Assembly (NCBI RefSeq): GCF_019320115.1
Contig: NC_089593.1
Span: 35,597,835-35,661,834 of the forward strand
DNA from: Miscanthus floridulus
Taxonomy: Eukaryota > Streptophyta > Magnoliopsida > Poales > Poaceae
Reading direction: 5' to 3'
DNA: 64,000 bases
Shown here piece by piece: positions 1-64,000 of this stretch. Both the position numbers and the translations under genes were made by a program. The notes below the pieces were generated by a model. The model was not told the DNA's origin, made no database searches, and saw only the letters and a program-made list of their open reading frames with translations. Numbering within the stretch: the stretch's first letter is position 1; each line of letters opens with the position of its first letter.

Positions 1-941
1 ACCGGACATGTCCGGTCATTGTTGACCGGACGCTGAGTCCCAGCGTTCGGTCGACTCCAGTAAGGTTCCAGAGAGGGAAAATCATGACCGGATGCATCCG
101 GTCAGTGTTGACCGGACGCTATCCAGCGTTCGGTCACATTTTAAACACTGGAGTTCGGAGAGAACTGACCAGAGCGTCCGGTCACCCCGTAGAAGCACAT
201 AACGGTTCGTTTTTCAGCCATGATTATTAATACTTTCTCTATTCATGTGTGGGGGTACTTTTGCTCATTCCAACAACTGAGAAACACCTTTGAGAGTGCC
301 AAGAAGAGCAAGGTCCTAGTGAGGTGATTGAGATTTGATAATCCCAAAGAGAGCCCTCATTAGTGAGATCAAGAGTAGCAAAGTGTGCATCCACCCTTCT
401 CATTAGGCTTGCGTGGTCAAGTGAGAGTTCGTGCTTGTTACTCTTGGTGATCGCCATCACCTAGACAGCTTGGTGGTGATTGGGAGTTTGGTGATCATCT
501 GGTGGAGCTTGTGGATGACCCAACTCAAGTTGTGAGTGGTTGTGGGTGATTCACTGCAACGGAGTGTCAAAGAATCAACTCGTAGAGAGCACTTGATCCT
601 TGCGCGGATCAAGGGGGAGCGACACCCTTGTGCGGGTGCTCCAACGAGGACTAGTGGGGAGTGGCGACTCTCCGATACCTCAAAAAAATATCACCGCGTT
701 CCTCCTTCTCTTTTTACTTTGAGCATTTACTTTGAGCAATTCAATTTTTGTCATTTATATTCATAGAATTGCCTTGCTAGAGTAGGATTGAAACATAGGT
801 TGCTAAACTTTTATGCGGTAGATCAATAGAAACACTTTCTAGGCACAAGGGGTTAATTGGGCTAACCATAGGACTTAATTATTGTAAAGAAATTTAGAAT
901 TAGCCCAGTTCACCCCCCTCTTGGGCATCTTGATCCTTTCA
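1..941 (+). repeat. Sirevirus A 5' LTR (left part outside window)
   Basis: This is the right-hand part of the 5' LTR of a Ty1/copia element. It matches the complete 3' LTR at 11036-12546 from about position 11655 of that copy onward, and it ends in CTTTCA at 936-941, just before the primer-binding site. The first ~200 bases hold several motifs of the CCGGACGC / GCGTTCGGTC type. The TATA region reads TTATTAATA here, whereas the 3' LTR has TTATAAATA, so this promoter copy looks damaged. Reading frames inside it recur in all LTR copies of the family and are not treated as genes. Confidence 0.93.
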
Positions 942-943
942 AT

Positions 944-955
944 TGGTATCAGAGC
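944..955 (+). other. Primer-binding site of Sirevirus A
   Basis: TGGTATCAGAGC lies two bases after the LTR end. This is the usual plant retroelement primer-binding site complementary to the 3' end of initiator methionine tRNA, and it fixes the LTR/internal boundary. Confidence 0.95.
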
Positions 956-1060
956 CTCGTGCTCATGTATTTAGGCTTAACCGCCTAGAGAAAGATATCT
1001 CACGGGGATGGACCTCTTCCTATCTTTGAGGAGGATGATTTTCCATATTGGAAAATCTAC

Positions 1061-3424
1061 ATGGAGGCGTATTTAGAAGCTCTAGATGTTGGAATACTTA
1101 GAGCCACCTCACAAGGCTTCCCAAAACCTTGGGATGCTACACACCTACAAGGCAATGAGGTGAATTACGAAAAATGGAATGCAAAGGCTCAAAACACCAT
1201 CTTTAGAGGCCTTTGCAAAGATGTGTTCAACCGAGTGAGGAACCACAAAGACGCCCATGCACTATGGTTGGATGTTTGTGCGCTCCATGAGGGAACAAAG
1301 AGTGAGCGTGAGGAACGCTATCATCTTGTCATGAAAAAGCTTAACTCTTTTGAGATGCTTCCCAAAGAATGTGCTAATGAAAAGTATTCATGCTTGAATG
1401 TTCTTGTAGAGGAAGTCAATGGGCTTGGACTCACTCAACTGCAACCATTTGATGTTGTAAGAAAGATCTTGAGTGTCCTCCCCATTGATAAATATAGGCA
1501 TATTGTGACCGTGCTTCATCAAGATGATCTTTCCACCACTACACCAACATAAATCTTGGGAAAGATCAATGCTCATGAGATGTACATGCACATCACACCA
1601 CAAGATGGCTCATACTCTACTAAGAAGAAAGAAAAAGACTTAGCATTCAACGCTAGCCAAGAGAAGGGCAAAGCAAGGCTTGAGTATGAGAGCTCAAGTG
1701 ATGATGAAGTTGATGATGCAAGCCTTGCTCTCATGGTGAAAAGAACCGCCAAGATGCTAAAGAAGCTCAACAAGAGTGGCATCAAGTTCGATGGCAAGAA
1801 GAAGAAGTTCTTCACAAGCTCTAGAAGAAAGCCAATCTCTAAGATGGATTACTACAATTGTGGAGAACTTGGTCATCTAGCACATCAATGCACAAAGCCC
1901 AAGAAAGACAAGTACAAGAATAAGTACAAGGGCAAGAAAGATGACTCAAGCAATGAAGAAGAAGATGAGACGAAGAAAAACAAGCCATACAAGAAGAGAG
2001 ATGGCAAGAAGGACTTCCACAAGAAGAATAAAAGTGGAAAGGCATACATCATCGGTGATTGGCTCACGAACATTGATTCATCTAGTGGCTCATCTGATGA
2101 TGATAGTGACAACAAGAAGGTGGCCGCCATTGTTATTGACTCTTCATCATCTTCACCACCACCACCGCCATCATCCCCGACACACCTATGCCTTATGGCC
2201 AAGGGTGATCGCAAGGTATCAAATGATGATAGTAGTGGTGATGAACATGCTAGCAATGATGATAGTGATAGTTATGATGATGAATATGAATCACCTTCTT
2301 ATGATGATCTTGTTAAATTGATAAATCAATACACTAAGATCATTAGAAAGAGTAGAGCTAAAAATGAAAAGCTTGAGATTAAGAATGATTCTCTTTTAGC
2401 TAAATGTGAGATAGCCGAAAAGGCTAGTGTTGAGCTTAGAGAAGCAAATGATGCTATGTCATCCAAACTCAAGGAGCTCAAATCTTCTAAGAAAGAGCTT
2501 AAAGATAAATATGATAAACTTGAGTGGGTGCACAAAGAGCTCATCACTAGCCATAACAAGCTAAAAGATGAATATACTACTCTCTAGATTAATCATGACA
2601 ATCCTGTTATTGCTCAAGATTTTTTACCCAATGAGCCACATGATGCTACTAACGATGTTGTTAAGATTGATATAGCTACATCATGTGATGACTTAATTGA
2701 TGAGAGCATTGAGCAAGGATCTAGTGGCAAAGGCAAGCAAGTGATTGAATGCAATGACTATGATGAGTATGTCAAGCTCAAGCATGACAATGAAAAGCTA
2801 AAGAAAGAGTTTGAAGAGTTCAAAATCAACAACACCATTGTGCTAGAAACTCTTGATCATGATGGTGACTTGATTCTTGAGAATGAGAAGCTAAAAGAAG
2901 AAAACAAGAAACTCAAGGAAGAGAGAAACAATATTGCACTCAAGGAAGATAAAAGTAGTGATGCACTCAAGGAAGAGAACAAGAAGCTCAAGTTGGAAAA
3001 GGAGCATCTCAAGATTGGATTGAGCAAGTTCACTAGAGGCAAGTATCTTCAAAGTGAGCTTCTAATGAACACTATCATGAAGATGGATAGAAGTAGCATT
3101 GGGTACAAGGCAAACAAAGAGAAGAAGTCTCAAGCTCAACAACAACAATCAAAGCCAAAGCCAAAGCCAAAGAGATGCTTTGAGTGTGGACAAGAAGGCC
3201 ACTTTGCTCATGAGTGCCAAACTCCACCACCACAACCCTTGCCCAAGCATGCTAGACCCTTTGCCTTCAATGCTCACTACATGCTTAGAAAGGATTCTAG
3301 TGGAAAGATGAAAGTGATGTTCTTAGGTCCTTCCAACAAGAATAGGCCTAAGAAAATTTGGGTTGCAAAGTCACTTGTTGAGAAGGTGAAGGGCCCTCAA
3401 CAAGTTTGGGTTCCTAAAGCGTGA
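1061..3424 (+). pseudogene. gag: Sirevirus A gag (nucleocapsid polyprotein), decayed
   Basis: One frame runs from 1061 to the TGA at 3422-3424, broken by TAA at 1550-1552 and TAG at 2585-2587. The frame is open upstream to 989 with plausible coding sequence but no ATG, so the true start is lost or lies elsewhere. The order is: a Gag domain (1061-1550); a zinc knuckle near 1850-1893 reading YYNCGELGHLAHQC, whose first Cys is now Tyr; a long acidic and Ser-rich stretch with SSSP/PPPP; Lys/Glu coiled-coil segments (about 2330-2580 and 2750-3060); and a second, intact knuckle CFECGQEGHFAHEC at 3176-3217 behind a Lys-Pro run. A long, coiled-coil gag with two knuckles fits the Sirevirus group of Ty1/copia. 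It would package element RNA in cytoplasmic particles. It is nonfunctional as it stands. Confidence 0.9.
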
Positions 3425-3438
3425 TCTCTTGTGTGTAG

Positions 3439-6400
3439 GTGAACTATAAGACCGGTGGAAGTCATTGGGTTATAGATAGTGGTTGCACACAACATATGAC
3501 CGGTGATCCTTGTATGTTCACCTCACTAGATGAAGAAGTAGATAGACAAGAAAGAATCACATTTGGAGATAATTCTAAGGGCAAGGTTAAAGGATTGGGC
3601 AAAGTGGCAATATCAAATGATCATTCTATCTCAAATGTGCTCTATGTTGCTTCATTGAGCTTCAACTTGCTATCCGTTAGACAATTGTGTGATCTTGGCT
3701 TCCAATGCTTGTTCACTGAGAAGGAAGTTGTTGTATCTAAGAAGGATGTTGATCAAGTGATATTCAAAGGATTTAGATACAACAACCTATACTTAGTGGA
3801 TTTTACCTCCGAAGATGCTAACTTGAAAACATGCCAATTCACCAAAACAACACTTGGGTGGCTATGGGATAGAAGACTTGCTCATGTTGGGATGAGCTCA
3901 CTCAAGAAGCTAATGAAGAATGATTTGGTGAGAGGGTTGAAGGATGTGAAGTTTGAGAAGGACAAGCTTTGTAGTGCATGTCAAGCCAGCAAGCAAGTTG
4001 CAAATACTCATCCAACAAAAGCTTTCATGTCAACCATAAGAGTGCTAGAACTCCTTCACATGGACTTATTTGGACCAACAACATACAAGAGTTTGGGAGG
4101 AAATCTTTATTGTCCTGTGATTGTTGATGACTATTCAAGATACACTTGGGTATTCTTCCTTCATGACAAATCTGAAGTTGCATCTTGCTTCAAGAAGTTT
4201 ACCAAGAGAGCACAAAATGAATTTGAAGTGAAGCTCAAGAAGATTAGAAGTGACAACGGCAAATAATTTGACAACACAAACATAGAAGCCTATTGTGATG
4301 AAGTTGGGATCAAGCATGAGGTCTCTGCAACATATACTCCTCAACAAAATGGTATAGTTGAGAGAAAGAACCGGACATTGATTACTCTTACAAGAACAAT
4401 GCTAGATGAGTACAACACCCCAAAGCTCTATGGGCAGAAGCTATCAACACCGCATGCTATGCATCCAACCGCCTATTCCTTCAAAAGTTCCTTGGCAAGA
4501 CACCTTATGAGTTGCTCAATGGGAAGAAGCCGGATGTCTCCTTTAGGGTGTTTGGTTGCAAATGCTACATCTACAAGAAGCGGCAACACCTAGGGAAGTT
4601 TCAAAGACGTTGTGATATTGGTTTTCTTGTTGGTTACTCATCAAAGTCCAAAGCATATAGAGTATTTAATCATGCCACCGGCTTGGTTGAAGAAACATAT
4701 GATGTGGAATTTGATGAATCTAATGTCTCCCAAGGAGCACATGAGAATCTTGATAATGTAGGTGATGAACCATTGAGGGAGGCTATGAAGAATATTCCGG
4801 TTGGAGACATCAAGCCTAAAGATGATGAAGATGATGTACAAGTAATTGATCCACCTTTTTCATCAAATGTGCCACAAGATGGTGATAAAGATGGAAGAGT
4901 AGAAAATGAAGACACTCATGTCTCCCATGATCAAATGGTGGTACAAGCATAAGATGTTGATGCTCCACAACCTACTCCTCTAGTAGTCAATAGAAGAAAC
5001 ACACCTCTACTACAAGAGCATCTACAAGATCTCATCATAGGGAGTCCATCAAAGGGTATAATGACTCGCTCACAAAAACTTGCTTCATTTGTTGCACATC
5101 ACACTTTTGTCTCTTGTTTTGAGCCTACTAAGGTAGAAGAAGCTCTTCAAGATCTGGATTGGATAAATGACATGCATGAAGAGTTGAACAACTTCACCCA
5201 TAATGAAGTTTGGACTCTTGAAGAGCGGCCAAAAGGTGCAAGAGTCATTAGAACAAAGTGTGTGTTTCACAACAAGCAAGATGATCAAGGTGTTGTTGTG
5301 AGGAACAAGGCAAGACTAGTTGTAAAGGGGTTCTCTCAAGTTGAAGGTTTGGATTTTGGAGAGACCTTTGCACCGGTTGCAAGACTAGAAGCCATTTGTA
5401 TCCTCCTTGCATATGCATCACATCATGACATGAAACTATATCAAATAGATGTGAAAAGTGCATTTTTAAATGGCTTTATTAATGAACTAGTCTATGTTCA
5501 TCAACCTCCCCTGTTTGAAGACCCTAGATATCCCAATCATGTTTATAGGTTGTCCAAGGTGCTATATGGGCTTAAGCAAGCCCCAAGAGCTTAGTATGAG
5601 CGTCTTTGGGACTTCCTCATTGAGAAGGGCTTCACCATTAAGAAGGTCGACACCACACTATTCACCAAGAAGCTTGATGGGCACATCTTCATTTGTCAAG
5701 TGTATGTTGATGATATCATCTTTGGATCATCAAATGAAGATTCTTGCAAATAGTTTGGTGAATTGATGTCGAAGGAGTTCGAGATGTTAATGATTGGAGA
5801 GCTTACATTTTTCTTGGTTTTCAAGTCAAGCAAATGAGAGAAGGGATTTTCATCTCTCAAGAGAAATATACAAATGATTTTCTCAAGAGATTCAAGATGG
5901 ATGAATATAAACCAATCAAGACACCAATGCCAACTAATGGACATCTCGACCTAGATGAGAGAGGTAACACGGTTGATCAAACTCTCTACCGCTCTATGAT
6001 TGGTAGCTTGTTATATTTAACCGCATCTAGGCCCGACATCATGTTTAGTGTGTGCATGTGTGCAGATTTCAAGCTAATCCTAAAGAAACTCATTTAATTG
6101 CTGTTAAAAGAATCCTTTGGTATCTTAAGCACACACCAAGCATTGGCCTTTGGTATCCCAAAGGAGCTATATTTGAATTAGTTGGCTATTCCGATTTGGA
6201 TTATGCCGGTTGCAAAGTGGATAGAAAAAGCACATCCGGAGGGTACCATTTGCTTGGTAGATCACTTGTGTCTTGGTCCTCCAAGAAACAAAATAGTGTG
6301 GCTTTGTCCACCGCCAAAGCGGAATACATTGCTGCGGGTGCTTGTTGTGCACAAATACTTTACATGAAACAAACTTTGCTAGACTATGGTGTAGTTCTAG

Positions 6401-6660
6401 AAAAAGTACCTCTTTTGTGCGACAATGAAAGTGCGGTAAAACTTGCAAATAATCCGGTTCAACACTCATGCACCAAGCACATTGATATCTTCCATCACTT
6501 TCTTAGAGATCATGTTGCAAAGAATAATATTTCATTAGAAGGTGTAAGGATTGAGGATCAATTGGCGGATATCTTCACTAAATCGCTAGATGAGGTGACT
6601 TTTTATCGATTGCGGAATGAGCTCAATGTTCTTGATTTTAGTAACTTCACTAAAAAATAA
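3439..6660 (+). pseudogene. pol: Sirevirus A pol: protease, integrase, reverse transcriptase, RNase H
   Basis: Domains appear in Ty1/copia order. The aspartic protease motif DSGCTQHMTG starts near 3475. The GAG-pre-integrase/HHCC region follows (HVGMSSLKKLM, then CSACQASKQ). The integrase core shows MDLFGPT, VDDYSRYTW, SDNGK and NGIVERKN. Reverse transcriptase starts around 5060, with its YVDD catalytic box at 5703-5714. RNase H carries the copia-typical LSTAKAEYIA and ends ADIFTKSLDEVTF before TAA at 6658-6660. The gene is dead: there is a stop at 4264-4266, a frame change near 4400-4510, a stop near 4950, TAG for an expected Trp at 5592-5594, a stop at about 5750, and more frame changes before 6052. 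Pol begins in a different frame from gag, 15 bases after the gag stop. Confidence 0.92.
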
Positions 6661-7049
6661 GCTTGTGTTGTCCCTTGCATTGCATTATAATATACAACAT
6701 GTTTACTCTTTATGGTAATGCATATAGGGCTTGTCTAACATGGTTAAGATAACCGCCGAAAAGCGTGTGAAGAAGCTTAACCTTGGATCAAACTTGACAA
6801 GCAACTAGATTTACTTTCAAGTATTGCATTGCATATGCATAAATGTTGCTTTGTCGTTTATCTTCAATTGCCCTCTTATTGCCTATTTTCTTAAAAAGAA
6901 TTATAGCCTAAGGCAAAATATTTTGAAAATTTTGAGGGTTTGAGAGAGGTCACTCATATCAGTCCCAATTGGTGTTTATTTGGATCTTACTAAAGTTGGG
7001 ACTTCATTGGGAACAGGCAGCATGAAGGACTTTGAAGATTTGCTGGAAA
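6661..7049 (+). other. Sirevirus A spacer after pol
   Basis: This is about 390 bases of AT-rich noncoding sequence between the pol stop and the motif cluster. The same stretch is found reversed in Sirevirus B at about 60760-61129, so it belongs to the element. No gene is visible in it. Confidence 0.7.
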
Positions 7050-7350
7050 ATAGGTGACCGGACGCTGCACTAGACTCTGATGTCCAGCGTTCGGTCAGTT
7101 CACAGGAGGTGAACTCTGCTGAGAAGGAGTGACCAGATGCTAAAACTGTGCTTTCCCAACATCCGGTCAGATGGTGATCCAGCATCCGATCGATCGAAGA
7201 TGAAGGAGACTACTTGCACCGGACTCTGGCTATGTTTGGTCAGGGTTCCCCGGACGCGTTCGATCGTGATTCCAGGGGTTTTGGACCTCTCTAGAATTGA
7301 CTGGACGCTGGGTGACAGCGTCCGGTCGCTGCCACCGGAGCGTCCAGTCA
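7050..7350 (+). promoter_or_regulatory. Internal CCGGAC-type motif cluster
   Basis: About nine short matches to the motifs GACCGGACGCTG and its reverse complement CAGCGTCCGGTC lie in 300 bases, in both orientations and with point changes. The same type of array fills the U3 part of the LTRs (1-200, 11470-11820, and reversed at 48905-49290). An equivalent internal array is at 60420-60740 in Sirevirus B. From memory, Sirevirus LTRs are reported to carry palindromic CCGGAC...GTCCGG repeats as a cis-regulatory signature. A regulatory role here is inferred from position, upstream of a TATA-like box. Confidence 0.65.
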
Positions 7351-7413
7351 GTAGGAAACATGCGGTTTCAAGACTTTCTCTTCGTTTCCTTTTCTGTCTC
7401 ATCGGGGGCCACC

Positions 7414-7421
7414 CATATAAT
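7414..7421 (+). promoter_or_regulatory. Candidate internal TATA box upstream of ORF3
   Basis: CATATAAT lies about 65 bases after the last motif of the cluster and before a GC-rich leader. The same box survives reversed at 60370-60377 in Sirevirus B. In the LTR the motif array is likewise followed by TATAAATA at 11846-11853. Confidence 0.5.
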
Positions 7422-8092
7422 CCAACTGCCGTGACCTAAGGCTGCATCCACGCCATCTTCGCCGTCCCGAGCCATCGCAGCCGCGCCGCCGCTACCTACA
7501 CCTCTGCTCCATGCTGCCTACCCATAGTCAAGCCACCATAGCTACGCCACCGCTGCCCACACCTCTGCTCCACGCTGCCTGCCTGCAGCCGCGTCGTCAC
7601 TCGCCCCACGTGCCTTGCTCCCACGCCGCCATGCCGGAGTTCCTCCATCCGCCAGCAGCTAGCCACGCCACTGCACCAGCGCTGCCTCCCATGCCCTAGC
7701 TCTAGCGCCGCCGCCCATGCTCATGCCCTCATTGTATTGCTCGGCCATCGAATCTCACCGCAACCCTAACCCTAGCCTTGAAGTGCCAACCCGGTGGTTC
7801 CCCGATTTGTTCCTTTTCTCATCGATTCACCGATTCGTCAGGTAGCAAGCCCTCGTTTCCAATTTCGCATCTAATTACTTGCTTCTTAGGGTTTCGTATC
7901 TCTAGATATATCATAATTATTCATATATACTATCTATTCTATCGTGCAGTGAGTCAGTGTCGTTGTGGTTCCATTAGTAGTTGTCAGTTAACTCGGGGCT
8001 AAGCTCACGAGTACGGATCAAGGCCAAGCCTTGGAAGTGACAGTTGGTTGTTGATCTTCATCAGCGATAGTTATTCTTTTTAGATCCATCAG
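7422..8092 (+). other. GC-rich leader of ORF3 with candidate intron 7842-7949
   Basis: This stretch looks like a plant 5' untranslated leader: C-rich sequence (7440-7740), then CAACCCTAACCCTAG. A plausible intron follows, with donor CAG/GTAGCA at 7842 and acceptor GTGCAG ending at 7949; its inside is AT-rich. The third ORF starts 143 bases later. The leader is present in Sirevirus B, split by Tat B exactly at the acceptor. The Pro/Ala-rich reading frames inside it are compositional. Confidence 0.5.
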
Positions 8093-10629
8093 ATGGCTCA
8101 TGTCAAGAATGTCAAAGGTGGTCTTGGTGATGAGGATCTGAGGTCCCCACCTCGCTAGCCTATAGATGCAAAAGGCAAGGCGACAAAGAAGCTAGCATTG
8201 AGGAAGCACAGGTACCCTGATGCAGTTACAGTGAGAGCAGCCATAGTTGTAGAGGTCGTAGAGCACGTAGAGAGAGGAGGTGCTTAGAGTGGTGTTGTCA
8301 TTATAGATCAGCTCTCTCCATCTACGAGGGCTGCACTTGAGTAGGTTGAGCGCCGTCATGGTGGTCCAGCTGGGACTCTCATGGTTGGAGGACGGCGTGT
8401 CGCTATTGATGAGAGTCAGTCTCAAGGGGCACCTCAGCAATAGACATAGCCAGCAGAGCAGACTCAGGAGGGAGAGCAACCCGAGGAGACAGAGCAGGCA
8501 TCTCAGCCGTAGCTTTGCCGCTCTGGTCATACCCATGCTCCAGTCACACTGAGGTCAGAGACACAGTGGAGGGGTTCTTGCCCACCGCCTAGACCATAGG
8601 GTCCGCCTCCAGTGACTCACTTGGATTTGAGGGCCACCACAGCCAAGCAGGTTCAACAGCTTAGATTTGTGGACTTTGAGCAGTGGTTCCCGCCGAGGCG
8701 GGATGAGCGTGCTTTAGAGGGTTTCTACACACCTCTGCAGGAAGATTTTTATAATTCATAACTTAATAGTGGGGTTGTATTCAGATCTTAGAGGGTGTGC
8801 AACATTGAGACCATTGTAGTAGTAGCTGAAGAGCATATTCGCCCTTACCTATCTTACCTACCAGGGCTGACAGATTTACTTGGACGGACAGGCTTATATG
8901 TGCCATCTTGGGTCTGTCAGTTCTATGCTACACTTTGGATTGAACCATAGCACAGGTTCATTCACTTTGCTTTTAGAGGCAGAGATTATAGGCTAACGAG
9001 CACTAGGGTCAGAGAGATACTCAGACTTTAGGAGTAGTCCATCTAGCTATATGAGGTTTGCTATGGACAGACAGTGCCTCCCAGATGCCCTCACGGCGGT
9101 CTTGGGCCCCTATAGATCTAGTCTGCCATTGTTTTACAGAGCCATTCGGCGAGGGGTCGAGCAGGACACCTAGTGATCTCACTCCTATAGCTAGAGTGCT
9201 AGATGCTATTATGAGGAGGACACTACTTTCGAGGATGGGCTACCATGAGGGCTTGACTCGCATATAGTTATGATTACTGAACTCTCTAATACAGCAGATA
9301 GTGTTTGACATTTGGGATCTCCTTCTATCAGAGATGGAGGATACTATTGCAGAGGGGTTCAGGGGTCACAGGCAGCTGCCATATGCCCACTGGGTTACAT
9401 TCCTAATCCACAGGGCAGTTATTGTGAGGCCACCAGAGATGCTAGCAGAGTATAGTGGTGCTACTACAGAGTTCCCTGCATACAACATGACTCAGATGAT
9501 CCATCATAGTGTAGAGAGGACACCCAGTCAGCCAAGCCGACGTCCAGAGGTGCCAGAGACTATAGCTCAGCAGGATGAGACCATTAGGAGCATAGCAGCT
9601 ATAGAGGAGGAGCAACTTGATGCTCAGCAGGAGGGGATTGTCATGAGCGACCCTAGTGACAGCTCAGATGATGACTACCAGCCTATTCCTCAGATGCCTC
9701 TATGACGACATGACCATGAGGCTGGTAGTTCTAGTTCAGCTCCACCTGCACCGCAGATAGACCCCGCTCTACTTGCCATACTTGAGCAGATAAGGCAGGA
9801 TCAGGCTCTCCAGACTTAGGCGATAGCTGCCACTTTTGCTTAGTTTTAGACTAGGTAGGATGAGTTCCAGTGACAACAGTAGATGATCCAGCAGCAGCAG
9901 CAGGCTATACAGCAGCAGTAGCAGGCCATGCATCAGCAGCAGCTTCTCATGCAGCAACAGCTACTTGGGTTTATGCAGCATGTTGTGACAGCTATTGGGG
10001 CTCCACCGCCATAGCCTAGTCAGCCTACCACCACTTCTATGACTCCAGCTTTATAGCCTAATGGGCTTTAGAGTCAGGGACAACCACCAGCATAGTTTGC
10101 TTCACCTATAGAGCAGGTGTCCCAGTGGTTTGCCTTGCTAGTGCTAGCCTCGTAGTTCACACCTCTTTAGACGGGCTTCACACCGGCTCAGACTTCTTCG
10201 CTGCTAGTGCCAGATACTTTAGTCTCCAAAAGCATTGGAGCATCTTTCAGTGAGTTGATAGGGCAACCTACTCTGCCATATTTGCATGTCCCTGGTCCTT
10301 CTACAGTTGCACCTATTACCGGGACTACAGAGACGCTTCCTTCTTCTGTTGCATCATCAGAGCCGCCTGCTTCAGTGATACCTGCACAGTCTACGGCTGC
10401 TCCAGTCCTTGATCCAATCCAGACCGCTTCAGCCTCGCTTCCAGCCACACAAGGTCAGATAGCTCAGAGCTCAGGGTTAGATGATGATAGCACATAGTTC
10501 TAGCTCGATCCTCGTACTTCAGTGCCTGACTCATCCGCTGCAGCCCCGCCGACCGACCCATAGGTTTTGGTGTTTGACACCAAAGGGGGAGAGGGATCGA
10601 GTATGTTAGATTTTGAGGGAGCGACTTAG
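8093..10629 (+). pseudogene. Sirevirus A third ORF (position of the env-like ORF), decayed
   Basis: A coding-like region lies between pol and the 3' LTR, where many Sireviruses carry an env-like third ORF. Frame 2 runs from ATG 8093 to about 9050. A frameshift moves it to frame 1 (for example 9058-9267 and 9301-9705), which continues to TAG 10627-10629. The product has a basic N-terminus, a globular middle (QQLRFVDFEQWFPPRRDER, then FIHFAFRGRDYRLTSTRVRE), a Gln-rich stretch (9880-9970) and a Pro/Ser/Thr-rich tail ending FDTKGGEG. I see no clear signal peptide or transmembrane helix, so 'env-like' refers to position only. Most in-frame stops are TAG. The middle resembles domains of unknown function in plant transposon proteins, but I cannot name one with confidence. 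A reversed partial copy is at 49505-50771. Confidence 0.7.
10582..10596 (+). other. Upstream polypurine tract-like sequence
   Basis: AAAGGGGGAGAGGGA sits at the end of ORF3, about 440 bases before the LTR. Sireviruses are known for more than one polypurine tract near the 3' LTR. This copy looks better preserved than the LTR-adjacent one. Confidence 0.6.
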
Positions 10630-11021
10630 GGGGTGCTTAGTATTCTATTATATTTGGTTTTTATGTGTGATACACTATTATGCATTCGTGTGTTTACTTT
10701 TATGCATCAAACTATATTTATGTGATAGTGATATCTACGTGATCGTGATATGTGACATGTGTGCTCTCTACTTTGAATCTTGTATATGTCATATCACTAG
10801 TGTTATGCTTATTTGCTTTGCTTCCGCGTTTTACTCCGATGCAAATGATCTTTATTACTTGTACTCATGCTTATTTCATATCTTTTTAGTACATCATGTT
10901 GGCTTGGGTCATATAAGCTTGCCTAACTCCTTTGTTCTTATTGTCAAAAGCTTATATGAACCAAGCATGTTAAAAACCTCAACTCTTTTACATACTCGAG
11001 GTGGTATTGTCACCAATCACC
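10630..11021 (+). other. T-rich 3' region of Sirevirus A
   Basis: This is noncoding T-rich sequence between ORF3 and the LTR. A 138-codon open frame with many Tyr, Cys, Leu and Phe codons crosses it (10613-11029), best explained by base composition. Confidence 0.5.
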
Positions 11022-11035
11022 AAAAATAGGGAGAT
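11022..11035 (+). other. Polypurine tract adjacent to the 3' LTR
   Basis: AAAAATAGGGAGAT ends directly before the LTR start TGAAAG. It would prime plus-strand DNA synthesis. A T interrupts the purine run. Confidence 0.75.
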
Positions 11036-12546
11036 TGAAAGCATCTAGGCCCCTAGTTGGGTTTCGGTGATTAATGACAATATGTGATTACTATGACTAA
11101 CGTGTGTTTTGCAGAGGCAATTAAGTTAGGTCATGGTAATGGAGATCGATTGGGCTTCATGGTGGTCATGCCCCTACGATGGAAATCATTTCGGTTTTCA
11201 AAGGATGGACGACAAGGTTAAGGATGGACTAGTTCTAAGTGTCGATTGGAGTGGAAGAGACACTTAGAGTAGTTTAGGACTTTGTTTTTCCTTTGGCCAT
11301 ACTATTAAGGGGGTATGGATGGGTAGCTTAACCTAGGTGAGTCTAGTGAGTTAGGTGTGGTGCACACTTGCTAAACTAAGCACTAGATAGCTCCTAAAAA
11401 GCCCTTAGATCTATTGGAGCAAACTTCATTCACATATGATCGAGAGTTGGAAGTGAGTGGAGGATCAAATATAGACCGGACGCTGGCTCTGGGGTGACCG
11501 GACGTTGGCACAGAGTCCAGTCAGCTCATTTGATCAAGGTGAAATCGTCTGGTGCGACTAGACGCTGAGAGGTGAAGTGACCAGACGCTAAGTCCTAGCG
11601 TTAGGTTGACTCTAGTAAGGTTCCAGAGAGGGAAAATCACGACCAGACATGTTCGGTCATTGTTGACCGGACGCTGAGTCCTAGCATTCGGTTGACTCCA
11701 TTATGGTTCTAGAGAGGGAAATCACGACCGGACGCGTTCGGTCACATTTTAAACACTGTAGTTTGGGGAGAACTGACTGGAGCATCCGGTCAACATGACT
11801 GGAGCGTCCGGTCACCCTGATAACGGTTCATTTTTCAGCCATGGTTATAAATACTTCCTCCATTCGTGTGTGGGGGTACTTTTGCTCATTCCAACAGCTG
11901 AGAAACACCTTTGAGAGTGCCAAGAAGAGCAAGGTCCTAGTGAGGTGATTGAGATTTGAGAATCCCAAAGAGGGCCCTCATTAGTGAGATCAAGAGTAGC
12001 AAAGTGTGCATCCACCCTTCTCATTCGGCTTGTCGTGGTCAAGTGAGAGTTCGTGCTTGTTACTCTTGGTGATCGCCATCACCTAGACGGCTTGGTGGTG
12101 ATTGGGAGTTTGGTGATCATCCGACGAAGCTTATGGATGACCCAACTCAAGTTATGAGCGGTTGTGGGTGATTCACCACGACGGAGTGTCAAAGAATCAA
12201 CCCGTAGAGAGCACTTGATCCTTGCGCGGATCAAGGAGGAGCGACACCCTTGCATGGGTGCTCCAACGAGGACTAGTGGGGAGTGGAAACTCTCCAATAC
12301 CTCGGCAAAACATCACTGTGTTCCTCCTCTTTTTACTTTGAGCAATTCAATTCTTGTCATTTACATTCATAGAATTGCCATGCTAGAGTAGGATTGGAAC
12401 ATAGGTTGCTAAACTTTTATGCGGTAGATTAATAGAAACACTTTCTAGGCACAAGGGGTTAATTGGGCTAACCATAGGACTTAATTATTGCAAAGAAATT
12501 TATAATTAGCCCAATTCACCCCCTCCTGGGCATCTTGATCCTTTCA
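11036..12546 (+). repeat. Sirevirus A 3' LTR (complete, 1511 bp)
   Basis: The LTR starts TGAAAG and ends CTTTCA, a perfect 6-base inverted repeat with TG...CA ends. The U3 array of CCGGAC-type motifs (about 11470-11820) is followed by the TATA box TATAAATA at 11846-11853. The 3' portion matches 1-941, and reversed it matches 48143-49504. A target duplication cannot be tested because the 5' end of the element is outside the window. The base after the LTR begins Tat A sequence. Confidence 0.93.
11846..11853 (+). promoter_or_regulatory. LTR TATA box
   Basis: TATAAATA follows the U3 motif array. The equivalent box on the minus strand of Sirevirus B is at 48859-48866. Confidence 0.7.
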
Positions 12547-12585
12547 AACCTTTTAGATCTATCGGCTCAGCTAGAAAGCCTCCTA

Positions 12586-12963
12586 TCAGCTGTGGAGTAC
12601 ACGGTGGGATTTGTCAATGCCAGAGGCGCCGTTCCGGTGGTTCGCTTGCATGACATCCTGAACTGTGTCAGGGAGGTCGCTCTTCATGGCGTTCATCATG
12701 GTGCTGCCATGGCGTGGGCTGCTGTGTAAGCCTGTTCTGGCCACGAGCTTCAGCTTCTTCCCCATGGTTTTCCAGCCATGGCACACCCTAAGGATCATGA
12801 GCGCCTGGTCGAGGATTTCTTCGATGCCGCCAATTCTGTAGCCCTTACTTCCCAGGGCGATGATATAGTAAACAAAGTGTTTTTTGGCCTGTTGCTTGTA
12901 ATAGGTGACATTAGCAAACAATTTCTTCATCTTAAGTGATTTTTCTTTTGCTTCATACTTCAT
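12586..12963 (-). CDS. Tat A downstream ORF, 125 codons, unknown function
   Basis: This open frame lies 3' of the integrase on the coding strand of Tat A. It begins ATG after a polypurine-like run (CAAAGGGGGAAAAG, minus strand, near 13030). The product is Lys-rich at the N-terminus (MKYEAKEKSLKMKKLF), with no motif I recognise. Some Tat-lineage elements carry extra ORFs downstream of pol, which is the only reason to consider it coding. It ends 40 bases before the Sirevirus A insertion, so the element's 3' end and LTR are outside the window. Confidence 0.35.
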   Translation of the reverse strand: MKYEAKEKSLKMKKLFANVTYYKQQAKKHFVYYIIALGSKGYRIGGIEEILDQALMILRVCHGWKTMGKKLKLVARTGLHSSPRHGSTMMNAMKSDLPDTVQDVMQANHRNGASGIDKSHRVLHS

Positions 12964-13112
12964 GTTCCATGCATCAATTTATCCGTGTTTGCTTTGCTCT
13001 TATAGGCGATACATATTGTACCATCTTTTCCCCCTTTGGGTTCATTTTTTGAACTAGAGGCGATACCCTTCTGGTATCGGCTATTAGAACCGATGATCGA
13101 ACTAATCAGCTG

Positions 13113-16100
13113 TCAAGTATTAATCCAAACACTAGGATAATATTTCTTTAGATATTTTCTGTTGATTGCTCTGCCAAACTCTTCTTCTCCTCCTAGTGTT
13201 TCTAGAACATAAGCATTGCCAGGTGCACAACTTTTAATCCGATAAGGTCCTTCCCAATTAGGCGACCATTTGCCGAACTCGCTGTCCTTTGATCCGATCA
13301 GTAATTTTACTTTCCAGACTAAGTCTCCTTTAGAAAATTACTTGCCCTTGACCTTTTTATTGTAATATTTTGCAATCCTTAGTTTATTGGCTTCGATATT
13401 CTCAAGAGCATGTAGCCGATGGCAACTCAAGTCCTCTAAGTCATCTATCATAAGATTCTTGTAGACTTCGGCTGACAAATCATTTTGCAATGTGACACGC
13501 CTCGATCTAGTTCGAATTTCCCAAGGAAGGACTGCATTATGACCATACACAAGTTCATAAGGCGATGTTTTAATCGATCCATGATAGGCCATCCTATATG
13601 CCCATAATGCCTCATTAAGCGTTGAATGCCACTTCCTTGGCTGCTCCTCAATCTTTTCTTGATTAGCTTAATCATAATATGATTGGACGCTTCTACCTAG
13701 CCATTAGCCTAAGCATAGTAAGGAGAAGAATTTAGTAGCTTAATTCCCATACTGGCAGCAAAATCCCTGAACTCTTCTGATGTGAACATTATCTCTTGAT
13801 CGGTAGTGATAGTTTAAGGAATCCCAAAATGATACACAATATGTTCCTTGACAAAATCAACCATGTTCTTTGAGGTTACCGTCTTCAAAGGAATTGCATC
13901 AACCCACTTAGTGAAGCAATCTGTTGCTACCAATATGAATTTATGTCCTTTACTTGAGGGCGAAAAAATCTGGCCAATTAAATCAATTCTCCAGCCTCGA
14001 AATGGCCATGGTTTGATTATTGGATTCATAGCTGATGCAGGCGATTTCTGGACATTACCAAAACATTGACAGTCCTAGCACCCCTTATAATATTCAAAAC
14101 AGTCTTTCAATATTGTTGGCCAAAAATATCCATTTCTATGAATAATCCATTTCATCTTATAAGCCGATTGATGAGCTCCACATATCCCTTCATGCACTTC
14201 ACCCATCAACACCTTAGCTTCCTCTTGATTTAAGCATTTGAGCAATGCCCCATCGACTGTTTTGTAATATAGCTGATCATCCAGTAAAACATACTTAGTT
14301 GATTTGTACCTTAGCTTCCAAGTAACTTTTTGTGATGGATTCCTAAGGTAATCAGCTATTTCAACTCTCCAATCATTACTCGAGGTTTTACTACTTAAGA
14401 CTTCTTGAAACACCCGATATCCTGATGCACTTTGAGCCAAACAATTAGCCTCTTGATTCTGTGCTGTTGGAATATGTTGAAAAGAGACATGAAGAAATTC
14501 CTCGAGCAACTTTTGGCATTCATCATAGTATCCCCTCAGAGTATCTTCTTTGCACTCATATAGGCCGATCAACTGATTAATAATTAACTTTGAATCTCCA
14601 AATACTTCAATTGCTTCGGCCTTTGCTTCATGAGGAAGCTGAAGCTCCTTAAAAATAGCTTCATATTCTACTTGGTTGTTGGTAATCATTGACTCAGCTG
14701 AAAAAGCAAACTCAAAACTTGCCCCCCGAGGCGAAATAATAACAATACCAATCCCACCACCTTGCTTGCATGATGATCCATCAAAGAATAATGTCCAAGG
14801 TACCGGTTCTACATAATCAATGCTTGGCTTATGACGTTGGGTGACAAAATCAGCTATTACTTGTCCTTTGACTGCTTTTGCCGATTCATACCTCAAGTCA
14901 AATTCTGACAACGCAAGAATCCACTTTCCCATTCTTCCATTTAATATTGGCATTGATAGCATATGCTTGATCACATCAGTCTTAGAGACAACTGTACACT
15001 CAGCCGACAAGAAGTAATGTCGTAACTTAGTGCAAGAAAAATATAAGCATAAGCATAACTTCTTAATGACAGAATATCTTGTCTCTGGATCCAGAAGCCT
15101 CCTACTGAGATAGAAAACAACTCGCTCTTTCCCTTCGAACTCTTGCATCAGGGCCGATCCAATTGTCTGGTTATCGGTCGATATGTACAACTTAAAAGGC
15201 TTACCTTGCTGAGGAGGGACCAGCATGGGTGGACATTTCATATATTCTTTTATCTCCTCAAACGCCTTTTATTGTACATCACCCCATTTAAATTCTTGAA
15301 CATTTTTCAACTTCAACAAGAGAGAAAATGACAAAACTCTCTCCGACATTTTTGAAATAAATCTCCTGATAAAATTAATTTTGCCAAGCAAAGATTGTAA
15401 CTCTATTTTAGTAGTCGGGGGCACTGCCTCATCAATTGTTTTTATGCTTTTTTGACCAACTTTGATTCCTCTCTCATGGACCATGAAACCCAAGAATTGT
15501 CTAGCTGACACTCCAAAGGCACACTTATTAGGATTCATCTTTAGACCATGTTTTCTTGTGCATTCTAGAGTCTCCCACAAATTAGCTAGATGCTCCTTGT
15601 ACCCCTTGGATTCTATCATTACATCATCAATGTAGATTTCAACAATCCTGCCGATCAACATATGAAAAATATAATTCATTGCCCTCTGATAAGTTGCACC
15701 AGCATTCTTCTGACCAAAGGTCATCACAACCCACTCAAATAAACCGATTGCGCTAGGGCACCTGAAAGCGGTCTTTGCTATGTCTTCCTTAGCCATGAAA
15801 ATTTGGTTATATCCTGCATTGTCGTCCATGAAGCTAATAACCTTGTGCCCGGCTGCTGCGTCTACCAACATATCGGCTATCAGCATCGGATAACCATCTA
15901 TGGGTGTGGCCTTGTTCAGATCTCTGAAATTGATACAAACTCTTAACTTTCCATTCTTCTTATACATAGGAACAACATTCGATATCCACTCTGCATATCG
16001 GCATGGTCGGATAAACTTTGCTTCCAGTAACGTTTCAGTCTCCTTTTTGATATCATCTAGTACGTTTGGGTTGAATCTCCTCAGAGCTTGTTTAAACGGC

Positions 16101-16360
16101 CGATATCTAGGTTTAATTGGCAATTGATGTTCAACAATCGATCGATCTAGACCAGGCATCTCATAGTATTCCCAAGCAAAATAGTCTTTAAATTCCTTTA
16201 ATAAATCGACTAACTCTTGCTTATACTCCGGATCCAACTTGGCACTTACATACGTCGGCCTAGGCCTATCTCTAGAACCAATATCTACCTCTTCTAATTC
16301 ATCGGTCGACGTGAAGCCATGTCCTAGTTTGGCATCTATACCATCTATTGGATTATCCAT
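13113..16360 (-). pseudogene. pol: Tat A pol: reverse transcriptase, RNase H, second RNase H, integrase
   Basis: One frame runs from 16360 to about 13620, then shifts by a frame to the end near 13113. Reverse transcriptase shows INFRDLNKATP and the YIDDV box (near 15625). A Ty3 RNase H follows (LYISTDNQTIGSALMQEF). Next comes a second, archaeal-type RNase H (WTLFFDGSSCKQGGGIGIV, then TNNQVEYEAI and VFGDSKLIINQL). This double RNase H is the hallmark of the Ty3/gypsy Tat lineage. Integrase shows WRIDLIGQIF, TTDQE and a truncated C-terminal part. Stops sit where Gln is expected in related proteins (for example TAG in the ANG-VEA stretch near 13690-13720, and TAA near 13815). Confidence 0.9.
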
Positions 16361-19300
16361 TAAAATGAATTTTCAAAGCCGACTGCTTGGATCGGCTATT
16401 GGCTTTTATTATTGATTCTAATGAAGCCTTGTTCCCATAATTTGCTAGAAAAGCACTCAAAGTCTTCTAGCTCCCAAAATATTGGATCGGCTGTTGCGAT
16501 ACTCACAAATTCATTAGCGCGAACCAGCTCGACATCATCTCCATGCCATTGAATCAAACACTAATGCATGGTTGATGGCACACAATAGTTTGCATGAATC
16601 CAATCACGACCAAGGAGTAGACTGTAGGAACCTTTTCCATCAATAACGAAGAATGTGGTGAGCAAAGTCTTACTTTCGATTGTCAATTCAACGTTCATTG
16701 CCCCCAGGTCTTAGACGCATTATCCCCAAAATCCTTAAGCATCATGTCGGTCTCAATCAAATCTCCTAGTCCCTTGCCAAGTTTACAAAAAGTAGTGTAA
16801 GGCATAAGATTGATAGAAGCACCTCTATCTACCAACATCTTGTTCATCGGCTTTCCATCAACAAAACCTGTCACATATAAAGCATTTAAGTGCCAATGCT
16901 TGACTGGTTTATTGAATATAGCCTACTGTATAACTGTCAACTTGGAAACTATCTCTTCATACTCTGATCCATTGAAATCTGAATAAACTTCTTGATCTGC
17001 TGGAGCTCTGAATTCTGACGGCAACAGAAAAGTTATTTGAATATTTGCCGATGGTTGCCTCCTATCGGCTGTTTGCTTAGCACACCACACTTGAGGTCTA
17101 CCGGATGCTTGAGCTTGTTCCAGTTCTCTATTCCTTAGTCATTGCACTCTTCTTTTCTGGCTTCTTGTCAGACCTCCTGGACACCATTGGCCTTCCTACC
17201 AAACGTATTCTTCCTCATTACCCTCTTCTTCATAATCAGCCCAGTTTTGATCAACAACTCATTTTTCTAAGCCGATCATGAACACTTCTATTTTTTAAGC
17301 GTCGATCCATGCTATTATGATGATACGCATCTTGAGCATGGATAGACCAGCAGTTGGCTTGAGATTACCTAAACTCCCAATATTGCTCGCTGCATTCTAG
17401 ACAGTTATTTGTAGTAGGCAATTTCAAACCTTCGTTCTAGCAATGTCTGAAGAAAGGATAATTCCAATGTGATTCAACTTGCTTTCTTTCTTTCATACCT
17501 CTCTTTTTTTGTTGACGCTGGTTTTCTTGCTCTTCTAACCAACGCTGATAATCTTTTTCCTTCCGCCGCTGCCATTTGTTCAACAGAATTCAAGATGTGA
17601 CACGTGACTTTGTTGCCCTATCCTTTGACGTCTCTCCCTGCTCATATCGACTCTTTTGCTTGTCACGACTCCTTCTAACCTCTCTATATTCATCAACCGA
17701 TATTTGTGTCTTGGGATTGACTGTTCCAATTTCTCTCGATCTGGTCAATGTCAGGACCTTAGTCTTTCCTTGGAGCAGCCTAGCATCGACCATGTTTTGA
17801 TCTCTTGGGAAAGGATTATCATCCACTTTCATCTTCTGAGGCGTATCAAATTTTAGCCTTCCTTGCTGAATAGCCCTCTATATATGCTACCGGAAAACTC
17901 TGAATTCATTAGTAGAATGAGATGTAGTGTTATGAAACTTGTAGAACTTCTTATTCTTCAACTGATCAGGGGGCAACATAATATGATTATCGGGCAACTT
18001 GATCTATTCTTTCTCAAGCAAGAAATCGAAGAGCTTATCCGATTTCATGATGTCAAAGTCATAGCTCTCCTCGACTTCTCTTCCCCAAGGATTTGACACC
18101 ATTACCGTCTTCTTACCCCAATTCTATTTAGCCGCGGCAACCTCTTCTTCTTCATCATTTTCATAGTCATCATCGACTGAATATGGATTATAGTCCTCGG
18201 CCATTGTGGTACTTTTCTAGACTCGGGTATCTCTGCGCACATTCTGGAATTGGCTATTGAGCGTTGCCACTCGTTGAGCCAATTGACCCAAGTTGTTAAA
18301 TTCTTGTCCAAGCAGCTTTTCTCTCCATGTTGGCAACATCCCTTGAACGCCTAAAGCAGTTAGCTAATCATCGGTCAAGTTTAATGAGAAGCACAAATTT
18401 CTAGTCCCTCGGAACCTCTAAAAAAACTCAATGTCCAATTCATTAGTTCTCTGCCTTATAGTTATCAAATCGGTAATCTTCTTTTCTCTAGTCCTAGTAT
18501 AAAAATATGTATAAAACTTCTTCTCTAGGTTAGCCCAATTGGTAATAAAGTTAACTGACAGTGATGAAAATCAAGTGAAGGCTAGCCCTGATAGAGACAA
18601 GGAGAAGAAGCGAACTCGATGGGTCTCTTCAATGGATGCTTCGCCCAACTATGTAAGATACCAACTAACATGTTCTATTATGCTTGTGCTATCTTGGCCA
18701 GTGAACTTAGCAAACTCTAGGAGCCTGTAATTCGTCAAGAGAGCGACCAAATCATACTATTCTGGATATGAGCGTTTGTACGAAAAGGTCTACCCTTTTG
18801 GCTTCAACACGAACTGATTCTTCATCATCTTGGTCACTCTAAGCAAAAACTCATCAGCATTTGAATTTGAATCTCTCTGCAATTGCTGACCCATCTATGG
18901 ATTAAAATTTTGAGTACCTTGATACCCCAGATTTGGAATCATGTGAAGGGTGTTGTAATCTGTGTTATAATGATACCCTTGTGGAATCTCTATCTGCTAG
19001 GTCATCTGCTGGTTTGCTGCTTGAAGTCTCTGGTTGTAAATGTTAGGATCTATATCTCTATGAATCCTTTGAACTGATGGCACTATTTTTTGAGCCGACG
19101 ATGGTATGTGGCCTGATGTGCCAAAATTAACCATCTGGTTCTGACCTTGCCCCGCCGGCTGTTGTACATGCTGCACTGATGATCTAGGATTATACTATAT
19201 CTGATTTGTAGTAGCACCTTGAACTTGCTCAGATGAACTCTGAACTACCTGGACATCATCATTACCAGCTGACGCCGCTTCTTGATGGCTAGTATCGGCT

Positions 19301-19434
19301 TGATTAGTCCCCCGAGTCGATGGATATGGAATGTTGTAATAAGCTGGCCTAACCTGATCAACTAGAAACCCGTGAAACACCTCTTTCATGGTGTTGTGGA
19401 ATATGTTCAAGAAAACTTTATTATGATTCGACAT
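16361..19434 (-). pseudogene. gag: Tat A gag and protease, decayed
   Basis: A gag frame starts at ATG 19434 (MSNHNKVFLNIFHNTMKEVF) and stays in one frame through at least 17590, with many stops. It includes a retrotransposon-gag-like part (about 18350-18800), a charged region (17590-17832, KTKVLTLTRSREIG), and Lys/Arg-rich stretches. The protease motif, expected as a DGG/DTG-type triad, reads LVDRGASINLMPY near 16830, so its second glycine-side residue is altered. A frame change separates gag-protease from pol. Confidence 0.75.
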
Positions 19435-20697
19435 GGCATCATGAACATACTTGTTTATAGCTTCTACGAAGAAACCTATGGACTCATCAGAACTAACTTG
19501 CTATCTCTAATAGTGGAGTTCGACCGGATCGATGCAGCCATGAAAAATACAATAAATCAAACCTTTAAAGTAAACAGATCTATCCAAATTTAATAGAATC
19601 ATGTAAACATGTTGTAGGCCTTAACGCACAAGCGATCGGCTATTTAGCCGATGTAGGCATATCAAACAGTTAAGGTCACGCCTAATCAAGAACATATCTA
19701 CTAACTAGCATCCTTCAATCTACAGTGCTATCAGTGGGGATCGATCGGAACATTACAACCATAATAGTGAACCGTAGACCAGATTTAACTAACCAACAAA
19801 CCTCTCCAAAATCATACGTGCCTTAACCGCGTACTATGCGCGACCAAGATTGAAATAGAATAGCCGATAAGACATAACCTATCGTTCATTGTAAGAAGTA
19901 TCGTGTTGTGACAAAGCAAATGACGGACCCAAAGGATATGAGGCCGATCTAAATCGATCTCGATCGGGCATGTTGATGTTGCTGCAAACTAATAACGATG
20001 AGAACATCAGCAAGATCAATAACTTAATGAATCTACCAAAGATTGCCACTCTTACGTAGAGTCAATAACTTGACCTTAATCTAATTCGAGCAGTGAAGGT
20101 CGATCGGATCGATGCAGTCGTACTTGAACTAGACAAGTCGATAACTAGCTTATACCAGAGTCGTAGTGGAGGTCGACCGAATCGATGCAGCTATACGAAC
20201 AGAAGTATAAGCCATGACGGTACTTACAGACAATCTAGAGGTCGTTCGGACCGATGCAGCCCTGCTCGCTGAAGAACTCGCTGAGATCTACTGTACTCCT
20301 ACTCCTAAGGGGTGGCCAGAGCTAAAAAAGTAAGTAACTTATATTTGATTGATTGTGTGTCATTTACAATAGCCGGGGTCTAATATTTGTATCCGGAGCC
20401 TAAACATGAATCCTACTCGAGTACGACTCATTACAATCTTTGGTATAAAAGAAAACATTCCTATCTTAAGATAACTTGGACCATAATCTTTTCCTTTTTG
20501 TAGAGTCCAATATATATTTCCTGACGTCAACCGTAGCTCATTATCGTTATCTGCTAGCGCTATCTGAAGAGAGCCGATTCCAGTACCGCATTCGAATCAG
20601 CTGATATCGACCTTTATGCAGTCGATTTCTCGATGACACGATTTTGGGAGCTTTTGAGTTCGTGCAATTCTTCTTTCCAATTTTTGGTGTAAACACA
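19435..20697 (-). repeat. Tat A leader and probable 5' LTR end
   Basis: This is noncoding sequence between the gag ATG and the element's right-hand end. The end is placed at about 20695-20697, where the minus strand begins TGTGTTTACACC, typical of LTR starts. I could not locate the inner LTR border or a standard primer-binding site. The stretch contains four or five diverged copies of the motif GGTCGACCGGATCGATGCAG (about 19513, 20095, 20167, 20230). Confidence 0.5.
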
Positions 20698-23527
20698 TGG
20701 GCTCCAAATACTTTATTTGCACTCATCATCTCTCAATCTATCTCTCTAAGTTTTCCTTCAATTTTTTGAATTTTTGAAATATTTTTTAGGGATTTAAAAT
20801 GATTTCAGTTTTTGCTAGAATTGTTTTTAACCGAATATGATTTTCTAAAAACCCGAAATTATAAAATTCATCGTTTTTCCCCGACCTCAAACCCTGCAAC
20901 TATATATATGCCGGTCTTCTCGACGCGCTGGTTTCAGATCTAAAATAATTTTCGCGAGCCGCCACTTCTAACTCCGTCCATCTAGCGCCGAAGTTTTGAT
21001 GAGTCATGTTTGCGGCGTACTCTCCGGTGAGCTTTTCTGGCACCTCGGACGTCTCAGGCGAAAACCACCACCGCCACAAGGTAGCTCTTGTTATTATCTA
21101 CGCCATAGTGTCTTTGTTTAAATCAATCCTTCACCGTATGACCGTTTCCTGTTCGTTTCTTTATCTTCCGGTGAACTTTCCGGCGAACCTCCATGGACGA
21201 TTGTGTTCTTCGTTGTCTCCGGCCATCCCACACTCCGTCCTCCACCGTGCACTCTCCGTGCGCCGCCCTGAACCTCCACCGCGGCCCCACGCCGCCGCCA
21301 ACCTACGCCCCAGCCCCTGTCCTGCGAGCGGGGGCAGCCGTGCTGCTCGGGTACAGGCGCCGCCGCCATCACTGCCGTGCGGGCCCTGCCAGCCACCGCC
21401 TGGCACAAGGGCGATCGCGCTGACCATGGCCACTGCCCAGCCCGGCCATCCCCTCCTTGCTGCCCTAGGTCGAGCCCGTCCCTGCCAGCTCCCTTCGTGG
21501 CCATGGAGGCCACCAGTTCTGTACGACCTGCACAAGGAGGAAGACAAGGTAATTACGATTCTGCCACCTGACTAGATTAGCTATAGTTTATTCGTTTTAA
21601 TTTTGTTTTGCTCGGTTCAAGTTGTGTTAGATTTGTGTCGATGCACTCTACGCACTAGTACCAATGCTTTTCATGTCACATGTTTTTCTATATAAAGTTG
21701 AATATTAAATTGATTAATATATATGCAACCAATTTTACAATTAAAAGCAACGTAGTTAAATGTCGATCTTTCGTAAATAAACTCTAACTTGATTAATGTT
21801 AATATATATTTTTATAATTATAATTTGGTTAGTTCAAACATGCTCTATAAACAAATTTTGAATTAGATGTTCTCACATGTTTATTTCTTTTGCAAAGTCA
21901 AAGTTTAATTCGGTTAAATGATACATGCATGTTTTATAAATAAAATAAAATCAGGCAAGTTTAACTCAGATTTCTAAATTAAATATGATTTGTCTAATCT
22001 GAATTAGTAACTTCTCCATGATTTTTTAACTAAAATAAATCAAGCTTATAGTAGTTTCTTTTACAATATAAAATCCCGATAGTCGTTTCCTTTTTACGAT
22101 AATTCCATTATTGGTGTTTCTTGCATTCCCGTGACCGTTGATACGATCTCTCTTTCGGTATGTTGTTTTAGAGCTTTTGGTTATGATTGTTGTATTGTTC
22201 TTAGTTGTCTTTATTTTGTCTGTTTGTATGTTTTTTGTGTTTGGTGTTTACGAGTAGAAGTGAACCATACGTAAACGTTGGAGACCAGAAGTTGAGTGTC
22301 AGAAGTTACATAACGGAAGATGATGTTGAAGATTCTCTAAGCAAGTTGCTTTGGGGGTAAAGCAAGAGTAAGGCAAGTATAATATGGGGTTCCTTGTTAC
22401 CTAATAACATTATAATCATCTTTTCATGTGCATGTGTCTAATATGATAAAACATTAAGGACCTTACCTAGTAACTTTTGTTACCTGGGTTTATGCATTTG
22501 GGTAGTTCTTGCTTGCTCTACTTAATGATGAAAGCTCCATAATTGTGGCTAATGGCATATGCAATGATGTTTAAAATATGTTTTTTAGCAATATTGAATC
22601 ATAAGGACTTACCTGTCAGCAAAATCCGGGACTTATAGTACAACTATAAGGGCTATATGGCTCTGGCTTTAGTTAAGTATGAGGACCTTTTCTAGCTTGT
22701 TAGTGGTTACCTTTATGACGTAAAAGGGGTGTGTTCCGAATTGGGTGTAGTGCGACCTCTGTTCTTAAGTGTATAGCCTGCGCATAATGTGCCTTAGGAA
22801 AGGAGAACTCTATATTTGTAGGCCATAGAAACCTAGCGGCCCTAACTTGTTAGACAAACCTTTGAAAGACTTCATAGTGAACTCTGCCGACCTTCTTTGG
22901 TGAAAGTATAAATCAAGGCTCATGGTGAAAATATACAACCTCTGCAGAGTGTAAAACTATTATAATAGCCGTGCTCACGGTCACGAGCAGCTTGAAAAAC
23001 TCACGGAATTATGAGTTCTTATTTTACTATGATGTTGATGCTCATGTTTAATCATTATTGTCATATTGTCATTACTTATGATCTTGTGGAAATTGGAGCT
23101 TAAGCATAATTTAGCAACTCAGGTTCTAATGATAAAACTGGATCTACTAAAATTGCTTGCCGCAGTTCAGTCGTGTCAAACCATTTGAGCCTATATCCCC
23201 TCATATTATGCTTGTTAAGCGGTGGTTTGCTTATGTTTGCTTTACTTTTCAATTATTTTGAAAAATCCCGGATGGGTACCAGATAGTGGAGCAAGTGAGT
23301 TTTCTAAGAAGTGCTAGGCGTATGTACCCTAGTTAGCCATCCCTGTGAAGAATGGAGCCTAAAGATTAGTTATCGTTCCACGATACTCTGATGTAAGTGT
23401 TAAATATGAGTATATTTCCGCTATATAACATTGTTTCTGATATCCATCCTTTCTGTGGTTGTATGTGTGGATTTTCTAGGCATACATATGGCGAGCCTGA
23501 TTTTTTTTCTTAAAACCGGGTGTGACA
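20698..23527 (+). repeat. Partial Tekay/Del-like LTR, cut on the left by Tat A
   Basis: This resembles the long LTRs of Tekay chromoviruses: an AT-rich U3, a TATA box at 20901-20908, a GC-rich transcribed leader (about 20930-21540), then a long AT-rich part ending CCGGGTGTGACA at 23527. The expected start would be TGTCACACCCGG, but the left end is missing where Tat A abuts it. No primer-binding site follows, so this is a 3' LTR or a solo LTR in plus orientation. Reading frames at 21006-21575 lie in the GC-rich leader and are not called. Confidence 0.6.
20901..20908 (+). promoter_or_regulatory. TATA box of the partial LTR
   Basis: TATATATA lies about 30 bases before a GC-rich leader, in the orientation deduced for this LTR. 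Confidence 0.45.
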
Positions 23528-24313
23528 CAGCCTATACCACTAAGGGAGGAAATTCCTCATTTTTGAAAAAGCTTTCGAATGACATGCAGGGTCAGCTGAC
23601 ATGCTGTAACTGTGGTTGGATCAAGTGACCCAAACACTCTTTATAGCCTACCTAGGACATGATTGTTGTAACCAATGTAACATTTTTTGGTTACTTTTAT
23701 CTCATTTGCTGGGCACATACAAGAATGATGAAACTTTTTTTGTGCAACATGACAGTTGTGTTGCTCTTAGAGAAAATAATTCTTATACTAATAAAAAGAT
23801 GCTAACATTTTCTTATATGGAACGTTGTATTTAAGTTATTTCTTTGCTAGGGCATCCGCTGCATGTAACTTGCTCCCTCTCTTTTGGTTCATCAATATGC
23901 CTCACGGCAAATGCAGTGCAGAACTATATATATAAAAAAGGGGAAATCGGCGTGAATCAAATACGGGCGCGAATCAGGGTCTCCTGCACTGTTCCTTATT
24001 GTTTGCACTACTGTGTTGTTGCACCCTGTTTAACCGCTGTTAACCACTATTCACGCGCTGTTTACTGTATTGATTCTCTTGATGCTTCCGCCTCTGCCAG
24101 CGCGGTGTCAGCGCGCCCACCCGTGCTAGTAATATTTAAATAAAAGGGAAACGCCCTGACCATATGCATGATTGAACCTCGTGAGGTTAAACATAATCCC
24201 TGAAGATATCTTATTTTGCTTTTCCCAGAGTAAAAAGAACAATCATTCACTGATCTTGTAACATCCGGATATCCATGGACATGATTAACAGGCACATCAG
24301 AATTTTATGGCTA
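23528..24313. other. Intergenic DNA downstream of OHP1
   Basis: This is about 790 bases without a convincing gene. It includes the 3' flank of OHP1 and an AT-rich run near 23920-23940. A weak inverted pair (GAATCAAATAC near 23953 and GTATTGATTC near 24066) might mark a small nonautonomous element. Confidence 0.5.
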
Positions 24314-24852
24314 TTAAAGAGGAAGGTCCAGACCCTTGCCCACCTCCACCCCAATTATCTGAAGAATCCCTTTGTTTAGCACCTGAATTAAGAAGCCACC
24401 TTCAGAAATTCAAGTACAAGCAATTCTCCAAACATTTACATGTTTGTGAAGACAAATAGACAATGTAGTGAATTCCTTCATTACCAGTTCCACAAGGAAG
24501 GTGCCGATGAGGCCAATCATGCAGGCCCTTGAGTTCCAGATCTCGGCAGTCTCGGTGAAACCCAAGAAAGGCTCGCTCAGCTTTGGCTGCACCCTGGGCA
24601 CTTCAACCTGAATACAACGGAAAACGAACAGCTAACTGTAGAAACTCTTTGGACTAATCTTTTGCAGTAACCGGAAGCATTTTTCCCGCTTGTGTCACTC
24701 ACCCCTGGAGGAAGCTTTGCAGCACTTACTCTCAGAGCTACGGCTCTAGGCGACGGCAGGCAAGGAGTAAGTCTCTTGCTGGGTTTATTTTGGTATAGGG
24801 GTTGATGAGCCAAGAAGGACGATGGTGCAGAAAGAGCACAGCTTGCTGCCAT
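24314..24852 (-). CDS. OHP1: One-helix protein 1 (OHP1), chloroplast, three exons
   Basis: The exons are 24703-24852, 24485-24607 and 24314-24382, with introns GTGAGT...CAG and GTAATG...CAG. They splice in frame to 113 residues ending in TAA. Exon 1 (50 residues) is a Ser/Ala/Pro-rich chloroplast transit peptide. Exon 2 carries the single chlorophyll-binding-type helix, EIWNSRACMIGLIGTFLVEL, with the conserved Glu and Asn-Ser-Arg. Exon 3 gives the family C-terminus NKGILQIIGVEVGKGLDLPL. OHP1 is a thylakoid member of the light-harvesting-like family. With OHP2 and HCF244 it assists assembly of the photosystem II reaction centre (D1). The gene appears fully intact and is the only clear host gene in the window. 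Reading through the second intron would give a false C-terminus, so the short last exon matters. Confidence 0.95.
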
Positions 24853-25224
24853 TGCTGGGATTGTTTCTTTTGGTGTTGCTCTACTTTAGGTTCCTTCTGT
24901 ATAGAGGATAAGACGAATGAATCTGAGGAACGGACGTGGTCACATTTGGGCCTTAGCAACCTCTCAGAAACATAGCCACTTGACGGCATGAGGCTATGGG
25001 TTTACTGGAAAGAAATAGGACACTTCCATTTTCTTCATTCCCATTAAACTTGCTCGTTACACTCAACTCTGAAAATATCAAATCGATCCTAAAACACCCT
25101 AGAAAGACAGTAATAACTTGCAAATGTCCATTTAGAGAACAAGTGACAGGTACCATTAAAGAAGATTCTTTTAAAAAAAATATTTTTTTGATAATTATTT
25201 GCGAATCTAGAAGCTATTGTAGGA

Positions 25225-25440
25225 GGATTGCAGATATAGTACCCCGTCGGCCGTGCAAAAGCCGACAGGGGTCCTAACGGCAACTAAGCGGCCGACATGC
25301 CTACATGTTGCCTACGTGGTAGCGTCATCGGTCATCCATGTGCCCTGTCATCGCTGATAGGAGACCTGTCAGCCGCCAGACGGCCCATAGGTCGAGCCAG
25401 ACCTGTCGGCAATCACACAGCCGATAAGCTTATTTCATGT
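25225..25440. mobile_element. GC-rich remnant with CCGAC/GTCGG inverted motifs
   Basis: A sharply GC-rich block in AT-rich DNA contains repeated short inverted motifs (CCGTCGGCC, AAGCCGACAGG, CTGTCGGCAA, CAGCCGAT). This pattern resembles subterminal regions of DNA transposons. Neither end is clear. Confidence 0.3.
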
Positions 25441-25451
25441 AAAAACATAGT

Positions 25452-25500
25452 ACTCACTCCGTCCCAGAAAGAATGTAATTTTAGCACAGTATCTTGACCA
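25452..25500 (+). mobile_element. Stowaway-like MITE end (fragment)
   Basis: CTCACTCCGTCCCAGAAAGA closely resembles the conserved Stowaway/Tc1-mariner terminal repeat CTCCCTCCGTCCC. No second terminal repeat was found nearby. Confidence 0.4.
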
Positions 25501-27313
25501 ATTATAACTATAAATGAGCGAGTTTTTTGGGAGGTTCTCCCTCTATAATACCCGGTCCAAATGTCATCTTATCTAAGCCTTCCATCATCCAGAGATGTAA
25601 GATTTTGACACTTCAGAAGTTACGATTTTACTCTTTGTTTGTTTAAGTCACGTTGTTTTACATATGGTGATTTTATTGTTTTAGTTACGTTATTTTACAT
25701 TTGCCGATTTACGAACAATCGTACATCATTAATAAATCCTAATCTCTCAAATTGTTTCTACGTGTACAGTATGTTATATAGTTGAAATCATATTCTGTCA
25801 CGTTTACATTATTGCCTGATCATGGATTCTTTTAAGGTCAGAAAAATATGAAATCATCGTCTAGAGCACCGTCTGGTCTGCAGTCTCTACTTTATATACT
25901 TTTTTTTTTGCACTCGTGAACAAGCGACTTCAGCTCCACTAGATGATACCACTCATTCATATAATTTGTAAATTTCTTTAACGTTTTATAGATCCAATAA
26001 ATAATTGATCAACATATTTTTATATTTAAAGAAATTATTGATGATATATATGGATTGAAATATCGAGAATTCAGTTAAAATTTTCATTGTATTTAAAATA
26101 ATTTTTGTAAACACGGACATATTTGCTAGCATGTAAGAACGTCAGCCATTATTGACGATAGACACTTTTTTTTTATGAGAGACGATATACACTTAAGATC
26201 CGCAGTAGTGTCTACTGACGAAAATATTGCATCGTTGTTGGGCTCTTTAGTTTTTACCAGCTACTGATATGCTCGAATTTGTTTTGGCCCAGATAACAGG
26301 CCCATCTAATACGCTTCTTTTGCAACACAGATAATCTGGCGCAGCCCAGCAATGTTTGTGCCTTGGTCCACCTTTATGGATCCCAGGAAGCACATGTGTT
26401 TGGTAGGTTAGGCATGCACTATGTTGTCAGCATAACCAATTCTTTTTATGTATTCATTCATGGTCAAAGTATAATTTATGTATTTTTTTGTTAAACAGTT
26501 CAAGGGAGTATAAATGTAGTACAAGTTTATGACGCTGGTGTGACATGACAAAGGGATAGAATAGAGAACCTTCTCTGCTCTATCTCCTCTCACTCTCAGG
26601 CAGGCACAACATTTACTACGACTAGTTGTGGTTGGACCATCCGTGTCACAATCTTTTCTTTTCCATCTCTTGGAAAATCTCAGGATATCTTGTTCCTCCT
26701 TCAAGGGATCGAATTGAAGGAACTTGCTTGTTGCAGCGTCGTGATGTAACTCGATCTATACTTGGACAGGACCGGCAGAAATGACCCTTGACTAAACCAA
26801 TAAAGTGAACGCGTTTGTCATTAAAGCCCTAATTGGATCACATGTTCGACCTCGACCCCTAGCTAGAGCTAGATGCAGTCCAGAAAGGAGAAGGACCATG
26901 CAGCACAGGCCGAGTGACGAAGATGAAACGTAACGCGTCGTCGTTCATCGCTGCAGCCTGCAGGCAAGCTCGAGGCTGCTTCCTTGTGGTTTTTGCTTGC
27001 TTTGCCCAAAACACAAGATATATGTATCTGTCACCCTCGCCGATCGAGAAAAAGAGAAGAATTTTGCCTAGCTTCCCCGCAGAAAGACAAAGTAAAAAAA
27101 GGAAAACTGAAGGTTTCTGTTACAGTGACATGCATGTCACGTTCACATATAGAGGTTTTTTGTTTTTGGCCAGCGTCGTCAAAGATGAATGTTCATTGGC
27201 GAGCGAGGAGCGCTTGTATGATGACCTTTTGGCTTTTGAGATGAGCGTACATGTGTATGTGATGTGAGCTTTGTGTCTGTACAGTGACTCAGAAGAAAAA
27301 TCTGAGCAACATC

Positions 27314-27432
27314 AGCCTGTTCGCTTGCTCGTAAACGATCGTAAATTTCCAGCCAGGAACAGTGTTTTTCTCTCACACAAAACCAGCCAGCAGTAAATAA
27401 TCCACGATCGTTTACGGCCTCCCAAACAAGCT
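27314..27432. mobile_element. hAT-like MITE, ~120 bp palindrome
   Basis: The left end AGCCTGTTCGCTTGCTCGTA and the reverse complement of the right end AGCTTGTTTGGGAGGCCGTA align, and both continue AACGATCGT. The centre holds CAGTGTTTTTCTCTCACAC and CAGCCAGCAGTA, which matches a common grass hAT-type MITE layout. No clear 8-bp target duplication is visible. Confidence 0.6.
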
Positions 27433-27764
27433 AATTATTATTAGTGTCTGTGTATATATGCACAAGGAGAGGTATCCAACAAGATGATGGCGCTGAGGAC
27501 AAAGCTAACAAAGACAGGTTTGGTGGCGTCGGTAAATCCAACAAGCACCGGTTAAGACGTAGGTAACTATGCATCAAGGGACCGTGATGTTTAAGAAAGG
27601 GAATGAGCGAGTTAGGTTTTCTAAAAGTTAGGCCTCTATTTCTACTTATTATAATCCGTGCAAGATTTCTATCTAGATGTAAACTGGATTTTGCCAAGTG
27701 TTTGCTATCTTAATGCAAAAGAGTTATGCAGTCTGTAGTCGATTCGTGTGGCTTCTCTCTTGTA

Positions 27765-28035
27765 CGCTACACCAGATTTGTATATCACTGCCGGCATCAT
27801 CACTGCCGGATTTATGAGAATCGGTAGTGATGTACCTTCACTGCTGGTTATGAGCTTGAAAATGAAAAAATGATTGGGGCTGGGTTAAAACCGACAGTGA
27901 AGGACCGCGTCACTGCCGGTTTGTGGCTTGAACCGGCAGTGTTTTGGCAGCCACTCATCACTGCCGGTTTAAGCCAAGAGCCGACAGTGATTGTGCTCTA
28001 TCACTGTCGGTTCTAGCCAAGAACCGACGGTGATA
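27765..28035 (+). mobile_element. CACTA element left end: terminal repeat and subterminal array
   Basis: CGCTACACCAGATTTG at 27765 reads as a CACTA terminus with one transition (CACTA to CGCTA). It is followed by about 11 copies of TCACTGCCGGT / ACCGGCAGTGA in both orientations within 250 bases. Short subterminal repeats of this kind bind the transposase accessory protein in En/Spm-type elements. The right end was not seen and probably lies beyond the window. Confidence 0.75.
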
Positions 28036-28198
28036 AGCCTGCAACACAAAAAGGCTGCAGCCGTCCTCTCCTTCCTCCTCTCTTCCATCCCGAGAACAGA
28101 GGCGCGCGTTTGGACCCTTCCCTCCATTGCTGCGGCTGCTCTTCACCATGAAGCTAGTGCTTGGATTTTGAAGAATGGCTTGATCTTTTTGCTTTAAG

Positions 28199-28674
28199 GT
28201 TAGTAACAAACATCCACTCATTTGATTTTATTGCTTAATTAGCTTCGTTTTGATGGCTACATTGCTTGATTCTTATTCTAGTTCTTTCTCCATTCTAGAG
28301 AGCACTTTTCCAATTGGACATTTGTGTAAGACTTAAATTATGGTGAATCCATCATCCAAAAGGTTGGTGTCCATGAACACATTTAAATTCCTAGCTAATT
28401 ATTCCATGGTGGTGAAGATCATCATTGTTAGTATGTGATGCTATAATTAGTTCTTAAAAGTAGAGTAGAATAGTTGTTCTTCAATATTGTGCAATAATTA
28501 GTTTTTTACTATGATTTTCAATTTACAGGGCCGGGGCTACCAATTTTAATTTTTCAATAATTAGTGTACAATAATGTTTTCAAAAAATGGTACTTTTGAA
28601 CTACAATTGTCGTTCATGAAGCTCGATTTCTTATTAATTCTTTATAATTACTGTCTCAGTATTTTTTTGTGTAG
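28199..28674 (+). other. Probable 5' leader intron of the CACTA transposase gene
   Basis: Donor AAG/GTTAGT at 28199 and acceptor TTTTTGTGTAG at 28674 flank AT-rich sequence. The transposase ATG follows 2 bases after the acceptor. Confidence 0.5.
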
Positions 28675-28676
28675 AG

Positions 28677-28787
28677 ATGGATCGAGAGGAGATGCATCTG
28701 TCCCGAACGGACAAGCGGTACATGCATGGCGTCAGCTAGTTTTATCACCGATGCCAAAGCCCATGCTGGGAATGAGAACCTGTCTTC
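28677..28787 (+). pseudogene. CACTA transposase N-terminus, cut by the Tekay insertion
   Basis: The reading from ATG 28677 (MDREEMHLSRTDKRYMHGVS) has the look of the transposase-associated domain found at the start of plant TNP2-type proteins. TAG and a one-base gain follow near 28735-28742, then FITDAKAHAGNEN. The insertion splits the domain; it resumes at 43627 with FCPCKDCKNH. Confidence 0.75.
28783..28787. other. Target site duplication TCTTC (left)
   Basis: TCTTC here and at 43627-43631 directly flank the Tekay element, whose outer ends are TGTAACA and TGTTACA. This fixes both borders. Confidence 0.9.
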
Positions 28788-31700
28788 TGTAACAGAACCG
28801 ACCAATTATACGAAATTAAGTAAGAAAATCATCCGCCAGAGCAGACGATTTAGCAAACTTAAGCCCGTATAACCCGGTAGTCCGTGAAATCACGAAGGAT
28901 TTCAAACCAACTTCCATTCCAGCCAAGATCGTAATAAGTCTAGCGGTCACCATCATATATTGCATAAAAGTTCACAATCACAGGTACATCAGAGTTTCAA
29001 CATAGTTATTACAACACCAGTTCGAATAAAAGTAGCGGAAGTTATTTGTTCAAACCACACACACTGATGCGGAGTTTAAATATAGTGCCAGCGAATGATC
29101 ATCTCCAACAAAAGCATCAGATGAGACGTAAGGAATGACCATGCCCATGGTCCTAAGCATCACCCATCGTAGGATAAAGGCAGTTGATACAGTAGCCGTA
29201 ATACATCTGTCCATCTGCAACAAGTGGGAATAAAACCCTAAGTACGAGAAGGTACTCAGCTAGACTTACCCGATATAACCAAAAATAAATGACACCAAGG
29301 ATTATGAAGGGCTTTATAGTAGGGTAGCTGACTCATTTGCAAAAAGAAGCATTTTTAGCATTTCAAGAACCTTTCAAAAAGCATTATTGCCAAGTTCATT
29401 ATTATTAACCTGTCGACTAGATTTGCACCTATACTAGAGTAAACATGTGATTAAGCAGATAATGATAACCAATTATCATTAAACAACTTCCATACTGTCA
29501 TATTCATTAGAACTGTCCAAGTGTTCCATAACATTTACTACGATGAAGTAACTCAAGTCAAGTGCTCACTATCCAAGAGCGATGGCGATTCGAATCGATT
29601 CCTAACCAGCTGGTGATTTATTCCTTACACAAACCTCACTCACCCGCTAAAGTGAGATATTGATCACCGAGTCAACTTTCCAGGAATCTCGAGTTTGCCA
29701 GGAACCACATGTACCTGGGGGCCGACCGACTGCACTTTGGTCTTATCATCCCGCCCCCGTGTCCTACCACACCTGCTCCGGCACAGTGCGTTGCGGGCAA
29801 TCTACTTGGCCCGAAAAATCTCCCAGCTTCGCGGTCGGAAGGTACTTTATCCAGCCAGCTAAATGTAAGGCATGCGTTCAACATGACTCGAGGCCCAACA
29901 ACGGTCGGTCCTTAATCGACACAGACGGAAAGCACTACAGTCCAAAACTCTGCAAGTCTCCGTCCGGTCTCAACTTCATTTAACACTTAGTTATACCATG
30001 ACTTCATAGTCATCCAAACAGATCCAGGTAACCACCTATAGCTCACAGGTGACAGAAAATCACCTGACTTCTACCGGTCTAAGCCAACTAAGCATTGACT
30101 CGACTACGGATACCAGGGTAACAAGGATATAGTATAACAAAGGTAAACAAGGTATAATGCAGCAACGGTTGCAAACAACTCCTGAACGTAATGCATCAAT
30201 TAAAGTAAAGCATTTAATTAACAATTGCAAACTGGGAGAAAAATGCTCCGGGGCTTGCCTCTCTCGAAGGAGCTCGGACGGTGATCGGGGCACTCCGGAA
30301 GTTCCTCAACGTCCTCCTCGTCGGCTTCTGGCACTTCCTGCGGCTGCACCTCGAACTGCTCCTCGGGCTCCTCGGGTATGACGACTGGGTTCTCGGTTTG
30401 CGATCCTGTATGATGCAATGTGCGTAAGTGCTTATGCAATCGGTGCATCGGATGAGATGAATACAATGGATATGTTGGAATGCAAGGTAGTCAACATCAT
30501 CCAAGAAAATATACTACAAGCACATGTCATCTACTGCATTCTCTTCTACTACTAATATGTTAATTCAACACATTTTATTAAATGCTTTAAAGATACACCA
30601 AAGCTTTACTAATTTCTTAAACACACACATGAAGCAACACCTAATTAAACCCTAATTAATAATAGGTTTGAATAGCAACCTCTATTTTTCTTGCTTAGAA
30701 AAATCTTAGAAAATTACTACAGCATAGTATTACCCTAAGAAGTGTACCATCAGATTTTCATGATATTTGAGTGAGTGGATTAGCCTACACAAAAATAACA
30801 AGCTATGGCATGATTTTGTACATGAAAATACTTTGTACTGTGAAAAATGTCAAACAACAGAGTTAGTATTTTTCCTATGTTCTTCATAGCATACAATGAC
30901 TGTACAAAAATTATCACATGCATGTTTTATACAAAGTTTGCTCTCTAGCAAAAATAACAAAAATCAGCTATTAAAGGTACTTGAACTACACCTAAAAATT
31001 TTCTCACAGCACATGCATGAAACATATTTTTCCTAGGAAATACAGGACATAAGAAGATTAACAAACTTGGAATCATATTTTTCCAAAGCCTATAGATTTT
31101 TCTACATATTTTTCAAGTTATCAGCAATATTCATGATTAAATAAAGTTCTACAGAAAAGTATTTCAAAAATGTCATGCAAAAATTTTTCCAAGTAGATCT
31201 AATGATAAGGAACCTAGACAAATTTATTTTAACAAATTTGGAGCAAATTTGAGTACCCAAACATTTTTCAAACCATTTCAAATTTCAAATAATAAAGAAT
31301 AAATGGAAAACAATTCGTTTAAACATTACTGGGCCAGCCCGAACGGCTTAGGCGGCCCACGACTGTGCGCGCACACGGCCCAGAATGGCGCAGCCCAGCT
31401 TCGGCTTCCTCTCAGCAGCGACGACTGGTAAATGGGACCCGCACGTCAGCGAGAGAAAACAGGGGACGGAGGGAGACGACGGCGCGGCAGCCGCGAAATT
31501 CGCCGACGGCGAGTTCTCCAGTGAACCCGACGGCACCGGCGTGCTCCCCACAACTATGCGCACCCATCCATACCTTCATTTCAACCTCTACCGTACCCTA
31601 GCAATGACGACGTTAGCAATAGCGGGCAGCAGCGAGTTCGCTGCGGCGCTCCGGCGACGGCGAACTCCCATTGTCACAAACAAGCTTGGTACAAGCTTCA

Positions 31701-32882
31701 CGAGACTACTACGGAGCTACCCAAGCAACTAGAAGCGGACGGAAGAGTCCCTAGCTGCCCCAACCACGGCGGCCTCAACTCCGGTGAGGACACGCGAATG
31801 GCGGCGGTGGCGGGAACGGACAATGCGCCCTTACCAAAACTCAGACGGTGCAGCCAAGGGGTGGAGGAGGTAGAAGAGAACAAGGCGGCACTACGATGAA
31901 GATGTAGTGAGCAATTTTGCGATGGCGAGCAAGAGCGAGCTCGTCGGAGTTGTTGCGGCTACTGCTGTGGAGCTGCGAGCGAGCGGAGAAGGCGAAGGAA
32001 AATGAAAAACGAGCGGCTGAATTGGTCGAGCATGCGCGCGGGGGCTTAAGGCGAGGCCAGCGGTGCCAGAACGGCCGCGGCGCGTGGCCTGTGCGAGCAG
32101 AAGACCAGCGACGCGTAGCATCCACATGGCGGGCAAGCCCTGACGCGGTCGGGGGTGTGGCGCGGCGACGGGCGCTGCGCGCGGCGCTGGGCTAGGCCGA
32201 GCGAGGCAAGGCGCACGAGCGGCGGGCGCTACTGGGCCGACTCACGAGGTGGGCTGGCGCGTTGGGCGGGCGAGGCACGCGGCTGGCGGGGACGCGCGCC
32301 AGGCCAGCTTCGGCCGTGGGCCGGAAACGAGGCGGCGGCCCGCGAATGAGAAAAAAATCCTTTTTCAAATATATTTTCAAGAAATTTTTAAATGCCATCT
32401 TTCAAATATTATTTTGAGCAAGAAAATGACATCTTTTGAAAATGTACCAAAAATGAAAGTTGACTAGAATTTAATTCTCTACAACTTTGCTGTTATGACC
32501 AAAGCCAAATTCTTTGTAGATTTTGAATTATAAATTCAAAGTCAATGTTTAACTCCAAACCCTAATTTTTGGGAAATTACTTTTGAAGCCAAATTTTTAA
32601 TTAGTTTGAATACAAACCTTGCTCCAAAAATTGAACTATACATTGCTAGATGATTTACAATGATAGCCAAACAAGTTCTACTAACCTAGCAAGCAAAAAT
32701 TCAAGGCAAAACAATTCTAACCAAGGTATGCAACATTCAGGTTTCACACATGTTTCAAATGTTTCGAAACAATGTTTCAGTTGTTATTCACATGATTAGG
32801 CATGTATGATTTGGATGCTTGATGATGCATGATATGCGTGATTTGCAGTGCCTAAATGCAGGCATAACATCAGGGTGTTACA
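28788..32882 (-). repeat. Tekay chromovirus 3' LTR (4095 bp)
   Basis: Read on the minus strand, the LTR starts TGTAACACCCTG (at 32882) and ends CTGTTACA (at 28788). It is near-identical to 39544-43626. In the first 600 aligned bases I count about nine differences, all transitions, so the insertion is fairly recent. It contains a GC-rich block (31330-32340) that would be the transcribed leader region, and long AT-rich flanks. Open frames in the GC-rich block recur in both LTRs and are not genes. Confidence 0.95.
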
Positions 32883-35853
32883 GCCCTCCCCCTTATAAAA
32901 ATCTCGTCCCGAGATTTGGGTTACGAACCATTTGTTATAAAATTCTTCATAAGCTTTTTGCAGATACTCTCCTGTTTCCCAAGTTGCATCTGCCTCATCA
33001 TGATGATCCCACTGTACCTTGTATGTTTTCACCACACTATTCCGAGTAGCACGTTCCTTCATGTCTAACACCCGGACTGGCTGTTCACGATACACCAAAT
33101 CTGATTTGAGTTGAATACCTTGAGGTTCTATTCTTTCCTCCGGAACACGCAAATATTTCTTGAGATGTGATACATGGAAAACTGGGAAAACGGTACTCAT
33201 TGTCTCAGGTAACTCTAACTTGTAGGCTACCAGACCTCTTCGTTCCAAGATCTTGTACGGTCCTACGAATCTCGCAGCAAGCTTTCTTCGGATTCCAAAC
33301 CTTTTCTTCTTCATTGGCGTGACTTTCAAATAAACATAGTCACCAACTTCAAACATAAGGGGTCTCCTTCTTCTGTCTACATAGCTTTTCTGACGTGATT
33401 GGGCAGCTTTCATATTCTGCTGAATAATATGAACTTTCTTCTCAGCTTCTTCTACAAAGTCAATGCCATAATACCTCCTATCACCAGGCTCGACCCAATT
33501 CAATGGTGTTCTACATTTTCTGCCATATAAAGCTTCGAATGGGGCCATCTTGATGCTTTCTTGATAACTATTATTATAAGAAAACTCAGCTAACGGTAAC
33601 CATGACTCCCATGATCCCTTAGAAGACAATACACAGGCTCTTAACATATCCTCCAAAATAGCATTCACTCATTCAGTCTGACCATCTGTCTAAGGATGAT
33701 AAGCGGTACTACGAATCAAACTAGTTCCTAAGCCTTTGTGTAAATGTTCCCAAAAGTGAGCCGTGAACTATGAGCCTCGATCAGATACTATGGTCTTTGG
33801 TATACCATGCAACCTCACAATTTCTGCGATATACTTCTCGACATATTGAGGTGGTCGATAATCTATTTTGACCGGCAAGAAATGAGCAGTCTTGGTAAGA
33901 CGGTCCACAATTACCCAAATTGAATCATGTCCTTTTTGAGTAGTGGGCAAACCCGTGATAAAATCCATACTGATATCATCCCACTTCCAACTAGGGACTA
34001 ATAAGGGTTGCAACATACCGGCAGGTTTCATGTGAATGGCTTTCACTCGACAACATGTGTCACATCTGGCCACATATGCTGTAATTTCTTTCTTCATTTT
34101 GGTCCACCAATAGCGAGATCCTTATTCTTGATACATCTTATTACTTCTAGGATGGATAGATAGCTTAGACAGGTGAGCTTCATCGATGAGTTTATTCCTA
34201 AGCTCTCGATCCTTGGGAACCACAAGACGGCTGTCAAACCACAACATGCCCTGTTCATCCACTTTAAAGTGTTGAGACGACTTTTCTTTTATTTTCTCTT
34301 TGATGTGGAATATCCCCTTATCGGTTTTCTGGCCTTCTATTATCTTACTTTCCAAAGAGCAACTAATCTGAATACTATGTAACATAGCAGGATGCATTAG
34401 ATCGAACCCATCTTCAAGTAATGGCTGCACATTCAAGTAATGTGACTTCCTGCTCAAAGCATCTGCCACTACATTGGCTTTACCAGGATGATATTGCACA
34501 TTCAAGTTGTAATCCTTTATCAATTCCAACCATCTGCGCTGTCTCATGTTTAGCTCTAGTTGGGTAAAGATATACTTAAGACTCTTGTGATCCGTGAAAA
34601 TATTGCACACATTACCAAGTAGATAATGTCTCCAAATTTTTAGGGCGTGCACAACTGTAGCTAGTTCAAGATCATGTGTTGGATAGTTGACCTTGTGCTT
34701 TCTCAATTGTCGTGATGCATAAGCAATGACTCTCCTTTCTTGCATAAGAACACAGCCCAATCCAGTCTTCGATGCATCGCAAAACACATCAAATGGTTTC
34801 TTGATATCTGGTTGTGCTAGAATAGGAGCAGTGGTCAACAGTTTCCGCAAAGTGTGGAAAGCTGCTTCACACTCCTCTGTCCACACAAACTTGTGATCCT
34901 TCTGTAGGAGACTCGTCATCGGTTTGGCAATCTTCGAGAAATCTGGTATAAAGCGATGGTAATAACTGGCTAGTCCTAAGAAACTTCTAATCTCAGGGAC
35001 TATGGTCGGTGCTTTCCAATTCATAACTTCTTGCACCTTACTTGGATCGACTGAAACTCCATTCTCTGATAGAATGTGACCAAGGAAAGGAACTTCCTTC
35101 AACCAGAATTCACATTTGCTAAACTTAGCATACAATTGATGATCTCTAAGTCTAGTCAAGACAGTTCTCAGATGCTCTTCATGATCTTTCTTGTTCTCAG
35201 AATACACCAGAATGTCATCGATGAACACTACCACAAACTTATCCAATTCTGGCATGAAAACCGTATTCATCAAAAACATAAAGTATGCAGGAGCATTTGT
35301 CAAGCCAAAAGACATGACAAGATACTCATACAACCCGTATCTGGTGGAAAATGCAGTTTTCGGTATATCCTATGGCCTAATCTTGATCTGATGATAACCG
35401 GATCTCAAATCTATTTTTGAGAACACCTTGGCCTTGGATAATTGGTCAAACAGAACATTAATATGTGGCAAGGGATATTTATTCTTGATGGTTACAATGT
35501 TGAGTGGCCTGTAATCTACGCACATTCTCAACGTGCCCTCTTTCTTTTTCTTCACAAACAAAGCGGGACATCCCCATTCAGACTTGCTTGGCCGAATAAA
35601 CCCCTTTTTTTAACAAATCTTCTAATTGCTTCTTCAGCTCAGCTAACTCATCTGGAGGCATCCGATAGGGTCTCCTTGAAATCAGAGCTGTTCCGGGGAC
35701 TAGCTCAATTCCAAACTCAATCTCCCTATCTGGTGGAAGACCAGGTAGCTCATCTAGGAATACATCCGGGAATTCACACACTACCAGAATCTGATGAATA
35801 GGAATGACTACCGTAGCACATGTAACACTTATTAGGTCTGTTCTCCGAGGCAA
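32796..35853 (-). pseudogene. pol: Tekay pol: reverse transcriptase, RNase H, integrase with chromodomain-like tail
   Basis: Reverse transcriptase has CVDYRPLN and FIDDILVYS. RNase H has [16 protein letters not shown] and ends in ADALSRK. Integrase has the zinc-binding region (CDTCCRVKA), the core (MDFITGLPTTQKG, VDRLTKTAHF, DRGS, TDGQTE), and the GPY-like segment FVGPYKILERRG. The C-terminal part (VVKTYKVQWDHHDEADATWE) has the pattern of the chromodomain found at the end of Tekay/Del integrases, which is thought to direct insertion to marked chromatin. Breaks include stops near 34123, 33767, 33705 and 33669, and frame changes near 35340-35580. The last frame has no stop before the polypurine tract and ends 87 bases inside the LTR. 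Confidence 0.92.
32883..32896 (-). other. Polypurine tract of the Tekay element
   Basis: On the minus strand, ATAAGGGGGAGGGC directly precedes the LTR start TGTAACA. The pol frame reads through it. Confidence 0.85.
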
Positions 35854-36033
35854 TGGTACTCAGAAAGTACCCTCACCCAAGGGATCCTTAAGGGTAAGTA
35901 CTCGACTTCTAGTATCTATGACTGCTCCCCAATCCTTCATCTAATTCATCCCTATAATGACATCCAAGACTAACCCAGGCATAACTATCAAGTTCACTCG
36001 GAACTTCCTGCTACCTAATTCAAGGGTTGCCCC

Positions 36034-37400
36034 TCAAACCATCTGGTTGGTCAAAACATCAGCCCCTGCTGAACTTATACGGTACCCATAACCCAATTCT
36101 GTGCATAGTTGTCCATGTTTCTGTGCAAATGCTTGACTCATAAAAGAATGCGATGATCCAGAATCAAATAGAACAATTGCAGGGTTTTTGTTGACAGAAA
36201 ACTTACCAGCAGTGATAGGCTCTCCCTTAGGAATTTCATCCACTGTTGTACTGTGCACTCTAGCATTATAAGTCTGCTGCTTCTTCTTGGGCGGGTACAG
36301 ACAAAACCTCGAGAAATGGCCGGGTTGATCACAGTTATAGCAGGGTCCTCTCACTGTCCCGGCAGATCCCACAGCTCCCTTGGAACTGCCTTGTACCGCA
36401 GTTGTGGCTGCTTTGTTGGGCTGTACTGCCATCTTGTATGGCTTTTGGGGTCCACGGAAATTTTGGCTTCTTTGCTGAGGTGGCCGGAACCTAGCGCTAG
36501 GTGCCGATGGGCAATATGGGGAACGACCTCCCATAGGGGCTCTAGCTTGAGACGGCCCACCTTCAAAGGCTCTCTTGCGTGTCTTGGCTGCGGTGCTGGC
36601 GTTGTTATTCTTCTCCTGCTTCAGACAGTCGCTGATGAAGTCATTGAATCTGACGCGGTTGTTGGTACCAACATGCTTTATCATTTTTGGATTGAGACCC
36701 CTCTTAAAACTGGCTATTCTTTTAGCATCTGTGTCAACCATGTCGGGAGCATAGCGACACAAGTTGTTGAAGGCATGTAGTATTGCGTCACGGTTTTGGT
36801 GCCCTGGTTCAACGCTAGAAACTCTCCCAACTTCATCTCGGTCAGCCCTGGTGGAATATAGGTTCCACGGAAGGCCTCAGCAAACTCTCTCCAAGAAATC
36901 TGAGCATTTGGAGGGAAGGTGGTGCGATGGTGCTTCCACCACATTCCCGCCGGTCCTTGCAATTGAAGTGCAGCATACTTCGTTTTTAGAACCTCAGTCA
37001 TCCTCAACACACGGAATTTATCTTCCATCGTGTTGATCCATTCCTCAGCATCGAGTGGCTCTGTTGCTTCCTTGAATACTGGCGGCCTGGTGTCCATGAA
37101 ATCTTTGAAGCTGCTATATTGGTTCACTCCCATGCCACCACCTTGATTGTTACCACGTTGAACGTTGTTGGCGATGGTTCAAAGAAGATCCTCCATGTTC
37201 TTCTAAGATTGTTCCGCGTTGCGCTGACTCCTGAGCAGCTGTGCAAGGAACATCTCGGGGGTAAATGGGGGAGGAGGTGGTAAATGTGGTTCATGGGGAG
37301 GTTCATTGTTGTTGCCGTGGTTTCCACCACCACCACCAGCCCCCACACCGTTAGCACCAGGCTCAGCGGCCTCATACGTGGTTCGGCGAGTGTTTGTCAT
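36034..37400 (-). pseudogene. gag: Tekay gag and protease
   Basis: The preferred start is ATG 37400 (MTNTRRTTYEAAEPGANG), directly behind a TGCAG splice-acceptor-like site. An ATG two codons upstream would fall inside that site. A Gly/Asn/Pro-rich N-terminus precedes the Gag domain (FMDTRPPVFKEATEPLDAEE, then EFAEAFRGTYIPPG). The zinc knuckle CYNCDQPGHFSRFC lies near 36310-36350. The protease motif FDSGSSHSF lies near 36160. Damage: TAG after AEQS at about 37203 and TGA just downstream, both C-to-T type, and a one-base loss near 36770 that changes frame. Confidence 0.9.
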
Positions 37401-37765
37401 CTGCATATTTTAGCAACAAGTAACGATTGAGTGAAGCTATAATAATTGCGAGTGAAGGAAAAATTATGCCATACTGAATTTACCGGAGAGAATAAATTCA
37501 TGCAATAAAACAGAGGCACAACAATCGCATCCCAATTAAAACAACAGCACTTAATCGAATTACTTCAACGGCAAACATCGCGTCCATACAATCAAATTGC
37601 CAGCATACATACACTGGACTTTTTATGCGTTCAGATATCGCATTCAGAAATCAGTTCCAACCACATGCCAAGTCTCATACGTTCGAAGCAACATACAATA
37701 GGTTACATGCCAACAAAAGAAAGGTCATCGCGACAGAACCTAGATACTAGCGCAAGGCAACTAGC
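37401..37765 (-). other. Spacer between ORF0 and gag
   Basis: This is 365 bases of AT-rich sequence ending in TTGTTGCTAAAATATGCAG before the gag ATG. It looks like intron sequence with a 3' splice site. Confidence 0.5.
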
Positions 37766-38755
37766 CTACTCCTCGGGGCCATTGTCGGGATCGGAGACAT
37801 CACCATCGCCCCCAGGTGAAACTGCAGGCTCGTCCTTGTTGTCGTTGTCGACGTCCATGCCAGCGGCGTCTGGTGGAGCATATGGGCCAACCCCATCGTA
37901 GAGCACGTGAAACTCCTCGTGTAGGTAGCCGTTGTATTCCTCTAGCTCATCGACTCTCTGTAGCAAAAGGTTTCTTGCGTTCCAGGCTTCATTCCTTTCC
38001 TGAACCAACTGTCCAATCATGCGGTCTGCATTATTGTTGGCTTGAGTTAATGTATGCACTCGCTGCATAGCTCTATCACCTCTCTCAACCGCCTAATCTC
38101 GCTGTAAGTTCATATCAGCCAACTGCTCCTACAAGCTAGCTATAACACGTGCCTATCTCTTCTTCTGCTTTTTCCCTTTTAGCTTATCCTCACTATGCAA
38201 GCCAGTCAAAGTCCAATAGGTACTCTCGAGACCCTCATACGCTCTGATGGCGGCGAACATAGCACTCATTGCCTGGTTGTCGCTAGCCTGTCCTTCAGCT
38301 AGACCTCTGACCAATGCACTTCCCTAAGGCTGAAACCAAATGGCATCACGAGGATCATCCCTAGGAAAAGTACTAGCTAGAGCTACTGCAAGCTCACTGG
38401 GAAATCTGCTCATAATATCCCTGATGACACAGAAGGCTGCTCCCTCTGCACCCTCAGCTGGAGTGCGACCCTCAAACTCCAAATGCCAACCATCCTAATC
38501 TGGAGCATCACCGAGAGCAGGAACCGTGATCTCCACCACTGCAAGTCCATCCTCTGCTAACTGGCTCTCATTCCAAGAGTACACCGGCTCTTGACCCTCT
38601 GGGTACCCCACATCATGGAGCACTCTCCAAAGCAAAGTTGGCATGCCAAACTCGCTCAAGAAGGTGTCCGTGGTGCGGTGCTCCCTCAGGGCCAACGGAC
38701 ATCGGGGTGCTCTTCCTCCGGTGGACTTATGGGCGGTCTGCTTCGTGCGGGCCAT
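37766..38755 (-). pseudogene. ORF0 of the Tekay element: histone H3 tail-like N-terminus plus coiled coil
   Basis: A single 330-codon frame runs from ATG 38755 to TAG 37766-37768, interrupted only by five in-frame TAG codons (38495, 38324, 38153, 38129, 38093). Removal of Met would expose ARTKQTAHKSTGGRAPR, which equals the histone H3 tail at 15 of 17 positions; Lys4, Lys9, Ser10 and Arg17 are kept, Arg8 is His and Lys14 is Arg. After residue 21 the H3 match stops, except for ALREHR, which resembles ALREIR of H3. A globular part follows (about residues 25-190, with WHLEFEGRTPAEGAEGAAF). Then come a Lys/Arg cluster (KLKGKKQKKR), a coiled coil (about 200-285) and an acidic C-terminus (DVDNDNKDE). 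There is no histone fold. The ORF lies upstream of gag and its ATG follows a CTACAG acceptor-like site. The function is unknown; I do not recognise this ORF from described elements. Confidence 0.8.
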
Positions 38756-39529
38756 CTGTAGCAAAAGTTCTTTTATTACCTCGGGGAAACACATTTTAGG
38801 TGATACAACTTTTATCAAAATGAGATAATCAATTTATAAGGGGAGGAATGCATGAGATGAATGAAATGCCCAAGTAACATGATGTATGTACGTGCCGTAC
38901 GTTCTCACAAACTTAGGAAATAAATAATTTCTAACGATGAATTCGGTGGCATACAACAATCTCTCAATACGTAGCTAATACGTTCTACACGATAGCGTTG
39001 TTATGTACCTGCAGAAGATCCATTTCAGCCCAATTCCCAATGAATGCATAAAAAGCAGTAACTTTTATCTACACGCTCTACACGAATCCCCAGATACATG
39101 TACAACGGTAGTAACTACCCGAACCATCGTCCTATTGACGGCATCGCCTCCACAGACGGAAGACCCATACATGAGATACCTTTGTAAAACATGCGTAGAA
39201 CATGTAATTACTCCAGCATCATATAAGCATTCACCCTAGATCGGCGGTGTATCCAATCATGCTCTCACAACTCACACTTACCGAGGCGTAGAGGCAAATG
39301 ATCCATTCATTACCACTCAAACAAGTGGCACTCATACAATAACATGCCATATGAGCGACGAATGAGAAATATGATGCAAGAATCCCAGTCAATACTTAAT
39401 TAAGCCACCTAAAGTCCTTAACTGGGCATAAAGGATATGATCACTGGCACACTTTATATTTTGAAAATCACGTTTTCCAAATGCCTTTTTGTTTTAAATA
39501 CACTTGTGAACAGTAACACGCTAAACCAT
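38756..39529 (-). other. Tekay leader between primer-binding site and ORF0
   Basis: This is about 770 noncoding bases ending in AACTTTTGCTACAG directly before the ORF0 ATG. No gene is visible. A splice donor was not assigned. Confidence 0.5.
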
Positions 39530-39541
39530 GCTCTGATACCA
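39530..39541 (-). other. Primer-binding site of the Tekay element
   Basis: The minus strand reads TGGTATCAGAGC, complementary to initiator methionine tRNA. It lies two bases from the LTR end. Confidence 0.95.
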
Positions 39542-39543
39542 GC

Positions 39544-42500
39544 TGACCAATTATACGAAATTAAGTAAGAAAATCATCCGCCAGAGCAGACGATTTAGCA
39601 AACTTAAGCCCGTATAACCCGGTAGTCCGTGAAATCACGAAGGATTTCAAACCAACTTCCATTCCAGCCAAGATCATAATAAGTTTAGCGGTCACCATCA
39701 CATATTGCATAAAAGTTCACAATCACAGGTACATCAGAGTTTCAACATAGTTATTACAACACCAGTTCGAATAAAAGTAGCGGAAGTCATTTGTTCAAAC
39801 CACACACACTGACGCGGAGTTTAAATATAGTGCCAGCGAATGATCATCTCCAACAAAAGCATCAGATGAGACGTAAGGAATGACCATGCCCATGGTCCTA
39901 AGCATCACCCATCGTAGGATAAAGGTAGTTGATACAGTAGCCGTAATACATCTGCCCATCTGCAACAAGTGGGAATAAAACCCTGAGTACAAGAAGGTAC
40001 TCAGCTAGACTTACCCGACATAACCAAAAATAAATGACACCAAGGATTATGAAGGGCTTTATAGTAGGGTAGCTGACTCATTTGCAAAAAGAAGCATTTT
40101 TAGCATTTCAAGAACCTTTCAAAAAGCATTATTGCCAAGTTCATTATTATTAACCTGTCGACTAGATTTGCACCTATACTAGAGTAAACATGTGATTAAG
40201 CAGATAATGATAACCAATTATCATTAAACAACTTCCATACTATCATATTCATTAGAACTGTCCAAGTGTTCCATAACATTTACTACGATGAAGTAACTCA
40301 AGTCAAGTGCTCACTATCCAGGAGCGATGGCGATTCGAATCGATTCCTAACCAGCTGGTGATTTATTCCTTACACAAACCTCACTCACCCGCTAAAGTGA
40401 GATATTGATCACCGAGTCAACTTTCCAGGAATCTCGAGTTTGCCAGGAACCACATGTACCCGGGGGCCGACCGACTGCACTTTGGTCTTATCATCCCGCC
40501 CCCGTGTCCTACCACACCTGCTCCGGCACAGTGCGTTGTGGGCAATCTACTCGGCCCGAAAAATCTCCCAGCTTCATGGTCGGAAGGTACTTTATCCGGC
40601 TAGCTAAATGTAAGGCATGCATTCAACATGACTCGAGGCCCAACAACGGTCGGTCCTTAATCGACACAGATGGAAAGCACTACAGTCCAAAACTCTGCAA
40701 GTCTCCGTCCGGTCTCAACTTCATTTAACACTTAGTTATACCATGACTTCATAGTCATCCAAACAGATCCAGGTAACCACCTATAGCTCACAGGTGATAG
40801 GAAATCACCTGACTTCTACCGGTCTAAGCCAACTAAGCATTGACTTGACTGCGGATACCAGGGTAACAAGGATATAGTATAACAAAGGTAAACAAGGTAT
40901 AATGCAGCAACGGTTGCAAACAACTCCTGAACGTAATGCATCAATTAAAGTAAAGCATTTAATTAACAATTGCAAATCGGGAGAAAAATGCTCTAGGCCT
41001 TACCTCTCTCGAAGGAGCTCGGACGGTGATCGGGGCACTCCGGAAGTTCCTCAACGTCCTCCTCGTCGGCTTCTGGCACTTCCTGCGGCTGCACCTCGAA
41101 CTGCTCCTCGGGCTCCTTAGGTATGACGACTAGGTTCTCGGTTTGCGATCCTATATGATGCAATGTGCGTAAGTGCTTATGCAATCGGTGCATCGGATGA
41201 GATGAATACAATGGATATGTTGGAATGCAAGGTAGTCAACATCATCCAAGAAAATATACTACAAGCACATGTCATCTACTGCATTCTCTTCTACTACTAA
41301 TATGTTAATTCAACACATTTTATTAAATGCTTTAAAGATACACCAAAGCTTTACTAATTTCTTAAACACACACATGAAGCAACACCTAATTAAACCCTAA
41401 TTAATAATAGGTTTGAATAGCAACCTCTATTTTTCTTGCTTAGAAAAATCTTAGAAAATTACTACAGCATAGTATTACCCTAAGAAGTGTACCATCAGAT
41501 TTTCATGATATTTGAGTGAGTGGATTAGCCTACACAAAAATAACAAGCTATGGCATGATTTTGTACATGAAAATACTTTGTACTGTGAAAAATGCCAAAC
41601 AACAGAGTTAGTATTTTTCCTATGTTCTTCATAGCATACAATGACTGTACAAAAATTATCACATGCATGTTTTATACAAAGTTTGCTCTCTAGCAAAAAT
41701 AATAAAAATCAGCTATTAAAGGTACTTGAACTACACCTAAAAATTTTCTCACAGCACATGCTTGAAACATATTTTTCCTAGGAAATACAGGACATAAGAA
41801 GATTAACAAACTTGGAATCATATTTTTCCGAAGCCTATAGATTTTTCTACATATTTTTCAAGTTATCAGCAATATTCATGATTAAATAAAGTTCTACAGA
41901 AAAGTATTTCAAAAATGTCATGCAAAAATTTTCCCAAGTAGATCTGATGATAAGGAACCTAGACAAATTTATTTTAACAAATTTGGAGCAAATTTGAGTA
42001 CCCAAACATTTTTCAAACCATTTCAAATTTCAAATAATAAAGAATAAATGGAAAATAATTCGTTTAAACGTTACTGGGCCAGCCCGAACGGCTTAGGCGG
42101 CCCACGACTGTGCGCGCACATGGCCCAGAATGGCACAGCCCAGCTCCGGCTTCCTCTCAGCAGCGACAACTGGCAAATGGGACCCGCACGTCAGCGAGAG
42201 AAAACAGGGGACGGAGGGAGACGACGGCGCGACAGCCGTGAAATTCGCTGACGGCGAGTTCTCCGGTGAACCCGACGGCACCGGCGTGCTCCCCACAACT
42301 GTGCGCACCCATCCATACCTTCATTTCAACCTCTACCGTACCCTAGCAACGACGGCGTTAGCAACGGCGGGCGGCAGTGAGATCGCTGCGGCGCTCCGGC
42401 GACGGCGAACTCCCATTGTCACAAACAAGCTTGGTACAAGCTTCACGAGACTACTACGGAGCTACCCAAGCAACTAGAAGCGGACGGAAGAGTCCCTAGC

Positions 42501-43626
42501 TACCCCAACCACGGCGGCCTCAACTCCGGTGAGGACACGCGAATTGCGGCGGTGGCGGGAACGGACAATGCGCCCTTACCAAAACTCAGACGGTGCAGCC
42601 AAGGGGTGGAGGAGGTAGAAGAGAACAAGGCGGCACTACGATGAAGATGTAGTGAGCAATTTTGCGACAGCGAGCAAGAGCGAGCTCATTGGAGTTGTTG
42701 CGGCTGCTGCTGTGGAGCTACGAGCGAGCGGAGAAGGCAAAGGAAAATGAAAAACGAGCGGCTGAACTGGTCGAGCAGGCGCGCGGGGGCTTAAGGCGAG
42801 GCTAGCAGTGCCAGAATGGCCGCGGCGCATGGCCTGCACGAGCAGAAGACCGACGACGCGTGGCATCCACGCGGCGGGCAAGCCCTGACGCGGTCGGGGG
42901 CGTGGCGCGGCGACGGGCGCTGCGCGCGGCGCTGGGCTGGGCCGAGCAAGGCAAGGCGCACGAGCGGCGGGCGCTGCTGGGCTGACTCGCGAGGTGGGCT
43001 GGCGCGTTGGGCGGGCGAGGCACGTGGCTGGCGGGGACGCGGGCTAGGCCGGCTTCGGCCGTGGGCCGGAAACGAGGCGGTGGCCCGCGAATGAGAAAAA
43101 ATCCTTTTTCAAATATATTTTCAAGAAATTTTGAAATGCCATCTTTCAAATATTATTTTGAGCAAGAAAATGACATCTTTTGAAAATGTACCAAAAATGA
43201 AAGTTGACTAGAATTTAATTCTCTACAACTTTGCTGTTGTGACCAAAGCCAAATTCTTTCTAGATTTTGAATTATAAATTCAAAGTCAATGTTTGACTCC
43301 AAACCCTAATTTTTGGGAAATTACTTTTGAAGCCAAATTTTTAATTAGTTTGAATACAAACCTTGCTCCAAAAATTGAACTATACATTTCTAGATGATTT
43401 ACAATGATAGCCAAACAAGTTCTACTAACCTAGCAAGCAAAAATTCAGGGCAAAACAATTCTAACCAAGGTATGCAACATTTAGGTTTCACACATGTTTC
43501 AAATGTTTCGAAACAATGTTTCAGTTGTTATTCACATGATTAGGCATGTATGATTTGGATGCTTGATGATGCATGATATGCGTGATTTGCAGTGCCTAAA
43601 TGCAGGTATAACACCGGGGTGTTACA
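39544..43626 (-). repeat. Tekay chromovirus 5' LTR (4083 bp, 11 bp missing at inner end)
   Basis: This is the partner of 28788-32882. On the minus strand it begins TGTAACACCCCGG at 43626. At its inner end it lacks 11 bases (GGTTCTGTTAC) that the other LTR has; deleting them from the intact end plus GC plus primer site gives exactly the sequence seen here. Confidence 0.93.
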
Positions 43627-43631
43627 TCTTC
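43627..43631. other. Target site duplication TCTTC (right)
   Basis: Matches 28783-28787 and lies directly after the LTR end GTTACA. Confidence 0.9.
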
Positions 43632-46600
43632 TGCCCATGCAAAGATTGCAAGAATCATAGGAACTTTCGTCAAATTGAGTCTATACGATCACACTTGATT
43701 ACTAGGGGGTTCATGTCAAACTATACGATATGGACTATGCATGGCGAGGTTGGTGTGAATGTTCTATAGGAAAACGATGATGATGTGGACATGCCTAACG
43801 TAGCCATCCACGATGCTGACAAGGAACCCGATGTCAATACAGAACCTATGGCCATAGTTAATAATATGTTTAGGAACACGCTAGCTGACGACACCGAGGA
43901 TAATGATGGCATTTCTCAGCTGCTACGTAATGTAAAGACCGGATGTCTTAGTGAAAGACAACTGAGAAAGCTAGAGAAAATGAGATAAGATGGCAAAACA
44001 CCATTGTATAGGAATTGTCCAATGAGCAAACTGGAAGCTGACATCATGCTGTTAGAGTTCAAATCGACAAACAGATTGAACGATAAAGGCTTCGATCAGT
44101 TGTTAGGTATAATAAGGAAAATGCTCCTAGAAAAAAATGAGTTGCCAGAAAAGACATACTTGGCCAAGCAAATGATCTGCCCCATTGGCCTCGAGGTTGA
44201 AAAAATCCACGCGTGTTCTAATGATTGCATATTGTACCATAGAGAAAAATACAAAGACTTAGACAAGTGCCCCAAGTATGAAGCTCCATGGTATAAGGAA
44301 GGGCCATTAGATGAGGGTACCAAGACTAGAGGAGGTCCCATAAAGGTTATTTGGTATTTCCCTATAGCTCCCCGGGTGCATAGGCTATTTGCATGTGCAA
44401 AGTCAGCCAAGCTGTTGCGCTGGCATGGCAAAGAGCGTAAGAAAGATACAATGATGAGGCACCCCGCCGATGGGCATGACTGGAGGACTATCAATACTAT
44501 GTTCTATAAGGACATCGGTGAAGAGGTAAGGCACCTTTGGTTTGCTTTGAGCACAGATGGGATGAATCCTTTCGACCAGGTTAGAAGCAATCATAGCACC
44601 TGGCCAGTGACGCTCTATATATACAACCTTTCACCTTGGGTCTGTATGAAGCGGTCGTACATCTAGATGCCACTACTGATCTAAGAGCCAAGACAACCTA
44701 GGAATAACATCGATGTGTTTCTGGAACCAGTGATTGATGAACTAGTGGAGATGTTTGAAAAGGGTGTGCCGGATGTTTGGGATGAATACAAAAAGGAACA
44801 TGTCACGATAAAGGGAGTACTTATCGCTACAATCACCGACCTGCCAGGTTGAGGTTCGTTGCCCAGAGAGAAGACAAAAGGCTATACTAGATGTGTCGAG
44901 TGCTTGGACGACACCGATGTGATAAATCTACCAAATAACTCAAAGATAGTTTATATGGGACACCGTAGGTTCCTACCTAAGGATCACCCTTACCATAGGA
45001 ACAGAAAAGATTTCAATGGTACTATTGAGAAACGCTTAGCTCCAAAATATCGAGACGGGCCTACGATACTTTGAGAACTCAACAAACTAGAGGTTGTCCT
45101 TAGGAAGGGGGACAATGCAGTAGCAACGCCTGATGGGAGCGTTTGGAAGAAAAAATTGGTTTTCTAGAAACTACCTTACTGACTATTTCTGAGTGTACGC
45201 CACTGTCTTGATGGACACCTTGGGGGACATCAAAGGTTTCACTAGCCACACGCCTGGACATGCAACACTTGGGAATCAAGAAGGAGTTGCATCTCGTGGA
45301 TCTAGAGAATGGCCAGTTCGAACTTTCGGCTGCGTCATGGACATTGAAGAAGGAAGAAAAGCATGCGCTTATTTCTTTCTTCAATGAACTCAAAGTCCCG
45401 ATGGGCTACTGTGCGAACCCGAAGAGGCTAGTGAACATGAGAGAACTCAAGTTCAACTATGGCCCTATGAAGGCCCATGACTGTCATGTCATTATGACTC
45501 AGCTGCTCCCTGTTGCCCTGCGTGGTATCCTCCCCCCAAAGGTCTGCGCCCCAATCATAAAGCTTTGCTCGTTCTTCAACGCAATCTCAAAAAAGGTCAT
45601 TGATGTGTCCATGCTAGAGCAGCTGCAGCGGGACATAGCCAAAACTCTCGTTAGGCTTGAGATGCATTTCCCGTTGACTTACTTTGATATCTCATTGCAT
45701 CTGCTCATTCATCTTGTTGACCAAATTAGAGCCCTTGGCCCAATGTACCTGCATCAGATGTTTCCTTTCGAAAGATTGATGAAAGTTTTCAGGAGGTATG
45801 TTAGGAACAGATTCAAGCCAGAAGGGGGCATGGTTGAAGGATGGTCAATGGAGGAGGCCATTAAGTTCTACACATATTATCTGGACATCAAAAGGGTTGG
45901 AGTTCTAGAATCTCGTCATGAGGGAAGACTACATGGCAAAGGAATGATCGGGGAGAAATCTGTTATAGTAGATGACCCTATTTCTTTCAGACAGGCATAG
46001 TTCGCTGTTCTCCAGCAAGCCAAGGGTGTGATGCCATACATTAATGAGTACAGGCAATCACTGCAAACTCTGTATCTGAGCAGGTCACAGGCTTGGCTAG
46101 ATAAAAAACATAAGGAGGAATTTGTTAGCTGGTTGCAACATCGCTTGCTTGGAATAAAGTTGGGTAATCAACTGGATGCCTTAGCCAAGGGACCTTTAAG
46201 TACATATCTTAAGTACCAAGGGTATGAGATCAATGGATTCACATTTTACACAAAAAAGCAAGATGGAAAGAGCACATTCCAAAATCGTGGTGTTCGTTTT
46301 GATGCTCACGATGAGAACGGCAACCTACAGGCGACATACTATGGTTTCATAGAGGAGATATGGGAGCTAGCCTACGGTCCATTGAAGGCAACTCTTTTTC
46401 ACTGCCATTGGGTTCGGCTTGAGGAAATCAACACTGATAGTGAAGGGTTCACTACCGTTGATCTCACTAAGACCGCATACAGAGATGACCCCTTCATCCT
46501 TGTAAGAGATGTTATGCAAGTCTTCTATGCAAGGGACAACAAGACAAAAGGAAGGCTAAAAGTAGTCCTAGAAGGGAAAAGGAAGATTGTCGGTGTCGAT

Positions 46601-46756
46601 GGAGTGACGGATGAAGAAGACTACAGGGGCTATCAGGAAATGCCTCCACTTGGGGTGAACGTACCCCTACCTATCCTTCAAGAGGGTGACGAACCTGCTT
46701 ACGTACGAATTGATGACAATGAGGCCCTCATTTTTGATGTACCTAAAGATAGTTAG
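43627..46756 (+). pseudogene. CACTA transposase (TNP2-type), decayed
   Basis: The frame resumes after the Tekay insertion with FCPCKDCKNHRNF and IRSHLITRGFMSNYTIWT, the transposase-associated domain of plant CACTA elements. The TNP2 transposase region follows (44004-44666, with CPKYEAPWYKEG and KVIWYFPIAPRVHRLFA) and continues past stops at about 44664-44681. After a frame change near 45100-45260 come a DUF4218-like region (45260-46000: CANPKRLVNMRELKFNYGPM, then WSMEEAIKFYTYYLD) and a DUF4216-like region (46028-46756: TYYGFIEEIWELAYGPLKAT, then FILVRDVMQVFYA), ending in TAG. This domain order is standard for grass CACTA transposases, which cut and paste the element through its terminal repeats. 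Internal stops and a missing piece before 45260 make it inactive. Confidence 0.9.
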
Positions 46757-47024
46757 ATTATTATTAACTATGTAATCATTATGTAGACGTTGTATCAGTA
46801 ATTCGCACTGAATATTTAATTTATATTTTATGCGCATCTCTACAATTTAATTATTGACTATGTAATCAAATATTAAGATGATGTTCACAAACACTATTAT
46901 TTGATAATTATAGACCATTAATTAATTATCATAGAATTAAATAATCAAGACACAATTTTTTGTGTTATTTTAGAATATAAACTAACTACATTATTTCTAT
47001 TAATAAATAAATAAAGAAAAGCAA
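46757..47024. other. AT-rich spacer inside the CACTA element
   Basis: Very AT-rich sequence between the transposase and the next coding-like region. No gene is visible. Confidence 0.6.
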
Positions 47025-48142
47025 TTGTCCTCTGATGATGAGGACGACTGCGAGTCTTTGCCCACCCACGATGATCACTCATCATCTCCCAACAGAGATC
47101 ACTCCCCTCCTCATCTAGAGCCATCACCCCCAAGAAGACAGAGGTCTCCTTCTATTCCTCCTTGTTCGACTCCGTCTTCATTAGCTCCAAGAAAAGAGAC
47201 TCCTCCTCCTCCTCCTCCTCCCCCTCCTCCATCTTCATCAGCGCCGAGAAAATAGAATTCTCGTTGTCATCCTCCTCCTCCTCCACCTCAACCCAAAATA
47301 AGATCAAGGACATCCTCGCAGTCGCAGAAAAGGTCCTTGGATTCGGTCGCTAATGCTCCCAAAGTGGACCAACAGAAAAGAAAAATGCCGTTCAGTGGCA
47401 GCGTTACCACCTTGATGAAGAAAAATTTACAGCACACATCTCGAAGGAAGATTGTGTTAGTTTCTTCAATCTCTATGCCTCACTGCCTTCGTATATGTTG
47501 AAGTTCGAATTCAAAAGGCAAACACAGAATAAATACGCTACAACAAGAGACAAAGAAATACACAATAAAGATTTAAGGAACATATAGAAGTATGTTGAAG
47601 ATAACCCAGGATTAACCATGGAAGAGGCTGCGAACATCTATTATGATGTACAAGGGACGGGAACACCGGCAATGAAGTATCAAAGGGGCAATCTTTTGGT
47701 TCTCGATGACGAGTATAAAGATCTAACAACATATGGCTCAAGCAACAGAGACGGACGACTTTGGTTTTGAGGTTATTATCCGTTCGCCACATTCTTTCCA
47801 TTATCCCGAAGAAGAGAAGTTCGATGTCGAGTGGGAGTGCTTGTTCCAGCTATACCAGAAACACAATCTCGATGTACAAATGTTGACGCTGTGGACTATG
47901 TAAGTACCCTACACGCGCGATATTACAATTAACTACTCTCTCGAGACAAATTGTTAACTTTTGAGCACTTCCCATGATTTTATGTAGGTGTATATCAAAA
48001 TTTTGCATTGTAAAAAGCAAATGGGATTACATAGGCTTCTTGGACCCCTTGCGAGTCAATAAGAGGACATGTCTAGGCCTCTATGGATGTGATGTGGAAG
48101 ACCTAAAATAGAGATTGATTGCTGTTTTCGATGAATTCACGA
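47025..48142 (+). pseudogene. CACTA second gene, Ulp1-protease-associated type, cut by Sirevirus B
   Basis: A Ser/Pro-rich start (HSPPHLEPSPPRRQRSPS; CTC repeats at 47205-47235 encode poly-Pro) leads into VEDNPGLTMEEAANIYYDVQ (47590-47650). Next comes FDVEWECLFQLYQKHNLDVQ (about 47820-47880), an intron at 47900-47987 (GTAAGT...TGTAG), then CISKFCIVKSKWDYIGFLDP. This last part resembles the region before the C48/Ulp1 peptidase in proteins carried by many plant CACTA and related transposons. The catalytic part would lie past the Sirevirus B insertion. Frames are broken at several places. Confidence 0.6.
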
Positions 48143-49504
48143 TGAAAGGATCTAGATGCCCAAGAGGGGGGGGGGTGAATTGGGCTAATTCTAAATTTCT
48201 TTGCAATAATTAAATCATATGGTTAGCCCAATTAACCCCTTGTGCCTAGAAAGTGTTCCTAATTGTTCTACCGCACAAAAGACTTGCAACCTAAGTTCCA
48301 ATCCTACTCTAGCATGGCAATTCTAAGAATGTAAAGACATGAATTGAATTTCTCAAAGTAAATGCTCAAAGTAAATAGAGAGGAAGGAACGCGGCGATGT
48401 TTTGCCAAGGTATCGGAGAGTCGCCACTCCCCACTAGTCCTCATTGGAGCACCCACGCAAGGGTGTAGCTCCCCCTTGATCCACGCAAGGATCAAGTGCT
48501 CTCTACGGGTTGATTCTTTGACACTCCATCGCGGTGAATCACCCACAACCGCTCACAACTTGAGCTGGGTCACCCACAAGCTCTGCTGGGTGATCACCGA
48601 ACTCCCAATCAGCACCAAGCCATCTAGGTGATGGCGATCACCAAGAGTAACAAGCACAAACTCTCACTTGACCATGACAAGCCTAATGAGAAGGTGGATG
48701 CACACTTTGCTACTCTTGATCTTCACTAATGAGGGATCTCTTTGGGATTCTCAAATCTCAATCACCTCACTAAGACCTTGCTCTTCTTGGCACTCTCTAA
48801 GGTGTTTCTCAGCTGTTGGAATGAGCAAAAAAGTACCCTCACACACAAGCGGGGGTTGTATTTATAACACCGGCTGAAAAACGAACCGTTATGTGCCTCT
48901 ACGAGGTGACCGGACGCACCGGTCAGTATACCCCGAGCTCTAGTGGTTATGAGTTGATCAGACGCTGGCAGCGTCCGATCAACACTGATCGGATGCGTTC
49001 GGTCATGTCTTCCCCTCACTGGAACCTTACTGATGTCGACCAAACACTGGACCTCCAGACTTTAGTCACTTGCTGAGCAGCGTCCGATCAGTAACCGAAA
49101 CCTGATCAGTGTCCAGTCAGCATTGACCGGATGCGTCCGATCAGGATTCTCCCTCTTTGGGACCTTACTGGAGTCAACTGGATGCTGGCCCTTAGCGTCT
49201 GGTACCATGACCTCACAATGTTCGATCATTTCCAAACAATTTCACCTTGGTCAAATGAACTGACCGGACTCTGAGCCAGCGTCCAGTCAGTATTTGACCC
49301 TCCATTCACTTTCAACTCTCGAGCATATGTGAATGAAGTTTGCTCCATAGGATCAAAGGGCTGTTGTGGAGCTACCTAGTGCTAGTTTTAACAAGTGTGC
49401 ACCACACCTAACTCACTAGACTCACCTAGGTCAAGCTACTCATTCATACCCCCTTAATAGTATGGCCAAAGGAAAAACAAAGTCCTAAACTAGTCTAAGT
49501 GTCT
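48143..49504 (-). repeat. Sirevirus B 3' LTR, U3 start deleted
   Basis: This is the reverse of 11258-12546, starting TGAAAGGATCTAGATGCCCA at 48143 (the LTR's 3' end on the minus strand). It carries the CCGGAC-type array at about 48905-49290 and a TATA box at 48859-48866. At 49504 the LTR match stops, at the equivalent of about 11258, and ORF3 sequence begins. A run of ten G lies at about 48165-48175. Confidence 0.9.
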
Positions 49505-50771
49505 ACTGCATCAGAGAGTTGATAAGCCATAGCTAAATCTGAGTCAACCCCTCTCTGTATCCCATCCTTGGAAGTAGAGTCCTCCTCATAATAGCCTCAA
49601 TCACATGAGCAGTGGGCGTGAGATCACTGGGGTTCCTCCTCGACCCCTCGCTAAAGGGCTCAGTGAAGCAGTGACAAACCAAGTCTGTCGGGGGTACCAT
49701 GCCACCATGAGGCTATCTGGGGGGTGCGGTCTAGCCATAGCACACCTCATGGAGCCTGACTGGCTGCTCCTGAAGCCTAAGAATCTTCCTAACCCTAGTG
49801 CTCGTCAACCGATAGTCTCTGCCTCTGAATACAAAGTGTATAAACCTATGATGTGGATCAATCCAGAGAGAGGCATAGAACTATCAAACCCAAGATGGGA
49901 CATACAATCCAGTCCATCCAATCAAATCTATTAGCCCCTGCAGATATGCAAGGTAGGGGTGAATGTGCTCACCAGCTGCTGCAACAATAGATTCAATGCT
50001 ACACACTCTCTATGATTTGAATACTACTCCGCTGTTCAGGTAGGCATTGTAGAAGTCCTCCTATAGGGGTGTATAGAATCCCTCTGATGCTCTCTCATCC
50101 CTCCTGGGCGGAAACCACACCTCAAAGTCCACGAACCTCAGCTGCTGCACCTACTTGGCCGTGGCGACCCTCAGGTCAAGATGGGTCACTAGAGATGGAC
50201 CCTGTGGTCGAGGTGGTGGACGAGAACCCCTCCTCTGTGTGACTAGCCTCAATGAAACTAGGACACGAGTAGGACCAGAGTGGCATAACTGTGGCTATGG
50301 TGCTAGCTCTATCTCCTCGGCCTGCTAGACCTATTCACCCTCCTAAGACTGTTGTGTCGGCTGTGTCTCCTGAGTCTGCTGAGCTGGTTGAGGCTCCTGA
50401 GTCTACTATGTGGGATGAGGCTATTACTGTGGCTCCCCCTGAGGCTGAACCTCATCAATAGCAACACACCATCCTCCAATCATGAGGGTCCCAGCTAGAC
50501 CACCATGAACACGCTCAACACGCTGAAGTGTAGCAATCACCTCTAGTGAAAGTGGATCGGCAATCCGGACTCCACTACGAGCACCTCCTCTCTCGGCACG
50601 CTCTGTGGCCTCTACAACTACGGCGGCTCTCGCTGTATCTGCATCTGGATACTTGCGCTTTCTGACTGTCAGCTTCTTGGTCGCCTTGCCTTTAGGTTCT
50701 ATAGGCTGGCATGGTCGGGGCCTCGGATCCTTGTCACTGGGACCACCACCGACATTCTTTGTACAAGCCGT
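49505..50771 (-). pseudogene. Sirevirus B third ORF, N-terminal part
   Basis: This is the reverse of about 8093-9297 of Sirevirus A, with clear matches across it (for example near 50460-50530 to 8330-8420). The start ATG has become ACG at 50769-50771. The C-terminal half, the Gln-rich stretch, both polypurine tracts and the start of U3 are missing because of the deletion to the LTR. Confidence 0.8.
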
Positions 50772-50913
50772 CTAAAAGATCTGAGATGAATCAACTGCCT
50801 CTGACAAAGATTAACTATCACTGACACTTTCGAGGCTTGGCCTCGTTCTGTACTCATGAGCTTGTCCCCGAGTTGACAACTGCCACTGACACCTCAACGG
50901 AACCAACTCACTA
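50772..50913 (-). other. Sirevirus B ORF3 leader, part 1
   Basis: Reverse of about 7950-8092 of Sirevirus A. It ends where Tat B is inserted and resumes at 59721. Confidence 0.8.
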
Positions 50914-51383
50914 TGTGGGGGTATTAACCCCTATACCCTTACGGCTAGGCTTGGGCCGGCCAGGATCAGAGGGTCTGGTCCATCGAAAGATGACGCGCGG
51001 CCCGACCAACCTATTTGGAGTCCCGCGTAAGGAGTTAAGGCAGATTTGGCGATCAAGCAAGATCCTGGTCGGTTAGAATAGGAATCCTTATCTGGCCACC
51101 TATGGCAATTGTAACTGGCTAGGATTAGTTTCTAGATCTGTAACCCTGCCCCCTAGACTATATAAGGCGGGCAGGGGACCCCTCTAAAAACATCTCTCAT
51201 TAACATACAACAATACAATCAAACATAGGACGTAGGTATTACGCCTTCTTAGTGGCTAAACCTGGATAAAACCTCGTGTCCGTCTTGCATCACCGTCTTG
51301 TTTGTGGCTTGCGCATCTGTCTGCCAACAATCTACTACCTTGGGCATACCCCTAGGTAGACTGCCGACCATATTTCGTCGACA
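50914..51383 (+). repeat. Tat B left LTR (470 bp)
   Basis: Starts TGTGGGGGTATTAA and ends TTTCGTCGACA. A TATA-like ACTATATAAGG lies near 51157. Compared with 59251-59720 I count by hand about 32 substitutions, all but two being transitions. Flanking bases CACTA (50909-50913) and CGCTG (59721-59725) each differ by one base from CACTG, the uninterrupted sequence expected from Sirevirus A, so this is a decayed 5-bp target duplication. Confidence 0.95.
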
Positions 51384-51384
51384 G

Positions 51385-51402
51385 TGGCGCGCCAGGTAGG
51401 GG
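51385..51402 (+). other. Tat B primer-binding site
   Basis: TGGCGCGCCAGGTAGGGG follows the LTR by one base. This form is common in Tat-lineage grass elements; I do not assign the tRNA with certainty. Confidence 0.85.
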
Positions 51403-51431
51403 GTGTGCATACTACTCTCCAAGCAAACAAG

Positions 51432-53708
51432 ATGGTCATCATCTCTGGCTCCATGGCTACGCCGAACGGCCTCATGTTCACCGTTGGCCAAATCACCTGG
51501 ACCACCGGCTTCGATGACTTCATCGCCATGACCATGGAGGAGGTGTGGATTTAGTCTACGCCGACCATTGCTTCACCTATATCGGCTATGGCTCCGACCA
51601 TGATGGATACGGCTCCGACCATGGTGGATACGGCTCTGACCACGATGGATCTGGCTCCAACCACAGTACATCTAGCTCCAACCATGCCTACATCATCCTC
51701 AGCCATGCTGACCACTTGTCGTCTGCTTCCCCGCTACAAAGGGAAGCATATCGACAACACCGACCTGCTCGACTCCATTGATTGGGTCGGCACCAAACTC
51801 ACCGAAACCCTAGCTCTGGTAAGTGCAATTCAAAATCGACCTAATGAGCAGGTAAACGCTCCCCACAATAGATCTACCCGACCCGCTCGGGCCAGTCGTC
51901 CTGCATGACTAGGTATGGATCTCGTGGTCATATCTACTCCTGAAGGGCGCTCCGCTCGTCGCTGGCCAGCCTTCGCGATAGGACTCCAGCTCTCTGAGTG
52001 TAAAGCCTCGATGGAGAACTACCAGGCCCAGCTCTATGGCCTGTGAAACGCTGCCTCCAACTACGTGTATAATATACAGCGCTGCTCAGATTTGTGTCTT
52101 GTACATCGACCACGGCCAAAGCCACACAACTTCATCAACATGATCTGGATTGAAGATTATCAAGAAGGATCCATCCACATGGTCCAAGAGGGTGACTCCA
52201 GCTCCTCGTCTGGCATCACATCTAATGCTTCCGTCCACACCGAGCTCTAGCATCACGATGATGAAGGCATCAAATACGATCTAGATATACCAGACCATGC
52301 CCCGGGGTTCCCACAATTCCCATCTTTCCTACCAAGACGAGGGGATTTGATCAATATTATCAGCAATGATGAACTGCCAGCAGTTGGTGAAATGGAACAA
52401 GAAAGGATTGCACACAAGGCATGCAATATTGACCGGTTTAATCACTGACAAATCGAAGCTGAAGCAGAAGAGGAGGCACGACGCATAAGGGTCCAGCCAC
52501 GCGACCTTAATAATGCTTTCGACAGGGTGGGGGACAAATAGGTCTTTAGGACTCCAAGCGCCAATGTAGTCATCGCCATGGCGACAATGCAACGGCTACC
52601 CAACACCCTGGAAACCTAGGTAGTTCACGATGAAATACAAGCCTATCTGACGGCTGCTATGGCCCAGACCACAGAGATTCTAAATCAAGCCCGGGCTCCA
52701 TCCGTCTTAGTCGAGTCAAGCCACAGCCGCCAGTACTCAAGTCGCTCATAGCCACTCAACCAACGTGGCTCACGCAACAACGACCCATCAGACAACCATC
52801 AAGGCAGAAACGGTGGCCATGATGGTGGTAGGGACGACAACCGCCGTCGGGAGGATAACCGCCACGACGTCCAAGATGATAACCGCCGAGACAACCGCGA
52901 TAATCGTCGCGATAACCATGGTCGTAGGGCTAATCTAGATGGTAATCGAGATCGCCACGATGGCAATAACGATCTCTGCCATTACCTCGTTGGACGTGAT
53001 CTACGCGCTCGCATCAACCAGAGAGCCAACGATCGTGCATCCCATGAAAGCTATCGCCATATGGAATATGACACTGCCCACGGCCCACCGGGTTTGAAGC
53101 AGTTTACTCCACATCTTCGCCAAGTCATATGGCCCAAGAACTTCAAGCTCGAGAAACTTCATAAGTACGACGACAAGGAGAACCCCAAATTATGGGTCAT
53201 GCTCTACGAAACTACGTGTAGATCAGCCATGGCTGACGAGCACGTCATGTCTAACTACTTCCCAGTCGCCGTTGGTCATGCAGGTCACCAATGGCTAGTC
53301 AGCTTGCCGACGAACTACTTTGATTCTTGGCAAGACCTCAAGCAAGCCTTCATCGACAACTTCATTGCTACTTGCGAGCAACCCGACAACAAATATGATC
53401 TGCAATGGATTCAGGATCGAAAAGATGAGCCACTGCGCGAGTACGTCTGACGTTTCTCGGAGATGCGCATCAAGGTCCCATCAATCTCTGATAATGAGGC
53501 AATTGAGGCTTTCATCACTGGCCTCTGCTTCCATGATGCCCTAAGGGACAAGCTCCTACGCAAGAGACTTGAATCGGTTACAGCGCTCCTAGCCACCGCT
53601 AAGAAATATGCGGACGCCGACGATGCTAAAAAGATAATTATCGAAGAAGCAGCAAGGGTTCCATGCTCTGACCACTTATATGTTAGCTCACCTGGACCAC
53701 TTATATAA
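51432..53708 (+). pseudogene. gag: Tat B gag, single frame with nine stop codons
   Basis: One frame without any frameshift runs from ATG 51432 (MVIISGSMATPNGLMF). It is broken by nine stops, five TAG and four TGA, none TAA (for example 51552, 51906, 52044, 53448). The product has 7-residue repeats (APTMMDT type, 51588-51690), a middle region, an Asp/Asn/Arg low-complexity stretch (DDNRRDNRDNRRDN, about 52830-52970), then the retrotransposon Gag domain (FTPHLRQVIWPKNFKLEKL, then WQDLKQAFIDNF and FITGLCFHDALRDKLL). The frame reaches the patched junction where pol is missing. Confidence 0.85.
51588..51690 (+). repeat. 21-bp tandem repeats in Tat B gag
   Basis: Nearly five diverged units start at 51588, 51609, 51630, 51651 and 51672. 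The unit is close to ACGGCTCCGACCATGGTGGAT and keeps the frame. Confidence 0.8.
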
Positions 53709-53779
53709 TTATCGAAGAAACAGCAAGGCTTTCATCACTGGCCTCTGCTTCCACGTCTTATATGTTAGCTCACCTAGAC
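53634..53779 (+). other. Pol deletion junction with patchwork filler
   Basis: Segments are copied from nearby: 53705-53728 repeats 53634-53657; 53727-53753 repeats 53507-53533; 53757-53779 repeats 53675-53697; 53695-53706 repeats part of 53670-53681. After the patchwork the sequence reads HLDGTDVPNSWHIDKLRRFY, which looks like a Tat integrase C-terminus. Protease, reverse transcriptase, RNase H and most of integrase are therefore missing. Confidence 0.8.
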
Positions 53780-54414
53780 GGTACGGACGTACCAAACTCG
53801 TGGCACATCGACAAGCTTAGACGTTTCTATGCTTAACCACTGAGATATGTACTCCTTTTGTACTTTTGATTTACTTTAATAAAGCTATTATGATTTTTCC
53901 GACCACTCTAATGTGTCACTTCAAATTTTATGGTTATTCTAACTTAGCCAGTAAAAGCCAACCACCATTCCTTCTACGATTTTCGGAGCAGGCCCTGTCT
54001 CCGATTCCGCCCAACACGTGCATGGGATCCGCTCTCTACACTATGGGTGATCGACAGGTCCCCCCTGGTTTGACTTGTCCACGTCTACATGTGCACAGGT
54101 CACGCACCTCACACTCCGACCACATGGCAAACTAGGGCCGCACAAACTTTTTGGGATGACATGTCGAGTAAAATGGTACAACTAAACAGAACGTTAACAT
54201 GTTCTCACTTAGTTACACCAACATGAGTTTCAAGCTTAAATACGTTTTATACAAAGCAAACAAGCTTATGATGATATATAGTTATGTTATTACAAGCTTG
54301 CCTGAAGAGGTCCAAGTTTACAATAACACAACTATGTCCTTCTTCTACAGCTCTAAGCCTATTCCATTGGCTGGTTGGGGCATGCGGCACCTACTGCTCG
54401 CTGCTTCCGATATC
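53780..54414. other. Integrase tail remnant and spacer
   Basis: The last codons of the integrase-like tail end near 53836. The rest is noncoding sequence between the plus-strand pol remnant and the minus-strand gene, which converge here. Confidence 0.55.
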
Positions 54415-57400
54415 CTACTCGAGTCTCGGGGACTCTTGTGCTGGTCGAGCTGAAGAGGATGGCCCCGCCAATGCCTGGCTGGTCGAGACCGCAGGCTTCG
54501 TCGGTTGGCTTGCAACTGATGGCATTTCCAGCTGACTTGTCGATGGCGTACCTTGTATAGGTGCTGTCCCACCTCCAAATAGGTTAATGTCACCAATAAT
54601 CTTTGACAACAGGTCCAGCTGGGTCATCCAAAGCTCCTCAGCCTTGTCTGGGTCTACCTCCTTCGGGTACCCAGCCTCCAGGCGCTTGAGATCGATCAGG
54701 GGGTAGTGGGCATGCACCATGCTTAGCACATGCACACCTGTGTACTCACCTGCCTCCTTCACAAACTCTTAGAACCAACCCCATGCCTTTCGACATCTCT
54801 CGACCAGTCCGAGCTGCGGCGTCCTTGGCGCTTCCTCTGTAAGCGCCGGATCGATAAGGTCGAGGACGGGCAAAATGCCAGTCGCCACTTCCTAGCACCA
54901 GTTCTTCCATGTGTCCCGATCCTCGGTGGTCTCTAGGCATCGTGCCTTTCAGTCGTCACGATCTTTTATCATGGCTTCTAGATGTTTCTTGGCATTGACT
55001 TTTAAAACTGCAAACCATACAAGACATCAAAATGTAATGGCACGATAGGATAAGGCGGGCAACAGAATGAGCAAGGTGGTCTGGAACACTTACTTTTTAG
55101 TTCCTCCTTCATCTTAGTTGTGTGGTCCCGAAGTTGAGACTGGTCGCACGCCAGTTTCTCGTTGTCTTCCTTCAGACGACCACACTCTGCGGCCACACGA
55201 CTATTCTCCTCTTAGAGGCGGGTTACTTCGGCTTCTAAGCCTGCACTATAGCTATCACTACCAACAATGCAACAACACGTGTCATGCACTTGCTGTGATA
55301 AAATGACAACTTACTTGTTTTTTCCTGCTCTTTGTTACTGAGCTGGACGACCAGGTTCTAGTTTTGTTCCTCTTGCTCCATCCTCTCCTAGTCGGTGGCT
55401 TCAAGTTGATGGTGCAAGCGTTCCACCTCGGCCGCTAGTTCTCTATTGTTTGCCGTGATTCCCTCAATCTGGTCAAAGCACCTTTTTTGGTACTTTGTGG
55501 TCTTCATCAAGTTCTGCATATAAATAAGCTAAGTCAGATAGTTCGACTAAATAGCAGGATCAAGTGGTCAAGCCAAACATACCTAGACTTCTGTCACTAG
55601 ATGTTTTGCCGCTCGTTCAACTTTTAGGGTCTCTTTGACCTCTAGAATTTCCTCATGCATAACCCACTCATTGTTCCACCAGCGTGACGCATATACATGT
55701 TGTCGTTTGTCTTGGGGATGGCCTAGGACCTCTTGTACTTCGTCCTCTTCGGCCTCTTGTTCAGGAAGCGGTGCTGGTCTAGAGTTTGTAGTCTCTGCGA
55801 CCAGTATGGCTTTCCCATGAACCATAGCATCGGCAAGCGTGCTCTATGCCACCTCCGGCTATTGCTCCTCGGCTTGGTCTAGTCCCCTTGGCGCCGAAGT
55901 ATCCTCCTCAGCAGGGTTAGTGCTCAGAGCACTTGTACTTGGCTTGGCTCTCTTCTCGACCAGCTACTCGAGGACTATCGTCTGGCCGCTAGTCTGCTGA
56001 GGTTCTAGTGGATTTTCGTCTATAGGTTCCTCCATAGCCGGCTACTGGGCAGTTCTTTCTACCATTGCTGGCGAAGCCATGCCGCACCCAGCTAGCTGGT
56101 CGGGATTTTTGGTGGACGCCGACCTAATATATCAAAGATAAGTTCAAAAGACAACATTATCCAATACAAATTGTAATCTTACATCAAGGTTACAAATACT
56201 TACAGCTTGGAAGCATGGAATGACATGGCGAAGGAGCGTCACTTCGACCGTGCTTGCTCCACGTGCTCGGTGGGTTCCACCGGGTCTTTATCCATGACCA
56301 GTACCGGCGCCGGGGCTTGGTGCTCGACCCCTTTGTCGCTTGTCCTTTGCATTGCAGTGGTTGGTGATGCGATCCCTGCTGGCACGGAGGAGCCACCCTG
56401 CTCCATCGACTCTAGTTGTCTCCTCCTCTTTCGAGGGATGAGTCAGAAGATGTCTGCATCCTCTGTTTCATCATCTGACAGTGGGAAGATGGCCTGCCGA
56501 TGTTTGCTGGCCGCTGGCCGCTTGCTAGCAGCCCTGGCCATTGCCTCCTCCCCAACCCCGAGTACAGCCCAGTCGACGTCTTCAGCCCTAGCACTGGTCT
56601 GGGCGGTTGGGCTGGCAACTTGTGGCCAATCCACACTAGGGGGTGGAGACACGAACACTGCTGCCCTGTCACGACCATTACTCTGGGAAACATAAAGGTG
56701 ACAACACAGTCAATTTTTGTTACAACATAACTCTACAGGTACAAGGAAGCATAATTTACCTTTGGGGGAGGTTGGGCCAGCTTGAAGGCGTGCTCGATGT
56801 CGCTTAACCTGACATAATTGGGATCAGCTAAGTTGAATAGCTCCCTAATCCTGGCCTTGACTTCGATCTTGTCAAGTGCCTCTTTTCTGGTCCTCGTTGG
56901 ATCTATGCTCCCCTAGTATTCGTAGCCAGGATGTACCCTCCTCTAGCAGGGCTGGATCCTTCGGCTGATGAAGTTCCCGACCACGATTGGACCATCTAGC
57001 TTCTCCCATGGGATCATCCTGAGCAGTTCTATGATCTGTTCCAAGTGCTCGGGCTTCTCCGACCAGCTGTTCTTTTTCTCTGGAATGAACCCCACGTCGC
57101 ACAGGGTGATCGTGTTCGGCTCTTCGTGGATGTAGAACCACTTCTTGTACCAGTCGTCCAACGATGTGTTCCAAGGGTAGTGCAAGTACTGGGCCTTCAT
57201 CCCATCATGCAGATTGAGGTATACGCCTCCGGCTATCTTTGAGCCGCCACTTCCTTTCTTCCGCAGATAGAACAGATGGTGAAAGAGGTCAAAATGGGGC
57301 TGGAAGCCACCATATGCTTCGCAAAGATGGATGAAGGTGGAGACAAGAAGAATCGAGTTGGGATGCAGATTGCAAATCCCAATCTTGTAATACAAACAGA

Positions 57401-57644
57401 GCCCCTGAAGGAAAGGGTGCACTAGAACCCCAAAACCCCACTTGAAGAAATCTTCGAAAACCACAATCTCACCTGGTTGTGGATCAGGGTAGCTTTCTCC
57501 TTCCGGCGCGCACCATCCCGCGAGTGCCTTGTTGTGGAGCACTCCCATGGTGATGAGGTCTTCGATGGTCTGCTCGTTGCTCCTTGACTTCCACCACTCC
57601 TTCGCCATGACTCTGGCTTTCTTCTGTGCGTCTCTCTTCACCAT
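54415..57644 (-). pseudogene. Tat B antisense gene (gypsy-type transposon protein), multi-exon
   Basis: The gene lies opposite to the element's own transcription. Exon 1 (57644 to about 56761) encodes MVKRDAQKKARVMAKEWWKS, then CAPEGESYPDPQPGEIVVFE and YYKIGICNLHPNSILLVSTF. I match this to the 'putative gypsy type transposon' domain (Transposase_28). A donor AAAG/GTAAAT follows. Exon 2 (about 56693-56204) is Ser/Pro-rich with a basic patch (RKRRRQ). Later exons (about 56125-55565, 55480-55320, 55250-55090, 55010-54415) encode Glu/Lys-rich coiled-coil segments and end with VHAHYPLIDLKRLEAGYPKE. Several TAG stops interrupt it. Antisense ORFs downstream of pol are known in Tat-lineage grass elements such as Grande. 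Exon borders beyond the first are approximate. Confidence 0.65.
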
Positions 57645-58140
57645 TAATCCAACCTTGCTAAAGGGGTGGATGCGATGGAGGGGTGATTGGTGATGATTTC
57701 AGAGGTATAGGGTTTGGCAAGAGGAAGAAGAAGGCTGCGGTGGCAAATGATAATGGGGATTGGTAAAAAGTAACTTACCAGATTCTATATTATAAATAAC
57801 CAAGGGTTCCGTCGTTTTGTCCACCCAAGATTCTTGGGAGATGTGCGCACGTGCCGCATACGGTTGTTTTCACAACCTCGAGATCTTCGCCAATAAATGT
57901 GCCCCTTCGTTACCAGTGTACGCGCCTCTTCGTTGCTAGTGTGAGAGGGCCCACACTGACGCACCTCTTTACAGGTGCCAAGCGACTGTTAGCTAGAAAG
58001 GGCAAGAAGACAGTATGACGTGCTATACCTGTCTGCTTTTTTGACTAGACATGTACGATTAGACTTGACAGAATACGAAGATAAATAAATATACCAAATA
58101 ATAGTGCAAGCGGCGTTCATTTTTTTTGCTGCATGTCTTG
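57645..58140 (-). promoter_or_regulatory. Upstream region of the antisense gene
   Basis: The ATG at 57644 is preceded, on the minus strand, by a purine-rich leader and an AT-rich TATA-like stretch (GTTATTTATAATATAG near 57786-57802). No other gene is visible here. Confidence 0.4.
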
Positions 58141-58364
58141 TGCTCAAGGACTGCTCCAACCACTACTGTGCTCGGGGACTGCCCAGACCACTGCTGTGAT
58201 CAGGGACTGCTCCGACCACTACCATGCTCGGGGACGGCCCAGACCACTACCGTGCTTGGGGACTGCCCAGACCACTATCGTGCTCAAGGACTACTAAGAC
58301 CACTACCATGCTCGGGGACTGCTTCGACCACTAATGTGCTCGGGGACTGTCCCGACCACTGCTC
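58141..58364 (+). repeat. 28-bp tandem repeat array, eight units
   Basis: Eight units of exactly 28 bases start at 58141 and repeat to 58364, consensus near TGCTCGGGGACTGCCCAGAC plus CACTACCG. The units diverge mostly by transitions. There are no unique spacers, so it is not CRISPR-like. The core GCTCGGGGACT resembles the element's polypurine tract at 59237-59247. Confidence 0.9.
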
Positions 58365-59010
58365 GGAGATCATTCTCCTTGGCTACATGTGATTTGTACT
58401 CACATACAGCTGAGAGACATTTATTTAGACCTTGCTACAAGGCTCATACTTTGCCTTCCAGCAAGCCCAGGAACTACATCGGTACGATGCACCTGCCGGT
58501 GCATCTCGTATCGCCTGTATGATGATTGGATTCTCAACTTAACTGGGAATTCTTTTTAGACCCTGGCACCACGTGCCTATGTCACCTACTACCAGGCTCG
58601 GGGACTAAGTGGGCACACTTCACCTTGCGGTGAATGCGTTTATTTAATCAACCCTTATGCTTTGACTGATTAAATGGATTACTATCGTGCTCGGGAACTG
58701 TCCCGACCACTGCTCAGAGATCGTTCTCCTCGGCTATATGTGATTTGTACTCACATACAGTTGAGAGACATTTATTTAGACCTTGCTACAAGGCTCATAC
58801 TTCGCCTTCCAGCAAGCCCAGGGACTACATCGGTACGATGCACCTGCCGGTGCATCTCGTATCGCTTGTATGACGATTGGGTTCTCAACTTAACTGGGAA
58901 TTCTTTTTAGACCCTGGCACCACGTGCCTACGTCACCTACTACCAGGCTTGGGGACTAAGTGGGCACACTTCACCTTGCGGTGAATGTGTTTGTTTTTCG
59001 ACCCTTATGC
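58337..59010 (+). repeat. Tandem duplication of a ~351-bp unit
   Basis: The sequence from 58337 recurs from 58688 with an offset of 351 bases, continuing to about 59010. Each unit begins with one 28-bp-type repeat, contains the hairpin GATGCACCTGCCGGTGCATC, and ends with GGGGACTAAGTGGGCACACT. Confidence 0.85.
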
Positions 59011-59234
59011 CTCTGATGATCAAGGATGCTACGCTTCAAGATTCACTTACATTTCTTTTCAGAAATACAAGTGGGCACACTTCACAGGATGGAAATCTTT
59101 TTCTTTTTTCTTAAGAGCACCATACATTCTTCAGACAACCTACTTCTCCAGCGGCAACGGTGGTCAGAGATGTCAAGGACTCAAGCCTTACTTGTCAGAG
59201 AAGGTTAAAATGGCGTGTCGCAGCATAATACATG
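59011..59234 (+). other. Tat B 3' untranslated region
   Basis: Noncoding sequence before the polypurine tract, including a partial further copy of the AAGTGGGCACACTTCAC motif near 59068. No gene is visible. Confidence 0.5.
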
Positions 59235-59250
59235 GTGCTTGGGGACTAGT
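59235..59250 (+). other. Tat B polypurine tract
   Basis: GTGCTTGGGGACTAGT sits directly before the right LTR. It is the expected plus-strand primer site. Confidence 0.75.
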
Positions 59251-59720
59251 TGTGGGGGTATTAACGCCTATACCCTTACGGCTAGGCTTGGGCTAGCCCA
59301 GATTAGAGGGTTCGGTCCATCAAAAGATGACACGCGGCCCGACCAACCTATTTGGAGTCCCGCGTAAGGAGTCAAGGCAGATTTGGCGATCAAGCAAGAT
59401 CCTGGTCGGTTAGAATAGGAATCCTTATCCGGCCACCTATGGCAATTGTAACTGGCTAGGATTAGTTTCCAGATCTATAACCCTACCCCCCAGACTATAT
59501 AAGGCAGGCAGGGGACCCCTCTAAAAAACATCTCTCATTGACATACAGCAATATAATCAGACGTAGGACGTAGGTATTACGCCTTTTTGGCGGCCGAACC
59601 TGGATAAAACCTCGTGTCTGTCTTGCGTCACCATCTTGTTTGTGGCTTGCGCATCTGTCTGCCGACAATCTACTACCTTGGGCATACCCTAGGTAGACTG
59701 CCGACCATATTTCATCGACA
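59251..59720 (+). repeat. Tat B right LTR (470 bp)
   Basis: Same length as the left LTR, starting TGTGGGGGTATTAA and ending TTTCATCGACA. A TATA-like ACTATATAAGG lies near 59494. Sirevirus B sequence resumes at 59721 after the decayed target duplication. Confidence 0.95.
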
Positions 59721-61129
59721 CGCTGCACGATGGAATAGAAAGGGTACATAAATGAATACAATATATCTAAAGATGCGAAACCCTAGGAAGCAAGCAATTT
59801 AGATACAAAATTGAAATGCAGGGCTTGCTACCTATCGAAATGGCGAGAGGAGTTACGGATCGGGGGACACCGAATCGGCTAGGGTTGCTAGTCGGCGAGG
59901 ATCGGCAATCCAAAATGGTAAATCGATGGCCCTGGATTGCAATGGGTGCTAGGGCACAAATTAGGGCTTTACCGGCGCTAGATGTGGGAAGCACTGCTGC
60001 TGTGGAGGCTAGGGCACTGGTGGCGCTTAGGTGCGGGCACACGGCGAAATCAGCGGCTAGGGCAGAGGTGAGCTCACGGCGGCGCTGGTGCAGCAGAGTG
60101 CGGCGGCGTGCTGGCACGGCAGTGCTGGTAAGGAAGTAGAGCGATGCGGGGAGGCGCTGCTTGTGGAGGCTACGGCTGCTGCTGCACAGGGAAGCTAGCG
60201 GCGACGCTGGACACGGCAACTTGGGCAGGCGATGGCATGCAGAGCCGGCACGGGAGGCATGAGCTCGTGGAGGCGGCGTGGGTAGGATGACGAAGATGAT
60301 GGCTATGGCGTGCGTGGTGGCTTAGAGGTCAGAAAAATGGCGCGGTCAAAGATTAGGTTATGCGCTTGGATTATATGCGGGTCCCCCGGCGATCAGAGAA
60401 GGAAATGGTAAAAGAGACCTGAAACCACATGCTTTCTACTAACCGAACGCTCCGGTGGCAGCGACCGGACGCTACCACCTAGCGTTTGATCGATTCCAGA
60501 GAGGTCCAATTCCTCGAGAATCACGACCGGACGCGTTCGATGGACACTAACCAGACGTAGCCAGAGTCTGGTCACCTAGGCTTGATGTCTTCATGATCGA
60601 CCGGATGCTGAAGCTCCTTTTGACCGGACGCTGGCAAAACACTATTCCAACGTTCGGTCACTCCTGCTCGGTAGCTGTTCACCTCCTGTGAACTGACTGG
60701 ATGCTGGACATCAGAGTCCGATGCAGCGTCTGGTCACTCCTTCTTCAGCAAATCTTCAAAGTCCTTTATGCTGCCTATTCCCAATCAAGTCCTAACTCAA
60801 ATAAGATCCAAATGAACACCAATTAGGACTGATATGTGTGACCTCTCTCAAACCCTCAAGTTTTTCAAAATATTTTGCCTTAGGCTATAATTCTTTTTAA
60901 GAAAATAGGCAATAAGAGGGTAATTTGAAGACAAACGACAAAACAACATTCATGCATATGCAATCCAATACTTGAAAGTAAATCTAGTTGCTTGTCAAGT
61001 TTGATCCAAGATTAAGCTTCTTCACATGCTTTTTGACGGTTATCTTAACCATGTTAGACAAGCCCTATATGCATTATGTAAGATTAAACATGTTATATTT
61101 TACAATGCAATGCAAGAGACAACACAAGC
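59721..61129 (-). other. Sirevirus B: rest of ORF3 leader, internal promoter module, post-pol spacer
   Basis: Reverse of about 6661-7949 of Sirevirus A. It contains the candidate leader intron, a GC-rich leader (about 59810-60350), the TATA-like box at 60370-60377, the CCGGAC-type array at 60420-60740 and the post-pol spacer. Open frames here (59767-60219 and its reverse) are compositional. Confidence 0.75.
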
Positions 61130-64000
61130 TCATCTTTTAGTAAAGTTACTAAAATCAAGCACATTGAGCTCATTCCGCAATCTAGAAAATGTTGCCTCAT
61201 CTAGCGGTTTATTGAAGATATCCGCCAATTGATCCTCGGTCCTTACACCTTCTAATGATATATCATTTTTAGCAACATGATCTCTAAGAAAGTGATGACG
61301 GATATCTATGTGCTTGGTGCGAGAGTGTTGAACCGGATTATTTGCAAGTTTTACCGCACTTTCATTGTCGCACAAAAGAGGTACTTTTTCTAGAACTACA
61401 CCATAGTCTAGCAAAGTTTGTTTCATGTAAAGTATTTGTGCACAACAAGCACCCGCGGCAATGTATTCCGCTTCGGCGGTGGACAAAGCCACACTATTTT
61501 ATTTCTTGGAGGACCAAGACACAAGTGATCTACCAAGCAAATGGCACCCTCCGGATGTGCTCTTTCTATCAACTTTGCAACCGGCATAGTTCGAATCGGA
61601 ATAGGCAACTAATTCAAATATAGCTCCTTTAGGATACCAAAGGCCAATGCTTGGTGTGTGCTTAAGATACCTAAGGATTCTTTTTATGGCAATTAAATGA
61701 GTTTCCTTAGGATTAGCTTGAAACCTAGCACACATACACACACTAAACAAGATGTCGGGCCTAGATGCGGTCAAATAAAATAAGCTACCAATCATAGAGC
61801 GGTAGAGAGTTTGATCAACCGGGTTACCTCCCTCATCTAGGTTGAGATGTCCATTGGTTGGCATTGGAGTCTTGATTGGCTTACATTCATCCATCTTGAA
61901 TCTCTTGAGAAGATCATTAGTATATTTCTCTTGAGAGATGAAAATCCCTTCTCTCATTTGCTTGACTTGAAAACCAAGAAAGAATGTAAGCTCTCCAATC
62001 ATTGACATCTCGAACTCCTTCGACATTAGTTCACCAAATTCTTTGCATGAATCTTCATTTGATGATCCAAAGATGATATCATCAACATACACTTGACAAA
62101 TGAAGATATGCCCATCAAGCTTCTTGGTGAATAGTGTGGTGTCGACCTTCCCAATGATGAAGCCCTTCTCAATAAGGAAGTCCCGAAGGCGCTCATACCA
62201 AGCTCTTGGGGCTTGCTTAAGCCCATATAATGCCTTGGACAACCTATAAACATGATTAGGATATCTAGGGTCTTCAAACCCAGGAGGTTGATCAACATAG
62301 ACTAGTTCATTAATAAAGCCATTTAAAATGCACTTTTCACATCCATTTGATAAAGTTTTATTTCATGATGTGATGCATATGCAAGGAGGATACGGATGGC
62401 TTCTAATCTTGCAACTGGGGCAAAGGTCTCTCCAAAATTCAAACCTTCAACTTGAGAGAACCCCTTTGCAACTAGTCTTGCCTTGTTCCTTACAACAACA
62501 CCTTGATCATCTTGCTTGTTTCAGAACACCCACTTTGTTCCAATAACTCTTGCACCTTTTGGCCGCTCTTTAAGAGTCCAAACTTCGTTGCGAGTGAAGT
62601 TGTTCAACTCTTCATGCATGTCATTTATCCAATCCGGACGTTGAAGAGCTTTTTCTACCTTAGTAGGCTCAAAGCAAGAGACAAAAGAGTGATGAGCAAT
62701 AAATGAAGCAAATTTTTAAGATCGAGTCATTACACCCTTTGATGGACTCCCTATGATGAGATCTTGTGGATGATCTTGAAGTAGGGGTGTATTTCTTCTA
62801 TTGACCACTTGAGGGGGAGGTTGTGGAGCATCAACATCTTGTGCTTGTACCACCATTTGTTCATGGGAGACATGAGTATCTTTATTTTCTACTCTCCCAT
62901 CTTTTTCATCATCTTGTGGCATACTTGATGAGGAAGGTGGATCAATCACTTGTATATCATCTTCATCATCTTTAGGCTTAATGTCTCCAACCGGAATGTT
63001 CTTCATAGCCTCCCTCAATGGTTCATCACCTACATCATCAAGATTCTCATGTGCTCCTTGGGAGCCAGTGGCATGATTAAATACTCTATATGCTTTGGAC
63101 TTTGATGAGTAACCAACAAGAAAACCAATATCACAACGTCTTTGAAACTTCCCTAGGTGTTGCCGCTTCTTGTAGATGTAGCATTTGCAACCAAACACCA
63201 TAAAGAAGGAGACATCTGGCTTCTTCTCATTGAGCAACTCATAAGGTGTCTTGCCAAGGAACTTTTGAAGGAATAGGTGGTTGGATGCATAGCATGCGGT
63301 GTTGATTGCTTCCGCCCATAGAGCTTCGGAGGTGTTGTACTCATCAAGCATTGTTCTTACAAGAGTGATCAATGTCTGATTCTTCCTCTCAACTACACCA
63401 TTTTGTTGAGGAGTATATGTTGCGGAGACTTCATGTTTGATTCCAACTTCATTACAATAAGCTTCTATGTTTGTGTTGTCAAACTCCTTTCCATTGTCAC
63501 TTCTTATCTTCTTGAGCTTCACTTCAAATTCATTTTGTGCTCTCTTGGCAAACTTCTTGAAGCAAGATGCAACTTTGGATTTGTCATGAAGGAAGAATAC
63601 CCATGTATACCTTGAATAATCATCAACAATCACAAGACAATAGAGATTTTCTCCCAAACTCTTATATGTTGTTGGTCCAAATAAATTCATGTGAAAGAGT
63701 TCTAGCACTCTTGCGGTTGACATGAAAGCTTTTGTTGGATGGGTATTTGCAACTTGCTTGCTAGCTTGACATGCACTACAAAGCTTGTCCTTCTCAAACT
63801 TCACATCCTTCAACCCTCTCACCAAGTCATTCTTCATAAGCTTCTTGAGTGAGCTCATTCCAACATGAGCAAATCTTCTATGCCATAGCCACCCAAGTGT
63901 TGTTTTGGTGAATAGGCATGTCTTCAAGTTTGCACCTTCGAAGGTGAAGTCCACTAGATATAGGTTGTTGTATCTAAATCCTTTGAATATCACATGATCA
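61130..64000 (-). pseudogene. pol: Sirevirus B pol (continues past window end)
   Basis: Reading on the minus strand from the window edge: a GAG-pre-integrase region (LWHRRFAHVGMSSLKKLMKN), the integrase core (VDDYSRYTW, SDNGKEF, NGVVERKN), a stop near 62716, then reverse transcriptase. The reverse transcriptase has a one-base loss in a T run near 62333 and the YVDD box near 62085. RNase H follows; TAA at 61499-61501 replaces the Gln codon seen in Sirevirus A, and the frame then continues with SVALSTAEAEYIA and ends ADIFNKPLDEATFSRLRNEL. It is better preserved than the Sirevirus A copy (for example 425 codons open at 62716-63993), but not functional. Gag and the 5' LTR lie outside the window. 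Confidence 0.92.

What the first reader, a model, noticed from the sequence alone, without database searches (positions are those of the whole stretch)
37766..38755. A retrotransposon ORF whose product starts as a histone H3 tail mimic
ORF0 of the Tekay element would give, after Met removal, ARTKQTAHKSTGGRAPR, identical to the histone H3 tail at 15 of 17 residues (17 of the first 21), with Lys4, Lys9 and Ser10 in place. The His at position 8 is a CpG transition away from the Arg of H3. No histone fold follows; instead there is a globular region, a basic patch, a coiled coil and an acidic tail. A tail of this kind could be a substrate for H3 methyltransferases or bind H3 tail readers. Histone mimicry is known from some viral proteins (influenza NS1), but I do not recall it from a plant LTR retrotransposon. 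Function is inference; the tail match and its position at the very start of a long frame are seen directly.
Basis: partly seen in the sequence, partly recalled or inferred. Interest (0 to 1): 0.92.

Follow-up and report, generated by a model that had tools for sequence, protein, structure and literature searches.

The report
Jumping gene protein with histone-like tail
A plant jumping gene carries an extra, now broken, gene whose protein begins like the tail of histone H3, and many relatives keep that tail and its key lysine 9, which suggests that the element imitates host chromatin; that the start resembles H3 has, as far as I recall, been published before, but the lysine pattern is not something I found in print.

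Summary
ORF0 of a Tekay-like retrotransposon (28788-43626) starts MARTKQTAHKSTGGRAPR: 15 of 17 and 17 of 21 residues equal histone H3. This copy is dead (five in-frame stops). Of 82 ORF0 N-termini with 25 or more readable residues before the core, 78 (77 homologues plus the window) carry the tail and 4 do not; 5 more begin at their own Met without it. Tail-bearers and tail-less separate on one branch. Lys9 is kept in 78 of 78, H3's Lys14 in 2 and Lys18 in 0; Lys4 is Lys in 49 and Arg in 28. Lys9 is the second-slowest of 110 columns. The globular part is predicted to be a dsRBD fold without the RNA-binding KKxAK motif. Best reading: a captured H3 tail kept as a Lys9-centred mimic. Function is untested. 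Prior art: I recall a 2011 paper reporting H3 similarity of extra ORFs in grass chromoviruses (not readable here); a 2024 paper reports the dsRBD likeness.

The parts
38690..38755 (-). Histone H3 tail-like N-terminus of ORF0 (Met plus 21 residues)
   Evidence: 17 of 21 residues as in H3; the 60 PDB sequence matches shown are H3-type chains
38726..38728 (-). Codon of the H3 Lys9 equivalent (AAG)
   Evidence: AAG in the codon list; Lys in 78 of 78 tail-bearing N-termini
38753..38758 (-). CAG|ATG junction: start codon of ORF0 directly after CAG, a possible 3' splice site
   Evidence: sequence; Gln precedes the start in 14 of 15 homologues with readable upstream residues; the pyrimidine tract here is poor, 72nd of 128 acceptor-like sites
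38390..38650 (-). Globular part, predicted dsRBD-like fold (alpha-beta-beta-beta-alpha)
   Evidence: AlphaFold2 of relatives P0016 and P0010, Foldseek and VIA-align
38153..38185 (-). Basic patch KLKGKKQKKR followed by a TAG codon; possible nuclear localisation signal
   Evidence: translation; localisation is inference
37901..38152 (-). Long helix, probable coiled coil (two TAG codons inside)
   Evidence: helix 155-296 in the model of P0016; mapped onto the window by eye, limits approximate
37769..37870 (-). Acidic C-terminal tail
   Evidence: net charge -11 over the last 40 residues
37766..38755 (-). ORF0 reading frame, broken by in-frame TAG at codons 87, 144, 201, 209 and 221
39545..43626 (-). 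5' LTR
   Evidence: 4083-column match to the other LTR, 97.45% identical
28788..32882 (-). 3' LTR; it ends in TGTTACA, 12 bases beyond the match to the 5' LTR
43627..43631 (-). Target site duplication GAAGA, 5' side
   Evidence: GAAGA directly before the 5' LTR and directly after the 3' LTR
28783..28787 (-). Target site duplication GAAGA, 3' side
39530..39541 (-). Primer binding site TGGTATCAGAGC (initiator tRNA-Met type, recalled)
   Evidence: exact match just inside the 5' LTR
36714..37133 (-). gag fragment
   Evidence: Retrotrans_gag PF03732, E 2.5e-11
36034..36762 (-). zinc knuckle and protease part
   Evidence: RVP_2 PF08284 E 5.3e-12, zf-CCHC E 6.2e-5
34122..35333 (-). reverse transcriptase and RNase H part
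   Evidence: RVT_1 E 3.3e-20, RT_RNaseH E 7.9e-33
32796..33668 (-). integrase C-terminal part with chromodomain (about 32931-33077)
   Evidence: SH3_Tf2-1 E 1.2e-23; Chromo PF00385 E 9.3e-5, 22.7 bits, below the curated cut-off of 25.1

Best explanation
ORF0 is an accessory protein of Tekay-like chromoviruses of grasses. Its first 21 to 26 residues most likely descend from a captured host histone H3 gene start. The tail is kept because it imitates the H3 tail around Lys9. Proposed working: splicing or another 5' event puts this ATG first; the initiator Met is removed and Ala1 is exposed as in H3; the disordered tail is offered by a dsRBD-like module and a long coiled coil to host enzymes or readers of H3 Lys9, and acts as a decoy that weakens silencing of the element. 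Shown by calls: the tail, its spread among relatives, Lys9 invariance, loss of Lys14 and Lys18, the predicted fold. Inferred: grass hosts of the relatives, capture, Met removal, the partners, the decoy effect. The copy in the window is broken.
For: 78 N-termini align in register with H3 from the start. Lys9 78 of 78; Lys14 2 of 78 (Arg 64), Lys18 0 of 78 (His 62), Lys4 49 of 78 (Arg 28). Uncharged residues Thr6 71, Ala7 72, Ser10 71, Gly13 73, Pro16 76 and Leu20 76 of 78 are kept too, so charge alone does not explain it. Residue 1 is Ala in 74 of 78 and Ser, Thr or Val in 3 more. Site rates: tail 0.88, linker 1.44, rest of core 1.03; Lys9 second-slowest of 110. In the 10 tail-bearers that came from the searches, Lys9 is 10 of 10. 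P0166 and P0067 match H3 at 4 and 3 of the 7 further residues 22-28, against a mean of 0.64, which favours descent from H3 over convergence. Both fold models give a dsRBD topology.
Against: No experiment, no transcript, no dN/dS. Nine ORF0 sequences lack the tail, so ORF0 can do without it. The tail is not slower than the structural motif that follows it (0.69). The window copy has His8. The N-terminal search used a profile that contains the tail and listed 120 of 773 hits, so degenerate tails are under-sampled; one search listed 120 of 289. Asking for 25 residues before the core favours tail-bearers, so 78 to 4 is not a frequency. Lys codons hold no CpG, which lowers their decay compared with many Arg codons. 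The CAG|ATG site has a poor pyrimidine tract in the window.
Confidence: 0.45

Rival explanations
1. Tether instead of decoy: the tail becomes methylated at Lys9 and is bound by heterochromatin readers, or by the element's own integrase chromodomain, and so steers where the element inserts.
For: The same Lys9 pattern; the element carries a chromodomain, and the partner of the type II chromodomains is reported as not identified (PMC6317226 and PMC3350952, passages read). Sunflower Tekay groups with and without a 5' extra ORF differ in insertion pattern (PMC11728184, passages).
Against: Type II chromodomains lack the first and usually the third aromatic cage residue. The sunflower extra ORF is not similar in sequence to the grass ones. 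Tail-less ORF0s exist.
Confidence: 0.25
2. The start is a captured H3 fragment kept as a generic basic, disordered leader (nuclear import or nucleic-acid contact), with no H3-specific reading.
For: Net charge of residues 1-31 is +5 in the window and +8 in P0016; changes at Arg2, Arg8 and Arg17 are common.
Against: Lys9 is never replaced by Arg in the 78 while Lys4 often is; uncharged residues Thr6, Ala7, Ser10, Gly13, Pro16 and Leu20 are mostly kept. A separate basic patch exists in the window and P0002.
Confidence: 0.15
3. Passive capture without function: the tail hitchhikes on active elements.
For: A sister set of ORF0s does without it; the window copy has decayed elsewhere in the frame and several tails carry changes.
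Against: The tail is kept across deep splits of the ORF0 tree while the adjoining linker varies.
Confidence: 0.1
4. Convergence: the resemblance to H3 arose by selection without capture of an H3 gene.
For: Short H3-tail motifs in viral proteins (NS1 ARSK, ORF8 ARKS) are known (PMC10208167, passages).
Against: At least 21 aligned residues in register from the start, with traces to residue 26 in P0166 and P0067.
Confidence: 0.05

Closest known systems
ORF0 / 5' extra ORF of grass Tekay-type elements (Retrosat2, RIRE3, RIRE8; maize and sorghum homologues)
   Same: Position between a LTR longer than 3 kb and the main ORF; reported as not found outside grasses (PMC3485330, abstract and three sections read)
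   Different: That paper's main text does not contain 'histone', 'mimic' or 'MARTK' and proposes hydrolase-like and other enzyme functions
Extra ORFs of Poaceae chromoviruses with partial similarity to histone H3 (Steinbauerova et al. 2011, recalled; not read)
   Same: Very probably the same family and the same similarity
   Different: I recall only the abstract; the Lys9 pattern, the tail-less branch and the fold are not in what I recall
Maize Tekay and sorghum Sb7 5' aORF proteins with DRBM-like fold (PMC11728184, passages)
   Same: dsRBD-like by Foldseek (TM 0.35-0.37); the authors suggest RNA-silencing modulation
   Different: 'histone' does not occur in its main text; KKxAK is missing in the relatives read here
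Influenza A NS1 histone mimic (ARSK)
   Same: A viral protein with a short H3-tail-like motif (PMC10208167, passages); NS1 also has an RNA-binding domain (recalled)
   Different: A four-residue C-terminal motif in NS1; here 21 or more residues at the very N-terminus
dsRBDs of DRB7.2, DCL4 (dsRBD2), TRBP (dsRBD3, by residue range, recalled) and Staufen (dsRBD5)
   Different: Sequence identity 12-16%; no dsrm family among the 25 most matched Pfam families of 73 members

Membership tests
Tekay-lineage chromovirus of grasses with ORF0 | LTRs longer than 3 kb, terminal repeats of one element | tested here: met
   4083-column LTR match, 97.45%; target site duplication GAAGA on both sides
Tekay-lineage chromovirus of grasses with ORF0 | Extra ORF between 5' LTR and gag on the sense strand | tested here: met
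   ORF0 37766-38755, gag 36714-37133, both minus
Tekay-lineage chromovirus of grasses with ORF0 | Integrase with C-terminal chromodomain | tested here: inconclusive
   PF00385 E 9.3e-5, 22.7 bits, below the curated cut-off of 25.1; in the right place
Tekay-lineage chromovirus of grasses with ORF0 | Reverse transcriptase groups with Tekay | not tested
   no RT tree was built
Histone H3 tail mimic | H3-like sequence around a modifiable lysine | tested here: met
   17 of 21 in the window; Lys9 78 of 78
Histone H3 tail mimic | Modified by, or bound to, host H3 enzymes or readers | not testable with these tools
   needs biochemistry
Histone H3 protein | Histone fold after the tail | tested here: not met
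   models of two relatives show an alpha-beta-beta-beta-alpha domain and, in P0016, a long helix
dsRBD fold | alpha-beta-beta-beta-alpha domain | tested here: met
RNA-binding dsRBD | KKxAK at the start of helix 2 (motif recalled) | tested here: not met
   absent in 101 of the 101 rows (of 228) whose helix-2 start a pattern could read; domain net charge -4, -12 and -13 in the three sequences measured
RNA-binding dsRBD | Match to the Pfam dsrm model | tested here: inconclusive
   no dsrm in the tables of 8 proteins nor among the 25 most matched of 44 families for 73 members

The most novel reading that the evidence does not exclude
ORF0 is a two-headed antagonist of transposon silencing: a captured H3 tail kept for Lys9, with Lys14 and Lys18 lost, engages the H3K9 methylation machinery, while its dsRBD-like domain engages a Dicer or DRB partner, so that one retrotransposon protein interferes with both chromatin and small-RNA silencing. 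(Probability lowered from 0.20 to 0.18 on checking: RNA-binding dsRBDs tie with protein-binding ones within one Z unit.)
Probability: 0.18. Interest if true: 0.92.

Novelty: new variant of a known kind. Interest (0 to 1): 0.66.

Why it matters
H3 mimics are known from animal viruses mostly as short motifs. A widespread H3 tail in a class of plant retrotransposons, with Lys9 held and Lys14 and Lys18 lost, would be a natural mutational scan of which H3 residues matter to an element that lives under silencing, and would make the open question of what ORF0 does directly testable with a peptide and a point change. It would also offer a candidate partner for the type II chromodomain, whose ligand is reported as not identified (PMC6317226, passage).

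Tried and rejected
Rejected: chance; a histone gene (no histone fold in the models); an RNA-binding dsRBD (KKxAK absent in 101 of 101 readable rows). The hydrolase-type functions proposed in PMC3485330 find no support in the rows shown, which does not exclude them. A strong 3' splice site at the ATG is not supported by the window alone (72nd of 128 acceptor-like sites by pyrimidine content); the idea rests on Gln before the start in 14 of 15 homologues, several of them near-copies.

I first thought that the fold is closest to protein-binding dsRBDs. The leading rows are such, but RNA-bound RNase III dsRBDs score within one Z unit (7.7, 7.0), which the tool calls a tie.

Led nowhere: viral-contig scans and one genome-contig scan found no relatives. 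The genome search did not complete, so the host genome, other copies, DNA of relatives and dN/dS could not be studied. Literature searches on histone mimicry and transposons and on the extra ORF listed no title that describes this tail; for only 20 of 222 and 20 of 51 papers were listed, and most listed papers were not opened. The review PMC7264820 has no 'histone' in its main text.

Rows dropped: 121 of 228 rows had no anchor that the pattern could find. Of 107 with one, 23 had under 25 residues before it, and P0020 and P0215 were false anchors (judged by eye), leaving 82: 78 tail-bearers and 4 tail-less. For rates, P0022 and P0175 were left out before alignment (76 of 78 aligned) and six frameshifted or chimeric rows after, leaving 70. 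The tree kept the 79 of 228 rows with a long enough core, 11 tail-bearers among them; its bootstrap had not settled.

Full report
What is there. The frame lies on the minus strand, 38755 down to 37766, in the leader of an LTR retrotransposon: LTRs at 39545-43626 (5') and 28788-32882 (3'), 97.45% identical over 4083 columns, a target site duplication GAAGA on both sides, a primer binding site TGGTATCAGAGC at 39541-39530, and gag, protease, reverse transcriptase, integrase and a weak chromodomain match, all minus. LTRs over 3 kb, a chromodomain and an ORF0 before gag fit the Retrosat2/Tekay group described in PMC3485330 (abstract and three sections read); I built no RT tree. The host is unknown to me; a grass is inferred.

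The tail. After Met the product reads ARTKQTAHKSTGGRAPRCPLA: 15 of 17 and 17 of 21 residues as in H3. H3 against the whole window gives this place at E 2.9e-8 and otherwise one hit at 9.1. The 60 matches shown of 130 in the PDB sequence search are H3-type chains, and so are the 60 shown of 154 for a profile of 73 ORF0 relatives (best E 2e-5). This copy is dead: five internal TAG codons.

Relatives. Three protein searches gave 21 of 21, 120 of 289 and 120 of 773 hits as listed rows, 227 distinct proteins from unnamed metagenome sources. In 107 of 228 rows (window included) an FLxEFG-like anchor was found; 84 of these had at least 25 residues before it, two of them false anchors. Of the remaining 82, 78 (77 homologues and the window) carry the tail and 4 (P0021, P0116, P0122, P0126) do not. 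Five more begin with their own Met 9 to 12 residues before the anchor and have no tail (P0051, P0053, P0115, P0120, P0121). Because the 25-residue rule favours tail-bearers, these numbers are not frequencies. Many other rows start at an internal Met or are truncated, so their state is unknown. On a tree of 79 core sequences the 11 tail-bearers and 9 tail-less rows that could be placed are separated by one branch (support 100/99); the root is unknown, so gain and loss cannot be told apart, and the bootstrap had not settled.

The pattern. Against H3, the 78 tails keep Ala1 74, Arg2 64, Thr3 64, Lys4 49 (Arg 28), Gln5 35 (Leu 40), Thr6 71, Ala7 72, Arg8 66, Lys9 78, Ser10 71, Thr11 65, Gly12 63, Gly13 73, Lys14 2 (Arg 64), Ala15 63, Pro16 76, Arg17 55, Lys18 0 (His 62), Gln19 68, Leu20 76, Ala21 72. 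So within residues 1-21 the tail has shed H3's lysines except Lys9 and, in part, Lys4. With LG+G4 on 70 sequences and 110 columns, mean relative rates are 0.88 for the tail, 1.44 for the linker, 0.69 for the FLxEFGMPTLLWRVL motif and 1.03 for the rest; Lys9 (0.31) is second only to the start Met. Two cautions. One search searched with a profile that includes the tail, so bad tails are under-sampled, although the 10 tail-bearers also have Lys9 10 of 10. And CpG decay inflates changes at Arg codons (inference). P0166 and P0067 match H3 beyond residue 21 (4 and 3 of 7), which points to descent from an H3 gene.

The start codon. In 14 of 15 homologues with readable residues before the start, Gln precedes it (10 of 11 tail-bearers, the exception P0166 having no Met there; 4 of 4 tail-less). 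The window has CAG|ATG and 24 upstream ATGs in a 789-nt leader. A conserved 3' splice site would explain both, but the window's pyrimidine tract is poor, so this stays a lead.

How it may work. I think the tail is a Lys9-centred H3 mimic, more likely a decoy for H3K9 writers or readers (0.45) than an insertion tether (0.25). What follows translation is inferred.

What is known. I recall that Steinbauerova et al. 2011 reported partial H3 similarity in extra ORFs of grass chromoviruses; the paper is not held. A citing paper attributes to it plant gypsy elements with a PMD domain and a YgdH/LONELY GUY case (PMC9289625, passages), which fits my memory of the abstract but does not mention H3. PMC11728184 reports DRBM-like folds for maize and sorghum 5' aORFs and suggests silencing modulation (passages). 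PMC3485330 does not mention histones in its main text. In the listings of my searches (held library only, long lists cut at 20) and the passages read I did not find the Lys9 pattern, the tail-less branch, or the tail and the fold considered together.

Changes on checking: the 3' LTR end was moved to 28788 and the target site duplication added; the statement that the fold is closest to protein-binding dsRBDs was weakened to a tie, with the novel case lowered from 0.20 to 0.18; the chromodomain row was set to inconclusive because it is below the curated cut-off.

Noticed in passing
31385-31732 and 42130-42477 (+): Both LTR copies hold a 115-codon open frame antisense to the element (MAQPS.GFLSAATTGKWDPH...); the first has no Pfam match at E 0.01.
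   Followed up: partly
28788-28799 and 39541-39545: The last 12 bases of the 3' LTR have no match at the end of the 5' LTR, where the sequence runs almost directly into the primer binding site.
   Followed up: partly
44004-46756 (+): Parts of a CACTA-type transposon lie next to the 5' LTR: Transposase_21/tnp2, DUF4218 and DUF4216.
   Followed up: partly
1556-6660 (+) and 61499-63993 (-): Copia-like polyprotein pieces with closely similar peptides lie near the two ends of the window in opposite orientation (by eye).
   Followed up: no
14075-16360 (-): Reverse transcriptase/RNase H-like frames of another gypsy-type element (by eye).
   Followed up: no
P0195 (protein): A tail-bearing start continues into a core that resembles another ORF0 type, possibly a recombinant element or a chimeric contig.
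   Followed up: no
P0067 and P0166 (proteins): These tails resemble H3 furthest downstream (QLATRA / HLATKA); P0067 also keeps Lys14, so this lineage may be nearest to the captured H3.
   Followed up: partly
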